This document shows, one piece after another, positions 1-63,879 of a stretch of 63,879 nucleotides of DNA. Origin of the DNA: a virus. The notes beneath the pieces are model-generated. The model saw only the letters and a program-made list of their open reading frames with translations. It was not told the DNA's origin and made no database searches. Location of the stretch: the IMG/VR virus record IMGVR_UViG_3300037088_000377, positions 1 to 63,879 of that record; one strand, written 5' to 3'. The translations under genes were made by a program, and so were the position numbers. Every line of letters starts with the position of its first letter. The stretch's first letter is position 1.

Positions 1-892
1 GCTCATGGTATTCGTCTCTGGCCGTTTTGCAGTCTACTTCCCCGTCCTTGGTGTGCTTAGCCTGTAGCTGTTGCCATGTGAGCGGTGTCGGGCACCCGGC
101 AGTGAGGGCGGTGTACTTGTCGTACTGCTTTGCAGCCGTCTCCCCGGATTCGTCCCTCATGCCGTCAATGTCGATGTCCCCCTTGCGGCATACATCGGCA
201 CGGCCAAGGGCGGGTGGCTTGTAGTCTCGGTCCATCGTTTGTAGTCCCGCCCGACCCAGTACCCCGCTTGCTGTCGGCTTGAGCTTGAAGAAGCCGTTCC
301 ACCTGCCGCCAATTTGAAACCAGTCCCATTCCTTTTCCGGGTTTGTGCGGTCAACAACCTTGATAACATCCCCAGCCTCATCCACCAAAACGTAGCCGTA
401 CTTGTGCTTATCCTGAAGGTCTGGGGCTTGTCCGAAAGGCACAATATTGGTACCGTAGTAGCCCTCGACGAACTCGGCAAAGCTCTCCTTGAGGCTGGTC
501 TTAGCCTCAACTTCCTTCCAGCCTTCCGGCAGGAATTTAAACTTCGCCCTATACCCCTCACCATCCTTCCAGTCCGTCGCGGTCCACTCAATGCCGTTCA
601 TCTTTCCGTAGCTGTCAAGCCTGTCTTTCAGCTTGAGGCCTTCCGCTTCCTCGGGGGTGGGGTTGCGCCAGAACTTCTGGTCCCATTTGCCGTCAATGAA
701 CCGGAGGTGCAGGTTGCCTTCCGAGTCTTGGTAGTAGGTAGTCTCGTCTTTGGCGAATTGCTCCCTCGCCTCTTCCGTGATATCAATATCCTTCACGAAC
801 TCGTCGTCTGTTCCGGTACACTCGAACTCGTGATATGGGGCGAGCTGCTTTTCTGGCTCAGGACCTATGACCAATACTGAAAAATGTGACAT
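1..892 (-). CDS. Hypothetical phage protein, 3' end beyond the left edge
   Basis: An open frame starts at 892 after a strong AGGAGG Shine-Dalgarno about 6 nt upstream and stays open to the window edge, so at least 297 codons are present and the C-terminus is missing. The protein begins MSHFSVLVIGPEPEKQL and is acidic, with many Asp, Glu, Lys and Trp. It has no signal peptide or membrane segment. I recognise the opening as typical of an uncharacterised protein in many tailed phages and do not know its function. It is the last visible gene of the leftward accessory run. Confidence 0.75.
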   Translation of the reverse strand, partial: MSHFSVLVIGPEPEKQLAPYHEFECTGTDDEFVKDIDITEEAREQFAKDETTYYQDSEGNLHLRFIDGKWDQKFWRNPTPEEAEGLKLKDRLDSYGKMNGIEWTATDWKDGEGYRAKFKFLPEGWKEVEAKTSLKESFAEFVEGYYGTNIVPFGQAPDLQDKHKYGYVLVDEAGDVIKVVDRTNPEKEWDWFQIGGRWNGFFKLKPTASGVLGRAGLQTMDRDYKPPALGRADVCRKGDIDIDGMRDESGETAAKQYDKYTALTAGCPTPLTWQQLQAKHTKDGEVDCKTARDEYHE

Positions 893-980
893 GATAATCC
901 TCCTTAAGTTTTAACTGCATCCATAGAAATACCGTGCCGTGAATAAAAGGCACAGCCAGTGATTGGTCATTACTCCCCTT

Positions 981-1199
981 TTAACCCATGTTTACGAGCA
1001 TTTTCCAAGCCATCGTAGACAGCATCAAACGATGCTCTGTGGGGCGTAATCCAAATTCATTCGCCACATCTATGACCCATTGATTGACTTTTATCCAGTT
1101 GTAGCCAAACTTTTCAGCACCTCGTTGATGCAACTCTTCAAACACTCGACGTTCCTTCCCGCTGCGCTTCATAACCTTCAGTTCTTGTCGAGTCATCAC
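981..1199 (-). CDS. Small hypothetical protein
   Basis: A 72-aa basic, helical-looking protein beginning MMTRQELKVMKRSGKERR. Its start overlaps the stop of the upstream kinase gene by 4 nt (ATGA), so the two are probably translationally coupled. No family is recognised. The middle (YNWIKVNQWVIDVANEFGL) could be a small helical domain. Its position as the tail of the kinase operon supports it being real, but says little about function. Confidence 0.6.
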   Translation of the reverse strand: MMTRQELKVMKRSGKERRVFEELHQRGAEKFGYNWIKVNQWVIDVANEFGLRPTEHRLMLSTMAWKMLVNMG

Positions 1200-1741
1200 T
1201 CACCCTTCCCTTCCGTGTAGAACACATCCTCCCTGCCGAATGGCCGCACGGTCTTCTCTTGTAGTCGCTTGAATTGGAGGTCGATAGCCTCTTTGGGGAC
1301 AACCTCCTTGCCGGTGCGCAGGGCGTTACGGCGCAAGCACTCTTCCTTGTCGGTGTTCATCACGGTAAGGCAAAACTTCACCCGTGCCCCACGGGCAATC
1401 TCTTCAAACTTCTGGCGGGTTCGGGAGACACAGTTGGTGTCGTCCACGATGACATTCAGACCCATCCCGAGGCACATACGGATGGCTTCCTCTTCCAGCT
1501 TACGGACCACGTCCTCTTTCGCATGGTTCCACGGGGAGTCGGCAAACAGCATAGCCCGAAGGGTATCACGGTTCAGCCGCACGGTCTTGCCAGCGTGCCT
1601 GTTGACCACGCTCTTGGCGATGGTGCTCTTGCCAGAGCCCGCAGGACCGACCATAACGGTGAGCGTGGGGGCATCCTCCCGCCCGTTGCTGTAGTCGAAG
1701 TACTGTTCCGTGAACGATGCCTTTTCCTTTGAGCTTTGCAT
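1196..1741 (-). CDS. P-loop kinase, polynucleotide-kinase-like
   Basis: A 181-aa protein with a Walker A motif GPAGSGKS at residues 32-39, followed by a segment ending in a VIVDDTN strand near residue 100 and arginine-rich lid residues near residue 140 (ECLRRNALR). This arrangement matches the kinase domain of T4 PseT-type polynucleotide kinases and related AAA-type zeta-toxin/kinase folds, which transfer the gamma phosphate of ATP to a 5' hydroxyl. There is no phosphatase domain, so this would be kinase only. Phages use such enzymes in nucleic acid repair, often with an RNA ligase, but no ligase is visible in this window. The exact substrate is inferred. Confidence 0.75.
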   Translation of the reverse strand: MQSSKEKASFTEQYFDYSNGREDAPTLTVMVGPAGSGKSTIAKSVVNRHAGKTVRLNRDTLRAMLFADSPWNHAKEDVVRKLEEEAIRMCLGMGLNVIVDDTNCVSRTRQKFEEIARGARVKFCLTVMNTDKEECLRRNALRTGKEVVPKEAIDLQFKRLQEKTVRPFGREDVFYTEGKGE

Positions 1742-1756
1742 AGTGTCCTCTATTGA

Positions 1757-1990
1757 CTATGGGTTTTTGCAATCTTCACAGTCGCATAGCATAACGCTCG
1801 CCATCGCTCGGGAGCAATCAGACGGGGTGTCCTCGTGGATAGTGTGTCCAGCGCCCAAGGGGTCGGACCCATCCTTCCACCCATTATTTAAGTTTACCCA
1901 ATACCCGTTATCGCTGCCGCGTTCATCACTTACGCTTTCAATCTTGGCGGCGTATTGCTTAAGGGTTCCCGGAAGTTGAGAAATTCTCAT
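1757..1990 (-). CDS. Small acidic hypothetical protein
   Basis: 77 aa, beginning MRISQLPGTLKQY. I chose the start at 1990 because the Shine-Dalgarno GGTGGAGGG lies 8-15 nt upstream inside a copy of the recurrent promoter. An in-frame ATG five codons earlier overlaps that Shine-Dalgarno. The C-terminus carries CDCEDC, a possible small metal site. No family is recognised. It is the first gene after its promoter and lies just upstream of the kinase gene. Confidence 0.6.
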   Translation of the reverse strand: MRISQLPGTLKQYAAKIESVSDERGSDNGYWVNLNNGWKDGSDPLGAGHTIHEDTPSDCSRAMASVMLCDCEDCKNP

Positions 1991-1997
1991 AGTTACT

Positions 1998-2040
1998 CCC
2001 TCCACCTATAGTATACATCAGACCTGAGCGGTTTTGGCGG
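1998..2040 (-). promoter_or_regulatory. Recurrent phage promoter, copy 1
   Basis: On the minus strand a TGTATACTATAGGTGGAGGG block (-10 TATACT at 2015..2010) runs straight into the Shine-Dalgarno of the gene starting at 1990. The upstream AATCC element is weaker here than in other copies (CCGCCAAAACC). Confidence 0.6.
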
Positions 2041-2308
2041 GAAACTTTGAGCCGTCTGTGTCGGGGTTAATTACCCTGACATGGCGTACTCGCCCCTGGG
2101 AGTCAGTGGGGCAGAGGTCATTCCTTTCCAGCGAACGGATGTCAGGGAGGCTCTTCCACTTACGGTCGTCAACAAGGCGGCCGCAACAGGGGGTCTTGAA
2201 GGTCGTGCAGTCGGCGTACCGGCTGATGGGCACCACGGCGCACAGGTCATAGATTGCCCCGCAGTGCGTGCAGACGACAGGCGTCAGCATCCGTATCTTC
2301 TTTGCCAT
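2018..2308 (-). CDS. Small zinc-ribbon protein
   Basis: 96 aa. The start at 2308 has a canonical GGAGG 5 nt upstream; longer in-frame extensions have no ribosome binding site. CTHCG near residue 13 and TPCCG near residue 40 form a probable four-cysteine zinc ribbon, preceded by a basic MAKKIRML start. Such single zinc ribbons are common among phage DNA- or protein-binding accessory factors. No specific function can be given. Its gene overlaps the end of the predicted small membrane protein upstream. Confidence 0.7.
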   Translation of the reverse strand: MAKKIRMLTPVVCTHCGAIYDLCAVVPISRYADCTTFKTPCCGRLVDDRKWKSLPDIRSLERNDLCPTDSQGRVRHVRVINPDTDGSKFPAKTAQV

Positions 2309-2424
2309 ACTATCCTCCAGAGGGATGTGGCTCCTGTTATAAGGCACCACAATAGTATCAGACTCACCACTACGAGCAGGGGGAACGACAGGTCGTCCGC
2401 TGTGAGCATCAGGACCATCCACAT
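2284..2424 (-). CDS. Possible small membrane protein
   Basis: 46 aa with a long hydrophobic stretch (FPLLVVVSLILLWCLITGA) and a basic C-terminal tail (WRIVWQRRYG), as expected for one membrane span with the tail inside. It fills the otherwise empty gap between the cupin gene and the zinc-ribbon gene and overlaps the latter's start. No clear Shine-Dalgarno is seen, so expression may depend on coupling. The frame could be fortuitous. Confidence 0.35.
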   Translation of the reverse strand: MWMVLMLTADDLSFPLLVVVSLILLWCLITGATSLWRIVWQRRYGC

Positions 2425-2459
2425 CAGCAGAATGAATTCAGAATTGGGCGGTAGTATCG

Positions 2460-2882
2460 TCACTGGTAGTTCTCGTCCTGTATGATTCCGAACTTGTGGA
2501 AATAGCGTAACGGACGCCACTTATGGTCGTTCACGTAGAACCCCCACTTGTGATAGGGGCGACCGCAGAAGAGCAGCGTCCAAGCTCCCCCCTTGGGGAT
2601 TTCCAGGTAATGCCGCTTCAGTGCATCCGACTTCCATACCGACCCGGCCTTAACCTCAAAGGTTCCGTCTAGGGTGACGTTCTTGTAATGCCCTTTCAGG
2701 ATGATGGAGACGAAGTTCGAAGCATGGTCATGGAAGAAGCGCCGGTCGTCTGACCTCAGCCAGTGGTGGAGTCGGACGGAGAACCCGAAGATGATGAGCG
2801 TCCAACGATAGAGGTAAGGGCACTCGGGATGACCCATCGCCTCCTTCCATCGAATTTGGAAAATCTTGCCGAATGGCCCCAT
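2460..2882 (-). CDS. Cupin-like phage protein
   Basis: 140 aa. The central part (HDHASNFVSIILKGHY, KAGSVW, LEIPKGGAWTLLFCGRP) has the strand pattern and histidines of a small double-stranded beta-helix (cupin). The N-terminus contains CPYLYRWTLIIFGFSVRLHHW, typical of a family I recall in many tailed phages. Two histidines in HDH and one further on (RHYLEIP) could bind a metal. Enzymatic role and substrate are unknown. It is followed at 2424 by the small membrane ORF and preceded by the 92-aa gene. Confidence 0.65.
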   Translation of the reverse strand: MGPFGKIFQIRWKEAMGHPECPYLYRWTLIIFGFSVRLHHWLRSDDRRFFHDHASNFVSIILKGHYKNVTLDGTFEVKAGSVWKSDALKRHYLEIPKGGAWTLLFCGRPYHKWGFYVNDHKWRPLRYFHKFGIIQDENYQ

Positions 2883-2888
2883 ACATCC

Positions 2889-3167
2889 TTATCCACGGGA
2901 GCTTAGTCCCTTGTTCCACCATTCCCAGATGTCCTTGCCGTAGATGGTCATTAGGACTTCCTCGAACACAAAGTGGTCGAAATCTATGGTCCTACCCTTG
3001 GCAAGCTCCTCGATGCTTCCCACCACGAACCTCTTAAGCTTGTCCCAGTCGGGGTTGTCAAGCGGCTTGGGTGCTTGCTGTTGTTTCAGCTTCCGTGCTG
3101 CAATCTCCGCCTCCAAGGCCTCAGTGGTCAACTCCAAGAGAGCAGAGTTCAGTTTACTGTTTGCCAT
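2889..3167 (-). CDS. Hypothetical helical protein
   Basis: 92 aa, MANSKLNSALLELTTEAL at the start. The start at 3167 has AAGGAG 6 nt upstream; an ATG seven codons earlier lacks a site. The N-terminal half is a predicted coiled-coil or helix (LTTEALEAEIAARKLKQQQ) and the C-terminal half is rich in aromatic residues (FDHFVFEEVLM, KDIWEWWNKG). It lies directly downstream of the interrupted tRNA-like gene, so it may be on the same transcript. Function is unknown. Confidence 0.6.
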   Translation of the reverse strand: MANSKLNSALLELTTEALEAEIAARKLKQQQAPKPLDNPDWDKLKRFVVGSIEELAKGRTIDFDHFVFEEVLMTIYGKDIWEWWNKGLSSRG

Positions 3168-3184
3168 GTATTTCTCCTTCAAAG

Positions 3185-3355
3185 TCAACGGAGAGGGACT
3201 CGAACCGCCCGACCTCTCTCAAGTAAATGAGAGCGCTCTTCAGTTAAACTCAGAGGTCGATGGCCATCGTGTTCCTCCGAGCCTAAAAGTCTCTCTAAAT
3301 CAAGGACGACGGCCATCGTCCTATAATTTAGAGAGCCCGCCTGAGCTATCCGTCG
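3185..3355 (-). tRNA. Interrupted tRNA-like gene (possible intron or decayed tRNA)
   Basis: On the minus strand the 5' end reads CGACGGA (3355..3349), TA, GCTC (3346..3343). The 3' end reads GAGC (3238..3235), a hairpin at 3233..3216, AGGTC, a T-arm with loop TTCGAGT, and TCCGTTG (3192..3186). The two ends form a seven-pair acceptor stem (one G-U), and GCTC/GAGC can form the D-stem. About 95 nt are inserted within the D-loop. The insert contains a long two-part hairpin (10 bp at 3291..3300 with 3326..3335; 7 bp inside) and a 12-nt palindrome at 3258..3269. The anticodon loop looks 8 nt long and one T-stem pair is mismatched, so I assign no amino acid. Confidence 0.45.
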
Positions 3356-4016
3356 TAAACTTTCTTTTATTCCCAGGAACCCATTCAGCAAACAGTCCGA
3401 GTTCCCTAGCTTTACGCATTGCATCTGCGATGATAAGCCACGCTTTATAAGGCATTCCTCCGCGAACAAGATTACATCTTGTACAGCAGGGGATTACATT
3501 ACCTTTCAAGTGACCTTGTGCGTTATCTATTCGGTCTAAGCCAATATGTAAGTCATCTCGGGTTGCCCCACAGTACTGGCATCCTGTCGAAATCAAAGTT
3601 CTTACGTAATCTAGGTCAAGAACACAAGAAAATCCATGACGCTTATCCCACCTCCTGCAATCACTGATAACAAACCTTTCTTCGTTATTGTGCCTTCGGT
3701 TTTTTATAGTCTGGTTTCTTCGTTCATAGCCTGTTTCAGTCTTTCCCCACCGAGGCTTCCCATATCTACTATGTTTATTCCAGCAGGGGCGGCATAAAAA
3801 CCTGTAATACTTCTTCCCATTGCCTCCCCAGTGTGTGTGAAAATTACTGCCGTCCTCGGCTAACACTTTTCCACATTTTTTGCAGACATGTGGAAGTCTT
3901 ACGATTATTCCACCTACAATTTGACTTTTCATACTAAAGATATTGAAAGCCAAATTATTGGTCAGCGGGGTGTTTTGGTCAGGATACCCGCCGAAACTTG
4001 TTTGATTATGCTTCAT
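3321..4016 (-). CDS. HNH homing endonuclease
   Basis: 231 aa from the ATG at 4016, which overlaps the upstream gene's stop; a longer frame exists but runs through that gene. The protein has an N-terminal zinc pair (CKKCGK ... CRPCW) and a C-terminal HNH nuclease domain with CQYCG, GLDRIDN and PCCTRCN, the cysteine-bracketed HNH type of phage homing enzymes. It is AT-richer than its neighbours. The last dozen codons run through the 5' half of the interrupted tRNA-like gene, placing the enzyme next to a possible target. Confidence 0.8.
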   Translation of the reverse strand: MKHNQTSFGGYPDQNTPLTNNLAFNIFSMKSQIVGGIIVRLPHVCKKCGKVLAEDGSNFHTHWGGNGKKYYRFLCRPCWNKHSRYGKPRWGKTETGYERRNQTIKNRRHNNEERFVISDCRRWDKRHGFSCVLDLDYVRTLISTGCQYCGATRDDLHIGLDRIDNAQGHLKGNVIPCCTRCNLVRGGMPYKAWLIIADAMRKARELGLFAEWVPGNKRKFTTDSSGGLSKL

Positions 4017-4227
4017 CCGCCTTCTTTTCAGTAGTACCGTGGCGCTCTTTCCGTAAGGCATACCGGAGAGCGTCGTCAACCGCTTGAGACAAAAGCTGAG
4101 CTTCCTCAATTAATGTGAGGTGGTGCGCCAGCGTCCAGTCAGTTAATAATCTTCCCAATTCGCCCTTGGCTTTCTGAACGAGGTTGAATCTTTCATGGAG
4201 CTTGGGAAGCGGACCAAGGTCTATCAT
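4006..4227 (-). CDS. Small helical hypothetical protein
   Basis: 73 aa, MIDLGPLPKLHERFNLVQKAK at the start, followed by long amphipathic helices (LTLIEEAQLLSQAVDDALRYALRKER). It has a lysine- and alanine-rich end. It lies 2 nt after the upstream gene and its stop overlaps the HNH start. No family is recognised. Confidence 0.55.
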   Translation of the reverse strand: MIDLGPLPKLHERFNLVQKAKGELGRLLTDWTLAHHLTLIEEAQLLSQAVDDALRYALRKERHGTTEKKADEA

Positions 4228-4229
4228 AG

Positions 4230-4535
4230 TTACTCCTTAACGGTGGGCACAATCAAGCCAGCGGTGTCCCAACCAAGTTCTGTAAGCTTCCAGCCCGTGA
4301 TGCCATCCTGTGGTGACGGGGAACCCCGATAAAGCTTTTGGGTGATTAAGTTCTTATTGAATAAGGCACGGAAGGTGTCGTAGGACAAGCGCTTTCCGTC
4401 CATAATATAGTTGAGCTTAGCAGTCACTCGGTTTCCCAGTGAGCGGTAAGGGCTGTCCAAGGTAAGGTATTCGCACAAGTCTTCACCCTCGGAAAGCTTT
4501 TTCAGGACATGCTTTTGAGTTTTGGTTAACTTCAT
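4230..4535 (-). CDS. Small protein, possible winged helix
   Basis: 101 aa from the ATG at 4535, which overlaps the deformylase stop (TGATG). The sequence KLTKTQKHVLKKLSEGEDLC...LSYDTFRALFNKNLIT...WKLTELG follows the helix-helix-wing pattern of small winged-helix DNA-binding proteins, where a late residue pattern WKLTELG commonly marks the wing. This is a pattern match only. It is co-transcribed with the deformylase. Confidence 0.5.
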   Translation of the reverse strand: MKLTKTQKHVLKKLSEGEDLCEYLTLDSPYRSLGNRVTAKLNYIMDGKRLSYDTFRALFNKNLITQKLYRGSPSPQDGITGWKLTELGWDTAGLIVPTVKE

Positions 4536-5065
4536 CACTTTCCTTTCCGGGACTTCTCCCATTGTTCTAATACCTTCTTTCGGATGCCTTTTGGCATCCT
4601 TTTTTTGTCGAAGAACATAATTCCAAAAGTGTGGTCCAACTCGTGGGAAGCACAGAAGGCGTCGTATCCGCTAAGTCGTACCGTCCAAGACTCACCCTTG
4701 AGCGGCTCTTGGTAGGTCAGATGGCATTCCGTCTGGCGGCTGACCATACCGTAGATATTGGGGAAGGACAAGCAGCCTTCCTGGTGGACTTGCCATTCGC
4801 CGAATGCCTCTACGGTGGGGTTGACGGCGATAATTTCTTCCCCATGATGGCCCCCCACCGACCGCCTCATAACAAAGAGCCTCTTCTCCAACCCGCATTG
4901 CGGAGCGGCGAGCCCTATGCCGTTCCCGTTTTTCATAGTCAATAACATCTGCTTGCCAAGGGTCTCTAGTCCTTCTCCAAATTCATCATCCTCCACTGGA
5001 GCACAGACGGTGGAAAGGATGGGGTCGTCCCAGATAGCGATTGTCAAAGGGGTTAACTCAGGCAA
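4535..5065 (-). CDS. def: Peptide deformylase
   Basis: All three deformylase motifs are present: GIGLAAPQ (residues 49-56), EGCLS (96-100) and HELDH (141-145), whose cysteine and two histidines bind the catalytic metal. The enzyme removes the formyl group from nascent proteins. I place the start at a TTG (5065) because GGAGG lies 5 nt upstream and it gives 176 aa, the usual length; the ATG-started frame would add about 87 residues lying in another gene. Phage deformylases are well known in marine phages and may speed processing of virion or host proteins. The gene overlaps the upstream gene by 8 nt. Confidence 0.92.
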   Translation of the reverse strand: MPELTPLTIAIWDDPILSTVCAPVEDDEFGEGLETLGKQMLLTMKNGNGIGLAAPQCGLEKRLFVMRRSVGGHHGEEIIAVNPTVEAFGEWQVHQEGCLSFPNIYGMVSRQTECHLTYQEPLKGESWTVRLSGYDAFCASHELDHTFGIMFFDKKRMPKGIRKKVLEQWEKSRKGK

Positions 5066-5537
5066 TTGGTCCTCCAGTAAGGCGCTCAACCTCTGACTTA
5101 TCAACGCCGTACCAGCCGACTCCGGCATAATAACGGTAGTATTCCTTTCCCGTTTTATGCTCTTCCTTGAACTCCACGATGGAGTAATCATCTTGGTTAG
5201 AACGGCTGGGATAGCTGTGGGCATCATAGTGCTCGACAAGGGTGCATGCCCGATTGGAAGAAGGACCAAATACATGTCCGAGACCAAACTTCTCCTCAAT
5301 GGCATCAGCGACCATCTCGGCTCCATTGGTGATGCTGCATCCCGGATTGTCTGCTATCTCTGTGACGATAAAGACTTTTCGGAGGTCCTGGTCGAAGTAG
5401 GCATCCAGATGGCAGGCGGCAATCTGCCGACCGTATCCTTTGTAGTTGAATCGCCCGGAAAACAGGCGGCTCATAGGTTCCTTGGCGGGAGTAATCTTGA
5501 GGTCTTCTAGGGTAATGGATTTCGGTGTAGTTTCCAT
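5058..5537 (-). CDS. Hypothetical phage protein
   Basis: 159 aa beginning METTPKSITLEDLKI, with a mixed alpha/beta composition, several cysteines (AACHLDAY, PGCSIT, RACTLVEHYD) and a tyrosine-rich C-terminal part (YYRYYAGVGWYGVD). No family is recognised. It is the first gene behind a good copy of the recurrent promoter and overlaps the start of the deformylase gene, so the two form one transcription unit. Confidence 0.65.
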   Translation of the reverse strand: METTPKSITLEDLKITPAKEPMSRLFSGRFNYKGYGRQIAACHLDAYFDQDLRKVFIVTEIADNPGCSITNGAEMVADAIEEKFGLGHVFGPSSNRACTLVEHYDAHSYPSRSNQDDYSIVEFKEEHKTGKEYYRYYAGVGWYGVDKSEVERLTGGPIA

Positions 5538-5540
5538 GGT

Positions 5541-5593
5541 TTCTCCTCACTCATAGTATACATCGAACTTAGGTTGATGTTCAAGGATTCTGC
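5541..5593 (-). promoter_or_regulatory. Recurrent phage promoter, copy 2
   Basis: Minus strand: AGAATCCTTGAAC at 5592..5580, then 19-20 nt to TGTATACTATGAGTGAGGAG with -10 TATACT at 5560..5555 and the Shine-Dalgarno of the gene starting at 5537 directly after. Confidence 0.7.
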
Positions 5594-5594
5594 A

Positions 5595-5993
5595 TTATTT
5601 GTTGAACCACGCCACGTGAGTCCATCGCCGGTCAATCCTCCCCCGCATGATATCCGAAGGATTGGCGGGAAAGCGCCAATAATGATGAGTGGGGCTGGCG
5701 TAGTATCCGCTTCCATCGTAGTCGTAAAAAGAGCCGCCCTTGCAGTCTTCAATGAATTCCTCCAAGGTGTACATATCTCCGTGCTCGGCGATGGGGTTGG
5801 GGTCACCTTTTCCCGTTAAAGCAGCCTCTAAGGCAGTAAGGTTGGGATAGACCTTGGGTCCCCAATACCGGTCAAACATTCGGTAGTACCGCCGCGTGCG
5901 CTCACGATTGTGCTGGCAGACAACACAACCTTTGCCCGTGCAGGGCACGGGGTCTCGGTGTATACGGCGGAAGTAGTGCATAGGTATGTACAT
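5595..5993 (-). CDS. Small hypothetical protein with CxxC pair
   Basis: 132 aa from the ATG at 5993, which follows a GTGAGG Shine-Dalgarno inside a promoter copy; upstream in-frame Met codons have no such signal. The sequence MYIPMHYFRRIHRDPVPC is followed by TGKGCVVCQHNRERTRRYYR, a possible half zinc site, and then an acidic, aromatic middle. Function is unknown. It is transcribed alone from its own promoter. Confidence 0.6.
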   Translation of the reverse strand: MYIPMHYFRRIHRDPVPCTGKGCVVCQHNRERTRRYYRMFDRYWGPKVYPNLTALEAALTGKGDPNPIAEHGDMYTLEEFIEDCKGGSFYDYDGSGYYASPTHHYWRFPANPSDIMRGRIDRRWTHVAWFNK

Positions 5994-5996
5994 TAT

Positions 5997-6048
5997 AAGC
6001 CTCACTCTTAGTATACCTCGGGATGAGGGAATTTTCCAAGGATTCTTA
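5997..6048 (-). promoter_or_regulatory. Recurrent phage promoter, copy 3
   Basis: Minus strand: AAGAATCCTTGGAAAA at 6047..6032, then a 16-nt stretch and GTATACTAAGAGTGAGG with -10 TATACT at 6015..6010. The gene start is at 5993. Confidence 0.7.
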
Positions 6049-6121
6049 CAGGGATTGTATTCTCTTGCGGCAAAGCGGGGCGTGGGACTCCAGCCGGTCG
6101 AGAGGGCTGCCGTAGTGATGG

Positions 6122-6466
6122 CTAGCAAGTATGTCCGTTCCCTCCGCCTCTTGGGGAGGCTTGGGTTCCCCTTCCTTGTGCTTTGGGTTTTCGATACTCC
6201 TCCAGAACAAGCCCTTCTGTCTTCATCCATTCGGCAAACTTTGGAGATATTTCCCCCAATTTGTACAAGGTATGCCTTGTCGTGGCTGTCAGCGGGTTTT
6301 CGTCTGGAAGGAACTCAATGACGCTGCTCGTCACGATATGCTTACCTTCCTCAAACCGTTCGTCCCCATACACCTCTCCCTGCAAGTGGAGCCTCCGTAG
6401 TTCTGGGGCGACATAGTCTCCCCCTGTAAAGCTCCAGTTCTCAAGCCTTGGTGAAGTAACATCCAT
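6122..6466 (-). CDS. Hypothetical phage protein
   Basis: 114 aa, beginning MDVTSPRLENWSFTGG after a GGGAGG Shine-Dalgarno. The body (APELRRLHLQGEVYGDERFEEGKHIVTSSV) is of a type I recall in tailed phages without known function. The tail is glycine- and arginine-rich and probably disordered. It overlaps the recurrent promoter zone by less than 100 nt and follows the sigma-like gene by 2 nt, suggesting coupling. Confidence 0.6.
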   Translation of the reverse strand: MDVTSPRLENWSFTGGDYVAPELRRLHLQGEVYGDERFEEGKHIVTSSVIEFLPDENPLTATTRHTLYKLGEISPKFAEWMKTEGLVLEEYRKPKAQGRGTQASPRGGGNGHTC

Positions 6467-6468
6467 AG

Positions 6469-7305
6469 CTATACCTCCCTCACAAACTTACCAGCAAGCT
6501 CCTTGAGCTTACCTCGAAAGCGGTTGAACTGTCTTTGTTCAATACCAAGCTGGTGCCCGGTATGTACACCAGACTGGATTTCCAGCAGATTGGACAGACT
6601 CCCACAGGTTACGCACCAATATCGTCGGGTGTCGGCGAAGCTCCCGCCTGCCTCCCACACAGCGCTTAGGAGCGGGGCTACCTCCGGTTCCTTCTCGTAC
6701 ACGAAATCAAGGAACTCCCCGGTGAACATTCGGTCGTCCTGTGTCTTGAAGTCCTTCTGGCTTGCCTTGGAGAGTTGCGTGGAGTGCTGGTAGACGAACT
6801 CCTCCGTGGAGGCCATGCGGTCATGGCTCATTTTCGTATCGTCTGCCTCGCTGCTAGACAGTGATACGTTATCCACCCGGCTCAGGGGGTTGCGGGAGAA
6901 TTTACTCCCAACCGTCCTGAACTTGTTCATAAGACAGAAGTTGATATAGTTGAGGAATCGGCGCTGGGACGCCCCGTACTGGCGGAACGGGTTGAACGTC
7001 TGGACCACGTCGCTTTTCCCGTCGTCTCGGTGCTTGGACTCCTCGGGCAGGGATTGCAGGTGGATGAGCAGGTCGTGCGCCCAGTCCTCTACCTCATCCT
7101 CGGAGCCGGTATACATCCGCTTCTTGACCCAGTTGTGGATGTGGTTCGGGAACCGAACATAGAACTCCGTGAAATCCTTGGGAACCACGAACCCGTCGTC
7201 TCCGACGTAGTGACCGTCTGTGGACACATAGAACTTATCTCCCGTATACCCGCTTTGTACGACTGCCACCGCCCCCTTGGGAGGAGGAGCAATGGGAGCG
7301 AACAT
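6469..7305 (-). CDS. Possible divergent sigma-factor-like protein
   Basis: 278 aa. Residues ~45-90 (FYVRFPNHIHNWVKKRM...DEVEDWAHDLLIHLQSL) and ~115-135 (RRFLNYINFCLMNKFR) have the helix spacing and residue types of sigma-70 region 2: an acidic E-W-H-D-L helix followed by an F-x-N-x-I-x-F helix. A C-terminal CVTCGS ... LLEIQSGVHTGHQLGI segment may be a short zinc or HTH-like region in place of region 4. If this is correct it would direct RNA polymerase to phage promoters. The match is by eye and weak. It could equally be an unrelated helical protein. Confidence 0.4.
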   Translation of the reverse strand: MFAPIAPPPKGAVAVVQSGYTGDKFYVSTDGHYVGDDGFVVPKDFTEFYVRFPNHIHNWVKKRMYTGSEDEVEDWAHDLLIHLQSLPEESKHRDDGKSDVVQTFNPFRQYGASQRRFLNYINFCLMNKFRTVGSKFSRNPLSRVDNVSLSSSEADDTKMSHDRMASTEEFVYQHSTQLSKASQKDFKTQDDRMFTGEFLDFVYEKEPEVAPLLSAVWEAGGSFADTRRYWCVTCGSLSNLLEIQSGVHTGHQLGIEQRQFNRFRGKLKELAGKFVREV

Positions 7306-7373
7306 TACCTTGAGTGGACCCGCACGTGCCTTGTGTGTTTTATTTTGACCTTAAATCTCTTGTTTCAGGGTAC

Positions 7374-8099
7374 TTAGCCGTCCTCCGAACCACTTGGACT
7401 GGCGTCGGTTTCCGGCGCTTCATCCTTCTGGTTCAGGAGGAGGTCCCACGATTCAGGTTGGGGGATAGTCGGTTTCCCGTGCTTCTTCAGCCAGTGGTTG
7501 TGCTGCTGGAAGTTCTTGCGAATTCGGAACAGCTTCTTCTTGCGCTCAAGTTCTTCGGGGGTTTCTTTCTTTTTTGGCTTCTTTTCGCCTTTCACCTTCT
7601 TCCCCTTGGCTTCCTTGGGGGCAGGCGGGGGAGAAATCTCAAGAGGCTGGGGCTGGGCAAGACGAGGGTCTGGCTCCACGGGAACCGGGTGAGACTCTTC
7701 CAGAAAGTCAGTGGCTTCCGCTACCAGCTCGGGAGCAGGTTTGGGTTCGAGAGCCAGGAAAACAGGCGGAGGGACTTTCTCGACCACGGGAGGAATCTCG
7801 ATGGGGGTGGGTCCAGGAAGAACCACGGGCTGGGGCACAAGGGCAACAGCAAGGGGGTCGATAGGTGTGGTCATGGTCAGGAGTCCGAGGCTGGCCAGCT
7901 TGTAAATCGTGGTTTCGATGGTCTTTTGGCGGTCGTTTTCAAGCCAACTCCTGAACCCCTTGACGAGCGTCAAGATAAGGCTCTCCAAGTCCACGGGAGG
8001 GTTTACTTCTGGCGCTATCCTCATGTACTCAGGGACATTAACCGATTCCTGCACAAAACTGTGAGGAATGAATGGAGCCTTAACTGGAGTATTTTCCAT
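7374..8099 (-). CDS. Proline- and lysine-rich hypothetical protein
   Basis: 241 aa from the ATG at 8099 (GGAGGG upstream). The N-terminal ~75 residues look folded (DLESLILTLVKGFRSWLENDRQKTIETTIYKL). The middle is a long Pro/Val/Glu-rich, probably disordered stretch, and residues ~170-215 are highly basic (KGKKVKGEKKPKKKETPEELERKKK). The arrangement suggests a scaffold or nucleic-acid-contacting protein, but no family is recognised. Its promoter lies about 200 nt upstream behind a possible attenuator. Confidence 0.6.
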   Translation of the reverse strand: MENTPVKAPFIPHSFVQESVNVPEYMRIAPEVNPPVDLESLILTLVKGFRSWLENDRQKTIETTIYKLASLGLLTMTTPIDPLAVALVPQPVVLPGPTPIEIPPVVEKVPPPVFLALEPKPAPELVAEATDFLEESHPVPVEPDPRLAQPQPLEISPPPAPKEAKGKKVKGEKKPKKKETPEELERKKKLFRIRKNFQQHNHWLKKHGKPTIPQPESWDLLLNQKDEAPETDASPSGSEDG

Positions 8100-8190
8100 A
8101 CTCGACCCTCCTGGCTGTGGTTGTGGTTCCGTTTCAACTACTATGCCGCTGAACAGGCACTTATAGCATGAATCGGCTAATAATAATACC

Positions 8191-8210
8191 AAAAAACCGA
8201 TAAAAATCGG
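8191..8210 (-). terminator. Possible attenuator or terminator hairpin
   Basis: On the minus strand CCGAT-TTTT-ATCGG is followed at once by six T. It lies between the promoter copy at 8312..8350 and the gene starting at 8099, so it could attenuate that transcript. The stem is only 5 bp. Confidence 0.35.
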
Positions 8211-8311
8211 AAATTTCGTTTGGTCTGTCTGTTAGACGCATCAGAACCGCATATGGTTACACCCTCGCCTTCCGGCTTGAGTTTTCCCGTAGCTGCATGG
8301 ACGCATCCTTC

Positions 8312-8350
8312 CACCTACAGTATACACCAAAATGGGGTAGAAAAGCGGAA
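8312..8350 (-). promoter_or_regulatory. Recurrent phage promoter, copy 4 (long leader)
   Basis: Minus strand TTGGTGTATACTGTAGGTGG with -10 TATACT at 8324..8319. Unlike other copies it has no protein gene at the expected position; the next start is 8099, leaving a ~210-nt leader with a hairpin plus T-run. The upstream AATCC element is not evident. Confidence 0.45.
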
Positions 8351-8387
8351 AATTTGAACTACGCCTTACTTATATTGGGAGCCGCGT

Positions 8388-8684
8388 ATGGGAAAGCTAA
8401 GGTTTCAGAGGTCGTTCGGGGTAGTCAGTTCGCAGGTCTTCAACCACCTGTCTGCCTCGTTGATGTCAAAGGAAGTCCTGAGAAAGGCTGCTGCTATGGG
8501 GATGTGGAGAGTGGCAGGAAATATTTTTGAGTGCCAGAGCCAATCAGAATTTTGGCAGGTACGGGGAAATAAGTTGGTCAGGCTGGTCGGGAACGAGGTT
8601 GATAACGGAGACCATCTTCCGGCCGCACCCTCTGAAAATCCTGAAGCCTTCATGTCAGATATCTTAGGAGACCTACAGTGGTAG
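8388..8684 (+). CDS. Small hypothetical phage protein
   Basis: 98 aa, start MGKLRFQRSFGVVSS with GGGAG 8 nt upstream. The C-terminal half (FWQVRGNKLVRLVGNEVDNGDHLPA) is compact beta-like and ends FMSDILGDLQW. No function is known to me. It is the first gene of the rightward block, and its stop overlaps the GTG start of the GIY-YIG gene, which was probably inserted right after it. Confidence 0.65.
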   Translation: MGKLRFQRSFGVVSSQVFNHLSASLMSKEVLRKAAAMGMWRVAGNIFECQSQSEFWQVRGNKLVRLVGNEVDNGDHLPAAPSENPEAFMSDILGDLQW

Positions 8685-9331
8685 ATGTCCAAGTAAATTG
8701 CGGTGTCTACCGTTGGCTGAACACAATTAACGGAAAATCTTATGTGGGGAGTTCTAGAAACCTGCAAAAGCGAAAGAGTGAACATTTACGTTTTTTACAC
8801 TCTCATCGGCACCATAGCATTAAACTTCAACGAGCGTGGGATAAATATGGGTCAAATGCTTTTGAATTTCAGATACTTAAATCTTGTTTGAAGGAAAATT
8901 TGCTCGAACACGAACAGGTTACAATAAATGCTCTGGATGCTGTTAGCAATGGGTATAATGTAGCTTTAACTGCTGAAAGTCCAATGTATAACAGAAGGCA
9001 TTCGCAAGCAGCTAAAGATAAGATGAGTGCAGCCCATAAAGGACGCTCTTTTAGTTCTGAGCATAAACGAAAACTTGGTCTTGCCGCATTTGGACGTACC
9101 ATAAAGGTATCAGATGAGGGGGAAAAAAGACGAAGGGCTAACATAAAAGCTTTGTGGACATCAAGTGAGTTTAGAAATAAACAAAGTAAGGCTCGTTGTC
9201 AAGCTTGGGATAATGATGAGAAACGAAAAGAGACCGCTAGCGTTCGTAGCTATCTTAAAAATCACCAACGCTGGCATACGAGCCGAGGATTGGTAAATTC
9301 TGAATGCAGGCACTGTCAATTAGGAGAGTAA
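8678..9331 (+). CDS. GIY-YIG homing endonuclease
   Basis: 217 aa, GTG start at 8678 after TTAGGAG. The N-terminus carries the GIY-YIG signature (GVYRWLNTINGKSYVGSS) with arginine and later glutamate positions (RKSEHLRFL, EHEQ). The middle contains NUMOD3-like DNA-contacting repeats (HSQAAKDKMSAAHKGRSFSSEHKRKL). These enzymes cut intron- or gene-less alleles to spread themselves. The gene is AT-rich in a GC-rich block and sits between two tightly spaced structural-type genes, as expected of a recent free-standing invader. Confidence 0.88.
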   Translation: MVDVQVNCGVYRWLNTINGKSYVGSSRNLQKRKSEHLRFLHSHRHHSIKLQRAWDKYGSNAFEFQILKSCLKENLLEHEQVTINALDAVSNGYNVALTAESPMYNRRHSQAAKDKMSAAHKGRSFSSEHKRKLGLAAFGRTIKVSDEGEKRRRANIKALWTSSEFRNKQSKARCQAWDNDEKRKETASVRSYLKNHQRWHTSRGLVNSECRHCQLGE

Positions 9332-9332
9332 A

Positions 9333-11081
9333 ATGGCACAGGAGAAAGTTTACGCTTCAATCATCGACAATTTTTTGGACGACAGGGAGCCAAACTGGGA
9401 GCAAGTCGGCCTCACAGATGCCCAGAAGTCGGGCGAGGAGGTCAAGGACCGGGGCGACAAGTATGTTGATGATGCCTTTCTCAACGACCTGGCCGATGAG
9501 TCCCATCACACCGTCGTTCCCCCCAGCAGCAAGAGTGCCGTCCTGCTTAACCGTATGTCGGAAAAGGAATCTGCTCTCCCTCGCCTGAGCGCCGGGCGCA
9601 AAGCGGCTACCCCCGTCCGCTTGGAGGACTATCAATCGGAACTTGGGGACGATGAGTCCCTCGTAAATGAGGTCACTTATAGTATCGAACAGGCGGAGGG
9701 GAAAGCTCCTGAGAGCAAGCAATATGGGGCAGAACATCGGAACCAATCGGACGAGGAAATCCTCCGATATGTGAAGAAGCTCCTCAACCAGGGGACATCA
9801 CCTTCCAAGGTGGCCGCACAACTTGAGAAGATTGCGGTGATAGAACTCCTCGACAAGAAGGACAACATGGGGATGAACTATCTCAACGAGAACCAAGGCA
9901 CCCTTGGTATGGCGTATCTCGAACCTAATCAATTTATGGAGAGCAATCCTGCTGTTGGGCGGGAGAATGTCCACCTCGGCTCGGAAACCAAGCCATTTTG
10001 TTCAAACTGCAACAAGGATGTCACCCCTAAGTATCGGGATACCATCGCCCTGTGCCCGGAATGCCACAAGCCTCTTCCTCTTAAGCCCAAACAGGGTGCC
10101 CGTGAGCTATCGGTCCCTGAAAGGCATCAACTGGCTATCGCCAAGAAAACCCTTACCTACTCGGACGCAGGTGCCAAGATTATGGGTGGTCCGACCAAGG
10201 AAGAAGCACGGGAGATTATCCGCAGGCTTACCGGCAGACCGCCAAAGGAGTCCTCCCAGAAGACCTCTGCCGACTGCGTCCGCCAGTTCAACGCCTGGAA
10301 GGCGGCGGGCATCGTGCCCCGTGCCCAGAGCGTCAAGAAAATTGCTGCCTGCGACGGGTGTGCTATGTTCAAGAACAAGACCTGCACCCTCTATCATCTC
10401 CCCGTGGTGGCGAACGCACAGGAGCTTGCGATGGTCATCAACAAGATGACCCCAGGCGTGCCGGTCAGGTCCAAGCGAGCGGCCCTCGTTGCCCTTGCCA
10501 ACCGCCAGCCTATGCAAGTAGAGGTCAAGAAGCTCGGCAACCGTCCGATACAGAAGACCTCCGCACGGACTATTGAGAGCATCCGGGTGACCCGTGAGGA
10601 GCCAGCCTCCAGGTTTGATGTCAATACCGTGGAGGCGATGCACAAGAAGGGAGTTGCCATCAATGCCATCTATGACAAGGGCAGCCTCAAGGTAGGCTCT
10701 GTGCAGGCGGGCTACGCCATCAAGGCGTTCATAGCCTCGCTGAGAGAAAAGGGAACCAAGATTGCCCTCTCCCAGATTGACTGCAAGCTGCTCAAGCAGA
10801 AGCTCGGCATGAACAATGCTATCATGGGGGCGGTCAAGTGCGCCGACTGCACCTATCGGCAGGACATGCACTGCGGGCTGACTGGGGGCACCTTGGTCAA
10901 CTTCCCCGGCATGGAGAAGACGGGAAAGGTGGCGTCTTCGGCACCTCCCACGGATGCCATGAAACTGCTCAACGAGTACGACCTTACCAAGCGGCCAGTC
11001 GTCGGAGACATTGAGATTAACGAAGACCATCCCGAAGATAATATACAGATGGGTAGCCACATGAGCGCAGGAAACTTATGA
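9333..11081 (+). CDS. Large zinc-ribbon protein, function unknown
   Basis: 582 aa starting MAQEKVYASIIDNFLDD. The N-terminal ~200 residues are acidic and helical. FCSNCNKDV...ALCPECHKPL near residues 232-255 is a clear four-cysteine zinc ribbon. Two further cysteine clusters follow (CDGCAMFKNKTCTLY near 339 and CADCTYRQDMHCGLTGG near 508) of a C-x2-C..C type. Between them lies a basic, helical part with HTH-like stretches (MHKKGVAINAIYDKGSLKVGSVQAGYAIK). The gene heads a plus-strand operon with very large proteins. A virion or transcription role are both possible. Confidence 0.7.
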   Translation: MAQEKVYASIIDNFLDDREPNWEQVGLTDAQKSGEEVKDRGDKYVDDAFLNDLADESHHTVVPPSSKSAVLLNRMSEKESALPRLSAGRKAATPVRLEDYQSELGDDESLVNEVTYSIEQAEGKAPESKQYGAEHRNQSDEEILRYVKKLLNQGTSPSKVAAQLEKIAVIELLDKKDNMGMNYLNENQGTLGMAYLEPNQFMESNPAVGRENVHLGSETKPFCSNCNKDVTPKYRDTIALCPECHKPLPLKPKQGARELSVPERHQLAIAKKTLTYSDAGAKIMGGPTKEEAREIIRRLTGRPPKESSQKTSADCVRQFNAWKAAGIVPRAQSVKKIAACDGCAMFKNKTCTLYHLPVVANAQELAMVINKMTPGVPVRSKRAALVALANRQPMQVEVKKLGNRPIQKTSARTIESIRVTREEPASRFDVNTVEAMHKKGVAINAIYDKGSLKVGSVQAGYAIKAFIASLREKGTKIALSQIDCKLLKQKLGMNNAIMGAVKCADCTYRQDMHCGLTGGTLVNFPGMEKTGKVASSAPPTDAMKLLNEYDLTKRPVVGDIEINEDHPEDNIQMGSHMSAGNL

Positions 11082-11647
11082 GCGGCAAGGTAGTAGGCAC
11101 GATAACCGAACTGGAGCCAAAGGACGACGGGAAATTCGAGGCGGCCCTCCCTCCTCAGCAGGTTAGCGTGGATGCGGACGGGAAGAAGAAGGAGCCCGCT
11201 CCTCTCATAAACATGGAGAATCTTGACCTCATCTATGATATGCTCAAGAACCCCGAGTCTAACCCTGCGGAGATAAGCCGTCTCATCACGCAGGAAATAT
11301 ACTCTGTCGCGGCGGACTTGGTAAGGTTGAGGAATGACCCCACGATGAACGACACGTGGAAGATTAAAACCTATACCGAAGCGTACAAGGCATTAAAGGA
11401 GTTACGCCTATCTCTTATGGATACAGAAACGTTGAGTAAGAAGGATATGCTCAACTTTGATGGCGAAAAGCTCAGGGTCTACACCACCAAACTCCACTCG
11501 TGGTTCACCGAGGCCATGAAAGCAGCGGGTATGATGGAAGATTTGCGGAACAGCGTGATGAAACACTATCGTGACATCGTTATCGTAGGGGAGCCGTTGC
11601 TTCGTAGGGAAATTCAGCAGTTAGAATCAAGCTTAAGAAAGAGATAG
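11078..11647 (+). CDS. Helical hypothetical protein
   Basis: 189 aa, overlapping the upstream stop (ATGA), so translationally coupled. After a disordered N-terminus the protein is almost wholly helical (LDLIYDMLKNPESNPAEISRLI, ETLSKKDMLNFDGEKLRVYTTKLHSW). It could be a small structural or packaging partner, but no family signature is visible. An HNH gene follows 1 nt downstream. Confidence 0.6.
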   Translation: MSGKVVGTITELEPKDDGKFEAALPPQQVSVDADGKKKEPAPLINMENLDLIYDMLKNPESNPAEISRLITQEIYSVAADLVRLRNDPTMNDTWKIKTYTEAYKALKELRLSLMDTETLSKKDMLNFDGEKLRVYTTKLHSWFTEAMKAAGMMEDLRNSVMKHYRDIVIVGEPLLRREIQQLESSLRKR

Positions 11648-11648
11648 G

Positions 11649-12491
11649 ATGAGGTTTAGAGATTTAACTGGGCAAAAATTCGGAATGTTGACAGTCTTGG
11701 AGAGACTAGATAAAATTTCGCCTGTAACATGGGTATGCGAATGCTCATGTGGAAACAAACACAATGTTCGTATCGGCAATCTGACAACAGGCAGTGTCAG
11801 AAGCTGTGGGGAATGCCGACCGAAAATGGAGAAGGGCTTCGGTTCCAACAGGTATAAAGAAAGCAGGATTGCCAACTTATGTGGCTGTTGCCGAGTAAAT
11901 CTGAGTATCCTCGGAAAGACCTCTTGCGAGAGGTGCAAGACCAAGATTGAAAAGTTGCGGAAAGAGAGAAGGTCAAAAGGATACTGTGCATACTGTGATA
12001 GCCCTGTAATAAGCGGGCATTCTCGTTGCCAAAAACATTTTGACAGCCATACCACAGGAGAAAAAAGGCGAATGGTTGATTTAGATAAAGAGCATCTGTG
12101 CAGACTTTGCTCCAACCCTGTTTTGGCAAATAGCAGAAAGTACTGTCCTGTATGCATCTTAAATGTTAAAGAACGTCATAAGCAATGGTATATGAGTCTT
12201 AAACTCCAAGTGATTGCTGGTTATGGGGGTCGGTGCCAATGTCCGGGATGTGATGTAGCGATTCCCGAGTTTCTAACCCTTGACCATATTAACAATGACG
12301 GGGCGTTTCGTCGGAAGATGTTGGGAACCAAGGAAATTGGGGCTAACCTATATCAAAGATTGATTAAGGAACAGTTTCCTAAAGGAACTTACCAACTTCT
12401 TTGCTTTAACTGTAATCTATCCAAGGGTTTCTTTGGGAAATGCCCACATACGGAGCAAACCAACTGTATGGTAGCGGCAGGAGGAGCATAA
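11649..12491 (+). CDS. HNH endonuclease with zinc-rich N-terminus
   Basis: 280 aa. The opening TGQKFGMLTVLERLDKIS followed by CECSCGN...GSVRSCGECR is a DNA-binding module often fused to phage HNH enzymes. More cysteine pairs follow (CGCC, CERC, CAYC, CRLC, CPVC). The nuclease core is CQCPGCDV...FLTLDHINNDG...YQLLCFNCNLSKG, with the catalytic D-H and N-x2-N elements. The gene is AT-rich and splits the two big plus-strand genes with 1-nt gaps at both sides, typical of a free-standing homing gene. Confidence 0.85.
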   Translation: MRFRDLTGQKFGMLTVLERLDKISPVTWVCECSCGNKHNVRIGNLTTGSVRSCGECRPKMEKGFGSNRYKESRIANLCGCCRVNLSILGKTSCERCKTKIEKLRKERRSKGYCAYCDSPVISGHSRCQKHFDSHTTGEKRRMVDLDKEHLCRLCSNPVLANSRKYCPVCILNVKERHKQWYMSLKLQVIAGYGGRCQCPGCDVAIPEFLTLDHINNDGAFRRKMLGTKEIGANLYQRLIKEQFPKGTYQLLCFNCNLSKGFFGKCPHTEQTNCMVAAGGA

Positions 12492-12492
12492 A

Positions 12493-15400
12493 ATGCCTGT
12501 TAGCGGAAATTCAATTGCAGCCAAATCGTTCCAGAGTTTTGCGGTCAATGAGGACCTGCTAAGGAAGGTCACCGAAGCTACCATAAAAGGAGAGAAGAAA
12601 GCCCGCTCTTCTGGAGAGGTCGTCTCCTATGAAGCCTTTGTTACGGGGTTTCGTCAAAATATTTCAATTGGCAGAATCTTCATTGTCCCCGCCTCGATAT
12701 GTGACAAGCCCAAGGAGTTCCCCATTGCTCTTCTGTACGGGACGGTGGTAAAGCTGCTCAATCTTGGTGAGGAGACGGCGACCCTTATCGCCATCAATAC
12801 TGGAAGCGAGTTTGACGAGGAAGAGGATGTCAAGGAACATCTCAAGTCCCTCAAGGAAAAGGCATTCACCGTGGACGGCAAGGAGGTCAGTCTCGTTGTG
12901 TTTGCCCCGGCGTGGAGTGGCATCCGTGAGTATGTGACGTTCCAGTTCGTGGATGACACATACAAGCTCACCAACCTGCTCCGCCACTTGGTGTTCTCTT
13001 GCTATTTCAATCCGGCTGTGTCTAGTGGCTTTGATGCTTTGCTTAGTAAAGTCGATACGTGGAAAATAGATGTCACCGATATCACCCCCAAGCTGACCTA
13101 CCCGGCGCTCACGGAAAGCCCACTCAAGAAGTACCCGGAGCTTATGAAGACGGCCAGCAAGCGGGACCGCATCTTCCTCACCGCCAAGACCGCCGACGCC
13201 ATCGCCCAGAACGAGCTTGAACCCGAGGAGATGGACGTGTTCCAAGCATTGGGGGAAGCAATGGGTGGGGCGCTCGACCACGGGACCACCACATCCGGGG
13301 AGGTAGCTGACAAGGACTACAAGACCCCGGCAGCCAACGCCGAGGTACCCCGTGCTGACGATGGCACCGGACCCAAGGCGGCAAAGAAGGTCGGCTACGA
13401 TAAGGAAGACCAGTATACTCCAAACGTTATGCCCGGAACAGGGATGACCGATGACGAGATGCTGGCGCAGCAGCACGCTGACATTATGAGTAAGGCGACC
13501 TATACCCTCAGTGAGGACGACCTTGAGTGGACCCCCGAGTACCGTAACCGGGCGCACGGTCGAATTGGCTCCGCTAAAACCGCCTTCATTGCCGAAGCCC
13601 CGACAAACGACAGTTATGTGGTCAAACAGAACGGGCAAATCAAGACCGGCCCCTGTCCGATGATGGAGTGCTTGGACTGGATTATGGAAGAGCAGGAGAA
13701 TGGCATCGGTATGAGTAGGGGAGGATACGAGATAGAGGAGGCGGGACAAGAAAGTGCTGCTCCTGTTCCCATCACGGCATCTATGCGGAAGCGAGCAGGG
13801 ATTGACCCATTCCTTGCCTCCTATATTGAGTCAGCATTGTGGTCCAGTGATGATGAGTCTACGCCGCAGGGCGGGGAGCCGTTGGACAAGAACCACAGCC
13901 TCTTGGACATCGCCCCCGAGACTCTTGAGGTGATGAAGCAGGACTGCGAGCGGTTCAGGACAGAAAATGACCAACTTCTCCAGCAGGCAATCGAGCAGGA
14001 CAATGCAAGTTGGGGCATCATAGCCCGCGACTTTTGGCTTACCCGCAACCGTCACGGGGCGGGATTCTGGGACGGGGACTACCCGGCTACCGGAGATGCC
14101 CTCACCGAGGCAGCACACGCCTTCGGCGAGGCAGCCTTGTACATCGGGGATGACGGCAGGATATACCAGTACGAGGATGCTTACTCCGGTCCCAAGGTGA
14201 CGGGCGAGGATATTGGGAATACACCGGGAGGATTCAATAACCCGGACGAGGAGGGGTTGCCTGGAGAGATTGGTGGTCATATCGGCAGCAAGAAAAAGGC
14301 AGACACGGAAGTTGTCGGGACTCCTTATGTGGTACGGATTAATGGGCACAAAACTCTCAAGGGAGAACTTGCTGAATGGTGCATAAAAGATGAGAGCGGG
14401 AAGCTTCACTCAGCTCATGCCACTCAAAAATGGGCCAACAAAATTGTTTCTAACTACCTACTTTCCAAGCAGGCCGATACCGCCGACAACCCCGCCAATC
14501 AGACCAGGGACGGCGAGGGGGCGATGGACCCAAAGACCAACAAGGAGAAGTCTGTGACAGCAAATGTTGTGTTCCCCCTAAAGTCCCCCGATAAATGCGC
14601 AGTCTGCAAGGCAGACCTGCCTGCGGGGACAAAGGTTATCAACAAGTCACAGTGGGCTGTAGTTTGCCTTCCTTGTGTCAATAGGCTACGAGATCAGAAT
14701 AAAGCACCAAAATTGTCGGCTGTCGCCAAAGTCAAGAAAGCTATGCAACTATATGTCGGGATTGATCCTTACACGAATGAACGCTCCATAAGCCGCTTAG
14801 ACAGGGACTCTGAGGGTAACAGGAACTTTCAACCTGTCTCGCTGGAACAGCTTGACGAGATTCTGCCACAAGCCACTGATTTTTATGTCGGCTATAGGTC
14901 CGTTGATGCCGATACATTCAGGCAGCAGGCTCAAGAAATCATGTTAGCTAATACCAACAAGAACAAGCCCGTGACGGCCGCTATCGCCAAGGTCGCCTAT
15001 GTCTCCCACTGCAAGGGACACAAGAACTCCAAGGGGGAGCTTGCCGAGTGGTGCGTGAAGTCCCACAAGGACGACCACATCATCTCCAGCCACGGCAGCG
15101 AGGCGGCAGCCAAGAAGCACTTGCAGGATATGCATGCCCATTCCGGCTCAACCGAAAAGACCGCCTACAAGACCCATGACGCCGACTGCACCTGTGGGTT
15201 CTGCGAGAAGAAGGGCGACATCGCCGAGAAGGACAAGGAGAAGAATGATTTGACCAAGTACGGAAGTGCATATGGTTACAGCTTTGACGATGACCTTACC
15301 CCGGAGCAAAGAAGTTGCACGCAGGGCTGTTTTATCCGGGGCGAGCGTGAGTGCCCCGCTAGTTGCACTTGTTCGATTTGCCACGGCAGCGGCAGGAAGC

Positions 15401-17415
15401 AGAATGACATTGCTGACGACCGGAACATCATGGTAATCCGCAGAGCCAAGCATGCCGAAGGCGCTCCGTATCAATGCCTGAACTGCTTGAAGCAGCATAA
15501 CAATCCTGTTAGGTGTCCCAATTGTGGTAGCAGTGAGAAGAAGCGAATGGGGGTTGAGTATCCGAAGACCGCCGACACAGTGGACAACCCGGCGAACGAG
15601 AAGGGTGGAGTAGGCTACATTCACCCCAAGACCGACGCCGAGAAGGTGAACACCCGTGGGGAAGAGCCTGAGATGGCTCCCGACAAGAACCCCGGTGGGA
15701 GCAAGACCGGGACGGTATGGTTGAACGACAAGAACTTGAGACCTGCTATGTCCATGAACGACATCTTCGCTGAGACAAACCGTCTGTCCGCAAAAGAGCA
15801 GGGAGGAGTGGACTTGTCACACCACCGCAACCACGCCAGCCTCAAGACAGCAGACGCCCAGATGCACTGCCCACAGTGTCAGGGAACCGCCTGTAAGGCG
15901 AACCCCTCGGACCCGCAGTATGTGTGCCAGTGCGGGTGGAAGTCCGGCCAGCCGCTCCATACGATGAGTGAGGGAGAGAGGGAAAACGAACTCAGGACAC
16001 AGGAAAGGCTGCGGGGTTTCCGTCCGCATCGTGGCACCAAGACCGCCGCCGAGGTTGTGGCCGACCTCCTCGCCGACCCCACCGGGGAAGATAAGGGCAT
16101 GGTGGCATCCTTACAGAGCAGGAAGGCGGGCAACAAGCGTGAGGAAGACCTCCGCAAGAAGCGCTCCAGCGTGGCCGAGGAGTTCGGCGACATTTTTGCT
16201 GATGTTTTGCCCCGATATGGAAAGACCGCAGACCAGTCTGTCGAGCCGGACGTGGCACAGGCAAGGGGCGCAATCAGCGGTCCTGGCAAGAACGACCTTG
16301 CCAATACGCCGGAAGCAACCAACACCACTGATGCCCGTGACCTGGAGAAGCAGAAGCCCTCGCCGAACGCCGGGGGGGTGCCGAGGCTCTCATCTAAGAA
16401 AAGGGGTGACCATGATGTCCAGCCCGACATCGCCGCCGCACGGGAGAGGCTTGACCACGGTGCCAAGGCACAGCTTGCCGACAACCCGGAGGCTACACAG
16501 ACCGAGGATATTGGCAAGTTCGCAGGCAAGATGGCTGACCAGTCCGTCGAGCCAGATGTAGCCCAAGCCAAGGCGGCCATCGAAGGTCAGTCCAAGGCAC
16601 AGCTTGCCGACAACCCGGAGGCTACACAGACCACGGACATCCGTGAGCTTGAGAAGCAAGCGGCATATCCTGAAGCACAGCCTACTTCTGAGCAGGTGGA
16701 CGTGGAGGTCAAGGACGAGGGTTCACTAATCCTCCTGATTCCCAAAAACTCGGAGGCAAAGCAGTGGATGAACGATAATCTCGGGCTGGAAGAGTGGCAA
16801 TGGTACGGCGGCGGGGCAGCAATTGAGTACCGCTATGCTGATGACATCATTGAGGGGATGCAGAATGACGGACTGACTGTGACCCCGACCAAGCGCATCA
16901 TCCCCGAGGAGCATGACCTTACCCCAGAGGACGAGCAGCGACTCATCAGTAAAGGTATCGTAGCACCTCCCGGCAAGCGTGCCTGTACTCCATTGGGCGA
17001 CGAGCAGGATGAAGCAATCGACATCGGGGCGCTCATCGGTGACCTTGCCGACCTCGGTGCCAACCTGCCCAATATCGCAGGAGGGACTATGGATGCCCCA
17101 CAGGTCGGGGAGGGTGGAATAAATAACTTGTCAGCCAAGAAGGAATCCTCTCGGAAGCAGGCGGCTTCTCCCGAGGCACTGATGCTTGCCCAAGAGCTTA
17201 TTGACAACGAGGACCCGCTTGTCTTCGATATTTGTTCCAACCATGGACAGATATTCGGGAATGTGCGGCACATGCGGTGGCTGCTTGAGGCTGTGGCGGA
17301 GGAGGCTGAAGCTGAGCATATGGTAGGAGACGAGGAGTCTATCTCTCCTGAACGGGATAGATTAGCCCTTGACGTGGATCCTGATACTTACTTGCCACCG
17401 TTTGAGGAGTTCTAA
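12493..17415 (+). CDS. Giant mosaic protein with repeats and zinc ribbons
   Basis: 1640 aa. The N-terminal ~230 residues appear to be one folded domain. The rest is a string of small modules: two related segments with GELAEWC (residues ~620 and ~845), zinc ribbons (CAVCK...CLPC, CTCGFC, CSICHGSG, CLNCL...CPNC, CPQC...CQC), and three copies of a repeat with SVEPDVAQA..QLADNPEATQT (~1245, ~1305, ~1350). Many module borders carry K-T-A-D or a close variant, about ten in total. It could be an internal virion protein, a processed polyprotein or a scaffold. The next gene overlaps its stop by 1 nt. Confidence 0.7.
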   Translation: MPVSGNSIAAKSFQSFAVNEDLLRKVTEATIKGEKKARSSGEVVSYEAFVTGFRQNISIGRIFIVPASICDKPKEFPIALLYGTVVKLLNLGEETATLIAINTGSEFDEEEDVKEHLKSLKEKAFTVDGKEVSLVVFAPAWSGIREYVTFQFVDDTYKLTNLLRHLVFSCYFNPAVSSGFDALLSKVDTWKIDVTDITPKLTYPALTESPLKKYPELMKTASKRDRIFLTAKTADAIAQNELEPEEMDVFQALGEAMGGALDHGTTTSGEVADKDYKTPAANAEVPRADDGTGPKAAKKVGYDKEDQYTPNVMPGTGMTDDEMLAQQHADIMSKATYTLSEDDLEWTPEYRNRAHGRIGSAKTAFIAEAPTNDSYVVKQNGQIKTGPCPMMECLDWIMEEQENGIGMSRGGYEIEEAGQESAAPVPITASMRKRAGIDPFLASYIESALWSSDDESTPQGGEPLDKNHSLLDIAPETLEVMKQDCERFRTENDQLLQQAIEQDNASWGIIARDFWLTRNRHGAGFWDGDYPATGDALTEAAHAFGEAALYIGDDGRIYQYEDAYSGPKVTGEDIGNTPGGFNNPDEEGLPGEIGGHIGSKKKADTEVVGTPYVVRINGHKTLKGELAEWCIKDESGKLHSAHATQKWANKIVSNYLLSKQADTADNPANQTRDGEGAMDPKTNKEKSVTANVVFPLKSPDKCAVCKADLPAGTKVINKSQWAVVCLPCVNRLRDQNKAPKLSAVAKVKKAMQLYVGIDPYTNERSISRLDRDSEGNRNFQPVSLEQLDEILPQATDFYVGYRSVDADTFRQQAQEIMLANTNKNKPVTAAIAKVAYVSHCKGHKNSKGELAEWCVKSHKDDHIISSHGSEAAAKKHLQDMHAHSGSTEKTAYKTHDADCTCGFCEKKGDIAEKDKEKNDLTKYGSAYGYSFDDDLTPEQRSCTQGCFIRGERECPASCTCSICHGSGRKQNDIADDRNIMVIRRAKHAEGAPYQCLNCLKQHNNPVRCPNCGSSEKKRMGVEYPKTADTVDNPANEKGGVGYIHPKTDAEKVNTRGEEPEMAPDKNPGGSKTGTVWLNDKNLRPAMSMNDIFAETNRLSAKEQGGVDLSHHRNHASLKTADAQMHCPQCQGTACKANPSDPQYVCQCGWKSGQPLHTMSEGERENELRTQERLRGFRPHRGTKTAAEVVADLLADPTGEDKGMVASLQSRKAGNKREEDLRKKRSSVAEEFGDIFADVLPRYGKTADQSVEPDVAQARGAISGPGKNDLANTPEATNTTDARDLEKQKPSPNAGGVPRLSSKKRGDHDVQPDIAAARERLDHGAKAQLADNPEATQTEDIGKFAGKMADQSVEPDVAQAKAAIEGQSKAQLADNPEATQTTDIRELEKQAAYPEAQPTSEQVDVEVKDEGSLILLIPKNSEAKQWMNDNLGLEEWQWYGGGAAIEYRYADDIIEGMQNDGLTVTPTKRIIPEEHDLTPEDEQRLISKGIVAPPGKRACTPLGDEQDEAIDIGALIGDLADLGANLPNIAGGTMDAPQVGEGGINNLSAKKESSRKQAASPEALMLAQELIDNEDPLVFDICSNHGQIFGNVRHMRWLLEAVAEEAEAEHMVGDEESISPERDRLALDVDPDTYLPPFEEF
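16463..16632 (+). repeat. Direct repeat inside the giant gene
   Basis: A 41-nt stretch at 16463..16503 recurs without change at 16592..16632, a period of 129 bp (43 codons). It encodes the shared KAQLADNPEATQT part of two adjacent protein repeats. Exact DNA identity within an otherwise diverging repeat points to recent duplication or gene conversion. Confidence 0.85.
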
Positions 17416-19607
17416 TGGGCTACGATAACTATCGGGATTGGCAGACCTTCGAAGTGCATATCCTTATGGGGAACGAGCGGAAATCCTATGAGCTGAAGAG
17501 GAAAATTGTCCAGCAAGCCTTGGCGATGGGCAAGTCGGACGATGTCACATATCAGATAGTGGCCAAGGAATTTGCCAAGCAGTTTCGCAAGCTGAGGGAC
17601 CAAGTAAAAGTAGAGTTTGACGAGAGTCTTAACGACACGATAACAGAGCGGGGAGAGTTTGAGGCTCGGCAGATAGAGGGAAAGAAGCCGACGCCCAGCG
17701 AATTTGGTCATAATGGCGATGTCCTCAACGAAGTCATGGATATGATTCGTAGCGATATGGGAAGCGGACTCTTGCCAAGGTGGGAAGAGCCTGACTGGCT
17801 GGAGCTTGCCGAGTGTGAGGTAGAGCAGGAGAAGCTGGAGAGGTCATCAGCGAAGGCAGTAATGCAAATGAAACAACAGCCCGGAGAGGATGTTGAGCTT
17901 CCTCCCGATATGACAGAGGGGCTAAAAGCAATGGGAATCAGGGGTTCCAAGGAGACAGTCATGACGAAGGTAGCGTTTGTCCTCAAGGGTCATAAATTCG
18001 TGTCATCTCTCCCGTCCGCAAAGGCGGCGGGAAGGTTCATCAAGGCGGCCAACGACAAATGGGGCAAGGAATTTAAGGTCGGGGGCATGGGGACGGACCA
18101 GGAATCCGAGCTGGTGACCTCCGGTGTCAACGTCCTTGATGCGGCCGTCGTGCCCGAGCACTTGGAAGACACCAAGTTTGCCGCAGGCGGGGGTGATACC
18201 TTCCAAGGGGCTTATATCGTGATGCAGCAGGACGCCTACAAACACCTGCAGGTCAGGGCGACCCCACAGGGAAGGCGTGAGGCCGAGACCCTAGCGGGCG
18301 AACCTACTGACAACGCCTTGGCGAGCCTGCTTGAGGATGCCACAGGCAATGGTTGGGAATGGAAGACACCCGAGGAGCTTGGGGCATTGACCTCCGCCCC
18401 CATCCTTGCCAGCCCGGCAGGCAATGTTTACTGGCACGAGCGATACCAAGTGGACGACCCTATCGAGATGCTGGCCAAGGGGGGAATGGTGCAGTTCAAC
18501 TATGCAGGGAACTTGAATGAGACCGAGGAAGTCCCGGTAGAGGGCAAGGCACCCGAGGCAGCAATCGGGGGAGGAATCATGGCATCGGCAAAGGCAAAAA
18601 TTGGAAAGAAGATGAAGAGCTTTGACTTCTTCTTCCCCCGACAGGTCTTACGAGAGTTTTATCCCAAGATACGGTTGGGTGCCTTCAACTTTTCCCCGGC
18701 GCACGTGCAGGGTCAGGTCGCCAGGGAATTCACGGACGAGATACCGGGAAACACCGTTGACAAGGTCAACCCCAATATCGGCGGATTCGGAAACGAGGAC
18801 AACCACCCGATGCTCAACCCCGAAATATCCGGGGATATGCACACCATAGCCGCCCTTGAAGACCTGTTCGACAACCTGACGAAGCTCAGCTACGTCAGTA
18901 CCTCTCCCGCAGGCGCAGCCGGGCTGGGCAGGGACTTCAAGCCTCAGACCCTCGAAGGACAGGCTTTCCGTTCCCCGGACGACGCACGTGGGGGCATGTT
19001 CGGGGAGGAGTTCTACCAGAACTATGGCATGGGACCGGACGGGGACGCCCTCAGTCACCTTGCTGCGATGATGGACGAGGATAAGCACGAGACTTGCGGG
19101 AAGTGCGGCCAGTGCATACACTGCGGTACCTGCCACTGCCCGGAGCCACAGCGTACCGGAAAGTTCGGGGAAAACAAGGAGGCACACCGGAAGCTGGCCG
19201 GGATGGGTAATGCCAAGGAGCAGTTCGGCACGTTCCTGAAGATGGTGATGATGGAGATTGCAACTACTCTCCTATCAGCATGGAAGGTAACAAATCGTCC
19301 CCCTTTGAACAAGATTCCGGGGACTGGGGAAGTTCAGCTTGACCAGATAGAGCAACAGCAGTACCAAGGTATTTCCAGCTTAAGCCTTACTGTCACGAAG
19401 AGCCAAGTGAAGTATCTTGTAGAAAAGCTAAACGATGGGGACCTTCAGGAAGTTCTCAACGATAGTTGGGCTCAGGCGGCTGCTTGGTGTGGTAGCCCTA
19501 ACGGGGGTGGGGTGCGGGAGGTATTCGTAAGGGCAGAAACACTTGACTCCGAGTCTCTCAGGCTCGTCTACAAGTTCGTGACTGGTACTCGTGACTCGGC
19601 GGCATAA
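17415..19607 (+). CDS. Large hypothetical protein, possibly virion-associated
   Basis: 730 aa starting MGYDNYRDWQTFEVHILMG, with its start touching the upstream stop. The N-terminal 150 residues are helical and acidic. A segment near 180-215 (KVAFVLKGHKFVSSLPSAKAAGRFI) echoes the GHK modules of the neighbouring giant protein. Residues ~400-480 resemble a beta-rich region, and a cysteine-rich knot, CGKCGQCIHCGTCHC, lies near residue 565, probably zinc-binding. The context suggests it works with the 1640-aa protein. Confidence 0.65.
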   Translation: MGYDNYRDWQTFEVHILMGNERKSYELKRKIVQQALAMGKSDDVTYQIVAKEFAKQFRKLRDQVKVEFDESLNDTITERGEFEARQIEGKKPTPSEFGHNGDVLNEVMDMIRSDMGSGLLPRWEEPDWLELAECEVEQEKLERSSAKAVMQMKQQPGEDVELPPDMTEGLKAMGIRGSKETVMTKVAFVLKGHKFVSSLPSAKAAGRFIKAANDKWGKEFKVGGMGTDQESELVTSGVNVLDAAVVPEHLEDTKFAAGGGDTFQGAYIVMQQDAYKHLQVRATPQGRREAETLAGEPTDNALASLLEDATGNGWEWKTPEELGALTSAPILASPAGNVYWHERYQVDDPIEMLAKGGMVQFNYAGNLNETEEVPVEGKAPEAAIGGGIMASAKAKIGKKMKSFDFFFPRQVLREFYPKIRLGAFNFSPAHVQGQVAREFTDEIPGNTVDKVNPNIGGFGNEDNHPMLNPEISGDMHTIAALEDLFDNLTKLSYVSTSPAGAAGLGRDFKPQTLEGQAFRSPDDARGGMFGEEFYQNYGMGPDGDALSHLAAMMDEDKHETCGKCGQCIHCGTCHCPEPQRTGKFGENKEAHRKLAGMGNAKEQFGTFLKMVMMEIATTLLSAWKVTNRPPLNKIPGTGEVQLDQIEQQQYQGISSLSLTVTKSQVKYLVEKLNDGDLQEVLNDSWAQAAAWCGSPNGGGVREVFVRAETLDSESLRLVYKFVTGTRDSAA

Positions 19608-19912
19608 TGGTTATCCTCAAGCGGTCAGGACAGGCGATAGAGTTCACGCCGTGGCGGATTGCCTTGGAGCAGCTTGGCATTGACGACATGGCGGTGACCC
19701 CTGATGTGTTTCCCGACCTGCTTGACGAGGTCACGGAAAAATGCCTCTCGTGGCTCTACGACCATCCCGACGAACCGGAGGATATCGAGTTTGAGGAAAC
19801 GGTTCGACAGCCTGTGGGAATTCATCGGACTGGCCGCATCGTGCAGGTTGCCCCGATGCGAAGGCAGCCCATAACCGGGGTTGTGAATATCCGGTCATTC
19901 CTACGCCGCTAG
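19607..19912 (+). CDS. Small hypothetical protein
   Basis: 101 aa, MVILKRSGQAIEFTPWRIALE at the start, coupled to the upstream gene by a TAATG overlap. It is acidic in the middle and basic at the C-terminus (VAPMRRQPITGVVNIRSFLRR). It is the last gene of the 9.3-19.9 kb operon, and its end overlaps the convergent minus gene by 4 nt. No family is recognised. Confidence 0.55.
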   Translation: MVILKRSGQAIEFTPWRIALEQLGIDDMAVTPDVFPDLLDEVTEKCLSWLYDHPDEPEDIEFEETVRQPVGIHRTGRIVQVAPMRRQPITGVVNIRSFLRR

Positions 19913-20349
19913 CCCCAATTGCTGCAAAGAAGCCACTGTGGTTCCTCGTATTTTATGCCAGCCTTTTTGCAGAAGTCCTTAAGTGTATCCTTCCACTCCT
20001 TCTTGGCAACTATTTCCTGACCTAGTTTCTCGGGACAGCCCCGGTGTGCCCGGTGCTTGGATTCAAGGATGGCGAGGATGTGCATTGGGTAATCTCCACT
20101 GCAATGATACACAAGTTCGATGCCATATTTTTCCTCCAACCCATTCTTCTTATCCCAGTACTTCTTGTAGAGTGGCTTGGTGTCGTCCGAGTAGGGAACC
20201 TTCGGGGATTCTATCCCCTCCAGCTTGGCGAGGAAGTCCTCAAACTCCATTCCCTCACCCCCAATCCCCTGTAAGAACTTTGGGGAACCCTCGTCCTCCT
20301 TGTTCAAGTCGATTCCATAACACAGGATACCGTCAGTGCTCACGCCCAT
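19909..20349 (-). CDS. Hypothetical phage protein
   Basis: 146 aa, MGVSTDGILCYGIDLNKEDE at the start. I recognise this opening from uncharacterised proteins of many tailed phages that carry a short beta strand ILCYGI and a later LVYHCSGDYPMHILAI block. Its role is unknown. It is the second gene of a two-gene leftward unit behind the zinc-ribbon gene. Confidence 0.65.
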   Translation of the reverse strand: MGVSTDGILCYGIDLNKEDEGSPKFLQGIGGEGMEFEDFLAKLEGIESPKVPYSDDTKPLYKKYWDKKNGLEEKYGIELVYHCSGDYPMHILAILESKHRAHRGCPEKLGQEIVAKKEWKDTLKDFCKKAGIKYEEPQWLLCSNWG

Positions 20350-20359
20350 TAATCCCCCT

Positions 20360-20710
20360 TTATCGTTTCAAATGGTGCTTTTCTTTTAGGTTGGAGGAGT
20401 ATTGTGCTCCCCGCTCCGCCCCTGAGCCGCCCTTCGACGACTCATAATCATCCTTCTGCGGTCGGTTCCCAAATGTCGCCAATGGTCCAATCCCATTGCG
20501 GGACTGCGCCTTGTTAAAAGCCTCGGCTTCCTGTCGATTTGCGGTGATTTCAAGGAGTTGAGTGTGTTTACCATCCCAGGAAACTTTGGCCATCAATAAT
20601 TCAGTGGTCTCTTCTGAACAGGCGGGGCAATGAATCGACAATCCGGGTTTGTTCGGCATAAGGTCAAACTCACCTTCACATTTTTGGCATACTCGTTGCT
20701 GTGCTGGCAT
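20360..20710 (-). CDS. Zinc-ribbon accessory protein
   Basis: 116 aa from the ATG at 20710 (GGAGG in the promoter-proximal leader); upstream in-frame ATGs fall inside the -10 and Shine-Dalgarno. CQKCEGEFDL...HCPACSEE near residues 8-33 forms a zinc ribbon. The remainder is polar and probably partly disordered (KDDYESSKGGSGAERG). It may be a regulator. It is divergently transcribed from the gene at 20798. Confidence 0.65.
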   Translation of the reverse strand: MPAQQRVCQKCEGEFDLMPNKPGLSIHCPACSEETTELLMAKVSWDGKHTQLLEITANRQEAEAFNKAQSRNGIGPLATFGNRPQKDDYESSKGGSGAERGAQYSSNLKEKHHLKR

Positions 20711-20711
20711 A

Positions 20712-20757
20712 AATCCTCCACTCATATTATACAACCCGTAAGTAAAAAATCCCTGGG
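20712..20757 (-). promoter_or_regulatory. Recurrent phage promoter, copy 5 (divergent pair)
   Basis: Minus strand TTGTATAATATGAGTGGAGG with perfect -10 TATAAT at 20731..20726. Its upstream element (CCCAGGGATTTTTT) is the complement of that used by the plus-strand promoter facing the other way. Confidence 0.75.
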
Positions 20758-20796
20758 AAAGTTACCTGAGCTGGTGTATGATAATAGTGGAGGGTT
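20744..20796 (+). promoter_or_regulatory. Recurrent phage promoter, copy 6 (divergent pair)
   Basis: AAAAATCCCTGGGAAAG at 20745..20761, then GGTGTATGATAATAGTGGAGGG (-10 GATAAT 20780..20785 or TATGAT 20777..20782) leading into the start at 20798. The near-palindromic TCCCTGGGA core lies between the two divergent -10 boxes. Confidence 0.7.
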
Positions 20797-20797
20797 T

Positions 20798-21223
20798 ATG
20801 AAACGAGCGAAGGCTACCGATGGGATGCTGCCGTCATTGACGAAATCCGATGAGAAGTTCCTGCACGAGCTATGTGTATCGTGGAACCCAGACCTTATTC
20901 CGGGGTTCATCGTTCCCAGAACCCTCAGGGGTTACCTGAAAAAATATCCCAATGATATCAGGTCCTACACGGAGGTTGCGGCCAAGCAACTTGGATATAC
21001 CCCTTTTGACGAATCTTTTTACGATGATTGGTCGCAGGATTTAATTTTGATGTTTCTCAACTTCGCCAAGGATGACTTGGAAGATATTGTCGAGATGTAC
21101 ATCACCGCCCCCGAGAGGACACCTGGCCAGCCGGTATCAGACCACTTCAACGCCTACATTCAGTTTCGGGTGACGGCCGCACTGCCGACCTCGCTGTACG
21201 GTATTAACCCAGCAGGGGAATAG
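20798..21223 (+). CDS. Hypothetical protein, possibly sigma-region-2-like
   Basis: 141 aa; the start at 20798 follows GTGGAGGG of the promoter. Residues ~70-90 (FYDDWSQDLILMFLNFAK) and ~115-130 (HFNAYIQFRVTAAL) repeat the spacing seen in the protein at 6469..7305 (EDWAHDLLIHL ... FLNYINFCLM), the pattern of sigma-70 region 2.1-2.3. This makes a small region-2-only factor conceivable. The evidence is pattern-level only. Confidence 0.45.
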   Translation: MKRAKATDGMLPSLTKSDEKFLHELCVSWNPDLIPGFIVPRTLRGYLKKYPNDIRSYTEVAAKQLGYTPFDESFYDDWSQDLILMFLNFAKDDLEDIVEMYITAPERTPGQPVSDHFNAYIQFRVTAALPTSLYGINPAGE

Positions 21224-21232
21224 CGTGGGGAT

Positions 21233-21412
21233 ATGGCCAAGTACCAGTCTGTGTCGAAGCTGGAGATTGTGGCCATACGGAGGTCACAGGCAAGATATCT
21301 AAAAGGTCTGGTTCTAGCGGTCGGTGCCTACCACGGGAGGTGCATGGATAGGGGTCAAGATGGACCTTTAAAAATTTCTTGGATTTTTGGTCCGAAGTGG
21401 TGTATAATATAG
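21233..21412 (+). CDS. Possible small protein
   Basis: A 59-codon frame starts MAKYQSVSKLEIVAIRRSQ after a weak GGGG and has a plausible amphipathic helix. Its last codons and stop (TAG at 21410..21412) lie inside the next promoter, and the composition drifts at the end. It may be a true small gene whose 3' end hosts the promoter, as seen elsewhere in this window, or chance. Confidence 0.35.
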   Translation: MAKYQSVSKLEIVAIRRSQARYLKGLVLAVGAYHGRCMDRGQDGPLKISWIFGPKWCII

Positions 21413-21420
21413 GTGGAGGG
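21371..21420 (+). promoter_or_regulatory. Recurrent phage promoter, copy 7 (GHKL operon)
   Basis: AAAATTTCTTGGATTTTT at 21371..21388, then TGTATAATATAGGTGGAGGG with -10 TATAAT at 21403..21408. The ATG of the ATPase gene is 4 nt after the Shine-Dalgarno block. This is the closest match to consensus in the window. Confidence 0.8.
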
Positions 21421-21424
21421 AAAA

Positions 21425-22324
21425 ATGACAAAAAAGATACCGTGGAAGAGGATAGAAGCAACGCCTGGTCTTACTTTTCCAGAAGCGACCCTTGGGACAG
21501 AGTACTTCAGCGGAGGGAATCCGCAGGACCAGACTGACCGGCTTATCAAGGAGCTTATTCCTAACTCTAAGGATGCCAGTACCAATGGCTTTATAGAGAT
21601 TGCCATCTCCATAGGAGAAGTTTCTGGAGACGCCATACGCAGGCATTTCGGGGACCTTTCCGATGACCTAAAGGCTGAGGGAGCCACTGGCAGAGCAAGA
21701 TACCAGCACATTGATATGGATGCCGACCGTATCCGTGCGATGGTGTTTGAGGATTTTGGCACCATGGGTTTGGCAGGAGACATCCACAATACCGTGATAG
21801 CAACGAAGAAAGACCTCGAAGGCAACAACTGGGGGGGGTTTTGGTTCTTGGATGGAGCTTCCTCGGGGGCAGGGAAAGGTGGCAGGGGGGGAAAGCACGG
21901 GATAGGGAAGAACTCGCTTCTCCTGAATAGTGGCATCAGTGCCTTTGCGGTGAACACTGTATGGAACCCATCGAAGGGATTGGGTAATTTTGACCTGTTG
22001 ATGGGGCGTGCTGCTCTGTTTACTCGAAAAGTCAAGGAAAAGGTGTATCTTCCCCCTGCATGGATGTGCGAGAATCCTACAGCAGTGAACTTCGCACCGT
22101 TGCCTATCGAAGATGTGGTGACCATCGACCAGTTCCGCAAGGACTTCGGGTTGGTCAGAACGAACGGAGAGGCAGGAACCAGTATCGTTGTCCCGTTCCT
22201 CAACGAACAGATAACCATAGACACCGTGGAAGCGGCAGTGGCTACGCAGTTCACAAGGCTCCTGCTTGAAGGTAAGGTAAGGTGCGAGATAGGACCGATA
22301 GGAGGATTGAGCCATGGCAAGTAG
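21425..22324 (+). CDS. GHKL-type ATPase, N-terminal half of a split protein
   Basis: 299 aa from the ATG at 21425. The GHKL (Bergerat-fold) boxes are in order: N box ELIPNSKDAS (43-52), G1 box FEDFGTMGL (108-116) with the ATP-contacting Asp, and G2 box GGRGGKHGIGK (152-162). The later LPIEDVVTIDQFRKDFGLVR and SIVVPF segments match a family I recall of ~650-700-aa ATPases in bacterial defence-type loci. Here the chain stops at residue 299 and continues in the next gene, which overlaps by 11 nt. Its likely role is a nucleotide-driven switch working with the two downstream partner proteins. Confidence 0.75.
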   Translation: MTKKIPWKRIEATPGLTFPEATLGTEYFSGGNPQDQTDRLIKELIPNSKDASTNGFIEIAISIGEVSGDAIRRHFGDLSDDLKAEGATGRARYQHIDMDADRIRAMVFEDFGTMGLAGDIHNTVIATKKDLEGNNWGGFWFLDGASSGAGKGGRGGKHGIGKNSLLLNSGISAFAVNTVWNPSKGLGNFDLLMGRAALFTRKVKEKVYLPPAWMCENPTAVNFAPLPIEDVVTIDQFRKDFGLVRTNGEAGTSIVVPFLNEQITIDTVEAAVATQFTRLLLEGKVRCEIGPIGGLSHGK

Positions 22325-23381
22325 CATACTGGATAGCAACACCATCCTGCCGCTGCTCGAAGGAAAGCTCATAGAGCATAAGGACGGAGTTGGGGAGACT
22401 GGATTCATCGTTCTAGCAAGGCTTATGGAGTTTTACCTGAAAGGCAGCGGAGCGAACCTTGTCCTCCAGCAAACTATGCCCTCGACGGCGTGGCGGGGAG
22501 ATTTCGTCCTAGTCCAAGGAGCCTATGAGGACTCTTGGGGCAGGCTATGCAAGGGACAGCCCATAGAGGTAAGGGTACAGACCACGATTGCAAGGACGGA
22601 CGGGACCAAGCAGGGGACTTACATCACAGTCCTCTTGATGCATGACCCTGACCGGCTTTGGCGACCTCATGTGAGTCGGAATGGGCTTCCAATCACTGAA
22701 GCGTGCAGTGGGCAAAACCGCAGTGAGTATATCGTCGAGATACTCGTTGACGACGACCCCATAGCCGAGTTTGTGGGAGATGCTGAAGACCCCTCCCATC
22801 GCAAGCTGAACACCAGGGAACTCAAGACGAAGTATGAGAATGCTGACAGGATGCTGGAGTTCGTAACTGGTGCGGCTGTGGGGATTCTCAAACGGCTGCG
22901 GCCACCAGACACGAAAATCAACCGTGATGCATTCGCAGACTTTCTCCCCGCTCCTGGGGCTGTCCCCGCTGCACCTGACCCTCCTCTTGCTGGTAAGGGC
23001 AAGGGCGGGATGGAAATTCCTCACGGAAATAGTGATGACCCAGTATGCCTCAGTTACAAGGACGGGGTTCTGGAGATAGGGCAGAATGGAGACATCGTTC
23101 CTCGTCGTTTTATCATCAAGGCGAGCTTCCATGGGCTTCCTCACGATAGGAACGACTTCGATTTCAAGAACATGGAGGATTCCGAAGACATCGAGTATGA
23201 AGGAATCAAGCGCATCGAAGCACTTTCATCCAACAGGCTCTTGGTGATTCCTAAGAAAAAAAATGCCAAGAAGTTTCGTTTGACCATCAAGGGGTTGGAT
23301 GACGAGACGGCGCTTCGCCAACTCGATGTTCGTGTCAGGGCCACGTTAAATGACGAAGAGAAAGAGGGGGATGAGGAATAA
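22314..23381 (+). CDS. C-terminal half of the split GHKL ATPase
   Basis: 355 aa. It starts inside the last codons of the ATPase gene with GGAGG 8 nt upstream. The sequence SWGRLCKGQPIEVRVQTTIA..VLLMHDPDRLWRPHVSRNGLPIT and VGDAEDPSHRKLNTRELKTKYENADRMLEFV corresponds to the region after the ATPase core in single-chain relatives as I recall them. The last 120 residues form a separate beta-rich domain (KDGVLEIGQNGDIVPRRFIIKASF). It has no nucleotide-binding motif of its own, so it probably assembles with the N-terminal half. Confidence 0.65.
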   Translation: MASSILDSNTILPLLEGKLIEHKDGVGETGFIVLARLMEFYLKGSGANLVLQQTMPSTAWRGDFVLVQGAYEDSWGRLCKGQPIEVRVQTTIARTDGTKQGTYITVLLMHDPDRLWRPHVSRNGLPITEACSGQNRSEYIVEILVDDDPIAEFVGDAEDPSHRKLNTRELKTKYENADRMLEFVTGAAVGILKRLRPPDTKINRDAFADFLPAPGAVPAAPDPPLAGKGKGGMEIPHGNSDDPVCLSYKDGVLEIGQNGDIVPRRFIIKASFHGLPHDRNDFDFKNMEDSEDIEYEGIKRIEALSSNRLLVIPKKKNAKKFRLTIKGLDDETALRQLDVRVRATLNDEEKEGDEE

Positions 23382-23430
23382 TCTCCTCCAATCCCGTATC
23401 CAGAAATGTATACTACATACAGAGGAGGAA
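23379..23430 (+). promoter_or_regulatory. Recurrent phage promoter, copy 8 (internal)
   Basis: ATAATCTCCTCCAATCCCG at 23379..23397, then ATGTATACTACATACAGAGGAGG with -10 TATACT at 23409..23414. It sits between the split ATPase and its partner genes and would allow the partners to be made independently. Confidence 0.6.
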
Positions 23431-23435
23431 AGGCT

Positions 23436-24281
23436 ATGGAAGCAGGCACAGCAACAGCGGAGGAAAAACAGGGGAAGAAGGTAAAGCCCTGCGTTAAGAT
23501 GAGCCTCAGCGGTCTGAAGGTAGAAAACCTCCCCCAGTCCTCGGTCATCGTCCGAGTGACAGATGACGGAAAGAGTGCGGAATTCGACCTGTCCGCCATT
23601 AGGAAGAAACTATCTTCCTATGCTGATGAAATCGAAGTGCATCTTATTGTGACGCATTCCGACGCCGACAGGTTCCAAGCACGGCATAGGATGGGAACTT
23701 GGAAGGACATCGAAAACAACATCAGGATACCCATCCCCGATAGGTTGCCACCGAAAGGGCTGCGCTTTGAGCTACGGATGGTGGACGAGGCTAACTATGG
23801 GAGAATCCGAGGAACGTGCAAGGACCTAAGGCTTCCGCAGCTTACGGAGGGGAGCCTTCTATGTCTAGCCGTGGATATGGACTTGGGGGGTATTCCGTAC
23901 ACATTGCGTTATCCCGTTGGGGACTATCCGAGATTGGTTCTGTCCTCTGACCTTCTAAAGGCGGCGGGAGACCAGACCGTAGACGAGTACATGAGCCTAC
24001 TGGACAACCAAGTGAAGATTTTCCTGCCCGCAGTCCACAGGGTCCTTTCTCACATCGCTAGGAAGATGGGGATGGAAGGAAGGGAAGAATTAACTTCAGA
24101 GGAAGAGAACTGGGTAGTAGCCTTCGAGAAGTACGGCGCTCCACCAGAGGAATCCGACGAGCCTGCGACCATGGCTGTCATGGAGAAAGAAGAAGATTGG
24201 GTTTACTGTGTAGTATCACAGTGGGCCAAGGGAACAAGGTTCATGGAGGGATTCGTGAGGAGAGGAGAAAAGCAATGCTGA
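23436..24281 (+). CDS. ATPase-associated protein, partner 1
   Basis: 281 aa from the ATG at 23436 (AGAGGAGG upstream). The ordered pattern MSLSGLKVENLPQSSVIVRV, EFDLSAIRKKL, DADRFQARHRMG, NNIRIPIPDRLPPKGLRFELRMVDE and SLLCLAVDMDLGGIPYTLRYP fits the protein that, from memory, follows this GHKL ATPase in bacterial loci. Its function is unknown. It is mostly beta-sheet with no catalytic motif that I can see. It overlaps the next gene by 7 nt. Confidence 0.6.
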   Translation: MEAGTATAEEKQGKKVKPCVKMSLSGLKVENLPQSSVIVRVTDDGKSAEFDLSAIRKKLSSYADEIEVHLIVTHSDADRFQARHRMGTWKDIENNIRIPIPDRLPPKGLRFELRMVDEANYGRIRGTCKDLRLPQLTEGSLLCLAVDMDLGGIPYTLRYPVGDYPRLVLSSDLLKAAGDQTVDEYMSLLDNQVKIFLPAVHRVLSHIARKMGMEGREELTSEEENWVVAFEKYGAPPEESDEPATMAVMEKEEDWVYCVVSQWAKGTRFMEGFVRRGEKQC

Positions 24282-25060
24282 TGAGGATACGGAGATTCAA
24301 CCAGAGGGGGCTGGACAAGATACGGGAGGTCTACGCTAGTATCCGACAGACCGGCGTGATGCCAGACCAAGGGCAGAGAACCACAATCTTGATTGATGGC
24401 AACCTTACGGAGGAGTTACGCCCTGCGGCAAGCATCGACCCCGACAGGCGGTTTGCCTTAAGTTTTGAGTTGGGGCACCATTTGTCAGATGCCGTAGGGG
24501 CTGCCGGGCTGATGTTCAGAAAGGAGGAGTGGGAATGGCTGAGGTTTTTGTACTTGGACCAGATTTGCCAGAGGAATAAGAAGGGGAGTTCCTGGAATCC
24601 TCCCCAAGACGAGCACATCGCTGGACGGAGGGGTCGCCACAAGATTAGGACAGCCTACGAACTGTATGAGGGTGCAAAAGACATGGATGAAGCGGATAAG
24701 AGTATCTTGTCTAAGATTCCGCTGCAACAGGGAACCAGCGACGTATGGGATGTTATCTTTGCAGTGAAGTTCCCAATGTTACAGTATCACGAGGTGCTGT
24801 GGGCAATGACTATGGTGTACGTGAATGAGGATGGTGCCCTTCGTAAAGGGTTGAGCAGCAGGTCTCCGTGGGCTTCTAGGTACTTCCCTCGCTCTCTTGC
24901 GCATAACGCTGCCTACGGATTCGACTTTTCCTTCCTTGACCGGTATGCAGTTCTGGCGATGCTGCCCAAGAAGAACTTCGGAACGCTTTTGTCGAAACTC
25001 CCGAGGAAGGACAGGGACAGGGTCGAGGAAGCCAGAAACAGGTTAAAAAGGGTTCGGTAA
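24275..25060 (+). CDS. ATPase-associated protein, partner 2 (DUF6339-like)
   Basis: 261 aa from the ATG at 24275 after a GAGGAGAAAAG Shine-Dalgarno. It begins MLMRIRRFNQRGLDKIREV and has WEWLRFLYLDQICQ, a central HKIRTAYELYEGAKDMDEAD and near the end LDRYAVLAMLPKKNFGTLL. This layout matches my memory of the DUF6339-type third gene in the same bacterial loci; the assignment is unverified. It is helical, with no nuclease signature visible. It completes the ATPase trio. Confidence 0.6.
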   Translation: MLMRIRRFNQRGLDKIREVYASIRQTGVMPDQGQRTTILIDGNLTEELRPAASIDPDRRFALSFELGHHLSDAVGAAGLMFRKEEWEWLRFLYLDQICQRNKKGSSWNPPQDEHIAGRRGRHKIRTAYELYEGAKDMDEADKSILSKIPLQQGTSDVWDVIFAVKFPMLQYHEVLWAMTMVYVNEDGALRKGLSSRSPWASRYFPRSLAHNAAYGFDFSFLDRYAVLAMLPKKNFGTLLSKLPRKDRDRVEEARNRLKRVR

Positions 25061-25086
25061 CGATATCCAAAACTGGAGGAAATGAC

Positions 25087-25449
25087 ATGGCAAAAAAGCA
25101 TATGACTATCAGAATGCGTATAAAGGGCACGAGGGCGGTACTCCGGTCAAAAAAGACTCCCGCCCATACCAAACCGGGGCTACAGAAGTACTTAGATGGG
25201 CTGCTCACCCCCAAGCATTCCATACCCCTGACCACACGGATAAAGGGCACAGTGGCTTCATTGGGCTCCCCCCATACCCCGGAGATTTTCAAGAAAGGGG
25301 CAGAGGAGAGAGTGAGCCTCCTTCTTGAACAGCGCCTTGAGGAGCTTTTCGGATGCGACCAAGCTCGTCTTCAACGCTTCTTCTCGAAACTTATTGGCTA
25401 TGACCAGTCCGTTCCCAAAAACTTTTTCTCTAAACTTGTTGGACGCTGA
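25087..25449 (+). CDS. Small basic protein with internal repeat
   Basis: 120 aa with a strong GGAGG 7 nt before the ATG. Two related N-terminal segments (RIKGTRAVLRSKKTPAHTKPG and RIKGTVASLGSPHTPEIFKKG) and two C-terminal ones (FFSKLIGYDQ, FFSKLVGR) indicate internal duplication. It is strongly basic, so it could contact nucleic acid. The last 192 nt are read on the opposite strand as the methyltransferase C-terminus. Confidence 0.55.
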   Translation: MAKKHMTIRMRIKGTRAVLRSKKTPAHTKPGLQKYLDGLLTPKHSIPLTTRIKGTVASLGSPHTPEIFKKGAEERVSLLLEQRLEELFGCDQARLQRFFSKLIGYDQSVPKNFFSKLVGR

Positions 25450-26415
25450 CTGGTCAACCATTTCTATTCTTTCACCTAGCCACCTCATTACTGGCACAGC
25501 CATGCTGTTACCAAGTGCCATGTAGCGTAGCATGTCGGGGCACTCCTCCTCGGGTCTACCTTCCCAAGATATCCGGGTGAAGTTGTCTTCGAATCCCATA
25601 AGCCTTTCCCACTCGACAGGAGTGAGGTGGCGGGTTCTACCGTCAGCCTCGGTGATGTAAGTCTCAGACGTAGGATTGTAGCAGCCTATACCTCGTGCTT
25701 TAAGGCAGAAGGAGAGACTTCCTCCGTTGGTAGTTAATTCTGAGTATTGACTGCTCTTTGGAGAGATTCTCGGAGTCTTGGGTACAGGTTGTAAGCTGTC
25801 TTCCCCATTGCCTTGTACTTCTTCTCCCGATTCAGGAGTCCTTGGGCCGCTTTCTTCCCCAAATAAAACTTCCCAGGCAGGTTGGCTATCTCCAAGATAC
25901 CCCACAACGAACACTCTTTTGCGTCTTTGGGCGACCTCGAAGAATCTAGCATCCAGCACCCTGTAAGCGAACCCGTACCCGCATTTGCCCAATTCCCAGA
26001 GGAAGGCTCCAAAATCGTGATGCTTTGTCCCGTTTTCAGCTTCAAGCGAATTGGAGGACAGAACTCCGGGGACGTTCTCCCAGAGGACCCAGCGTGCCCT
26101 GGACCTCTTGGCAAGTTTGCAGAAAGCCAGCATAAGGCTTCCTCGTTCGTCGGAGAGACCTTGTTTTTTACCGTTAATGCTGTAGGGCTGGCAGGGGGTT
26201 CCTCCGACGAGCAGGTCGATTTTAGAGTCTCTGAATTTCTTTTTTCTTTCAAGGGTCGTCATGTCTCCTAAGTCTTCAATGGTGGGAAACCTATTGTGCA
26301 GTACTGCTTTGGGGAACTTCTTTATCTCCGAGAACCAAGCAGCTTTCCATCCAAGTGGCTCCCAAGCGACGGTGGTCGCCTCGATTCCGCTGCAAACGCT
26401 GCCATAGGTTATCAT
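25258..26415 (-). CDS. DNA cytosine-C5 methyltransferase 1
   Basis: 385 aa with the full set of C5-methylase motifs: I (SVCSGIEA, 6-13), IV with catalytic Cys (GGTPCQPYS, 71-79), VI (WENVPG, 112-117), VIII (QRRKRVFVVG, 163-172), IX (RHLTPVEWERLMGF) and X (ALGNSMAVP). It transfers a methyl group from S-adenosylmethionine to cytosine in a specific DNA site. About 65 residues follow motif X and include repeated NKFRE/EKLLK segments lying antisense to the plus-strand gene. No cognate restriction enzyme is seen. It lies downstream of a second methylase gene in one operon. Confidence 0.92.
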   Translation of the reverse strand: MITYGSVCSGIEATTVAWEPLGWKAAWFSEIKKFPKAVLHNRFPTIEDLGDMTTLERKKKFRDSKIDLLVGGTPCQPYSINGKKQGLSDERGSLMLAFCKLAKRSRARWVLWENVPGVLSSNSLEAENGTKHHDFGAFLWELGKCGYGFAYRVLDARFFEVAQRRKRVFVVGYLGDSQPAWEVLFGEESGPRTPESGEEVQGNGEDSLQPVPKTPRISPKSSQYSELTTNGGSLSFCLKARGIGCYNPTSETYITEADGRTRHLTPVEWERLMGFEDNFTRISWEGRPEEECPDMLRYMALGNSMAVPVMRWLGERIEMVDQSASNKFREKVFGNGLVIANKFREEALKTSLVASEKLLKALFKKEAHSLLCPFLENLRGMGGAQ

Positions 26416-26441
26416 CAGGGTTTAATACCTAGTTTTCAATC

Positions 26442-26750
26442 TTACTTTAGAAGCGTCTTGGCCTTGGCATCGGCAATCAACTCGTCGAAGCTTTCTAAGA
26501 CTTCCTCACACTCTGCTTTGATGGCGGTAATCTTCTGGTCACGTGCCACTTTAACTGATGCTTTTTGCATCTCTAAAATTTGAATCGCCCTTGTCATACC
26601 CTTGCTTTTTAATGGGGTTAAACTTGTCGGTGTCGCCTTCTTAGTTTCATATCTTTTGCGCCTTTCTTCCGACCAAGTCCGTTTGGTGGGAGATGGCGTC
26701 ACGGTGGTTTCTACAGTTCCTACTGCTGTGGTCACATCATTCGTATTCAT
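26442..26750 (-). CDS. Small coiled-coil protein between methylases
   Basis: 102 aa from the ATG at 26750 (AAGGAG 8 nt upstream). The N-terminal half is Thr/Ser-rich and probably disordered. The C-terminal half is a helix or coiled coil (MTRAIQILEMQKASVKVARDQKITAIKAECEEVLESFDELIADAK). It lies 13 nt after the upstream methylase and 27 nt before the next. Function is unknown. Confidence 0.55.
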   Translation of the reverse strand: MNTNDVTTAVGTVETTVTPSPTKRTWSEERRKRYETKKATPTSLTPLKSKGMTRAIQILEMQKASVKVARDQKITAIKAECEEVLESFDELIADAKAKTLLK

Positions 26751-26763
26751 AGTTGTTTTCTCC

Positions 26764-27612
26764 TTAGGTACTAATACTGCTTCCATGACCTTTCCTCTCT
26801 TTCTCGACTTGGACGATGAACATCCCGATGAGCGCCGGGATGACCCAGACGACAGAATTCCCGCAGCACTTAACTCTGTCCACCCATTTGGTATACCCAT
26901 GAACTGTTCGCAGGCTTCGGCGGTAGGCATTAAATTCGGATTCTTCTGGAGTATTGCTCTGGCCAGCATTTCCTGTGCCCAACTGGCGCTTCCAGTAATC
27001 CCAGTATTGGCTTTTTTCCTTAATCTCCCCCCAGAAGTTATCGGGAAGGTCTTTCTGAAAGACCAGTTTGACTTCTTCAAAAGAATTGCGGTGGCTGAAG
27101 GGGTAGTTGTTACAAGCGATAATCCAGACACGGGGTCGAGAGTGGGGGATTCCGAAGACCTCACTCTCCAATATGGTCGTCCCCCAAGCGTAGCCTTCTT
27201 TTTCCAAGTCGGAGAGGACCCTGTCCCCATCTGACGTATGCAAAAGTCTAGCCACGTTTTCAACGATGACCCAAGGTGGGCGGATTTCTCGGATAAGCCT
27301 GAGAAAGTGGTACCAGAGCCCGGATGTAGAGGTTGGCTGTTCGGGGGTGCCGATACCGAGCTTTTTTCTTCCTGCACCAGAAATACTGGTGCAGGGGAAT
27401 CCCCCTGACAGGATGTCAACATGTCCAAGCTCTTCTCCCTTGCACTGCTTAATATCCTCATACTGTCGTACATCGGGCCAATGCTTCTTCAGGATAGCTT
27501 TAGGGTAGGGGGCAATCTCTACCTGGAAGACCGTCTTGATTTCAGGGGACACCTCAAGACCCCAGTCTATCATCCCCACGCCTGAAAACAGGCTGCCGTG
27601 CTTAAGTGTCAT
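26764..27612 (-). CDS. DNA cytosine-C5 methyltransferase 2
   Basis: 282 aa, compact, with motif I (GSLFSGVGMIDWGL), catalytic motif IV (GGFPCTSIS, Cys74), motif VI (VENVARLL, 117-124), motif VIII (HSRPRVWIIA) and motif X (CCGNSVVWVIPALIG). The short spacer between VIII and X implies a small target-recognition region. It is clearly different in sequence from methyltransferase 1, so the two probably modify different sites. It is the first gene of the leftward methylase operon. Confidence 0.92.
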   Translation of the reverse strand: MTLKHGSLFSGVGMIDWGLEVSPEIKTVFQVEIAPYPKAILKKHWPDVRQYEDIKQCKGEELGHVDILSGGFPCTSISGAGRKKLGIGTPEQPTSTSGLWYHFLRLIREIRPPWVIVENVARLLHTSDGDRVLSDLEKEGYAWGTTILESEVFGIPHSRPRVWIIACNNYPFSHRNSFEEVKLVFQKDLPDNFWGEIKEKSQYWDYWKRQLGTGNAGQSNTPEESEFNAYRRSLRTVHGYTKWVDRVKCCGNSVVWVIPALIGMFIVQVEKERKGHGSSIST

Positions 27613-27637
27613 GTGCCCTCAAGGGATAATACTAAGG
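27613..27637 (-). promoter_or_regulatory. Dyad-type promoter, copy A (methylase operon)
   Basis: Minus strand TAGTATTATCCC (27634..27623) followed by TTGA and GGG, so a CCC..GGG dyad lies just after the AT-rich -10-like box and before the start at 27612. The same 12-mer recurs at 63436..63425. Confidence 0.4.
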
Positions 27638-27650
27638 GGAAGTTGTTTCT

Positions 27651-29423
27651 CTAGCGGTTGGCGCGTGAGACAAACAAAGATTCAAATGACGGCTCGTCTA
27701 TCTTGACGATGAAGCTCCCGAGGATATCTGGGTCGGTTCTGTAAAGGTGCCCCTCTTTCATCATCTTTCGCTTGGAGTACCCCGACCCAATGGGGGATGA
27801 CTTATCCACCAAGCTGTGAATCCACGCCGCCATAGCCGCTTCTCTGCTGTCCTTGGACCCCATCAACGCCCGTGCCGCCCGACTCATTCCCCGGCGCACA
27901 TCCGGCCTGTGCAGCCCGAGGACATCCGCCACCTGCTGGAACGACCTGTACTTTGAATACTCGATAATAGCCCTGGACAAACCTCCTTTGAGAGAGTCCT
28001 CCAGCCCCGCCTTGGTCAGTACTTGCGACAAGACCTCAACAGTAGGCTCTCCGAAGAGCAGGAAAGCGCCAATGACCCGGATGGCCATACGGATGCGGAA
28101 TGAGCATACCGTCTGGGTAGATTTGAAGATGGTGGCCAGCGTGGTTTGGGTGTTGTGGGTGGGAATCATACTCTTACCACATAAATAAAGGTGGGAGGGG
28201 GAATCCACGGTGAGACAACGCATCAGCTTGGGTGCAACCTTAGTTACCTTATTGATATGATGGCTAAGCGAATCTCCCTTAAGATTTAACCGTTTTTGTC
28301 TGGCTAACTTTCTCGGTAAGCGAAAACACGGGACGGTAGTGGTAAACGCTGTTCCCCATCCATCGGAGTAACGCTTTTCCCCTTTGTAAATGCAATAGCT
28401 CCGCTTGGGTCTGAATTGATGTTTGATGCCTAATGACCATAGTAGTTCGTCAATTCCTCCTATGATGGCGGGCGAACAGTTTGTAAATGAGCATGTACCC
28501 AACTTAGTACATGAGCCATCTGTGTCCATTAGACCTTGGAGTAGAGCTAACCTTTGGCGTGCGGAGGCACGTAAGTATATTGACGGGATATGCTTGTTCT
28601 TTATAACTCCGAGCTTCTTTAGGGAAGACCAGAGACCCAAGATATGCCAACGCTGTGGGTCTTTGTCACTCTGATACCACTTATACCCAGCAGCCGAAAA
28701 ATGAGACAGTATTTCTTTGACATCTTCAGCGCTTCCTGTCAGGATGCCGCAATCGCTGTTTCCATCCCCAAGCCAAGCTCCAAGACAATATGGGTCCACA
28801 AGCAGGGGTTGGTCCGGCAATTCCAACTCATGCGTAAGGGCAATATGGTGATTCGCCAGGTATTTACCCTGTCTTGAACTTGCACAGTAGCGTTGTGTTT
28901 CGTATATCTCCTGTGTGGTACGGACAGTTTTGTCTAAACGGTACACATTTCTATGCTTGGCATTTTGACGGTCATTGTAGGTTGTCGTAAGCCAAAGATG
29001 GTCGTTCCCTGCATAGAGTTTTTCTCCAGTGTCCAATTCAATTTCATAAGTTATATCGGGGTAGCAAGTCGGATGAGCTTTCAATACACGAGTCGGCAGT
29101 CCGTTATCGTCAAGCACCAAGTCCCCGTCTACAATGTCCCCGTTACGTTTCCATCCATCAGGGGTGGGTATCGGGGTATCAACATCCAATAACTTTCCCA
29201 AGAGATAATAGGATAAAAGTATATCCTGGTCCTCCTGGCTGAGGTACTTGAGCATCTTCAGGAACCCTGTAAAGTTCTCCTGGATGTAGGTGAAGATGTC
29301 ATCCTCTTGGAGGTCCCGCTGAGTCTCCAAACTTATCGTTGTAGCCCCCTCCAGCGCCTCCTCTTCGCTTAACAGGAGAGACCTAGCACTGGTAATTGAG
29401 GTCATATACGGGGTTTGCTCCAA
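27651..29423 (-). CDS. Sigma-region-4-like HTH protein interrupted by an intein
   Basis: 590 aa precursor. The exteins (residues 1-77 and 425-590) join to YLSQEDQDILLSYYLLGK + TQTTLATIFKSTQTV, which reads like the helix-turn-helix of sigma-70 region 4. A second HTH-like segment follows (FQQVADVLGLHRPDVRRGM). The protein is therefore a likely DNA-binding transcription factor, active only after splicing. A TTG start at 29423 with GGAGG 5 nt upstream is most like other genes here; an ATG at 29405 is the alternative. The spliced product would be ~243 aa. Confidence 0.7.
   Translation of the reverse strand: MEQTPYMTSITSARSLLLSEEEALEGATTISLETQRDLQEDDIFTYIQENFTGFLKMLKYLSQEDQDILLSYYLLGKLLDVDTPIPTPDGWKRNGDIVDGDLVLDDNGLPTRVLKAHPTCYPDITYEIELDTGEKLYAGNDHLWLTTTYNDRQNAKHRNVYRLDKTVRTTQEIYETQRYCASSRQGKYLANHHIALTHELELPDQPLLVDPYCLGAWLGDGNSDCGILTGSAEDVKEILSHFSAAGYKWYQSDKDPQRWHILGLWSSLKKLGVIKNKHIPSIYLRASARQRLALLQGLMDTDGSCTKLGTCSFTNCSPAIIGGIDELLWSLGIKHQFRPKRSYCIYKGEKRYSDGWGTAFTTTVPCFRLPRKLARQKRLNLKGDSLSHHINKVTKVAPKLMRCLTVDSPSHLYLCGKSMIPTHNTQTTLATIFKSTQTVCSFRIRMAIRVIGAFLLFGEPTVEVLSQVLTKAGLEDSLKGGLSRAIIEYSKYRSFQQVADVLGLHRPDVRRGMSRAARALMGSKDSREAAMAAWIHSLVDKSSPIGSGYSKRKMMKEGHLYRTDPDILGSFIVKIDEPSFESLFVSRANR
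28152..29192 (-). mobile_element. Class 3 intein with LAGLIDADG endonuclease (HTH protein)
   Basis: 347 residues from LLDVDTPIPTPDGW to SMIPTHN. The first residue is Leu, not Cys or Ser. A Trp in block B (NDHLW), a Cys in block F (LMRCLTV) and a Thr in block G (PTHN) form the W-C-T set that defines class 3 inteins, which splice through the block F cysteine. The +1 extein residue is Thr. LAGLIDADG-type motifs CLGAWLGDG and ALLQGLMDTDG indicate a homing endonuclease. Confidence 0.85.
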
Positions 29424-29610
29424 TTTTCCCTCCGGCCATTCTATATAATGGCCACATTTCCGGCTGTCGCACCGAAACTTGCAAAAGCAATAGGGAATTT
29501 TGCGAATTTTATGGAAAAATTGTGTATTGGGGTATTAAGGAGAAGTGTGTCCAAAATCATCATACCTGATAAATACTGTAAATCCAAGGAAATCCCTGAT
29601 GTAGAAACGA

Positions 29611-29639
29611 AAAGGGCGGGGGACTGGCCCCCGCCCTTT
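29611..29639. terminator. Strong bidirectional terminator
   Basis: A perfect 12-bp inverted repeat AAAGGGCGGGGG / CCCCCGCCCTTT with a 5-nt loop ACTGG. It has A- and T-runs on both sides so it can act on either strand, and it overlaps the last two bases of the GIY-YIG gene ending at 29638. It separates that gene from the HTH/intein gene downstream. Confidence 0.8.
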
Positions 29640-30576
29640 AGCCGTGAGTGATAGGGGGTTCTGTTGGCGGCAAGTGGCGACCTTCTCTTATTGCGGCTAC
29701 CCGCTTGACCCGTATCTCAGGATTAGCCCACGATTTCCTCATAGCCTCTACCCATTTGGCGTGCCGCTCGGGGTAAGCCATCGCCTTCTCACGGGCTTCC
29801 AATAGGTTGGTGCGGCATTCTGAAGACTGTGAGGCTTTCAAAACTGCTGAACGATAATCTTCATCCTTCCACTTATCCTTTATTGACTCAGATAGTTTAG
29901 AACGAACTTCTGGTGACTGCATAGCTTTTGTATGTTTAATGCAGTACTCGGGGTTGGAAAGGGCTTCTCGAAGTGCTTTAATTTTTTTAGCACGGATTTC
30001 AGGATTAGACCAACTACGCTTGGTAACTTTACTAAGTTTAGCACGGACCATAGGGTCGGCGTTCGCCGACGCCTGCGCTGCCATTATCTTAGAACGAAAC
30101 TTAATATTAGCCCAATTCCTTCTACTTAAAATGCTTCTTTTTTCATGATATTCTGGATTAAGAAGTGCCTTTTTCATAGACTCTGCGTGTCGAATACGAA
30201 ATTGAGGGTCTTTCCACATCTGCTTGCTATGGATAGCCATTTTCTGACGAGTTTCAAGACCAAGGGGTCCGGTACGTCCTTCTCCACCCCGACAAATGTT
30301 ATAACCATACTCAGGGTCCTGTGACCGCAGGAATTTGATAAATTCCCGCTCGGTCTCATCAAGCTCTTTACGAGTTTGGATATCGGAGCAGAGGGCATGA
30401 ATGGACCACAAAGAAGATTGTGGGTACTTTCGCATTGAATTAAAAAGGTGGGAACTGCCTGTTTTATGTCGGGCAGAGGACATCTTCTGTTGAAGGTAAT
30501 GCTGAAGATTTTTTCCTTTGTGCTGCCCGACATAGTACTTACCGGTTTCGTGGTTAACGATGAGATAGATAAACAT
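29638..30576 (-). CDS. GIY-YIG homing endonuclease, paralogue A
   Basis: 312 aa. It has the GIY-YIG signature IYLIVNHETGKYYVGQHKG at the N-terminus, then RGGEGRTGPLG and a long series of NUMOD3-like repeats with W-x-(D/N)-P-x-x-R (MWKDPQFR, SWSNPEIRAKK, SWANPEIRVKR). The first ~105 residues nearly match paralogue B at 40904..41839. It sits directly downstream of the virion-like gene at 30625 and is AT-rich. It is a probable free-standing homing gene. Confidence 0.88.
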   Translation of the reverse strand: MFIYLIVNHETGKYYVGQHKGKNLQHYLQQKMSSARHKTGSSHLFNSMRKYPQSSLWSIHALCSDIQTRKELDETEREFIKFLRSQDPEYGYNICRGGEGRTGPLGLETRQKMAIHSKQMWKDPQFRIRHAESMKKALLNPEYHEKRSILSRRNWANIKFRSKIMAAQASANADPMVRAKLSKVTKRSWSNPEIRAKKIKALREALSNPEYCIKHTKAMQSPEVRSKLSESIKDKWKDEDYRSAVLKASQSSECRTNLLEAREKAMAYPERHAKWVEAMRKSWANPEIRVKRVAAIREGRHLPPTEPPITHG

Positions 30577-30606
30577 ATGAACTTCCCTTCTATAAATACT
30601 TTGGAA
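30577..30606 (-). repeat. Leader repeat of GIY-YIG paralogue A
   Basis: The 30 nt in front of this gene share the core GAAAGTTC..GTATTTATA spacing with the region before paralogue B (41840..41870), about 24 of 30 positions. The duplicated unit therefore includes the leader and not just the coding sequence. Confidence 0.6.
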
Positions 30607-30624
30607 AGTTCAAAATGTAAGTCG

Positions 30625-31452
30625 TCACGAAACGCTGATTGCGAGGACCCCGCCCGTATACTCAATCGGGTTGAGATATCCCTTGCTGGCATATGCTGTG
30701 GACTGCCCGACAGTGGAGAAGATAATCCATGACGAGCTTCCGGCCGGGAACCTTCCGGCGTGCGCGTACCCGCTGACCGCAGGCAGGACCGCTGCTGCGG
30801 GAGTAATCGAGGAGCTATCCATCAGGATGGCTGCCTCAAGGATGGCAGTGATAGATGCTGCCGTAGTGATAAGCCCGGCACCGATGGTCGCCTGGTCGCT
30901 GCTGGCCGAGGCGGCTGCGTTGAATGACGAGGAAGCCCCCAGTGTTGAGCCGCCCACTGCGGTGACATGAGCGACCTCGAACACGACCGCTTGGATACCG
31001 GAATCGAACACCGGACGACCGGCCTCAATGGGCGGTGTGCTTGGCGGAGAGGTGACCAGTCCAGGGTCAATGATGAAGATTTGCTGTGTTCCCACGGCTG
31101 CCTGAGCAAAGAAAGCATAGGCGCTTAAGTAGTTGCCTGAGACATCAGGAGAGACGACAGGCGGAGAAAGTGGGGGGCTCATCGAGCCTTCTTGAGTCAG
31201 GTTAACAATTTGGGTCTTCTGGGAGTACGAGCTTGACTTGTCGTCAAGGATGTTAGGGGCGGGGGTTTCGGCAGAAAGCTGACCCACATTGAACCCATAG
31301 CTGGTCCGATGGGCGAACACGAATACCACTAGACCGGTCTTGTTGGAAACGGTGCTAAGAACGGGGGCTGGGAGCCACACGCTGAGTGGGACTTCCGGGT
31401 ATACATTGAAGTTCTTTGCACTTTGGACGATTCTGTAGACGTTGGCTGCCAT
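30625..31452 (-). CDS. Virion-like protein (beta-rich, Ala/Ser-rich)
   Basis: 275 aa, MAANVYRIVQSAKNFNVYPEV at the start. It has a beta-strand-like N-terminus (LPAPVLSTVSNKTGLVVFVFAHR), proline-rich turns (MSPPLSPPVVSP, TSPPSTPPIE) and a long Ala/Ser-rich part, a composition usual in phage tail or head decoration proteins. No enzymatic motif. It is related in style to the genes at 41886, 56889 and 58548. Its promoter is the dyad-type copy just upstream. Confidence 0.6.
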   Translation of the reverse strand: MAANVYRIVQSAKNFNVYPEVPLSVWLPAPVLSTVSNKTGLVVFVFAHRTSYGFNVGQLSAETPAPNILDDKSSSYSQKTQIVNLTQEGSMSPPLSPPVVSPDVSGNYLSAYAFFAQAAVGTQQIFIIDPGLVTSPPSTPPIEAGRPVFDSGIQAVVFEVAHVTAVGGSTLGASSSFNAAASASSDQATIGAGLITTAASITAILEAAILMDSSSITPAAAVLPAVSGYAHAGRFPAGSSSWIIFSTVGQSTAYASKGYLNPIEYTGGVLAISVS

Positions 31453-31459
31453 GTTTGTC

Positions 31460-31500
31460 TCCTATGCCCTAGTTGGGCTGCCTCTATATATAATTCCGAT
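31460..31500 (-). promoter_or_regulatory. Dyad-type promoter, copy B
   Basis: Minus strand AATTATATATAG (31495..31484), then GCCC-AACTA-GGGC (31478..31466), then AGGAG before the start at 31452. The adjacent TTCCGATAGTCGGAA dyad (31496..31510) lies between this and the divergent HNH gene. Confidence 0.4.
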
Positions 31501-31537
31501 AGTCGGAACTATAGCCCCCCTTTATAGAGGAACTATT

Positions 31538-32008
31538 ATGGGAAGGCGGATGTTCGATAGCCAAAAGAAATGGTGCCCAGGCTGCAAAGATTGGCTTCTC
31601 TTGGACCGCTTCCACAATTGCAAGAGCGAGCCGAGTGGGAGGCGAACCCGCTGCAAGCTGTGCTTCAAGAAGCAGAACGACCCACACGTTAGAAAGTACC
31701 TGTACGGGTTGGACGACGCCCAGCTTATGGCGCTCTGGGAGAAGCAGGGGAAGTGTTGCGCCATCTGCCGGGAACCAATCCCCTTCCGAGGAGGACAAGC
31801 GTCCCATATTGACCATGACCATGCCACAAGAGAGGTCAGGGGCATCCTCTGCTCTCGGTGCAACCGTGGGTTGAGGGCTTTCCAGGACAACCAAGCGCTT
31901 CTCGCCGAGGCGACTCGGTATCTGCGAACCTTTGAGAAGGAACGCAAGGAACGCAGGAAGAGAGGTATTGAACCTATATGCTCGTCTCATGCCTACAAGA
32001 GACCTTAA
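31538..32008 (+). CDS. Endonuclease VII-like HNH protein
   Basis: 156 aa from the ATG at 31538 (GAGGAAC upstream). The N-terminal zinc pairs CPGCKD...CKLC precede the recombination endonuclease VII pattern CCAIC...HIDHDHATREVRGILCSRCNRGL, ending in ALLAEATRYLRTFE. These his-me finger nucleases resolve branched DNA or act as homing enzymes. It is the first gene of the rightward island that carries the glycosyltransferases. Confidence 0.85.
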   Translation: MGRRMFDSQKKWCPGCKDWLLLDRFHNCKSEPSGRRTRCKLCFKKQNDPHVRKYLYGLDDAQLMALWEKQGKCCAICREPIPFRGGQASHIDHDHATREVRGILCSRCNRGLRAFQDNQALLAEATRYLRTFEKERKERRKRGIEPICSSHAYKRP

Positions 32009-32142
32009 CCGCCCGTATTCCTGGGGTAGACTTCTCTCCATTTGTGTGTCTCCAATCATCCGATGTTCAGGAAGAAACGCCCTGACTTGGCGCAACGAAA
32101 TAGAGCTAGAGGAGAGGAAAATTATAAGAGGAAAAACGAATA

Positions 32143-32826
32143 ATGATGACATCAACCTTAATGCCCGCCTCCCCCTTAGTTTCATGCTTAACTCCAACTT
32201 ACAATCGGCGTGATTTCTGGCCGAAATGTATCCAATGTTTCCTTTCGCAGGACTACACCAATTTAGAATGGGTAATTGTTGATAATAGTGAAACCCCCAT
32301 CAAGGACCTCCTCCCCGCCGACCCCCGCATCCGGTATGTCCGGCACCCCGGAGAACGCCTGTCCCACGGGAACCTCATGAACCTGTGCATGGGATGCTCC
32401 ACGGGCGCTCTGGCGTGCGTTCTTGACGATGACGACTGGTATGCCCCGGACAGGGTCAGGAAGCAGGTTCAACCACTCATAGATAATCCCGCAAAGGACA
32501 TCGTAGGGACGAGTCGGCTATTTTATTACGTCTTAGGAACCCAGAAGGCATTTCGGTATGTCAACCAGACTCACCAGAAGTGGCTGGCCGCACCCGCTTG
32601 GAGGCGGTCGGCTTGGGAGAACAACAAGTTTGACAACCTCACACGTGGGGCGGACACAAACTTTATGAACCGGATTCCTAAGAATCGCTGGGTGGACTTG
32701 GAGGATGAGCGGCTGATAGCAAGCACGATACATCCCGGAAATGCATCGCCAAAAAGGCTGCTTCCGCCTTCTTTTGTAGGAGTACCTTGGGCAAGCGTGG
32801 AAGAAATCACGAAAGGAACACTGTAG
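32143..32826 (+). CDS. Family 2 glycosyltransferase
   Basis: 227 aa. The N-terminal LVSCLTPTYNRRDFWPKC is the GT-A nucleotide-sugar binding start of GT2 enzymes, and LDDDDWYAPDR near residue 95 is the metal-binding D-x-D region. The C-terminal part is shorter than in typical polysaccharide synthases, so it is a soluble transferase. It heads the glycan cluster, 15 nt before the epimerase gene. Donor and acceptor are unknown. Confidence 0.85.
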   Translation: MMTSTLMPASPLVSCLTPTYNRRDFWPKCIQCFLSQDYTNLEWVIVDNSETPIKDLLPADPRIRYVRHPGERLSHGNLMNLCMGCSTGALACVLDDDDWYAPDRVRKQVQPLIDNPAKDIVGTSRLFYYVLGTQKAFRYVNQTHQKWLAAPAWRRSAWENNKFDNLTRGADTNFMNRIPKNRWVDLEDERLIASTIHPGNASPKRLLPPSFVGVPWASVEEITKGTL

Positions 32827-32840
32827 AGTAGGAGAACAAC

Positions 32841-33815
32841 ATGAAAAAGGCACTCGTCTGTGGAGCAGGGGGCTTCATTGGTGGTCACCTGATAAAGAGG
32901 TTGAAACGAGAGGGTTATTGGGTTCGTGGCGTGGATATCAAGGAGCATGAATTTTGTCCGACCGCTGCAGACACATTCTTTCGTCTTGACCTTCGAGATA
33001 AATATAGTTGTCACGCTGCACTCAGCTTAGACACGGAGAAGTTTGATGAGGTCTATCAGTTGGCCGCCGATATGGGTGGGATGGGCTTCATACATTCTGC
33101 TGAGTGTGAAATCATGCATAACAATGCACTGATAAACATTCATATGACGCAGGCAGCGGCGACAATGGGCATCTCTCGGTACTTCTTCTCTTCGTCTGTC
33201 TGCGTCTACCGTGATATGATATTCGGAGAGCCGGAAATGATGGAAACAGAGGCCACTCCCGCCAATCCGGACAATGAGTATGGGTGGGAAAAACTCTATT
33301 CTGAGCGTGTGGCAATGGCATACGAGCGCCGCTATGGGGTGCAGGTGCGTATCGCCCGCTTCCAGAACTGCTATGGTGCGGAGGGTACTTGGCGTGGGGG
33401 GCGGGAAAAGGCTCCTGCGGCCATCTGTCGCAAGGTGGCTGAGGCTGCGGATGGGGATACGATTGAGGTTTGGGGTGACGGAACCGCTGTGCGCTCATAC
33501 ACACACGTCAACGATATGGTTGACGGCATTTTTAGGCTTATGCATTCCGACTTGCACGGAGCTGCCAATATCGGGTGCCCGCAGTATGCGACAGTGAATG
33601 AACTGGTGGCTACGGTTGCCGATGTAGCCGGTAAGAAAATCTGTATTACACACATCAACGGTCCGGTCGGTGTTCAATCCCGTAACTTCAGCAATGCCCG
33701 CATCTACTCAACGGGTTGGAAACCCAAGATATTCCTTAAAGAGGGCATCCAACTAACCTACCCTTGGATTGAGACCCAAGTCAAAGCGGCTGAGACCGTA
33801 AAAGGAACCCTATGA
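32841..33815 (+). CDS. GDP-mannose 3,5-epimerase-like enzyme
   Basis: 324 aa SDR-type sugar epimerase. It has an NAD-binding GAGGFIGG (8-15), an AADMGGMGFI segment, the catalytic Cys in SSSVCVYR (Cys121), the YGWEK tyrosine and lysine (Tyr147, Lys151) and ARFQNCYGAEGTWRGGREKAPAA with Lys190. This combination is specific for GDP-mannose 3,5-epimerase, which turns GDP-D-mannose into GDP-L-galactose (and GDP-L-gulose). It is unusual in phages. It would supply the donor sugar for the cluster. The stop overlaps the next start (ATGA). Confidence 0.85.
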   Translation: MKKALVCGAGGFIGGHLIKRLKREGYWVRGVDIKEHEFCPTAADTFFRLDLRDKYSCHAALSLDTEKFDEVYQLAADMGGMGFIHSAECEIMHNNALINIHMTQAAATMGISRYFFSSSVCVYRDMIFGEPEMMETEATPANPDNEYGWEKLYSERVAMAYERRYGVQVRIARFQNCYGAEGTWRGGREKAPAAICRKVAEAADGDTIEVWGDGTAVRSYTHVNDMVDGIFRLMHSDLHGAANIGCPQYATVNELVATVADVAGKKICITHINGPVGVQSRNFSNARIYSTGWKPKIFLKEGIQLTYPWIETQVKAAETVKGTL

Positions 33816-34450
33816 GTAATCCCCGCCTGCTCATCGCCATCACCAGTTGTCATAAACACAGGGAGTGGCAATTTGCACAAAGGCAAACATGGGTACGGGA
33901 CATACCCCACGGGGTATCCTATCGGTTCTTCCTCGGCAACCCCATCGTTCAGGATGCTTTGGAAGACGAGGTCTTCTTGGACGCCCCGGACGACTACTCG
34001 TTAATACCCGTTAAGATGAAGGGTATCTTCCAGTGGGCATTGGATCAAGGGTTTAACTTTGCCTTCAAGGTGGACATTGACACCTTGGTAAATGTCCAAA
34101 ACCTTTTGGATAGTGGGTTCGACAAGCATGATTATGTCGGCGGTCTTTATAGCCAAGGGGTCGCTACCCCGTTCGCCAGCGGAGGGTCGGGATTCATGCT
34201 GAGTGAGAAGGCGATGCGTCTCGTAGTAGAGGAGCCTGTAAGAGATGACGGGTATGACGACGTGCTTGTGGCTTTGGCGATGAAGAGAGGCAATATTCCT
34301 TTGCATGCCGACAGCAGGTATAGGTTTTCCCCCGGATACACGATGGACGGGAAAGGTATCTCCTATCATCTTAGCTCCATCTCTAAATGGAAGGAGAGTT
34401 ACTTCCCAACAGTGATGTTTGAGAAATACTTGGAGATGAAAAGGCTATGA
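33812..34450 (+). CDS. GT31-like galactosyltransferase
   Basis: 212 aa. RQTWVRDIPHGVSYRFFLG, DDYSLIPVKMKGIFQWAL, the metal-binding FKVDIDTLV, the FASGGSGFMLSEKAM acceptor-side loop and DDGYDDVLVALAMKRG occur in the order of beta-1,3-galactosyl/GlcNAc transferases (GT31, Fringe-like). It is shorter than animal enzymes and lacks a membrane anchor, so it is cytosolic. It is coupled by ATGA overlaps to both neighbours. Confidence 0.8.
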   Translation: MSNPRLLIAITSCHKHREWQFAQRQTWVRDIPHGVSYRFFLGNPIVQDALEDEVFLDAPDDYSLIPVKMKGIFQWALDQGFNFAFKVDIDTLVNVQNLLDSGFDKHDYVGGLYSQGVATPFASGGSGFMLSEKAMRLVVEEPVRDDGYDDVLVALAMKRGNIPLHADSRYRFSPGYTMDGKGISYHLSSISKWKESYFPTVMFEKYLEMKRL

Positions 34451-35229
34451 GCTTATCGAGCGGCTTTACATTAGAACAGGAAAGAAGACAAGAGGAGCTT
34501 CAATCAATGTTCCAGAACGCCCGCCGTGGGATGAACTTCGGGATGGGTGGCGGGTTTGAGTCTAGCGGAGAATATCAAGCGATTCAAAAAATAAGAGGTG
34601 AATTGCTGAAAAAGTATTGTGAGCCCTATATTTTGTTTGATGTGGGAGCTAACGAAGGGGAATACACCCGGTTTTTATCGAACATCTTTGCTGGCGAGGC
34701 GGTAATTCACGCTTTTGAGCCATCGTTAGGTACCTTTGAGGTCCTGCGGCAGCGGCTTGGCGAGGCGGCTGAGCTTCACCGGCTAGCCTTCGGGGAACAA
34801 AGTGGTTTCGCTTTGCTATACTCAAATAGTAACTCCGGGCTTTCGTCTTTCTATAACCGCAATCTTAAACATTTTGGGATAGTGTTGGACAAGACGGAGA
34901 GTATTTCTGTACTGACACTCGACGAATTTTGTCAAACGATGGGCATCCAGCATATCCACTTTCTGAAGATGGATGTTGAAGGACATGAGCTTCAGGTTCT
35001 CAAGGGAGCTAAGAAGATTCTGGAGCAACGGGGGGTTGACTTCATCCAGTTTGAGTTTGGTGGATGCAATATCGACTCAAGGACCTTCTTCCAAGACTTT
35101 TTCTATCTGCTCTCTCCTCAATATCGCCTCTTCCGAGTCCTGGCAGACGGCTTGTGGCCGGTAGAGTCTTACAGGGAGTCGGAGGAATTTTTTGACGGTC
35201 CGACTAATTACATGTGTGAACTTATATGA
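34447..35229 (+). CDS. FkbM-family methyltransferase
   Basis: 260 aa. It has a SAM-binding FDVGANEGEYTRF, then HAFEPSLGTFEVL, and the family mark FLKMDVEGHELQVLKGA. FkbM enzymes O-methylate sugars and natural products, so here it probably caps or decorates the glycan. Residues 1-55 are a helical extension. It sits inside the cluster, coupled to the GT31 gene. Confidence 0.85.
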   Translation: MSLSSGFTLEQERRQEELQSMFQNARRGMNFGMGGGFESSGEYQAIQKIRGELLKKYCEPYILFDVGANEGEYTRFLSNIFAGEAVIHAFEPSLGTFEVLRQRLGEAAELHRLAFGEQSGFALLYSNSNSGLSSFYNRNLKHFGIVLDKTESISVLTLDEFCQTMGIQHIHFLKMDVEGHELQVLKGAKKILEQRGVDFIQFEFGGCNIDSRTFFQDFFYLLSPQYRLFRVLADGLWPVESYRESEEFFDGPTNYMCELI

Positions 35230-35242
35230 AAAAGAAAATTCT

Positions 35243-36061
35243 ATGATAGTGCGTCTTAAAGGGGGACTCGGCAACCAGATGTTCCAGTATGCCTTCGGGA
35301 GGTCAGTGTCGCTGGCAAAGAAGGAGGACCTGTTCTTCACCCGTGATTACTGTGACTCCGACCCCAAGAGGTGCTACGCTTTGGGGGTCTTCGATGTCCC
35401 AATAAAATTTGTGTCGGAACCTAAAAACCCTGTATACCACGAATCCCCCTTTTCCTTTAATCCACAAGTCTATACGATGCCAAAAAACGTGCTGTTTGAG
35501 GGGTACTGGTTTACAGAGAAGTACTTCAATAGGCCTATTATAAGAGTTTGTTTTTCTCCCCGTACTATGAGCGACAAATCCCAAGCGGTGGCGGAAGAGA
35601 TTATCTCTCTTGATGAGAAGAGCGCCTTCCTGCATATCCGTAGAACAGACTTCACAACGCTATCAGAATACCATACGAACCTGACGATGAATTACTATGC
35701 CGCCGCCATGAAGCTTATCTGCCAGAAGGTTCCGAACGCCAAATTCTTCGTCTTCTCCGACGACCCTGAATGGTGCAAGGTGGCTTTTCCCTCCGAGTTT
35801 ACGGTTGTGGCTCACAATAAGCCGGGCGGCAGGATGTTCGGCTCTGACCAGTCAGGCACGGAGCACGAGGATTTGTGGTTGATGAGCCTGTGCCGTCATG
35901 CCGTCATCGCTAATAGCTCATTTTCATGGTGGGGTGCTTGGCTGGGGGACGAGCAGGAAAACAGGATTGTGGTGGGTCCAAAGCGGTGGTTCGGTCCCGC
36001 CCTTGCTGGCTTGGATACCGGGGACATCACCCCTGAGAGATGGATAAAGGTGGGATACTGA
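35243..36061 (+). CDS. GT11 alpha-1,2-fucosyltransferase-like enzyme 1
   Basis: 272 aa from the ATG at 35243. The GT11 motifs are complete: KGGLGNQMFQYAFG near the start, the donor-binding H-x-R-R-x-D (LHIRRTDF), FVFSDDPEWC and NSSFSWWGAWLG. The family normally uses GDP-L-fucose, and L-galactose is fucose with a 6-hydroxyl. With the epimerase next door, GDP-L-galactose is a reasonable donor. No fucose-making genes are visible. Confidence 0.88.
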   Translation: MIVRLKGGLGNQMFQYAFGRSVSLAKKEDLFFTRDYCDSDPKRCYALGVFDVPIKFVSEPKNPVYHESPFSFNPQVYTMPKNVLFEGYWFTEKYFNRPIIRVCFSPRTMSDKSQAVAEEIISLDEKSAFLHIRRTDFTTLSEYHTNLTMNYYAAAMKLICQKVPNAKFFVFSDDPEWCKVAFPSEFTVVAHNKPGGRMFGSDQSGTEHEDLWLMSLCRHAVIANSSFSWWGAWLGDEQENRIVVGPKRWFGPALAGLDTGDITPERWIKVGY

Positions 36062-36064
36062 ACA

Positions 36065-36778
36065 ATGGAAACAAGCAGAGTTATCATAACCACCGCACCG
36101 GGAGAAGATAGGCACCGTCCTGGAAGACCATTTGCTGATAAGCTAAAGCGGTGGACGGTGGGGTTTCTAACATACGGAGAGGATGCGGCGATATTGGTCT
36201 ATAAGGTAGTGCCTTCTGGCTGCCCGAAGCCGGAAGACATACCGTATGCATCTAAGGTCTACGCCGTTCAAGCAGCAGTAAGGGCGGGGTTCACATCAAT
36301 CCTGTGGGCGGATACGTCTGTCGTGGCGTGCAGGTCGCTTTCGCCGATATGGGAACTGGTGGAGAGGGTCGGGTATTGGTTTCCACGTGCTCCCCAGCCA
36401 AATGTGGGAAACTGGACCAGCGATGCAGCCCTGCCCTTGCTGGGTATCACCCGTGAGCAGTCATTTAAGATTCCGAAGCTCGCTACACATTCGTTAGGAT
36501 TGGACCTCAAAACGAATATTGCCCGTGACTTTCTCTCCCAGTGGATGGATGCGGCTAATAACGGATCATTCCGTGGGGCGTGGACCAACAATAACCATGA
36601 GGTCTCCCAAGACCCCCGAGTCTGTGGGCACAGGCATGATTTGTCCGCAGCGTCAGTTATAGCCGATAGGCTAGGAATGACCGCCACAACGGGAGCTTTC
36701 CTGACTTATGAGAGTCAAATACCCGAAACCATCTTAAAGACAGACTACGGACTGGAGGAAAAGTGGATGAGGCTCTGA
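36065..36778 (+). CDS. Glycosyltransferase-like protein (GT-A style)
   Basis: 237 aa. SKVYAVQAAVRAGFTSILWADTSVVACRSLSPI has the topology of a nucleotide-sugar-binding GT-A fold with a D-x-S in place of D-x-D. The rest (HSLGLDLKTNIARDFLSQWMDAANNG) is helical. I recall proteins of this kind as uncharacterised members of glycosyltransferase clusters. It overlaps the next gene by 16 nt. Confidence 0.55.
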   Translation: METSRVIITTAPGEDRHRPGRPFADKLKRWTVGFLTYGEDAAILVYKVVPSGCPKPEDIPYASKVYAVQAAVRAGFTSILWADTSVVACRSLSPIWELVERVGYWFPRAPQPNVGNWTSDAALPLLGITREQSFKIPKLATHSLGLDLKTNIARDFLSQWMDAANNGSFRGAWTNNNHEVSQDPRVCGHRHDLSAASVIADRLGMTATTGAFLTYESQIPETILKTDYGLEEKWMRL

Positions 36779-37356
36779 TTGGGTTCATCCCTACGACCTC
36801 CTTGCCGAACGACTGGGGCTATACGATAAAGCACGCTACAATCGTAGAGTACGCCAAAATATTCGGCTTGAATATCCTCGTCGAAACCGGCACTTACTTG
36901 GGGCTAACCGTCTCTGCCATGCTCCCGTATTTTTCCAACATTTATTCGATAGAACTAGGACTCAATTTCTATGCGCGTGCAAAGTACATATTCAACGGGA
37001 ATCCCAAGGTTCACCTGTTTTTGGGGGATAGCGGGAAGGTTCTAAAGGAGATGCTCCCCCTGTTGACCAAAAAACCCCTCTTCTGGCTAGACGCCCATTA
37101 TTCCGCAGGTGATACGGCACGGGGAGACATTGACACCCCGATTTTGCAAGAATTGGACACCATATTTTCCTTGTGTCCGAGCTGTGTTATCCTGATTGAC
37201 GATGCCAGGGAGTTCAATGGAATAAACTCTTATCCAACACTGCCAGACTTGGAGAGCTACGTCTTGGGCAGACTCCCAACCTGGGTGTTTGAAATCAAGG
37301 ATGACATCATCCGACTCCATGAAAAGACGAATCCTCTGGTTTGCAGATTCGGCTAA
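36763..37356 (+). CDS. SAM-dependent methyltransferase-like protein
   Basis: 197 aa, GTG start with GGAGG upstream. VETGTYLGLTVSAM (SAM motif I), IYSIELGLNFYARA (acidic loop), LFLGDSGKV and LFWLDAHYSAGDT match class I methyltransferases of the kind acting on sugars. Catalysis is inferred from context only. The protein is short, with no extra domain. Confidence 0.65.
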   Translation: MDEALIGFIPTTSLPNDWGYTIKHATIVEYAKIFGLNILVETGTYLGLTVSAMLPYFSNIYSIELGLNFYARAKYIFNGNPKVHLFLGDSGKVLKEMLPLLTKKPLFWLDAHYSAGDTARGDIDTPILQELDTIFSLCPSCVILIDDAREFNGINSYPTLPDLESYVLGRLPTWVFEIKDDIIRLHEKTNPLVCRFG

Positions 37357-37374
37357 GGAAGACTCAAAAAGCGT

Positions 37375-38247
37375 ATGGCTCAGATAAATGTTATTCTTGC
37401 TAACGGTCTAGGAAACCAAATGCTTCAATATGCCTTTGGGCGGGCGCACCAGTTGCGGGGCCATACCGTAACCTTTAGCCTGAATCCTGATGGCTGCCAT
37501 AATAGAGAAGATTCCCGACTGTGCCTCCCGCTCAGGTCTCATGAGGTCTACGGGCTTGACCTGCTCAACACCAAGGTGGAATTTGGACCTCGGCTAGAGT
37601 TTGGTCCCTGGCGGATGGAAAACTATGTCTATGCGGAAGTAGCCTTTGACCCCAAGTGGCTGAAAATAGAGCACCCTACGAATGTGTACGGGCTGTTCTG
37701 GAGTGAGGATTACTTCAAGGAGTTCCAAGACACGATACGGAAGGAGTTTCTGCCTGCTCCCTCTCTTTTCATTCCTCCTGAAGCGGAAGCTCTTGCCGCA
37801 AAGATGAGAAACTCCAATAGCGTATTCGTGCATGTAAGGCGTAGCGATTGGTACCTCTCTCCACAAGGTGCGGAAGAGTGGCTCCTGATGAGCATGGAGT
37901 ACTATCAAAAAGCGGTGGCAAAAATCTCTGAGAGGTTCCCCTCACCGAATGTCTTCGTCTTTTCTGACAATGTCGGCTGGTGCAGGGAGAATATGCCAGG
38001 ATGGGAAACGGTTACCGTAGGGGGAGGGAGTCCCCAGATTGACCTCTGGTTGATGCGCCAATGCCGCCATGCCGTCATCGCCAACAGTTCCTTCTCGTGG
38101 TGGGGGGCTTGGCTCGGGGACAATCAGAAGGACAGGATGGTGGTGGGTCCTAGAAAGTGGTGGGCTAAAGCGGGGGGAGCGATTAAGGATGGAACTCAGG
38201 ATAGCCTGCACATCATGCCAGACCGGTGGGTGTGCTTGGATTCTTAA
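37375..38247 (+). CDS. GT11 alpha-1,2-fucosyltransferase-like enzyme 2
   Basis: 290 aa with NGLGNQMLQYAFG, VFVHVRRSDW (H-x-R-R-x-D), FVFSDNVGWC and NSSFSWWGAWLG. It is a paralogue of the enzyme at 35243, with clear divergence in the middle, so the two probably use the same donor on different acceptors. The product is soluble and cytosolic. Confidence 0.88.
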   Translation: MAQINVILANGLGNQMLQYAFGRAHQLRGHTVTFSLNPDGCHNREDSRLCLPLRSHEVYGLDLLNTKVEFGPRLEFGPWRMENYVYAEVAFDPKWLKIEHPTNVYGLFWSEDYFKEFQDTIRKEFLPAPSLFIPPEAEALAAKMRNSNSVFVHVRRSDWYLSPQGAEEWLLMSMEYYQKAVAKISERFPSPNVFVFSDNVGWCRENMPGWETVTVGGGSPQIDLWLMRQCRHAVIANSSFSWWGAWLGDNQKDRMVVGPRKWWAKAGGAIKDGTQDSLHIMPDRWVCLDS

Positions 38248-38271
38248 GGAAACTGAAAAGGTAAAACACTT

Positions 38272-38883
38272 ATGAATATGAGATTCGTTGGCAGCATCGA
38301 CGATGTGCTAACACTACCGGAGGGAAAGACCGGCATTACGCTTGACGGAAGCGGTCTTGTCTGGGGGGATATGTTAAACCCGCCCGGCATGGCCCTTCTC
38401 TGCCGGTTGGCGGCATCGGGATACTCCCCGGTCTTTGAGTTCGGCACATTCCGGGGAAACACCGCCTACAAGATTGCACAGAACTTAGAGAGCGGCGTGG
38501 TAGTTACTTTAGACATTCCCACGGATGACTCAATGTCCAACATAGAACAGGCATCCTACGGGGATTACACGGTTATTGAAATAGCCAAGAGCTGTCCACG
38601 GATAGAGTTCCTGTCAGGCAATTCCTTGACGTTTGATTTCGTGCCACACCTCAACAGGTATGGTCTGGTTTTTGTGGATGGCGGTCATTCGTATGAGGTA
38701 TGCAAGCATGACAGTGAAGCAGCTCTCAAAATTGCTCGTCCTAACGGAGTGGTTCTCTGGGATGATTACGGGGACTACTGGCCGGGGGTAAGGCAAGCGT
38801 TGAACGAACTCGCAAAGAGGGTTTCCTTGGTATATTTACAGAAAGAGCGTGTTGTAATTCACATAGTTCCAGCGAAGACATAG
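38272..38883 (+). CDS. Class I methyltransferase (Methyltransf_24-like)
   Basis: 203 aa. FEFGTFRGNTAYKIA (SAM motif I), VVTLDIPTDDS, IEFLSGNSLTFDF and LVFVDGGHSYEVCKHD with NGVVLWDDYGDYW are the marks of small O-methyltransferases whose acidic and histidine residues bind a metal. In this setting a glycan or its lipid/protein anchor is the likely substrate. Confidence 0.75.
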   Translation: MNMRFVGSIDDVLTLPEGKTGITLDGSGLVWGDMLNPPGMALLCRLAASGYSPVFEFGTFRGNTAYKIAQNLESGVVVTLDIPTDDSMSNIEQASYGDYTVIEIAKSCPRIEFLSGNSLTFDFVPHLNRYGLVFVDGGHSYEVCKHDSEAALKIARPNGVVLWDDYGDYWPGVRQALNELAKRVSLVYLQKERVVIHIVPAKT

Positions 38884-38899
38884 AGGAGAAACACTCCCG

Positions 38900-40702
38900 A
38901 TGACCGATAATCATGTGGTTCAAAGCTTATGGATAGGTCCGGTGCTCTCCCCTATGGAACGCCTCGGGATATCCTCGTTCCTCCGCCATGGGCACGATTT
39001 CCACCTTTACACCTACACCGATGTCAGCAATGTGCCGAAGGGGACAACTCTCAAGGACGCAAAGGAAATCATCCCCCCATCCTTGATAGACTACACAAAG
39101 TTCCCCAAGCTCGCCATCTTCGCCGACCTATTCCGCTACAAGCTGCTTCTTGACCGAGGCGGCTGGTGGGTGGACACCGACACCGTATGTATGCGCTCCT
39201 TCGACTTCCCGGAGGAATATGTGTTCTCCAGCGAGATTGTGTCCGCCAACCGAGGCATAACCATCCTCGGCACGCAGGTCAACAATGGCAACATCAAAGC
39301 ACCTGCGAGAAGCCCCGTCATGAAGCGCCTCTGGGAGAAATGCCAAACGCTAGTGGGAAACCCAAACAATGTCAAGTGGAGCACGACTGGTCCCATGCTG
39401 ATGGTCCCAGCCGTGGAGGAGTTCGGGCTGAGAAAGTATGTCCAGCCGCCACAGGACCTCTGCCCAGTGATGGCGTGGGACATTGCCAAGCTCACTCAAG
39501 TTACTCCCCTACCAGTTTCGAATACTGCCCATGCTGTGCATCTCTGGAACGAGATGTGGAACTGGGAAAAGCTGGACAAAGGGAGGACGTTCCCGCCCGG
39601 ATGCGCCTACGAACAACTAAAGTACAGGTTCATGGACAGGGGGGAACCCAACATCATCCAGTCTCTCTGGGTGGGCGGCAGGCTGTCAAACATGGAAAAG
39701 CTCTCCATAGCCTCCTACCTCCACTACGGGGAGGAGTTCCACCTCTACACCTACGAACCTGTAGAGGGCATCCCGAAGGGCACAGTCGTCAAGGATGCCA
39801 ACGAAATAGTCCCGCAGTCCGATATCGCCAAGTTCCAGAACATGGCCAACTTCTCCGACTGGTTCCGCTATAACCTGCTGTTCAAGAAAGGAAACTGGTG
39901 GGTGGATATTGACACTGTACTTGTCCGCCCGTTTGACTTCGAAGGCGAACATATTTTCGTGAACCAGTACCCTGACCAAGGGCACAAAGACCAAGTCAAC
40001 GGCGACTATATCAAGGCACCGGCTGGTTCTGAAGCCATGAAGTGGCTTATTGACAAGGGCTGGAGGATGGACTGGAAGAGGATTGCTTGGTCCGACATAG
40101 GACCGAACCTCGTCACTGAGGCCATACAGCAGTTCGCCATGACCCCCCTTCCCTCCAGCGTGTCATTCAACCCATGGTCACGGACATGTATAGAGGGTAC
40201 CACTCAAGTCCCCGACACTGCCTACGCCATCCACTTGGTGAGGAACAACTGGAAAGGTAAGTGGGACACCGGCAAACCTTTGGATTTAGATGCCGTGTAC
40301 CCGAGGACATGCCTCTATGAGCAGCTTAAGGAAACGTATATCCCTTCCTTGAATGCGGACATCCAGCTTAGCGCTCCTTGGCTGGGAAACAAGCGCCACG
40401 CCGTCCCTGACTCTTACGCAAGAGGAAACCCCAATGACCCCCTAAGGAACAGGGGGCGCTTCGTCTCGGTAAGAGCTGTCCCCAACCCAGCCCCCGTCTC
40501 TGTTGGTGCCTTGGCGGACTGGAAGGGGACCTTAATCGGGGCGAAGGTGAATCACGCCATCGCCAAGGGGTTCAAGGTGGTTGCGGTGTGCCCGCTTGAC
40601 TCCTCCTACCACAAGGAACTCCAGAAGACGATGCCGGGAGCCATAGAAGAGGTGGTTGAAACACCAACTGGGCGTCGAGTACTTTTTTTGGTAAAAAATT
40701 AG
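38900..40702 (+). CDS. Tandem GT32-like glycosyltransferase
   Basis: 600 aa. Two homologous domains (about residues 5-245 and 253-470) each start VQSLWIG/IQSLWVG, contain an HLYTY strand and a D-x-D (WWVDTDTV and WWVDIDTV), and end with YEQLK. They belong to the DXD sugar-binding (Gly_transf_sug, TcdA/TcdB-like, GT32) group. A unique ~110-residue C-terminal domain follows (VGALADWKGTLIGAKVNHAIAKG). A two-domain enzyme could add two sugars in turn. It is the last gene of the cluster. Confidence 0.82.
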   Translation: MTDNHVVQSLWIGPVLSPMERLGISSFLRHGHDFHLYTYTDVSNVPKGTTLKDAKEIIPPSLIDYTKFPKLAIFADLFRYKLLLDRGGWWVDTDTVCMRSFDFPEEYVFSSEIVSANRGITILGTQVNNGNIKAPARSPVMKRLWEKCQTLVGNPNNVKWSTTGPMLMVPAVEEFGLRKYVQPPQDLCPVMAWDIAKLTQVTPLPVSNTAHAVHLWNEMWNWEKLDKGRTFPPGCAYEQLKYRFMDRGEPNIIQSLWVGGRLSNMEKLSIASYLHYGEEFHLYTYEPVEGIPKGTVVKDANEIVPQSDIAKFQNMANFSDWFRYNLLFKKGNWWVDIDTVLVRPFDFEGEHIFVNQYPDQGHKDQVNGDYIKAPAGSEAMKWLIDKGWRMDWKRIAWSDIGPNLVTEAIQQFAMTPLPSSVSFNPWSRTCIEGTTQVPDTAYAIHLVRNNWKGKWDTGKPLDLDAVYPRTCLYEQLKETYIPSLNADIQLSAPWLGNKRHAVPDSYARGNPNDPLRNRGRFVSVRAVPNPAPVSVGALADWKGTLIGAKVNHAIAKGFKVVAVCPLDSSYHKELQKTMPGAIEEVVETPTGRRVLFLVKN

Positions 40703-40712
40703 GTAAGGAAAT

Positions 40713-40834
40713 AGGACGGCGACAATAATCCCGGTCAGAGCCGCCGTCCCAGTTTCCACGGAGCGAGAACCCATTCAAGGGTCATCTCTGTGCCCATGGT
40801 TAGAGGGGGGCTAAAGTCCCCCTGTTAGCGTCAA
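40713..40834. other. Inverted repeats at the end of the glycan cluster
   Basis: Non-coding stretch after the last glycosyltransferase. GGACGGC at 40714..40720 can pair with GCCGTCC at 40743..40749, and AGGGGG/CCCCCT with an 8-nt loop lies at 40804..40822. Neither has a T-run, so these are weak terminator candidates. No other feature is seen between 40703 and 40903. Confidence 0.3.
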
Positions 40835-40903
40835 ACACGCTAGGTCAATTCCATCTCAGCGTCCCTGACCGGAAAGCCTCTATTCAATGATACTGATATT
40901 TAC

Positions 40904-41839
40904 TCAATTGCGAAGTAGATTATTTTTGTTTGGAGGTTTACGGTTTCCTTGACCCAGAATCCATCCAGCGCAAAGATAAGCTCCCACTTCAGTGGTATTT
41001 ATGCGACGTTTTTCATCACCCCTGTGTATCCACTTCAAACCCAGCGTGGCGGTTGCCAAAGTTCCCAAAATAGATTTCCTATTTTCAGGGTTAGCCCACA
41101 TCCTTTTGCTGGCTTCTCCAATTTTAATGCGGGCTTCTGAGGAGTAGTGGCGGTTTGAGTAACTTTCTAAGTTATTTCTCTTTTCTACCATAATCCTCTT
41201 CATTTCAGGATTAGCCCACATTTGCTGCATTACCTTGACCCCAGTCATCTCGCTATGTAACATGTTTTGCCGTTGCTTCTCTTTGGACTCTTCCTTGTGA
41301 TGCGTACCTGTTCTAATTTTCCGTATCTTCTCACATGTCTCCGGCGTATGATGTTTTCCAAAACTTCCTTGTCGAACTAACTCAGACACTTTACTTTTGT
41401 ATTCAGGATTAGCCCACAATCTTTTGAAACGAACAGAGGTTTCTTGACGAATCCCCTGAGAGTCGGGACTGCCATAAAATTTCTGCAATGCTGCGGAAAT
41501 TTTGATTCGAGCTTCGGGAGAGTTGGGTCCTGTATGTCCCTCACCACCTCGACAGATGTTATACCCATACTCAGGGTCCTGCGACCGCAGGAATCTAATA
41601 AAATCCCTCTCGGTTTCGTCAAGCTCTGTTTTATTCTGGATATCAGAACGGAGGGCATGGATGGACCAGAGATGAGGGAAAGGGTGCTTGCGCATAGAAT
41701 TATAAAGGCAAGAATTTCCATTGCGTTTACGCTTCGCATCCCATAATTTCTTCTGAAGATACTGTTTTAAGTTCTCGCCTTTATGCTGACCGACATAATA
41801 CTTCTCGGTCTCGTGGTTAACAATTAGATATATGAACAT
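40904..41839 (-). CDS. GIY-YIG homing endonuclease, paralogue B
   Basis: 311 aa. IYLIVNHETEKYYVGQHKG and the following ~100 residues (SIHALRSDIQ, LDETERDFIRFLRSQDPEYGYNICRGGEG) nearly match paralogue A. After that the proteins diverge: this one has its own NUMOD3-like repeats (LWANPEYKSKV, MWANPEMKR, MWANPENRKS) and a C-terminal GLKWIHRGDEKR segment. It sits directly downstream of the virion-like gene at 41886, mirroring paralogue A. Confidence 0.88.
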   Translation of the reverse strand: MFIYLIVNHETEKYYVGQHKGENLKQYLQKKLWDAKRKRNGNSCLYNSMRKHPFPHLWSIHALRSDIQNKTELDETERDFIRFLRSQDPEYGYNICRGGEGHTGPNSPEARIKISAALQKFYGSPDSQGIRQETSVRFKRLWANPEYKSKVSELVRQGSFGKHHTPETCEKIRKIRTGTHHKEESKEKQRQNMLHSEMTGVKVMQQMWANPEMKRIMVEKRNNLESYSNRHYSSEARIKIGEASKRMWANPENRKSILGTLATATLGLKWIHRGDEKRRINTTEVGAYLCAGWILGQGNRKPPNKNNLLRN

Positions 41840-41870
41840 ACAAACCTTCCTCTTATAAATACTCTGGAAA
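41840..41870 (-). repeat. Leader repeat of GIY-YIG paralogue B
   Basis: This leader matches the one before paralogue A (30577..30606), including GAACTTTCC and AGTATTTATA at the same spacing. It marks the 5' limit of the duplicated unit. Confidence 0.6.
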
Positions 41871-41885
41871 GTTCGTTTTTTCGTT

Positions 41886-42290
41886 TCAGGAATTTATTTG
41901 TCCAAAAAGTTGGGCGACGGTCTCGTCTACCGGTGTCCCGCTGGACGACTTGCACACTCGGATATAGTTCCATACGAGACACGACGGGGACCACATCGCT
42001 TGCGTCCCGTCTAGTGAATAGGCAAGGTCCGCCTCGTCGGTGATGTTAGTAGGGGGCGAGGTAATGCCTCCCGTGGTTATCCAAGCAACAGGCACGCCAG
42101 CGGTGGTAATGGGTGGGCTGGACCCATAGTTGGGGTCGTTCTCGGGGTTGTTCGAGACCTCAATCCAAATGGCACAGCTTGCCTCCAGCCCCATAAGGTG
42201 GACGGACAGGGCGGAGTAGTTGGCAATCTTATACCACCTGCCGTCCAAAGCAGCAGTGGAGTCAAAAATCGTTAGGTTTGGTCCAAGCAT
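41886..42290 (-). CDS. Small virion-like protein
   Basis: 134 aa, MLGPNLTIFDSTAALDGRWYK at the start. It is beta-strand-rich with turns typical of phage surface proteins (SSPPITTAGVPVAWITTGGITSPPTN), no charged clusters, no signal. It follows the coiled-coil membrane gene with a 9-nt gap and an AGGAG site. Probably a decoration or tail-associated protein. Confidence 0.55.
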   Translation of the reverse strand: MLGPNLTIFDSTAALDGRWYKIANYSALSVHLMGLEASCAIWIEVSNNPENDPNYGSSPPITTAGVPVAWITTGGITSPPTNITDEADLAYSLDGTQAMWSPSCLVWNYIRVCKSSSGTPVDETVAQLFGQINS

Positions 42291-42299
42291 GGTTATCTC

Positions 42300-42911
42300 C
42301 TACTTCTTTACGAACGAGTAAATCATTCCCAGCATCCCTACCAGGCTGAACAGGAAGCTCAATGCCATGCCTATGTAGAAGACGGTCTTGCTGATATCCT
42401 TCTCCGTCGCTACTGTGGTACTGATTATCCTAGCGATGCTGGTTTCCAGTAGGCTAATCTTTTCCTTAAGATTCTCTATCGCTGGAGTAATAGTAGCCCA
42501 ACCGATGATAGTATTTTCTATCTTGCTGACCCGACTCTTGATGTCCTCCAGCTTGTCATCTTGCGTCTTGAACCCTTGGAACGCCTCGGTACGGCTTAAC
42601 TGCAGCTTCGTCTGGTCGTCCAACGCTTGTCGGAATTCATTGGAGCGCTCGTTATAGGCGGTCTGGGCAGTCTCGGCCTTGAGGATGGCACGCTCGGAGG
42701 TTAAAAAGGCAACGGCAACGGCCTCCTTCTGGGCCGCCAAGGCTGCGGCCACGGCAGTCTCGTTTGCCTTAAACCTGTCCTCATACCGCTTGTTTCGTTC
42801 GTCCGCCCGGATTTCTAGCTTATCCATCCCCTCTTTGATAACCTCACGGATGAGTGATATCTCACCATGGGTCAGGTGGTAGCTGTTGCCGGGGGTCTTG
42901 TCGGTTTCCAT
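42300..42911 (-). CDS. Coiled-coil protein with C-terminal membrane segment
   Basis: 203 aa. Residues ~30-110 form a long Ala/Glu/Lys coiled coil (RADERNKRYEDRFKANETAV and onward), followed by a second coil and one hydrophobic segment near the C-terminus (VFYIGMALSFLFSLVGMLGMI) ending in Lys-Lys. This family is common in environmental phages. Holin-like or membrane-tethering roles have been suggested for such layouts but are not shown by sequence. Confidence 0.6.
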   Translation of the reverse strand: METDKTPGNSYHLTHGEISLIREVIKEGMDKLEIRADERNKRYEDRFKANETAVAAALAAQKEAVAVAFLTSERAILKAETAQTAYNERSNEFRQALDDQTKLQLSRTEAFQGFKTQDDKLEDIKSRVSKIENTIIGWATITPAIENLKEKISLLETSIARIISTTVATEKDISKTVFYIGMALSFLFSLVGMLGMIYSFVKK

Positions 42912-42964
42912 GGCTATCCCTCATTTATGAAGAAGAAAGTGGTAAAACACCGGAACTCCATCGG

Positions 42965-43039
42965 TCACCCGATGGTAGGCAGCCACTTCAGCAGGAGCTC
43001 GAACGGTCCTCCGAGCTGTGGGTCGGCAAAAATAAACAT
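42965..43039 (-). CDS. Possible micro-protein in the terminase/membrane-gene gap
   Basis: A 24-codon frame (MFIFADPQLGGPFELLLKWL...) with GAGAGGAC 8 nt upstream lies in the 190-nt gap between the terminase gene and the membrane gene, downstream of a dyad-type promoter. It is short enough to be chance. Confidence 0.25.
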   Translation of the reverse strand: MFIFADPQLGGPFELLLKWLPTIG

Positions 43040-43059
43040 AGCGTAAGTCCTCTCAGGGT

Positions 43060-43095
43060 GAATCCTCCCCTAATAGGGGCTTGGTATACAGGATT
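43060..43095 (-). promoter_or_regulatory. Dyad-type promoter, copy C
   Basis: Minus strand TGTATACC (43090..43083), then the perfect dyad CCCCTATTAGGGG (43079..43067). It would drive the leftward 43.0-41.9 kb genes independently of the terminase gene. Confidence 0.45.
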
Positions 43096-43102
43096 ATGTT
43101 CC

Positions 43103-46100
43103 TTATCTCCGCCCCCGGTGGTAGAAAGGATTCTTCACCACCGTAGTTCCGGGCGTCATCATCAATCTCATTTGTATCTTATGCGCCCTTTCAAGGAACT
43201 TGAGGTCCTGCATAGATACATCGTCCAAGGACACTATGGGTTTGGCGGGCTTCATCATCTGTTCCTGTATGGCGAGGCTTGACCCGCTCGGGTCCTGTTT
43301 CAGCCCACCCTCCTCGATGAGCCACTTCTGGGCTACATAGGCGACCTCCTCAACAGCATCGCACATGTCGTCCGTCGCCCCCCTTTCTTCGGGTGCCTGA
43401 ACCCTAATCTGGTAGTTCCCGACGAACTCAGCCTCCACTAACCTCAACTCGTCCATGAACTTAGGGACAAACGGGAACCTGCACCTCAGGTTGTCAATGT
43501 ATCCTTTCAGGGCGAATGCCATCTGGCTGTTTATGGCGGTGGTTATGTTGACAAGCTCAACATGCTTAATGTCGTTGAGTTCAAGGTTCTGGATAAGCTG
43601 CTGCCCGCCGTGTTGGTCAGTAGCCCCTCGGAAACAAGGCATGACTCGGTTGAGCGCCCGGAGCCACTGGATAATGTCGTCAATCGGCAAAGCCTTGTAG
43701 CCCACATACTTGGTGATTCCCGGAAGGATGGGAACGCCGGGTCCCTCGAACTTTTCCCCCACCATCATGCGGTCAATATAGTCGTAGACAAGCTCAATAG
43801 GGTTCTTGCCGCCCCGGTGCTCTAAGTGTCCGATGGCCACAGCCGTGGCGTTGTTCATCATGCCGAGGTCAACTCCCCAGAAGTACCGGCGGCCGATGCA
43901 GGAGGGGTGGAACGATGTTAGGTTAAGCCGGGCGGTGGAGAGGATGGGCTTGGGGAATGGCTCCTCGGTGTACTGTACGTCCGTGCAGGCACGAATTTGC
44001 GATTCGGTGACATAGGATTCTGAGGAGTCAAGGAACTGGCCGCCGTATTCCGCCCGGAACGTGAGCGGGTTCTCCTCATACGCTCCACGCAGGAACTTGG
44101 GAAGGATGCCGGGGTTCATCTCCGCCGTAGAGACCCTCATCGTGAAGGTATCGGAGCTTTCCCCCTTGTCTAGGGCGAGGCGGTGGAGGTCGTACATCTT
44201 TCCGACCTTGGTCCACGGGCTGGAGATGCTGAGAATGAGGGAGTCCTGGAACTCCCGGTAGTCCTTGGATTCAAGGAGGGCTTGGGTCTCCTTGCTTATC
44301 CACGTGCCATCCAGGAGCTCGGCATGGTGGAAGTTAGCGCAGGACGGCGTGGCCGCACCGTAGACCTCATCCGAGGTACTGCCCTTCTCCGACCGGAAGT
44401 GGGCGAACTCATCAAGGGCCAGGAATACATTGGAGGGGGAACGGGTGGCATTGGTTGTACAGGGGCGGGATTCGCAGTTAATCGTGGGGGTGATGTCACG
44501 CTTTCCCCGGTCCGCCTCCGTTATAAAGTCCAAGCGGCTACCGCTCGATGATTTTAGGTAGGGACCGAAGAACGGCGCACGGTTGACACCCTCTCTCAGC
44601 TTGTCATAGAGGCGGCTTGATCCGGAGTCGTCTTGGGCGAGGAAGGTGAAGTCTATGTGGGAGTTCGGAACGAGGCCAAAGTACTCCTGCGGGCTCTTAT
44701 GGTTGAGGAGAAGATAGAGCTTGAAGCCGCCGCAACCGGCGACGACCTCGCTTTTCCCGGCTCGTCTTCCTGCTATCACGCACGCCTTGTTATACCCTTT
44801 CTCGGGTATGTCCCTCCAGTCCCCTATGTTGCAATTGTGTGTAACATTAAAATTCTTACCAAACAAAAACAACCCAGAAGGGTGCTTTATCGAAATACAC
44901 CGTACCAAGGCTTTCCCAGCGGGCACAATATCGGTAACATAACGAAAATGGCTTTTTGACTTTGGCTTAGTGTCCACCAGCAGAGCAAGTTTTCTACTAA
45001 GTCGAAATACAGGTAGGGGGGATGTCCATCGTACTCTATATTGTCGTTGTTTTCGGTCGTGTATAGAGTGCCTCACTACGGGCGGAGGTTTTTCTTTCCA
45101 TCCTGGCTTGATGCCTAGAGATGCCGCTAGTATGTAGACTCCTTCTGAAAGTTCTTGATTCGCATTAGAGAATTCTACCTGTCCGCGCTTTGATGCCCCC
45201 CCATCAGAGTCCAACAATCCTTGTAAAAGCGCCAATCGTTGACTTGCCGAAGCCCAAAGGTATATGTCTGGTATATGCTTATTACCAATTAAGCCTAATG
45301 AATTCATAGCTTTAAGCAATGGGTTTTCTTCACGAGATGAAAGGTCCCCACCTCTCTTTCCAGTTGTAATATAATAGACGGGGGCGGATTTATTGATTCC
45401 GGCAGGTGACACTTGAAGCCCAAGGTTCTCAGCATATTGATACAGGAATTCCACTGTTTCTGCATCTGCACTGGTAATCCCTGGTCTAAGTGTGATTCCA
45501 TCCCCCAGCCACAACCCTAAGAAATAAGGGTCTATCGGAAGTGCCTGAGGTGGCATCTCAATCACGTTGGAAAGTTTTATTGCATGATTAGAAAATAGGG
45601 TTTTACCGTATTTTATTTTTAACGAAGACATTAGTTCTTTAGTAGTCTTTGTAGAAAAAGAACGATAGTATACCGGTCTATTCTTAGAACCATAAAGATA
45701 TCGGGCGTGTTTTTCTCGAAAAGACGATGTTTCCCATAGATGTTCTCCATGCGCTAAAACAGAAGTTCCATCGTCAAACGATACCCTGTAAACATCATCC
45801 ATAAACGGTTCTTGTACCCAGCAAACTTCTGTAGGTTTACCATCCTGAGAAAAAACCGTGTCTCCAATTTTTAAATCCCCTATTTTTACAAACCCATTCG
45901 GGGTAGGTATAGGTTCGTTAACCTCTAATGCTCTTCCTTCTTCGTACAGGATATGCAGGCATTCCTCCTCAGACACAATCCTCAGTAATTTTTCCCGGAA
46001 CATATCGTACATCGGGACCTTACCCATATTGTAGTCCACCGGGACGGCGAAGATGCACTTGACGATGAGCCTCTGGATGGGATACAGCTTGATGTTGAAT

Positions 46101-46210
46101 CCCTGCCGGGACTCGATGAAGTCTATGGCGTTCAGGAGTTCTGGGTTTCCGCTGATTTCTCGGTCTACAAGGGGTCCTATCATCCCGCCTTTGCTTTTGA
46201 TTCTAGGCAT
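43103..46210 (-). CDS. terL: Terminase large subunit, interrupted by an intein
   Basis: 1035-aa precursor; ~669 aa after splicing. The ATPase part has Walker A AGRRAGKS (480-487), Walker B VFLALDEFAHF and a motif III region SISSPW. The nuclease part has FWGVDLGMMNNATAVAIG with the first catalytic Asp, a central DQHGGQQLIQNL, and ATDDMCDAVE near the end. It packages DNA into the prohead through the portal. The intein (residues 94-459) lies just before CNIGDWRDIPEKGYN, ahead of Walker A. The start has AGGAGG 6 nt upstream. Confidence 0.93.
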   Translation of the reverse strand: MPRIKSKGGMIGPLVDREISGNPELLNAIDFIESRQGFNIKLYPIQRLIVKCIFAVPVDYNMGKVPMYDMFREKLLRIVSEEECLHILYEEGRALEVNEPIPTPNGFVKIGDLKIGDTVFSQDGKPTEVCWVQEPFMDDVYRVSFDDGTSVLAHGEHLWETSSFREKHARYLYGSKNRPVYYRSFSTKTTKELMSSLKIKYGKTLFSNHAIKLSNVIEMPPQALPIDPYFLGLWLGDGITLRPGITSADAETVEFLYQYAENLGLQVSPAGINKSAPVYYITTGKRGGDLSSREENPLLKAMNSLGLIGNKHIPDIYLWASASQRLALLQGLLDSDGGASKRGQVEFSNANQELSEGVYILAASLGIKPGWKEKPPPVVRHSIHDRKQRQYRVRWTSPLPVFRLSRKLALLVDTKPKSKSHFRYVTDIVPAGKALVRCISIKHPSGLFLFGKNFNVTHNCNIGDWRDIPEKGYNKACVIAGRRAGKSEVVAGCGGFKLYLLLNHKSPQEYFGLVPNSHIDFTFLAQDDSGSSRLYDKLREGVNRAPFFGPYLKSSSGSRLDFITEADRGKRDITPTINCESRPCTTNATRSPSNVFLALDEFAHFRSEKGSTSDEVYGAATPSCANFHHAELLDGTWISKETQALLESKDYREFQDSLILSISSPWTKVGKMYDLHRLALDKGESSDTFTMRVSTAEMNPGILPKFLRGAYEENPLTFRAEYGGQFLDSSESYVTESQIRACTDVQYTEEPFPKPILSTARLNLTSFHPSCIGRRYFWGVDLGMMNNATAVAIGHLEHRGGKNPIELVYDYIDRMMVGEKFEGPGVPILPGITKYVGYKALPIDDIIQWLRALNRVMPCFRGATDQHGGQQLIQNLELNDIKHVELVNITTAINSQMAFALKGYIDNLRCRFPFVPKFMDELRLVEAEFVGNYQIRVQAPEERGATDDMCDAVEEVAYVAQKWLIEEGGLKQDPSGSSLAIQEQMMKPAKPIVSLDDVSMQDLKFLERAHKIQMRLMMTPGTTVVKNPFYHRGRR
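44834..45931 (-). mobile_element. Class 3 intein with LAGLIDADG endonuclease (terminase)
   Basis: 366 residues from ALEVNEPIPTPNGF to FNVTHN, +1 residue Cys. Ala at position 1, Trp in block B (GEHLWET), Cys in block F (LVRCISI) and Thr in block G (VTHN) give the W-C-T triplet of class 3 inteins. Endonuclease motifs are FLGLWLGDG and ALLQGLLDSDG. It is similar in plan to the intein at 28152..29192 and clearly AT-richer than the exteins. Confidence 0.88.
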
Positions 46211-46213
46211 AAT

Positions 46214-46251
46214 CCTCCTACATATGGAAATCGTAGTAAAATCCCCGAAAA
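46214..46251 (-). promoter_or_regulatory. Promoter before the terminase gene (divergent pair)
   Basis: Minus strand CTTTTCGGGGATTTTAC (46252..46236), the complement of the element used by the plus-strand promoter, followed by CCATATGTAGGAGG before the ATG at 46210. The -10 (CATATG or TATGTA) is poor, so this copy may be weak or need an activator. Confidence 0.4.
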
Positions 46252-46286
46252 GAGGGTCGGACCGTTGTATACTATAGGTGAGGAGA
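46237..46286 (+). promoter_or_regulatory. Recurrent phage promoter, copy 9
   Basis: TAAAATCCCCGAAAAG at 46237..46252, then TTGTATACTATAGGTGAGGAG with -10 TATACT at 46268..46273, 20 nt before the start at 46294. It shares its upstream element with the divergent terminase promoter. Confidence 0.75.
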
Positions 46287-46293
46287 AACCACT

Positions 46294-46626
46294 ATGAGCA
46301 AACTAAGCGAGATTCAGAAGGTGCTGGTTGATATCACTAAGGGCTGCCGCTCCGACATGCACGAGCCGGGCGAGCAGGGTTTGTACGGCGAGGTCTACGG
46401 CAAGTCTCTGGACAACGCCTGTTGTCCTCGTCTTAAGACCAGCAGGACGAAGGTCTTGGAGTACGCCGAGACTTGTGACCTGTTCGTGTCCTTGGTTCGG
46501 GGGCGGAGGACCGTCAATGTGAACCTGTGCGACCTCATCAACCTTGCCCGGCATGCCGACCCTAAGTTGCTGGAAGGACTGGAGTACCCGTGGCTAAAAG
46601 GAAAGAGTACTGCTACAATGGACTAG
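46294..46626 (+). CDS. Small hypothetical protein
   Basis: 110 aa, MSKLSEIQKVLVDITKGCRSD at the start. It contains several cysteines (NACCPRLK, ETCDLF, VNLCDLI) but no spaced zinc motif, and looks mainly helical. It is the first gene of the 46.3-53 kb run of small genes behind a promoter copy. Function is unknown. Confidence 0.6.
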   Translation: MSKLSEIQKVLVDITKGCRSDMHEPGEQGLYGEVYGKSLDNACCPRLKTSRTKVLEYAETCDLFVSLVRGRRTVNVNLCDLINLARHADPKLLEGLEYPWLKGKSTATMD

Positions 46627-46727
46627 CTTACATGCGCCCTTGCGGCCGAGGCATCAATGGGGTGGCTCAGGACTATCAGAAGATTTTCGGCGGGACGGTC
46701 GTAAGGGCATACAGGAGGGGACGATGA
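46590..46727 (+). CDS. Small basic protein overlapping its neighbours
   Basis: 45 aa from a GTG with GGAG 5 nt upstream. The sequence VAKRKEYCYNGLAYMRPCGRG continues to AYRRGR and is strongly basic with two cysteines. It overlaps the previous gene by 37 nt and its stop overlaps the next start (ATGA), an arrangement common among real phage micro-genes. Confidence 0.45.
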   Translation: MAKRKEYCYNGLAYMRPCGRGINGVAQDYQKIFGGTVVRAYRRGR

Positions 46728-47146
46728 GGGCATCCAGAACGGATGACAGCCGCTTGCTCGACTACAGCGCTGTATCTAAATTTGATGGGATGAAGGGGCT
46801 GCAGAACCAGATTGCACGCAGGGTGGGGAAGCATGCGAACGGCATGACGGTTTCCCAACTGCAAAGATGGTTTGCGGCCACTCCCCCCGATTTTGTCCTG
46901 AACGCTATCCATGCCGCCGCCAGCAACGACATGGTAGTGCTGGACCACTTCCGGGTCAGGCGGGAGTCCAAGTCCGACATGACGCTCCTGCGGTACAAGC
47001 TGCCCTTGGTCCTCAAGGAGGTCCAGAACAACTTGCAGGAATGCCACCGGGACGACCCTGACCGCCCCTATGCTGCCGGGTATGCCGCCGCCATAACCGA
47101 CACCCTCGCCGCCATCGACAGCGGCAAGGTACCTGACGGATACTAG
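46724..47146 (+). CDS. Hypothetical protein, possible winged helix
   Basis: 140 aa from the ATG at 46724 (AGGAGGGG 3-4 nt upstream). Residues ~20-70 (LQNQIARRVGKHANGMTVSQLQRWFAATPPDFVLNAIHAAASND) read as helix-helix-helix with a DHFRVRR strand pair, like a small winged-helix domain. The C-terminus is a second helical part (AAGYAAAITDTLAAI). A DNA-binding accessory function is possible. Confidence 0.5.
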   Translation: MRASRTDDSRLLDYSAVSKFDGMKGLQNQIARRVGKHANGMTVSQLQRWFAATPPDFVLNAIHAAASNDMVVLDHFRVRRESKSDMTLLRYKLPLVLKEVQNNLQECHRDDPDRPYAAGYAAAITDTLAAIDSGKVPDGY

Positions 47147-47169
47147 TACCGAGCAATGCGGAGGCTCTA

Positions 47170-47436
47170 ATGCCCTACATCAAGCTATGGCTCAAGGCGG
47201 AGGGAACCAACAAGCGCCCACGCACCATGGTCCTTGAACTCATCGGGGAGACCCCCCAGTTCTACCACGGCCGCAAGGTGAACCGCTTCGGCGAGGACAA
47301 CAGCTTCATGCGCAAGGACGGGGTCGTGGTGGACTTGCAGGAGCTTATAGACAAGGCTCTGGTAACCAAGACCAAGGCTCTGGAGATGAACAGGAAGCAC
47401 GGCTGGCTGGTCGCCAAGGAGGAGAAAAGCTCCTAG
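47170..47436 (+). CDS. Small hypothetical protein
   Basis: 88 aa, MPYIKLWLKAEGTNKRPRTMV at the start, strand-rich N-terminal half and a helical C-terminal half (LQELIDKALVTKTKALEMNRK). It has a high lysine content. No family is recognised. It meets the convergent micro-membrane gene, with the two stop codons overlapping. Confidence 0.55.
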   Translation: MPYIKLWLKAEGTNKRPRTMVLELIGETPQFYHGRKVNRFGEDNSFMRKDGVVVDLQELIDKALVTKTKALEMNRKHGWLVAKEEKSS

Positions 47437-47522
47437 CGGTGTGCCCGGCGAGACAGCCTGTGCTGGCAGTAATCGACCAGCATGCACCCCACGAACATGA
47501 TTGTGACGAATAGAACGACCAT
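47433..47522 (-). CDS. Micro membrane protein
   Basis: 29 aa: MVVLFVTIMFVGCMLVDYCQ then a basic tail (HRLSRRAHR). A strong GGAAGAGGAG lies 4 nt before the ATG, and a sigma-70-like TTGAAA...ATATAT pair precedes it, so the mRNA would start at the Shine-Dalgarno. One membrane span with a positive C-terminus fits a small phage membrane effector, inhibitor or lysis-related peptide. Function is unknown. Confidence 0.45.
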   Translation of the reverse strand: MVVLFVTIMFVGCMLVDYCQHRLSRRAHR

Positions 47523-47640
47523 AAACTCTCCTCTTCCATATATGGTCGTTAAAGTCTTTTGTTTCAAGTATTTAATAATTCATTGAAAATTCTCAAATCA
47601 GGGGACAAATAGTCTGGATGAGATTGTGCATCTGGTGCTA

Positions 47641-47692
47641 AAAATCCTTTCCAAAAACCAATTTTCCGATGTATAATATAGGTGGAGGGAAA
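47641..47692 (+). promoter_or_regulatory. Recurrent phage promoter, copy 10
   Basis: AAAATCCTTTCCAAAAACC at 47641..47659, then GATGTATAATATAGGTGGAGGG with -10 TATAAT at 47672..47677, then the start at 47699. Confidence 0.8.
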
Positions 47693-47698
47693 AACACT

Positions 47699-48001
47699 AT
47701 GGCAAAGATGACCAAAGAAGCGGTTGCTAGCAAAATTGCAGGGCTCGTAGCCAAGGCAGACGAGGAGGCGATAGTGAAGATGAGTTCCGACGAACGCAAG
47801 CAAGTCATCGCCGCCGCCAAGAGTTTGATTGCCGCCGATGATGCCGCCGAGACCAAGGCGGTTGCAGAGGGGCGGCAGGGGCTTACCGACGAAGAACTTG
47901 CAGCTCTTGGGTATATTGAGTATGACGGGGGCACATGGGGTCTTCCCATATCTGACCGTGTAGCGATGCTACTCGTAGAAGAAAGCAAGGCGGGGAGATA
48001 G
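47699..48001 (+). CDS. Small helical hypothetical protein
   Basis: 100 aa from the ATG at 47699 behind a consensus promoter. Alanine- and lysine-rich helices (AVASKIAGLVAKADEEAIVKM, ERKQVIAAAKSLIAADDA) are followed by a short YIEYDGGTWGLP strand. No family is recognised. The next gene starts 2 nt after it. Confidence 0.6.
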   Translation: MAKMTKEAVASKIAGLVAKADEEAIVKMSSDERKQVIAAAKSLIAADDAAETKAVAEGRQGLTDEELAALGYIEYDGGTWGLPISDRVAMLLVEESKAGR

Positions 48002-48003
48002 TC

Positions 48004-48405
48004 GTGAATGACAAGACTTTAAAAGTACGCATCCAGTTTGACCCCGAGTGCTGGCCCAAGAGTACTTACGGCGGCAGGGGGACAGAGTACCATTTATGGT
48101 ATGAGCAACCCACCCCTCCGCCTCCTGCCCTACGAGATGTAGCCATCCCCGCCCTGATGAAAATTAAGCGAAGAGTTGAGCCTTTCCAGAAGTGGTGGAG
48201 GGACCTTTCTGAATTTGACCCCTCACTCAAGGGATGGAAGCTGGTAGGAAACGGGAACATGCCAACCAGCATCCTTATCCCCGGAGAAAGGCCAGCAAAG
48301 AGTGACCTTAAGCTGGCAATGGCCTTGGCCGCTCTATCTGGTCCCGACCCCGACGACAAGTTTAATGACGTGGACCCGCATCCAGGAAGCCTTGACCTAC
48401 CATGA
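48004..48405 (+). CDS. Small hypothetical protein
   Basis: 133 aa, GTG start with GGGGAG 6 nt upstream (VNDKTLKVRIQFDPECWPKS). Proline-rich loop (YEQPTPPPPALRD), a helical middle (IPALMKIKRRVEPFQKWWRDL) and an acidic end. It is coupled to the 54-aa gene by an ATGA overlap. Function is unknown. Confidence 0.55.
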   Translation: MNDKTLKVRIQFDPECWPKSTYGGRGTEYHLWYEQPTPPPPALRDVAIPALMKIKRRVEPFQKWWRDLSEFDPSLKGWKLVGNGNMPTSILIPGERPAKSDLKLAMALAALSGPDPDDKFNDVDPHPGSLDLP

Positions 48406-48566
48406 AGCCCAAGACCGAGCGATATCTCGCCAAGCTGTCCGCCCGACTGGAGGGCGAGTACCTTGCCGTGCGTGCCCTGCACTTCGGCAACCTCCCGGCG
48501 TGGAAGGTAGCGATGCGGGCGGCTGGCTCCAAGTTCCCCCGCAAGAAGAATCCTTCCAAAAAGTAA
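48402..48566 (+). CDS. Small basic protein
   Basis: 54 aa, MKPKTERYLAKLSARLEGEYL at the start, helical and basic, ending KFPRKKNPSKK. Its ATG overlaps the upstream stop. The codons for the last residues (AAGAAGAATCCTTCCAAAAAG region) are at the same time the upstream element of the next promoter, so codon choice there is constrained. Confidence 0.6.
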   Translation: MKPKTERYLAKLSARLEGEYLAVRALHFGNLPAWKVAMRAAGSKFPRKKNPSKK

Positions 48567-48596
48567 GCCTCCCGATGTATAATAGTAATGAGGAGA
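48545..48596 (+). promoter_or_regulatory. Recurrent phage promoter, copy 11
   Basis: AAGAATCCTTCCAAAAAG at 48546..48563, inside the 3' codons of the preceding gene, then GATGTATAATAGTAATGAGGAG with -10 TATAAT at 48578..48583. Confidence 0.75.
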
Positions 48597-48601
48597 TGCC
48601 T

Positions 48602-48777
48602 ATGCTCGAACCAGAAGCCCCAAGCCCGGTGACCGTCTTGTCTACAGGCTAGGAGACATAGAAGTGGCACAGGGCATCGTGAAGAAGCCCCATTGGGCGG
48701 CGTTCACCATCCTGTGGGACGACGAGATAGAGCAGGTAGTCAGCTACAACGAGGCTCACTACATCGAAAAATTTTAA
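48602..48777 (+). pseudogene. Small protein gene with an apparent -1 frame break
   Basis: The start at 48602 (AGGAG 6 nt upstream) encodes MLEPEAP and soon stops (TAG). A different frame from the CCCC run on encodes a well-behaved PKPGDRLVYRLGDIEVAQG...HWAAFTILWDDEIEQVV...YIEKF to the stop at 48775. Adding one C to the CCCC run (about 48617..48620) would join them into ~58 aa. Alternatively translation starts at GTG 48664 (37 aa, AGGAG 9 nt upstream) or uses -1 frameshifting. The body looks like a conserved phage small beta protein. Confidence 0.5.
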
Positions 48778-48828
48778 GAATCCTTGGGATTTCTCCCCGC
48801 TTTGATGTATATTATAGGTGGATGGACA
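48776..48828 (+). promoter_or_regulatory. Recurrent phage promoter, copy 12
   Basis: AAGAATCCTTGGGATTT at 48777..48793, then GATGTATATTATAGGTGG with -10 TATATT at 48808..48813. The preceding gene's stop codon overlaps the element. Confidence 0.8.
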
Positions 48829-48830
48829 CG

Positions 48831-49181
48831 ATGAATCCACAATCACAACGGGTAACAGTCAAGCCAGTCGGCAAACGCAGTGTCGGGCGTCCTCACTGTG
48901 CTCTATGTGGGCATGTTCAGAGAACCAATGAGATAATATGCCCTAACGGTTGTTTCTGGAACCTGATAGGTTGGACTGGGTATAGAGGAACGGACGGTGT
49001 CACCGTGTTTACCGACCACCGGGCGCTCTCGCTCGCCAAGATGCACCGCTGGAACCCCGAGACGAGGCGCAGGAGCGCCAAGTCCTTCCCCAAGATTGTC
49101 GCGGCTGCGGCCATTCTTGGCTGGTCTGGAAATAATTCTAGTCCGTCGCAGCCGACATTCTTTGACCCGGAGGAGTTCTGA
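48831..49181 (+). CDS. Small zinc-binding protein
   Basis: 116 aa from the ATG at 48831 (GGTGG 8 nt upstream; an earlier ATG at 48822 touches the Shine-Dalgarno). CALCGHVQRTNEIICPNGC near residues 22-40 is a compact four-cysteine zinc site. A basic stretch follows (WNPETRRRSAKSFPKIVAAAAIL). Its stop overlaps the next start (TGATG). Possibly nucleic-acid binding. Confidence 0.6.
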   Translation: MNPQSQRVTVKPVGKRSVGRPHCALCGHVQRTNEIICPNGCFWNLIGWTGYRGTDGVTVFTDHRALSLAKMHRWNPETRRRSAKSFPKIVAAAAILGWSGNNSSPSQPTFFDPEEF

Positions 49182-49362
49182 TGGCAAAGCGAAGAAAGAG
49201 CAAAGAAAATGCGCCCCTGCGGGCACATTCAGGACCATAAAATTGAAGAACAAGAGTGGTCACGTATTCACGGTGGAACAGGTGAAGGCGTTTGCCCTCA
49301 AGAGTTACCCCGAAGCCATCTTCATCGAGACTTACGAGCAGTTCACCGGAAAGGCGGTGTAG
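49181..49362 (+). pseudogene. Second small gene with an apparent -1 frame break
   Basis: The ATG at 49181 with GGAGGAG upstream encodes MAKRRKSKENAP and then stops early (TAA at 49238..49240). Another frame from a CCCC run (about 49214..49217) encodes AGTFRTIKLKNKSGHVFTVEQVKAFALK...EQFTGKAV to the stop at 49360. One extra C would give a continuous ~60-aa protein. It could be a homopolymer error, a mutation or programmed frameshifting. A TTG at 49243 could also start a 39-aa version. Confidence 0.5.
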
Positions 49363-49364
49363 CA

Positions 49365-49622
49365 ATGAAAATCTTCGTGACGAAGTACGCCCTGTCGGAG
49401 GGCATCTTGGAAGCGGAAGCCGAGGACCTAAACCCCGCGTACAAGGACATGGTGATAGTCAAGGGCGTGCCAGGAAAGACCTATGACCAGTACTTCCACG
49501 GCGAAGGCAAGAACTGGCACCGTGACATACAGAGCGCCCGTGCTCGTGCGGCCAAGATGGTCGTCAGTAAGATTATCAGCCTCAAGAAGCAGATTTCAAA
49601 ATTGGAAGCTATCGTATTCTAA
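49365..49622 (+). CDS. Small hypothetical protein
   Basis: 85 aa from the ATG at 49365, MKIFVTKYALSEGILEAEAED, two nucleotides after the broken gene's stop. It is a beta-rich N-terminal half with a helical lysine-rich end (AAKMVVSKIISLKKQISKLEAI). I recall the type from tailed phages, unknown function. Confidence 0.6.
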   Translation: MKIFVTKYALSEGILEAEAEDLNPAYKDMVIVKGVPGKTYDQYFHGEGKNWHRDIQSARARAAKMVVSKIISLKKQISKLEAIVF

Positions 49623-49646
49623 ACCTTTGACTGACGGAGGATAACC

Positions 49647-49877
49647 ATGTCAGAAACAAAAGAATGCCCCCATGATGTAATGGGAAAGTACCTTGTGGCT
49701 CAGGGAACCCTTGGTCATTCTACCGGCTATCTTGCCTGTGAGGAATGCCTCACCAATACTGACTTCAAGACCCATCCCGGCTGGAAGGAACGGCTGGCGA
49801 CACGGGATAAGAGAGCAGAGCAGCTTAACCCCAACCTCGGTCGGACTCCTGCAGATGTGGTCACGGTCGTCGAATAA
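49647..49877 (+). CDS. Small hypothetical protein with CxxC
   Basis: 76 aa, GGAGG 7 nt upstream of the ATG. MSETKECPHDVMGKYLVAQG...YLACEECLTN has Cys, His and a C-x2-C pair that could make a small zinc site. The rest is polar. No family is recognised. Confidence 0.55.
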   Translation: MSETKECPHDVMGKYLVAQGTLGHSTGYLACEECLTNTDFKTHPGWKERLATRDKRAEQLNPNLGRTPADVVTVVE

Positions 49878-49900
49878 CTCTCTGATAGGAGAAGGCACCT

Positions 49901-50122
49901 ATGGCAGAAAAGGGAACCCAGTTTGACACCATGCTGGCACAGGCAAAGAAGCTTGTCGTCCTGATGGAACAGCGGGAGTTCGGCTGCCTCACGTGGCACC
50001 AGATGATTAACGAGGGGATGAACGAACTCAACATCATCTACTATGAAAGGGAGTTTGAGGAGGAAAGCCCCGGCGTTGCCTCCCATAGGTTAGACATGGT
50101 TGGGGACCCTCGCCAAGAGTGA
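49901..50122 (+). CDS. Small helical hypothetical protein
   Basis: 73 aa, MAEKGTQFDTMLAQAKKLVVL at the start, helical with an acidic patch (YYEREFEEESPG). TAGGAGAAGG precedes the ATG. No function is evident. Confidence 0.55.
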   Translation: MAEKGTQFDTMLAQAKKLVVLMEQREFGCLTWHQMINEGMNELNIIYYEREFEEESPGVASHRLDMVGDPRQE

Positions 50123-50170
50123 CCGGCTCCTACATCGTTGCCGAGGGATAAAATGAGATGGAGGAATAAA

Positions 50171-50401
50171 ATGAAATGGAGAACTTCAAGACCAGAGTAT
50201 GTGCATCATCCTGTCCAGGATGAACGGCAAGAGCGGATGGTGTTTGCCTTTCTCCCTAAAAAGTGTATAGATGGTTACACCCGTTGGCTCTGCAATCTGG
50301 TTGTAGAAGAACGTTATTTTGAATGGCCAAACACATGTGGTATGGCCCCTTACTGGCAAAAAGAGCGATATCGTCCGGCGAGGGGACTGGGGGTGGAATG
50401 A
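50171..50401 (+). CDS. Small aromatic-rich hypothetical protein
   Basis: 76 aa from the ATG at 50171 (GGAGG 6 nt upstream). A leader of two short in-frame ATGs with GATGGAGGAATAAAATG-like repeats precedes it. MKWRTSRPEYVHHPVQDERQ is followed by tryptophan- and cysteine-containing segments (GYTRWLCNLVVEERYFEWPNTC). Its stop overlaps the next start (ATGA). Function is unknown. Confidence 0.5.
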   Translation: MKWRTSRPEYVHHPVQDERQERMVFAFLPKKCIDGYTRWLCNLVVEERYFEWPNTCGMAPYWQKERYRPARGLGVE

Positions 50402-50541
50402 CCGACTCAGGTTTTTACAAGCCCGAGAACCATTCCTATACGGAGAACCCGACCTACACGGGACCCGGATGCTGCCACTGCGGCAAGCCTTTGGAGGCTC
50501 ACCCGCAGGGCAAGAAAGAATCCCCCCAAAAACTCTCGTGA
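50398..50541 (+). CDS. Micro-protein with CCxxC
   Basis: 47 aa, MTDSGFYKPENHSYTENPTY then GPGCCHCGKPLEAH, a likely half zinc knuckle, and a lysine-rich end (GKKESPQKLS). The final codons double as the upstream element of the next promoter, as in the 54-aa gene at 48402. Confidence 0.5.
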   Translation: MTDSGFYKPENHSYTENPTYTGPGCCHCGKPLEAHPQGKKESPQKLS

Positions 50542-50566
50542 CCGGTGTATACTATAGGTGGAGAGA
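50516..50566 (+). promoter_or_regulatory. Recurrent phage promoter, copy 13
   Basis: AAGAATCCCCCCAAAAAC at 50516..50533 (inside the preceding gene's end), then CGGTGTATACTATAGGTGGAG with -10 TATACT at 50548..50553. The gene start is at 50594 with its own AGGAG. Confidence 0.75.
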
Positions 50567-50593
50567 GATTCAAATCTTTGAGGAGACCTTCTG

Positions 50594-51232
50594 ATGCAAA
50601 TCAAGCAAATGGACCGCACGACCGTAAAACTTTTGAGCGATGCCATCAATGCCGCCCTCCAGCCCCTCGCCGTGCAGTACGGCGTTAACATCAAGCGTGG
50701 AAGCGCTTCCTTCACCGACCAGAATTTCACCCTTAAGGTTGAGGTCGCCGTAATCGGTGCTGGCGGCGTGGCTGTCAGCAAGGAAGTCACTGACTTCAAG
50801 CGTTATGCCGAGTTCCAAGGGATGAAGGCGGACGACTTCGGCAAGACTGTCAGCATCAGCGGCAAGCTCTATACCATCGCCGGGTATCTGGTGCGCAGCA
50901 CCCGCAACCCCATCCTCGTGAAGGATGTGAAGGGCAAGTCGTGGCGGATGCCCCTCCACTTGGTGACCGAGGCTCTGGACAAGGTTCGGAGTCCATCAAA
51001 AAATAAGGTTACGATTACCGAAGCCACGCTGGACAAGGTAATGCCTCGGACGAATCCGAGCATGCCATCTTTGGAGAAATTCAGCAAGCGGGGTGTTGCA
51101 GGCGAGAACGACGAAGGTTCACGCCAAGAGATGGCTGACGACAACCAGTACGGCTGGGTGGCTAATATTATTCACAATATCGACAACGGCAAGGCGGAAG
51201 CTGATGAGCGCGACGCCAAAAGGACCCCATGA
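50594..51232 (+). CDS. Hypothetical phage protein
   Basis: 212 aa. It starts MQIKQMDRTTVKLLSDAINAA and continues with a beta-rich FTLKVEVAVIGAGGV and FGKTVSISGKLYTIAGYLVRS region seen, to my memory, in many phage proteins of unknown function. The C-terminal third is polar. It overlaps the next gene by 4 nt. Confidence 0.65.
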   Translation: MQIKQMDRTTVKLLSDAINAALQPLAVQYGVNIKRGSASFTDQNFTLKVEVAVIGAGGVAVSKEVTDFKRYAEFQGMKADDFGKTVSISGKLYTIAGYLVRSTRNPILVKDVKGKSWRMPLHLVTEALDKVRSPSKNKVTITEATLDKVMPRTNPSMPSLEKFSKRGVAGENDEGSRQEMADDNQYGWVANIIHNIDNGKAEADERDAKRTP

Positions 51233-51501
51233 GGATCTTTCTGTTAAAGCGTAATGAAGATGTCCACGGGATGAGCGGCACAGGGATTGTTGCCGAGGGC
51301 GTCCAATTTAGGGATGGCGCAGTGGTGATGCGCTGGCTCGGGGACGAGCCGACCTTCGAGATATTGAAGGACATCGGGGCGGTGGCATACCTTCATGGGC
51401 ACGGGGGGAAGACCGTGGTGGTGTGGCTTGAGACATCCTTTGCCGTCGAGGCTACGAACAGCTTTATGACCGTGGACCTGGCATTAAAGAAAACAGGATA
51501 G
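51229..51501 (+). CDS. Small hypothetical phage protein
   Basis: 90 aa. MRIFLLKRNEDVHGMSGTGIVAEGVQF and VMRWLGDEPTFEILKDIGAVAYLHGHGG follow the pattern of a small beta protein common in phage accessory regions, roughly 'transmits a value by strand-turn-strand' with a His-x-Gly-His loop. No activity is known. Confidence 0.6.
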   Translation: MRIFLLKRNEDVHGMSGTGIVAEGVQFRDGAVVMRWLGDEPTFEILKDIGAVAYLHGHGGKTVVVWLETSFAVEATNSFMTVDLALKKTG

Positions 51502-51521
51502 AATGGAATGGAGCGATTGTT

Positions 51522-52976
51522 ATGAGGTCATATAAAGTAAAAGAGCCTCTTGAAAGGTACGCTCTCGCTCAGATGTATGCGCAAGGGGGTGACATCAAGG
51601 AGTTGTGCCAACGCTATAGCATATCTCCGCGCACACTCAGGCGGCTGACGCAACGAGAGGGATTTAGCAGGAGGAAACAAATATATGAAGGTTCAAAACC
51701 TTACATTGGACCTGCTTGGCGCTTTGATGCGCTTGCCGAAGAAGAGAAGGAAGCGGAAAGGCTGGTTACCGATACCATCTCGATTATGGAGGGGCACGAA
51801 AGGATGACGACCAGCGAGCTTGTCCAAGGGCTCCGGGCGCTGCCTACCTCGCCCTGGCGGACGTACCGGGGCAGCGGCATCACCGACGATGCCTCAGGAG
51901 CCATGCTCCTAGCCAGCCTCCTCAAACACTTTGGGGTTAGACCGAAGACCATCAGGGTCAAACCCAAGGGTGAGGCGAACTCCACGGCCAAAGGCTACAG
52001 ATACGCTGACCTCATCGTGGGTGCAGAGGAGGCGGGGCTGCCGCTTGTGGGTAAGGAAGCGGTTGCACGGCTCAAGACAACTCTTCCTTCCCTCCCTGAC
52101 CCTTCCCGCAATGAGGAAATTGCCCGACGCTATGCCACAGGAGAACCGTCCAGAAAGCTGGCAAAAGATTACCATCTCACAGTCAACTCTATCCGTAGGA
52201 TTTCAAAGAACGCCGGGGTCGCCCCGCATAAAAGGGGTCCTCAATCTCACCACCTGAAATTGAATGAAACAGAAAGAGACAAGCTCGTTGCTGAATACCT
52301 TGCTTGCCGCAATGCTTCCGAGGTAGCGGCAAAGAACGGTGTCTCACTCAATGCCGTATACCGTGCAGCGTGGAGCAAGGGGATATCAACAGAAGGTAGG
52401 CAAATCCGTTCCCGTGATAGATTCATGGAGATTGTTGAGGATTACAAGCTCGGTCTGACGGTAGAGCAAATAATGGCAAAGAGAGACCTCTGTTACACGA
52501 GCGTATACCAGCATCTTTATCGGGTGGGAATCAAGAGAGCGAGAACTGACCATGACATGGAAATGAAGATGCAGGATGCAGTAATCATAGGGGGATTCCG
52601 TTCTGGAAAAGACCAAGGTATGCTGATGGAAGATACGGGATTGACAAGGAGTTGCATTCAAAAACTCTTGCATAAGGCCGGAGTGACTCACAAAGAACTT
52701 ATTGACTCTAATTGGAGAGAGAAGGACAGATTGGGATGCCTACAATCCATAGACAGAAGAGGGATTTTTTGGAAAGAAAGGGAGAGACTGGTAGAACTAC
52801 AAGTTAGGGAAGCGGTGTCTAAGGTTCAATCGGTTCCTGATTTGGTGGTTCAGCCTGCCTCCATATCCGAGCCGACATCTTTCTCGGAGGTCAAGTCAAC
52901 CCCCATATCGACCCCATGGTACAAGAGATTGACCGACCTCGTGTTCAAGACCGTTAGTTCGGAACCTCGACCTTAA
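51522..52976 (+). CDS. Multi-HTH DNA-binding protein with a DUF3631-like insert
   Basis: 484 aa. Five helix-turn-helix units of resolvase/Hin type can be read (near residues 12-50, 195-235, 250-290, 300-335, 350-390), each with a second helix like SPRTLRRL, TVNSIRRI, SLNAVYRA, CYTSVYQH or TRSCIQKL. Between units 1 and 2 is MTTSELVQGLRALPTSPWRTYRG...LLKHFGVRPKTIRVKP...STAKGYRYADL, matching the winged C-terminal part of DUF3631 helicase/primase proteins. The tail is Pro/Ser-rich. A regulator or replication-site binder is likely. Confidence 0.7.
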   Translation: MRSYKVKEPLERYALAQMYAQGGDIKELCQRYSISPRTLRRLTQREGFSRRKQIYEGSKPYIGPAWRFDALAEEEKEAERLVTDTISIMEGHERMTTSELVQGLRALPTSPWRTYRGSGITDDASGAMLLASLLKHFGVRPKTIRVKPKGEANSTAKGYRYADLIVGAEEAGLPLVGKEAVARLKTTLPSLPDPSRNEEIARRYATGEPSRKLAKDYHLTVNSIRRISKNAGVAPHKRGPQSHHLKLNETERDKLVAEYLACRNASEVAAKNGVSLNAVYRAAWSKGISTEGRQIRSRDRFMEIVEDYKLGLTVEQIMAKRDLCYTSVYQHLYRVGIKRARTDHDMEMKMQDAVIIGGFRSGKDQGMLMEDTGLTRSCIQKLLHKAGVTHKELIDSNWREKDRLGCLQSIDRRGIFWKERERLVELQVREAVSKVQSVPDLVVQPASISEPTSFSEVKSTPISTPWYKRLTDLVFKTVSSEPRP

Positions 52977-53748
52977 GCTCATGGTCGGCGATGACCATGA
53001 TATCCTCCCCAAAGTATGGTCCCTGACCCTTTACCTCAATCGTATGCTGACCTACCGAGAGCCTAAAGCTCTTTAGCTCACCGGTATACCCAGCAAGGGC
53101 CTTGTCGATGAAGATGGAGTCGCCCTCGGTACGGCTTATGACCTTGACCGTCCCCGTGTCCTCTTTCTCAGCCGGGGTAAGGGCTATCTGCCGCTCCGGA
53201 TGGGCATCGTCCTTGGCATAGTAGGTGTCGTTCTCAACGACAATGTAAATGGAGTCGTCATAGTCCCAGTAATATGGCCAGACCTCATATGGCCAAGCAG
53301 AAAAACCCCAGTATAGCCCCCCATACCAGAAGTGCGGACGACCGCCCCATCCCCAGCCCCCATATCCAAGATACGGATGGGAATGCCACGGATGAAACGA
53401 GTGCCCCTGTCCAAAATAGGCGTTGTAATGGTTCTGTGGGATGCGGTAGGACCTGCCGGACGGGTTGTATCCACGCTGGCCTTCCCCGTCTCGGTTCCCT
53501 TGGTAGGCTTGCCCTCCCCGGTTGCCTTGGTGAACCTGACCGCCCCGGACTTCCTCATGACCGCCACGGACCTCGCCAGAATGCCCCGCAAGTGCCCCAG
53601 AATGCCCTCCTGAAGGCGCTGAGGACGTTACCGCCCCTCTGCCCCCTCCCGAAGAACCACCGCCGTGCGAGCCACCGCCGTGCTGGGAAGCAAACATTGG
53701 TACACAAAGACTTAGGAACAAAATTAGACTAAGTGTCTGGATTCTCAT
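52954..53748 (-). CDS. Secreted Gly/His-rich protein with PEGA-like domain
   Basis: 264 aa. The N-terminal MRIQTLSLILFLSLCVPMFA is a clear signal peptide. A GGGSHGGGSSGGG and GNRGG repeat region, an aromatic-rich segment (SHPYLGYGGWGWGGRPHFWYGG) and a C-terminal domain with a PEGA-like end (FIDKALAGYTGELKSFRLSVGQHTIEVKG) follow. Such proteins are typical of bacterial envelopes, not of virions. It may be a captured host gene altering the cell surface. Its end overlaps the multi-HTH gene by 23 nt. Confidence 0.7.
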   Translation of the reverse strand: MRIQTLSLILFLSLCVPMFASQHGGGSHGGGSSGGGRGAVTSSAPSGGHSGALAGHSGEVRGGHEEVRGGQVHQGNRGGQAYQGNRDGEGQRGYNPSGRSYRIPQNHYNAYFGQGHSFHPWHSHPYLGYGGWGWGGRPHFWYGGLYWGFSAWPYEVWPYYWDYDDSIYIVVENDTYYAKDDAHPERQIALTPAEKEDTGTVKVISRTEGDSIFIDKALAGYTGELKSFRLSVGQHTIEVKGQGPYFGEDIMVIADHELKVEVPN

Positions 53749-53830
53749 TGAGATTCCTCCATACTATCCCAATACGGGACTTTAGATTGTTTTGACGTTC
53801 TGCAACCAGAATAGGTTGCGTGTGCATTGT
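53749..53830 (-). promoter_or_regulatory. Leader with dyad and hairpin before the secreted protein
   Basis: Minus strand CAATCTAAAGT then CCCGTATTGGG (53778..53768) and a GTATGGAGG leader to the start at 53748, similar to the dyad-type promoters. A separate perfect hairpin GCAACC-AGAATA-GGTTGC lies at 53802..53819. Nothing else is recognised between 53749 and 53977. Confidence 0.35.
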
Positions 53831-53977
53831 AAAGAGTGCGTTACCGCTACCCCTATGCGGGGAGCTTGGTGTTGCGTTCATCCCTAGACCAGCAATTCAA
53901 ACGTATGCAGTCTTACCGTGGTACTGCATCACAGCCGGTAGAAATCCCTATCCCCCAACTTTGCTTATTTTAGAGTC

Positions 53978-55201
53978 CTACCAACCGGCTTGGTTCCTTA
54001 GGGATGACAGGCGGACATGAGCTTCCCCCTCACTGACTGGAATTTCAGCTTTTTCAACAGGCTTAGGTTCAGCATTTTGGTCTCTGTTCGTTGTAAAGCC
54101 CGCCCCCGTCGCCTTCTTCCCCTCGGATACTTGGTTCTTGACCTTATCAGGGGCTTTTGGCTTGGCGTCTTCGTCCCTGTCGTCAGTGAATCCCTCTCCT
54201 GCAGCTGCCTTGGCAAGCTCCTCGTCCTGTCTTAGGTCCGCTTCGGTGCCTTCGGCCCCCTCTGCTTCTTCTGTTGCCTGCTCAGCATCGGACTCCAGCC
54301 GTTCACCCTTTGCTTCCAACGGGTTATCAGCAGGCTCCTCGGGCAGTCCTTCCGGTCTGCCTATGGGCATCTCACCGTGCAACCCCTCGTCCCCATCTCC
54401 TCCGCCCAGGTTGGCATCTAACATCTCCTCCTCGGGTCCTGGAAGTTCAATTCCTAAGTTAGTAGCAAAGTTCTCGATTCCGCTCACGATTTCGTCAAGG
54501 GAACGGTAAAGCTCGATGACGGAGTCGGCAAGCTGTTCCGGGCTTGCCTCAGCAATGCGGCGGAACTCGACGGCATACTTCTTCCGAGCGGCCACACGAG
54601 CCCTGAGCGAGGCGGCTCGGGGCGGCTCATTGAGGTCTAGGTTCTCCTTAAGAGCGGCAAACGAAGTTGCCATGATGCCTGCAGAGTGTGCAAGCTCCCC
54701 GAGGGCTTCCCCCACTTTTCCCGGTGCCTTCTTGGCTACCTCACGCAAGCGACCATACTGGCTCGCCTTCTTGCTCTCGACCAATACCGCAAGCTTCTCA
54801 CGCAGTGCTTCCCTTGCTGATTTCTTTTCGTTTGCCATATGCCCCTCTCCTACTATGGGTTTGGTAGTCTTTGATGCAGAACCTACAAATCCTGTAGCCT
54901 TTCCGATGTATCCTCCGCTGTCGGTGTCTCCCGTCCAGCCACTCCGCCAAGATGCCATGTTTATTCGGGTCTTAAGTTCGGCGTTGGGCAGTTCCTTGAG
55001 GTTAGTCGTTTGGGGGTTGCCCGGAGGTTTTTGGGTGCTCTTCTCTTCCGAGCCATTTCCCGTGTCGTCAGGAGGACCTCCCAGCAAATTCTGGGCTGCC
55101 CCCAAGGGGTCTGCCCCGAATGCTGCCGTGTCCTGCGGGTCAACCCCTGGTCGGGTCAGAGGAACCGGTGCGGCATATTTTTTGAGAAATGTGGACAGCA
55201 T
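53978..55201 (-). CDS. Acidic virion-candidate protein
   Basis: 407 aa. Helical, Ala/Glu-rich with a proline- and glycine-rich N-terminus (GADPLGAAQNLLGGPPDDTG). The central part is a long coil (SAREALREKLAVLVESKKASQYGRLREV) and the C-terminus contains two related units (GEGFTDDRDEDAKPKAPDKV and GAGFTTNRDQNAEPKPVEK, each ending in VSEG). Its start overlaps the upstream stop. A scaffold or internal virion protein is plausible. Confidence 0.55.
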   Translation of the reverse strand: MLSTFLKKYAAPVPLTRPGVDPQDTAAFGADPLGAAQNLLGGPPDDTGNGSEEKSTQKPPGNPQTTNLKELPNAELKTRINMASWRSGWTGDTDSGGYIGKATGFVGSASKTTKPIVGEGHMANEKKSAREALREKLAVLVESKKASQYGRLREVAKKAPGKVGEALGELAHSAGIMATSFAALKENLDLNEPPRAASLRARVAARKKYAVEFRRIAEASPEQLADSVIELYRSLDEIVSGIENFATNLGIELPGPEEEMLDANLGGGDGDEGLHGEMPIGRPEGLPEEPADNPLEAKGERLESDAEQATEEAEGAEGTEADLRQDEELAKAAAGEGFTDDRDEDAKPKAPDKVKNQVSEGKKATGAGFTTNRDQNAEPKPVEKAEIPVSEGEAHVRLSSLRNQAGW

Positions 55202-56574
55202 TATAGAACTCCATCATGCGAGGGATTATTACTCACATGGTCCCTCATGCACCCCGAGCAGAAAAACTCTTGGCAGCCCTTGCAACGCTTGGGCTCCTTG
55301 CCGCTGCCGCAGTTCCTGCACTTGGGTGGCTCCCACTGCTTCTTCTGAGCGGACACGTGACTCTCGGGCGGAGAGTCTTTCAGAGCTGCCTCCTCGGTGG
55401 ACGGGATAGGCTCCGGGGCGGGTACCTCCTCCTTCTTCTGCTTGTGCCGGTTCTCCATACCCCGCTGGGACTCCTCAAGCCTCTTTTTCCGTCTTTCCTG
55501 TCCCTGTCGGTTGAGGAGTCGGATGAGGTCAGGAAGGGCATGCTCCTGTCCATGAAAGTGTGTCCTGACGTAGATTTCCACGACTTCAGGAAGACTTTGG
55601 AAGAGCTTCTCAAACCTATCGTGGTTCAAGCGGTTGCGGCTAGGCTCGTTTCGGTCTTGTAGCTTCTTCCACTCTTCCTCTATGTCTCTCAGCTTGAGCA
55701 TCTTGCCCTCGACCTCGGTCTGGTCGTACAGCAGGGTGAGAAGGCGCATGGACTGGCGGACGGCGGGCAGGCGGTACTTCTTGAGGAGCCAGTCCTTGAA
55801 CCCCTCGGCGAAGTGCCCCTTCGTGACCTTGTTCCATCTCCCACGATAGTCGCCAAGCTCGGCGTTATTCTCTGCCCGGTTGAGGTCCCGTGTATAGTTG
55901 GGGGACTGCATGATGTCGAGGAGACCTGGTTCACCCTCCTCCTCCGGGGTCATGGACAGGAGGCTGTCGCCAGTGACGTTCTCGGACACGTCCTGTCCTT
56001 GGATGACCTCCCTGGCATATTTCTGGGCCTCTCCGACCCTGTCGATAAAGTTGGACTTCAACACCTTTGTGATTTGCTTTTCAAGGGGGAGACCAGCGAA
56101 GTCGGGTTGCTTCGGGGATTTGGTAAAGTTCTCTATAATGTGGGGAAGCTGCTGGTCGAGGATGTGCCGCTGGAACATCAGGTAGATGACATGATGGATG
56201 GTCTCGTCTATGTCCTCTTCGTCGATAATCCCCACCTTTTTAAGGCTCTTGGCGAATATTTCATAGAGGTAATTGTCCCACTGCATCGACTGGTCAACAG
56301 GAAGCCCAGCATCCCGGATTCCGTCCTTCACGTAGGCATCGACCTGCTTGTTGTAGGCGAGCTTCAGAAGGGTTGCGATGCGGGCTATGCGCATAGGAAC
56401 GGGGTCGAAGTCGGAAGGGGTGAGGACGGGCTTCCCCATGAGGTCGGCAAGCTTGCACACGACGCCGTCCTTGGTGCTTATGCGGGAGAGGACGAGCCGA
56501 GGCTGGCCATCGGTCGAGCCGACGATACATCCCGGCACGAGGAGGCGGCTTGCCGCCAGCTTGCTGATAACCAT
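55201..56574 (-). CDS. Large protein with C-terminal RING/B-box-like zinc finger
   Basis: 457 aa. Residues ~100-330 are helical with sigma-like spacing (EEDIDETIHHVIYLMFQRHI ... VGEAQKYAREVIQ ... FEKLFQSLPEVVEIYVR). A disordered Lys/Glu/Pro stretch follows, then CRNCGSGKEPKRCKGCQEFFCSGCMRDH, a cross-braced C-x2-C..C-x2-C..C-x2-C type finger near the C-terminus. The upstream gene at 56588 is 14 nt away. The sigma comparison is weak. The finger is clear. Confidence 0.55.
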   Translation of the reverse strand: MVISKLAASRLLVPGCIVGSTDGQPRLVLSRISTKDGVVCKLADLMGKPVLTPSDFDPVPMRIARIATLLKLAYNKQVDAYVKDGIRDAGLPVDQSMQWDNYLYEIFAKSLKKVGIIDEEDIDETIHHVIYLMFQRHILDQQLPHIIENFTKSPKQPDFAGLPLEKQITKVLKSNFIDRVGEAQKYAREVIQGQDVSENVTGDSLLSMTPEEEGEPGLLDIMQSPNYTRDLNRAENNAELGDYRGRWNKVTKGHFAEGFKDWLLKKYRLPAVRQSMRLLTLLYDQTEVEGKMLKLRDIEEEWKKLQDRNEPSRNRLNHDRFEKLFQSLPEVVEIYVRTHFHGQEHALPDLIRLLNRQGQERRKKRLEESQRGMENRHKQKKEEVPAPEPIPSTEEAALKDSPPESHVSAQKKQWEPPKCRNCGSGKEPKRCKGCQEFFCSGCMRDHVSNNPSHDGVL

Positions 56575-56587
56575 GGTTTCTCCACGA

Positions 56588-56821
56588 CTAATCCACTAAA
56601 ACTGAATTTGGGTCGTTACCCTCGACGTTTTTGTCGCTCTTCAACGCCGATTTGATGTTATCCAAGTATTCTGCGTGGTCTGCAAAGGCTTGGTCCCCGT
56701 GGGGAGCACCCTTCTCATCGGTGAGTGCATCGGCGGCGACCTTCATGCCGACCTTGGCTAGCTCCGCCCCATAAAGGGCATTCATAACCTGAGCGTCAAC
56801 TGCTGCGAGTTTCTTTCCCAT
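56588..56821 (-). CDS. Small helical hypothetical protein
   Basis: 77 aa, MGKKLAAVDAQVMNALYGAEL at the start, alanine-rich helices with an acidic C-terminus (NIKSALKSDKNVEGNDPN). AAGGAGACAG precedes the start. Located between the Ig-domain protein and the zinc-finger protein, probably structural. No family is recognised. Confidence 0.55.
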   Translation of the reverse strand: MGKKLAAVDAQVMNALYGAELAKVGMKVAADALTDEKGAPHGDQAFADHAEYLDNIKSALKSDKNVEGNDPNSVLVD

Positions 56822-56837
56822 ATCTGTCTCCTTGGGG

Positions 56838-56880
56838 GCAGTGTGCCCTATTAAAGGGATAGCATAGCTGGATTTTGGCT
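56838..56880 (-). promoter_or_regulatory. Dyad-type promoter, copy D
   Basis: Minus strand CCAAAATCCAG, then CTATGCTATCCC-TTTAATA-GGG (dyad at 56858..56845). The same CCAAAATCyAG precedes the copy at 63384..63442 at similar spacing. Confidence 0.4.
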
Positions 56881-56888
56881 CCGCCCCC

Positions 56889-58532
56889 TTAGGTTATTGT
56901 TATCAGGACGTTCTCCGTAGCCACGGCATTGCCCAAGCTGTCGAACCCCGTGCAGGCAAGAACGGTGGACGTGGGAAACCCGCTCGTGAAGTCATATATG
57001 CCCGAGCCTTCTGTGGCGATGAGCACGCTGAAGAGTGGGATAGAGCCAACCTCATATATCTCCACCGCCGCCACATTATTGCTGGTCCACAGGATGTATA
57101 CCGGCATCCCTGCGGTAGTGGTGGTGGGAACCGCCGTGAAACTCGCCCATGATAGCAGGTTCGTGTCTCCTTGGCTATTGTAGCTGGCCAGTATGGCGAA
57201 TCCGGGCATGTCCAACAAAGTATTGCCCCTCGGGGTGAGGACAAGCTGGACAAGCGACTGCTGGACCGACTGGAAGTTAGAGTCCCCGCCGTAGGTTGCT
57301 GTTATGCTGTGGCTTCCGGCAACGAGGGTACTTATGGAACCATATGATACCGTGGGTATTCCTCCAATTGGGCTAAGCGTGAGGAGTTGGTCGGAAAAGC
57401 CTCCCAGGCTGTCATGGAGGAGGACGGTTCCCGTGGGCGTGCCATGCGTGCTCTGGACTGTCACCGTGAACGTCACGCCGTCCCCGACAAACGATGGGTT
57501 CTCGCTGCTGGCGGCGGCAATTGCCGGGGCGTACAGGTCGATAACATGCTCCACCGTATCCCCAGAGCTTGGGGAGTAGTTTACATCCCCGCTGTAGTTG
57601 GCAGTGATGGTGTGGTCTCCGGCAGTCAGGGCACTTGTCACATAGGTCAGACTGCCGCTGACTGGAAGGGTTTGGGGAGAGAAGTCCACATGGCTGTCTG
57701 TAAGGACAACATTGCCTGTGATGCTTGGGGGGGAAGGCGAGGTCATGACAACCGTGGTATAGACTGGACCAGGGGCAACATACCCGTTTGATGTCGTCAC
57801 AACGCTGTTAGGAAGGGGGTTGGCGTTACCCTCGAATGAGATGGCATAATGGTTCCCCGCCACTGTGCCCCCGGTAAAGCTGTTCGTGACGCTGTAGGGC
57901 GGGTCGGGAGAAACCCCCCCAAATCCCGTATTGTCATTGACTTGGAACATGCCTATAAGGATTGCCTGCCCGGCTATATTGATGACATTGGTGGTAAAGG
58001 ATGGAAAGCTCACGGGACATAGTCCAGTGGCTATAGTCAAGACGGGCTGACCAGCAAGCTCGTACAGAGCGAAGTTCTGCCCCCCTCCGGGATGGTCGAT
58101 GGAGAAGGTCCACGAGGTTCCGTCCCCTGGCTGAACCACCCTTGACCATACCCCTATGCATTGGTAAGAAGGGGCACCGCTGGCCCAATCATCGGAATAG
58201 GAGTAGTAGGAAAGCGGGGCGAATCCGGGAAGTGAGAAATCATTTGGGTATAACCGACCATGCGGGGGGTCACCGGGATTATATGGAACATTGTCGCTCT
58301 TCTTGAACCCGGAATGGATGACCAAGAGGGTATCCCCAAGCGTGGGGGGGTTGACTAGGGTTAGAATATCGGATGAGTTGTTATCCCCGTCCCGGACATA
58401 GACCTGCTGGACAATGGACAACGGGGTGCCGCCATATGGCGTGACAGACGCCGTGAAGGTGACGGCATTGCCTGTACGAACGGGGTTAGGAGCGCCCGAT
58501 ACGGAAGTGACGGAAGTGACGGTGAAATACAC
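56889..58532 (-). CDS. Ig-like repeat virion protein with a nested domain
   Basis: 547 aa. An Ig-like (Big_3 type) start (NPVRTGNAVTFTASVTPYGG) breaks off near residue 45. A ~225-residue beta-sandwich follows (SDILTLVNPPTLGDTLLVIHSG ... GNHYAISFEGN), then the Ig fold resumes (ITGNVVLTDSHVDF ... AGDHTITANYSGDVNY). A second complete Ig-like domain (NPSFVGDGVTFTVTV ... TATYGGDSNFQ) and a C-terminal beta part follow. Such repeats decorate phage capsids and tails and bind surfaces. Confidence 0.7.
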   Translation of the reverse strand: MYFTVTSVTSVSGAPNPVRTGNAVTFTASVTPYGGTPLSIVQQVYVRDGDNNSSDILTLVNPPTLGDTLLVIHSGFKKSDNVPYNPGDPPHGRLYPNDFSLPGFAPLSYYSYSDDWASGAPSYQCIGVWSRVVQPGDGTSWTFSIDHPGGGQNFALYELAGQPVLTIATGLCPVSFPSFTTNVINIAGQAILIGMFQVNDNTGFGGVSPDPPYSVTNSFTGGTVAGNHYAISFEGNANPLPNSVVTTSNGYVAPGPVYTTVVMTSPSPPSITGNVVLTDSHVDFSPQTLPVSGSLTYVTSALTAGDHTITANYSGDVNYSPSSGDTVEHVIDLYAPAIAAASSENPSFVGDGVTFTVTVQSTHGTPTGTVLLHDSLGGFSDQLLTLSPIGGIPTVSYGSISTLVAGSHSITATYGGDSNFQSVQQSLVQLVLTPRGNTLLDMPGFAILASYNSQGDTNLLSWASFTAVPTTTTAGMPVYILWTSNNVAAVEIYEVGSIPLFSVLIATEGSGIYDFTSGFPTSTVLACTGFDSLGNAVATENVLITIT

Positions 58533-58547
58533 TGGATGCTTCCTCCA

Positions 58548-59522
58548 TTAGTCTATAGCCCACTTGAATGCCGTGCAGATGGCGGCGTAGGACTGGCCAT
58601 CCGTACCGCTCCATAGGGCGGATATGCTATCGGCAGAGGTCTGCAGCTTGTACTCAAAGATGCCGCTTAGTCCAATGGCAGTAAAGCCTCCAGACGATGT
58701 GACCGTCCCTTCCGGTCCGATAAAGCCGATGACCAGCTCGCCATCCTGTATGGTCGTAATCAAGGGAGTGGTGAAATTATCCACCCCGCCTGAAGTGCTT
58801 ATCTGTTGTGAGCACCCAGCGTAACCAAGCGGTGATGCGTCGTTAAGACCAATGAAATGATACCCCGAAAGACAAAATTCCACAGCAAATGCAGTTATAC
58901 CCCCTCCTCCCAACCAAAGAGGGGTTGAGACAGAGATGGTGTTCCCTCCCTGATTAGTGGAGTTCAAAGCATAGAGCAGTTGAATGTTGTCATATGCTAC
59001 AATTGGTTGATAGTACTGTGAGCCCGGACCAGCATCCAAATAGTTATTTTCCGCTGTATCTACAATAACAGCAGAAGAAAACTGCTTATTCCCACGCAGT
59101 ACTCCCACCACAATTATACTACCTGGGGTTAGGGGGTTGGAAAATGCCGGAACTATGCAACTGTCCCCTGATATGTAGGGTGCAAACTGATAGTTTGACT
59201 GACTTAAAACCACGGGAGGCACGGGAGGCACGGGAGGCACGCCACATTGGAATGGGGGATCGGGCATGTGGTGGATGACCTGCACCACGCCTTGTAGGTT
59301 GAACTGCTTGTCTGCGAACAAAAGGTAGCGATTATTGACAGAGTCAAAAGAGACATTCTGAATAATCAAAGGAAGTCCATCTACATACACCTCAAGGTGC
59401 TCAGGATTGGTCGGGTCAAACTCCACGGGCGGACTGCTGGGCTGGATAAGCGGACCAATCCAATCACCCAGCACAAGCTGGATACGGTTAGGGTACGGCG
59501 CATTGGTCTGGGCTACGAGCAC
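58548..59522 (-). CDS. Beta-sandwich virion protein
   Basis: 324 aa, GTG start overlapping the upstream stop. The N-terminal part (LVLGDWIGPLIQ, LEVYVDGLPLIIQN) is a short fold, then a proline linker (GVPPVPPVPPVVLSQ). Residues ~125-320 form a beta-sandwich (PGSIIVVGVLRGN ... FAVEFCLSGYHF ... ISALWSGTDGQSYAAICTAFKW) related in style to the nested domain of the neighbouring Ig protein. Likely a tail or capsid surface protein. Confidence 0.6.
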   Translation of the reverse strand: MLVAQTNAPYPNRIQLVLGDWIGPLIQPSSPPVEFDPTNPEHLEVYVDGLPLIIQNVSFDSVNNRYLLFADKQFNLQGVVQVIHHMPDPPFQCGVPPVPPVPPVVLSQSNYQFAPYISGDSCIVPAFSNPLTPGSIIVVGVLRGNKQFSSAVIVDTAENNYLDAGPGSQYYQPIVAYDNIQLLYALNSTNQGGNTISVSTPLWLGGGGITAFAVEFCLSGYHFIGLNDASPLGYAGCSQQISTSGGVDNFTTPLITTIQDGELVIGFIGPEGTVTSSGGFTAIGLSGIFEYKLQTSADSISALWSGTDGQSYAAICTAFKWAID

Positions 59523-62320
59523 TATTTTATCCGCATCCCCTTCATGAGTTCTTGGTCAGCGTAGCTGAGTTCCGGCTCCCACGAGGTGTTCTCCGGGGTA
59601 GCCTTGACAATGGCGAGGTTCAGGAAATTACCGTTGACGATGCCAGCCTCGGGATGCTGACGGACCCAATCGCTGCACTCCTGATAAGTCATGGGGTCGG
59701 TAAGAATCCGTCCGCCGCTCCCGCCCTCCTCCACGACGAACTTCATGTCGTCCGTGGGGACTATCCATTTCTCTCCATCCCAAGCCTTCTCTGGACCAAA
59801 ACGCTTTCGTGGCGGGGCTATGTCGCCCCAGTTGAGACCTGTCGCCGTGATGGAACCCAGTAGCTCCTTCTCCAGGCTCGTGCGCTTGCGCCTGCGGTGG
59901 AGGTTCTCTATCTGGTCCTCGGTGAGCCAGACCCACTTCTTCCCGTTCCACACCTGCTTGGGGGCGTGCTTCTGCTCCTTCTGCTGGAGCTTCACCTCCT
60001 CTTGGTGGATGAGGTCCTCCATGCTCGGCTGCTGGTAGGGGGCCGGTGAGGGCGCTGGGGTCTGCGGCTCCGTGGCCTTCTCGTCCCGCTTGACCACCTT
60101 CATCTTCGGCGGTTCCGGGGCTGGCGTCAATTCCGGGGGCTTGGACATGGGAGGGGCGGCCAAGGGCGGCAAGGCAGGTGCCTCTCTGGGCTTCCCCGGC
60201 TCACCCTCTTCTTCCTTTAGAAGCTCATCAATCATCTGCTTCTGTTTGTCCGGGTCTTTTATCTTGACAATCTTCTCGATTTCCTTCTTTTTGCGCATTT
60301 CCTCCTGCCGCTCCCGGAGCTTCTTCTCCTTCCCGGTCGGCGGTGCCTCCTCAAGGCGCTTCTTGTTCAGTTCCACCTCACGCTTGCGGACGATGTTCTG
60401 AATGTTGTTCTGCACGGCTGGAAGGATGCGCTCGAAGACAGCCTTGCAGTTGTGTACAACGATGCGGTTGGCTATAAAGGACTCATCCTCGTCCACCGAT
60501 ATGTCGTGGAAATAGGAAGGGGCTGGGACATGCTCTATCTCATGTAGGCAACGGAGGAATCCGTCGTCCCAATAATCGGTTTCTTGAACACATTCTCCCA
60601 CCAATTCTACTATCGCCAACACATGTGGGCGCAATCTATCTCGCATTTTATCAAGTACTTGGGGGTACCTGCGGAAATCCCAATAGAGCCTGTGGTAACG
60701 GTTTTTCTTCCTCTTTTCAGTAATTTTCTTCCCTTGCCAATCTTGGTAGAGATGTGCGTTCCAAACCCCAAGGCTGAACAGGATGGTTGAAATCTGTGAT
60801 ATCAGAGAACGGGAAATGGAGAATACATACTGCTGCCCACTTTCCTCAAGATGCCCGTCTCCCAGAGCATAGGAAGATACTACCTCCTTTATTGCATCAA
60901 GATTCCATGACCATGCTTCGGACGACAACTCCTTGGTTTTGGAGCCCTGCCCGCCAAGGCGAAGCATGTCTACTGCGAATTGAGGGTAATTTATACTTAC
61001 GTTCAACCATTTTCTCTTGCCAAAAAATTGAGGTTTCACCGAAATATCGGTAGTGTCTCCAAGAAGAATCTTGGCTTTTGCCACGATATCGGAAGCCAGT
61101 GTATCTTGCTCATCCAGATTGAGGGTAAACTGGACTCCATAAAGATTGTAATCGTTTCCATTTAGCTTACATACGATGCCTCTTTTATTCTTCCACTGAT
61201 ACTTCTTACCGGTTTTGCACTTAATGAGGCTGCCTTCTGCGAGATAATATCCCAGCAATGAGGCAAGATTAAGGTTAACGGGAGTATTTCCTTGCCATTC
61301 AATCTTTGGAAAATACAAAAATTCCCTTGGAGACAATTCCTTGGAATCCAACCACCTAAGCCTTCCGTTTGAGCAATCTTCAACATCTGGGTCATCGAGG
61401 CGTTCAATTCGATTGCGAATCCTGGAAATGGTCGCTTGACCTACCCCAAATCTTACCGCTAACACATCTTGATTTTCAGTGCTTGAATGTATTTCCAGCA
61501 TATCAGCAGCAGAAAGCTTAAACGGTGGATGCCCGTTGCCGCTGTGTCCTTGCAGGTACTTACGTTCCCATTCTACCCTCTTGTAATTGTAAGGAAGCTT
61601 ACCCTTGCAACCACAAAAACATATTTCGTTTCCTCTGACGGCAGCCAGCAGGTGGTCTTCCGATGCTACCAGCGGCTCAAAGCATCCCTTGGCGTGTATA
61701 CTGACGGCCACTTCATCTTGTTTGGTAGGTCGGCTTGAGACCGCGATGACCTGTCGTGCTCTTCCTTTATGGGTAATAACCCAATCTCCGACTTGCACAT
61801 CTTCAATATTTTTTTCTGTGCCATCTGCCATCAAAACCTTAGAGCCGGGACTGAGGCAATGTTTGCATATTACAAAATTGCCACGGAGGTCAAGCCTCTC
61901 GGTTGGGGCTTGCAGGAGGGGTCGAGCCTCGCCGTGGAGGCCATCCCTCTGGTGGAGGTTCCATTGCGCACCCCAATAAAGAAAAGCAGGACAGCTACAG
62001 TTGCAGCGGACATCCAAGGTCTTGGCGTCCTGCGTCTTCTCTACCTGCGACAGGTCGAACTGGACCTGCACATCGTGCCCGCTGGGGTCCGAGTAGTTCT
62101 CGTGACAGACCACCTTGTATTCAAGGAAAAGCTCTTTGGGTCTTGATTTCGTTAGGGTTGGCTCGCACCCAGCCCGACGCTTCACGCTGAACGCATTTGT
62201 TTGTCTAATTATTTCCGGCAGGCTGATGGCCACCTTGGTGTAGGGCGGGCGGAGCTTGATTACAGGTATGGTCACCCAGAGCTTGTTAGCCAGGTGGGAT
62301 GGTAGAGCAGCGAAAGCCAT
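59522..62320 (-). CDS. SWIM-like zinc protein interrupted by an intein
   Basis: 932-aa precursor; ~462 aa after splicing. The N-extein has VRCNCSCPAFLYWGAQWNLHQRDGLHGE and ends in VICKH; the C-extein begins CKAVFERILPAV, so splicing creates CKHC and completes a C-x-C...C-x-H/C zinc motif of SWIM type. The C-terminal half is a coil followed by a Pro/Ala-rich part and two VWNGKKWVW/AWDGEKWIV-like repeats. I recall the unspliced form in other large phages, function unknown. The start has GAGGGG upstream. Confidence 0.7.
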   Translation of the reverse strand: MAFAALPSHLANKLWVTIPVIKLRPPYTKVAISLPEIIRQTNAFSVKRRAGCEPTLTKSRPKELFLEYKVVCHENYSDPSGHDVQVQFDLSQVEKTQDAKTLDVRCNCSCPAFLYWGAQWNLHQRDGLHGEARPLLQAPTERLDLRGNFVICKHCLSPGSKVLMADGTEKNIEDVQVGDWVITHKGRARQVIAVSSRPTKQDEVAVSIHAKGCFEPLVASEDHLLAAVRGNEICFCGCKGKLPYNYKRVEWERKYLQGHSGNGHPPFKLSAADMLEIHSSTENQDVLAVRFGVGQATISRIRNRIERLDDPDVEDCSNGRLRWLDSKELSPREFLYFPKIEWQGNTPVNLNLASLLGYYLAEGSLIKCKTGKKYQWKNKRGIVCKLNGNDYNLYGVQFTLNLDEQDTLASDIVAKAKILLGDTTDISVKPQFFGKRKWLNVSINYPQFAVDMLRLGGQGSKTKELSSEAWSWNLDAIKEVVSSYALGDGHLEESGQQYVFSISRSLISQISTILFSLGVWNAHLYQDWQGKKITEKRKKNRYHRLYWDFRRYPQVLDKMRDRLRPHVLAIVELVGECVQETDYWDDGFLRCLHEIEHVPAPSYFHDISVDEDESFIANRIVVHNCKAVFERILPAVQNNIQNIVRKREVELNKKRLEEAPPTGKEKKLRERQEEMRKKKEIEKIVKIKDPDKQKQMIDELLKEEEGEPGKPREAPALPPLAAPPMSKPPELTPAPEPPKMKVVKRDEKATEPQTPAPSPAPYQQPSMEDLIHQEEVKLQQKEQKHAPKQVWNGKKWVWLTEDQIENLHRRRKRTSLEKELLGSITATGLNWGDIAPPRKRFGPEKAWDGEKWIVPTDDMKFVVEEGGSGGRILTDPMTYQECSDWVRQHPEAGIVNGNFLNLAIVKATPENTSWEPELSYADQELMKGMRIK
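60449..61858 (-). mobile_element. Class 1 intein with LAGLIDADG endonuclease (SWIM protein)
   Basis: 470 residues from CLSPGSKVLMADGT to IANRIVVHN, +1 residue Cys. Cys1 and the block B EPLVASEDHLLA mark a standard class 1 intein. Inside are a small cysteine cluster (ICFCGCKG), an HTH segment (DVLAVRFGVGQATISRIRNR) and two LAGLIDADG motifs (LLGYYLAEGS, VVSSYALGDGH). It is strongly AT-richer than the exteins. Confidence 0.9.
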
Positions 62321-62391
62321 AATCCCCTCATTAAGGAGCCATGTAGATAAAATCTTCTATATAACAATCTCTTTTATTAGGAGAATGCTAT

Positions 62392-62862
62392 ATGAAGCCG
62401 GGAATTGTAAAATGCCCAAAATGTGGAGAGATGGACAACTCAAAATTTGCAAAATGTGCTGCTCGAAAAACAGGGTTGCAAGCTTATTGTAAATCGTGCC
62501 TCAACAGGATGATAGACACAACACGAAAAGGGGTTCCTCCAGAATTAAGAATACCTTGGAACTGGAGATGTAGATATCATCTTACAGCAGAGAGGTACAA
62601 TGAACTTCTTACTAAGCAGGGCGGCGTATGCGGAATATGCAAACAACCGGAGAGTACAATTATGTACGGAAAGGCGATTAGACTTGCTGTTGACCACGAC
62701 CATTCCTGTTGTCCAGAAAAAAAGTCATGTGGAAAATGTATACGTGGGCTGCTTTGCAGTCGTTGTAACAAAATATTGGCTTACTGGAAAGACAGCGTTC
62801 AACTACTTCAACAGGCTGTTTGTTATCTGGAAACTCCATTAAGTGTCAATGCGGTTTCGTAG
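62392..62862 (+). CDS. Endonuclease VII-like HNH protein 2
   Basis: 156 aa. An N-terminal CPKCGEMDNSKFAKC...CKSC zinc module is followed by the endonuclease VII pattern CGICKQ ... LAVDHDHSCCPEKKSCGKCIRGLLCSRCN and a helical end (VQLLQQAVCYLE). AT-rich, opposite in strand to the structural genes on both sides, with a TTAGGAG Shine-Dalgarno. A free-standing homing gene. Confidence 0.85.
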   Translation: MKPGIVKCPKCGEMDNSKFAKCAARKTGLQAYCKSCLNRMIDTTRKGVPPELRIPWNWRCRYHLTAERYNELLTKQGGVCGICKQPESTIMYGKAIRLAVDHDHSCCPEKKSCGKCIRGLLCSRCNKILAYWKDSVQLLQQAVCYLETPLSVNAVS

Positions 62863-63378
62863 GGGTTCATCCTCAGGCTCATCCAGACCGATAACTTGCG
62901 AGGGTGAAAGGGGCGGGACCGGGGGGTGGACGGCGAAGTCTATCTCCGCCGCAGGCTTGGACTTGCGCCTCTTCTCGGGCTTGGGCGGCTGGCCCATAAG
63001 CTCGTCGTGCTGCTTGGCGAGGGCGTTCATGTCCGCCTGTGTGGCCGGGGTGTTTTCAAGGTCATTGACAAGCAAGGTTTTGACATAGGCATCGGCTAGG
63101 ACCTCCGGGGTGATGGCCTCGGTGTCGGCAGGCTTGGGGGCAATCTGAATCGTTGTTGGCTTCTTGGCGGGCTGCCGCTTGACCTCAGTAATGAACCTGC
63201 TCTTCAGGAATGCTTCAATGACGAGAGAATCGACCGCGAGAACCTTGTCAAGATGGCCATTGCGGTACACGGCCAAGGAGTTCCCATGCTGGGCACCATG
63301 GGTAAGCAGGTCCCCCGGACGCACGTAAAATCCTGACCCCTCAAAGCTGATAGTCGTAGCAGCGATATAATTTTTCAT
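62839..63378 (-). CDS. Virion-candidate hypothetical protein
   Basis: 179 aa, MKNYIAATTISFEGSGFYVRPG at the start: a beta-rich N-terminal domain up to ~65, then a lysine/proline-rich linker and a helical part (PEVLADAYVKTLLVNDLENTPATQADMN), ending in a disordered Pro-rich tail. First gene of the leftward structural run in this window. Overlaps the HNH gene by 24 nt. Confidence 0.55.
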   Translation of the reverse strand: MKNYIAATTISFEGSGFYVRPGDLLTHGAQHGNSLAVYRNGHLDKVLAVDSLVIEAFLKSRFITEVKRQPAKKPTTIQIAPKPADTEAITPEVLADAYVKTLLVNDLENTPATQADMNALAKQHDELMGQPPKPEKRRKSKPAAEIDFAVHPPVPPLSPSQVIGLDEPEDEPLRNRIDT

Positions 63379-63383
63379 ACGCC

Positions 63384-63442
63384 TCCCAACAAAGGGCGGA
63401 ATAGTGCGGCTTTTCCCATATACTGGGATAATACTAGATTTT
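63384..63442 (-). promoter_or_regulatory. Dyad-type promoter, copy E
   Basis: Minus strand CCAAAATC then TAGTATTATCCC (63436..63425) overlapping the dyad CCCAGTATATGGG (63427..63415). The 12-mer is identical to copy A at 27634..27623. Confidence 0.45.
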
Positions 63443-63516
63443 GGGGGGATAAAAAGAAACGGAAGTATGTACTTAGCGCAAACAGGCTAAAATCCTAAGA
63501 AGCTGTAATTTTTTAC

Positions 63517-63545
63517 TTGACAAACATTTTCGTTAAGTATAAAAT
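63517..63545 (+). promoter_or_regulatory. Sigma-70 promoter of the transposase gene
   Basis: Perfect -35 TTGACA (63517..63522), 17-nt spacer, -10 TAAAAT (63540..63545). It differs from the phage promoter families and looks like a host-type promoter brought in with the element. Confidence 0.6.
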
Positions 63546-63551
63546 TACAAC

Positions 63552-63879
63552 ATGAATGAACAACATCATCTTTCCAAGTCCGAAGTTATTGAAGCTATTC
63601 CACTTGCTTGCTCCGATGAACTAGCCGCCGTAGAGTTTTTCGAGGCATTGCGATGGGCAGGTAATCCAGTCTGCGTCCATTGCGGGTCAGGGGAAGTTTA
63701 CAAGATGCTTGACCCTAAGACTGGCAGCCGGAACAAGCGATTTCTATGGCGTTGCCGTGGCTGCGGGAAGCAATACACCGTGCGCATCGGTATGGTGTGG
63801 GAGGAATCCCGCCTCCCCCTGCGCCATTGGTGCTATGCCTTCTGGCGTGCTTCTACGTCCAAGAAGGGCGTTGCCGCCC
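63552..63879 (+). CDS. IS1595-family transposase, 5' part
   Basis: 109 codons from the ATG at 63552 to the window edge. The zinc ribbon CVHCGSGEVYKM ... WRCRGCGKQYTVRIG followed by EESRLPLRHWCYAFWRASTSKKGVAA is the characteristic N-terminus of IS1595 (ISXO2-like) DDE-type transposases. The catalytic domain lies beyond the right edge. No terminal inverted repeat can be assigned from this side alone. Confidence 0.88.
   Translation, partial: MNEQHHLSKSEVIEAIPLACSDELAAVEFFEALRWAGNPVCVHCGSGEVYKMLDPKTGSRNKRFLWRCRGCGKQYTVRIGMVWEESRLPLRHWCYAFWRASTSKKGVAA

What the first reader, a model, noticed from the sequence alone, without database searches (positions are those of the whole stretch)
21425..27612. 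A phage-borne GHKL ATPase trio facing two cytosine methyltransferases
Four coupled genes encode a GHKL ATPase (two halves) and two partners whose residue patterns match, from memory, an ATPase/DUF/DUF6339-type set found in bacterial defence-type loci (MZA-like: methyltransferase, Z1, ATPase and DUF genes). A convergent operon encodes two complete C5-methylases. No Z1 or nuclease gene is visible. This may be a stripped-down or new variant used by the phage against competitors, or an anti-defence device. The link to MZA is recalled, not verified.
Basis: partly seen in the sequence, partly recalled or inferred. Interest (0 to 1): 0.85.

Follow-up and report, generated by a model that had tools for sequence, protein, structure and literature searches.

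The report
Phage-borne split paraMORC2 defence-type trio
A giant soil phage carries a three-protein DNA-handling machine that bacteria keep beside DNA methylases in defence-type loci; the phage has cut its motor protein in two and placed the set next to methylases it already had, so it may be a weapon against other phages or a tool against host defences.

Summary
Four plus-strand ORFs encode a GHKL ATPase split in two plus two partners, convergent with two intact C5-methylases. No library matched them directly. Through relatives found in about 1,380 bacterial genomes they are homologues of the trio PADLOC lists as candidate defence system PDC-M33 (A = GHKL, B, C = DUF6339): E = 2e-66 (ATPase), 7e-10 (B), 8e-19 (C). 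The ATPase bears the ExxxH signature of Iyer's paraMORC2 family, invariant in all 27 sequences. Sixteen of 28 related loci hold a C5-methylase, eleven of them also a Vsr endonuclease; one also carries MzaC (Z1) and MzaD, so the recalled MZA link is real but one step removed. Related jumbo phages have the same gene order and the methylases without the trio: the methylases are resident, the trio is extra cargo beside them. Full-length relatives have a one-piece ATPase; the phage split lies at the GHKL/S5 border with its own ribosome-binding site. No Vsr, Z1 or other cognate nuclease is visible in this 64-kb fragment. Function is inferred, not shown.

The parts
21425..22324 (+). M33A-N: GHKL ATPase domain (299 aa); N-box nt 21551-21577, G1 21749-21769, G2 21890-21910, G3 22175-22183
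   Evidence: hmmsearch with clade-II M33A profile built without the window: 140 bits, E 3e-43; motif columns invariant
22314..23381 (+). M33A-C: S5/transducer and C-terminal part of the same ATPase as a separate ORF (355 aa); paraMORC2 signature ExxxH at nt 22785-22799
   Evidence: 81 bits, E 3e-25; ExxxH invariant in 27/27 aligned ATPases
22300..22305 (+). AGGAGG ribosome-binding site of the second ATPase ORF, lying in the roughly 9-residue excess at the domain border
   Evidence: sequence; junction alignment
23436..24281 (+). M33B-like partner (281 aa)
   Evidence: hmmsearch 30.8 bits, E 7e-10, best of 1000 shuffles 3.8 bits; hhalign prob 85%, E 6e-6 over 226 columns. Not detectable with more distant B sets
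24275..25060 (+). M33C-like / DUF6339-like partner (261 aa)
   Evidence: 59.8 bits, E 8e-19; hhalign prob 96.7%, E 3.6e-10 over 229 columns. PF19866 itself does not hit it
25087..25449 (+). possible fifth gene of the operon (120 aa, basic), antisense to the 3' end of MT1
   Evidence: SD GGAGG before the ATG in the sequence; no PHROG match
25258..26415 (-). MT1: C5 cytosine methylase (385 aa)
   Evidence: PF00145 1e-46, phrog_116 5e-72; 42% homologue at the syntenic place in phage G008 without the trio
26764..27612 (-). MT2: C5 cytosine methylase (282 aa)
   Evidence: PF00145 4e-35; 42-52% homologues in 7 of 50 related phage records

Best explanation
Identity (shown by sequence): a paraMORC2-type GHKL ATPase, delivered as two polypeptides (GHKL domain; S5/transducer plus C-terminal part), with two partners homologous to PDC-M33B and PDC-M33C/DUF6339. 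It is accessory cargo in a jumbo phage, next to C5-methylases that the phage lineage already had. Mechanism (inferred): the two ATPase pieces assemble and dimerise on ATP binding to form a DNA clamp or looping engine, as in MutL and MORC. B and C are its DNA- or partner-contacting subunits. In bacteria this complex acts with a C5-methylase that marks self DNA and, often, a Vsr-type nicking enzyme that cuts. In the phage it most likely acts on DNA that lacks the phage's own methyl marks, that is host or rival-phage DNA, while the resident methylases spare the phage genome. It would work as a superinfection-exclusion or host-takeover device, with a nuclease encoded elsewhere or borrowed, or by clamping and silencing DNA without cutting.
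For: Homology of all four ORFs to the trio in conserved order. A, B and C all detected at 25 of 28 related loci, from Pseudomonadota, Bacteroidota, Chloroflexota, Actinomycetota, a plasmid and viral records. C5-methylase near 16 of 28 and methylase plus Vsr at 11 of 28, including L185, whose ATPase is the best match to the window's; none in 30 control loci. All ATP-site residues and ExxxH retained. Each gene has a strong SD and phage-like codon use. Iyer et al. 2008 (PMC2292703) proposed that MORC/paraMORC proteins loop DNA for nucleases in restriction-modification operons; MORC2 acts as a DNA clamp and compacts DNA (PMC12216690 abstract).
Against: No nuclease partner is visible in the fragment. 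A Chloroflexota subgroup has the trio with no C5-methylase nearby, so methylation dependence is not universal. The methylases occur in related phages without the trio. PDC-M33 has no published experimental test that I could find; PDCs are described as unvalidated (PMC12988326). The structure models were too poor to use.
Confidence: 0.45

Rival explanations
1. Counter-defence decoy: the phage expresses separate pieces of a host M33-type complex, which join the host's complex and block it (dominant negative), while the two methylases independently protect phage DNA from the same or other restriction systems.
For: The ATPase is split in the phage and in no full-length relative. No nuclease is present. 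The methylases are inherited independently, as expected for protection. Jumbo phages may carry several methylases, possibly against several restriction systems (PMC7824862).
Against: The catalytic residues are all kept, which a decoy would not need. All three partners are carried, not a fragment. A host with a close M33 homologue is not known; the best ATPase match is about 27% identical.
Confidence: 0.22
2. Management of the phage's own DNA: a MORC-like clamp that compacts, loops or silences phage or host DNA to time transcription or replication, without any defence role.
For: MORC2 compacts DNA in an ATP-dependent way without a nuclease (PMC12216690 abstract). Methylase-free M33 trios exist.
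Against: Not found in the related jumbo-phage records searched (for the ATPase, for C), so not a core function. Many bacterial relatives sit in restriction-type loci.
Confidence: 0.13
3. Passenger cargo in decay: picked up from a bacterium, broken by frameshift and without function.
For: The ATPase is in two frames, the nuclease is missing, and no other virus record found carries a close copy.
Against: The split sits at the domain border, with about 9 extra residues and a consensus AGGAGG shortly before the ATG. ORF2's frame has a stop two codons upstream, so an indel error would have to fall in an 11-nt stretch. Motifs are intact, every gene has an SD and codon use is phage-like.
Confidence: 0.13
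4. A T4 rIIA-type phage GHKL protein rather than a defence-locus trio.
For: rIIA also has an N-terminal GHKL domain and a variable C-terminal domain, and is seen as a poorly understood counter-defence protein (PMC7824862).
Against: T4 rIIA and E. coli MutL score 2.4 and 2.3 bits on the profile that gives the window ATPase 220 bits. No PHROG match.
Confidence: 0.02

Closest known systems
PDC-M33 (PADLOC candidate defence system M33A-B-C; PDLC04582, PDLC04583, PDLC04584-04587)
   Same: Same three families in the same order; same GHKL motifs and ExxxH; C is the DUF6339 family
   Different: The window lies in a sister clade (100/100 split) that PADLOC's HMMs barely reach (E 0.31 for A, none for B or C). 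The ATPase is in two ORFs; phage-borne; no Vsr seen
paraMORC2 (Iyer, Abhiman and Aravind 2008)
   Same: N-terminal GHKL plus S5-like module with ExxxH; genomic company of C5-methylases and Vsr
   Different: Module split between two genes; no helicase or nuclease seen; in a jumbo phage
MZA system (PADLOC MzaA-E)
   Same: Trio found beside MzaC (Z1) and MzaD in relative L139
   Different: No MzaC/Z1 or MzaD in the window's locus; the relatives' ATPases match PDC-M33A and no Mza model
Vsr-containing C5 restriction-modification loci
   Same: Bacterial trios closest to the window's (L122, L123, L185-L187) are convergent with or close to a C5-methylase and Vsr
   Different: The phage methylases are phage-type and were in the phage lineage independently of the trio; no Vsr seen
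T4 rIIA/rIIB
   Same: Phage-encoded GHKL protein thought to act in conflicts
   Different: No detectable sequence similarity

Membership tests
PDC-M33 | GHKL ATPase homologous to M33A | tested here: met
   via intermediates: 220 bits, E 2e-66 for the joined ATPase; bacterial intermediates hit PDLC04582 at 1e-32
PDC-M33 | M33B and M33C homologues directly downstream in the same order | tested here: met
   B 7e-10, C 8e-19 with subfamily profiles; order A-B-C
PDC-M33 | direct match to PADLOC's own M33 HMMs | tested here: not met
   A: E 0.31; B, C: none. Hence called M33-like, sister clade, not PDC-M33 in PADLOC's sense
[quoted passage not shown]
   E158-H162 of ORF2; the only ExxxH in the joined protein, aligned with an invariant ExxxH in 27/27
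MORC (sensu stricto) | GhXhhpXXRhl motif in the S5 domain | tested here: not met
   no match in the window or any relative
MZA | Z1 (MzaC) and MzaD genes | tested here: not met
   not found among the locus's genes that were scanned; present in relative L139
MZA | ATPase matching a Mza model | tested here: not met
   the window's N half and the relatives' ATPases hit only PDC-M33A among PADLOC models
Type II restriction-modification with Vsr | nuclease in the locus | tested here: not met
   Vsr HMM finds only a 66-aa antisense ORF (E 0.01, judged spurious) in the window; the phage genome is only partly held
Type II restriction-modification with Vsr | active C5-methylase | tested here: inconclusive
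   both methylases have motifs I, IV, VI and X; activity not testable here
Anti-phage defence system | protects a cell from phage | not testable with these tools
   needs a plating assay

The most novel reading that the evidence does not exclude
A lytic jumbo phage has turned a bacterial paraMORC2 defence trio into a nuclease-free, two-part ATPase clamp that reads the phage's own pre-existing C5-methylation as the self mark, and uses it against unmethylated rival or host DNA.
Probability: 0.2. Interest if true: 0.82.

Novelty: new variant of a known kind. Interest (0 to 1): 0.6.

Why it matters
M33/paraMORC2 trios are widespread, uncharacterised neighbours of restriction systems and prokaryotic cousins of the MORC gene-silencing ATPases. 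A phage version with the ATPase naturally cut at the GHKL/S5 border gives a ready-made two-part system for testing what the ATPase, B and C each do. Sister phages that have the methylases but not the trio give a natural test of whether the trio needs cytosine methylation. It would also add paraMORC-type complexes to the tools that phages carry against each other or against host defences.

Tried and rejected
Direct searches with the four proteins in Pfam, PADLOC, PHROGs and NCBIfam gave no significant match. tblastn with both ATPase halves in plasmids, and with the N half and C in phages, found nothing; IMG/VR scans with the ATPase found nothing. A degenerate N-box DNA pattern found only chance matches in genomes. 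Two weak hits in related phages do not lie in a plausible gene and were rejected. DUF6339 (PF19866) does not hit the window directly. B homology was not significant with distant sets and became so only with the closer subfamily. AlphaFold models had mean pLDDT 31 and 39 and were not used. Considered and rejected: rIIA-type GHKL; the split as a sequencing error; the methylases as part of the same transferred cassette (synteny).

Full report
What the window is. The record is a 63,879-base IMG/VR virus contig. Its tail protein at 59522-62320 has relatives in over 100 other virus stretches, on contigs as long as 463 kb, and in the 308-kb Tunturiibacter phage Tunturi_5. It is therefore most likely a fragment of a jumbo phage; the host is not known.

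Observation. The first two plus-strand ORFs overlap by 11 nt in different frames. The upstream one carries the GHKL motifs, and the downstream one starts at an ATG shortly after AGGAGG. The two minus-strand genes are intact C5-methylases.

Finding the family. The four proteins match nothing significantly in Pfam, PADLOC, PHROGs or NCBIfam. The joined ATPase searched against 398 Pseudomonadota genomes found two clear relatives (E 2e-20 and 4e-15), each a single ORF of 610 or 651 aa. Both loci hold two further genes in the order and sizes of the window's, then a convergent C5-methylase and a Vsr gene. Their ATPases match PADLOC PDC-M33A. A search with that model and fetching of neighbourhoods showed that the partners are PDC-M33B and PDC-M33C, the latter being DUF6339. 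Searches in Actinomycetota, Bacteroidota and Chloroflexota added more. With profiles built only from relatives, the window genes score: ATPase joined 220 bits (2e-66), N half 140, C half 81, B 31, C 60 bits; T4 rIIA and MutL score about 2. B was not detectable until the closer subfamily was included, so it is the weakest of the four assignments, supported also by position.

Genomic company. Of 28 loci examined, 25 show A, B and C together, 16 hold a C5-methylase, and 11 of these a Vsr as well; some stretches are short contigs, so these are lower bounds. A Chloroflexota subgroup has the trio, often with a duplicated C, and no C5-methylase nearby. One relative has C fused to a PAPS-reductase-like domain and another lies beside a GmrSD restriction protein.

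Placement. A 27-sequence tree splits the ATPases into two groups at 100/100. The sequences closest to PADLOC's model (L133, L134, L135) are in one; the window is in the other with a long branch, together with L122, L123, L185-L187 and the Chloroflexota set. All 27 have an invariant ExxxH, the signature that Iyer et al. give for paraMORC2. None has the MORC motif. I therefore file the window's set as a paraMORC2, PDC-M33-like trio of a sister clade, not as PDC-M33 in PADLOC's sense and not as MZA.

The split. In full-length relatives the chain runs through the border between the GHKL and S5 domains with a loop of varying length. The phage has about nine extra residues there, containing the ribosome-binding site and start codon. 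ORF2's frame has a stop two codons above its ATG, so an indel error would have to fall in an 11-nt stretch that also happens to follow a consensus SD. Gene fission is the better reading. T4 offers a precedent of another kind: an insertion splits its large topoisomerase subunit into gp39 and gp60 (annotation).

The methylases. MT2 homologues are in 7 of 50 related phage records, and the ATPase search was negative in all of them. Gene order around them follows the window's in three of the phages fetched: 41886, 32143, 31442, 30625, 27651, MT2. In G008 (L156) MT1 also lies in place, followed by other genes and then by the homologues of 20630, 20360 and 17415; the trio is missing there. So the methylases are resident and the trio is a lineage-specific addition between MT1 and gene 20630. 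In G009 (L157) the nearby stretch between the 20630 and 20360 homologues carries a CRISPR-like array and a protein with a weak Cas12f-like domain match, so this part of the genome is variable and takes up conflict genes.

Mechanism. Shown: homology, intact ATP-site residues, order, split, company, and absence from the sister-phage records searched. Inferred: ATP-driven clamp or looping by analogy with MutL, paraMORC and MORC (PMC2292703; PMC12216690), methylation as the self mark, and action on foreign DNA. The missing nuclease and the methylase-free relatives are the main weaknesses; a decoy role and a DNA-organising role remain open.

Novelty. The families are known by sequence but uncharacterised. 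What is new is the phage-borne, split form with resident phage methylases. The literature library gave no paper on PDC-M33 or DUF6339; PDCs are described as unvalidated (PMC12988326).

Noticed in passing
window 26442-27473 (-), over MT2 26764-27612: A +1 reading frame overlapping the MT2 methylase is conserved as protein in all six related phage loci (54% id over 189 aa in L156 against 51% for MT2 itself; 35-47% in the others). The frame is open for 221-240 codons in the five tested, with synonymous-codon permutation p 0.001-0.04. Its alternative-frame score is 0.55-0.69 of the main frame, against roughly 0-0.4 for other genes. Suggests a dual-coding (overprinted) gene.
   Followed up: partly
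L157 (G009, IMGVR_UViG_3300025459_000003) 10714-18534: About 24 CRISPR-like repeats, mostly at 66-nt spacing, next to an 859-aa protein with a weak Cas12f1-like TNB domain match and a 1045-aa helicase/methyltransferase-like protein, near the corresponding variable region of a related jumbo phage.
   Followed up: partly
window 27651-29423 (-), 43103-46210 (-), 59522-62320 (-): Three genes contain LAGLIDADG or Hint intein-like regions: a sigma-like protein, the terminase and a tail protein. Related phages L156 and L158 have the sigma-like protein (243 aa) without the insert.
   Followed up: partly
L190, L194 (also L188, L193): Chloroflexota M33 loci carry two tandem C genes, some with extra N- and C-terminal regions, and no C5-methylase nearby.
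   Followed up: no
L198 4718-6400 (-): M33C (DUF6339) fused to a PAPS-reductase-like domain in one ORF.
   Followed up: no
L133 7976-11918 (-): A bacterial M33 locus with two C5-methylases flanking Vsr, a precedent for two methylases beside the trio.
   Followed up: no
window 32143-40702 (+): Cluster of sugar-modifying genes (NAD-dependent epimerase, several glycosyltransferases) of unknown target.
   Followed up: no
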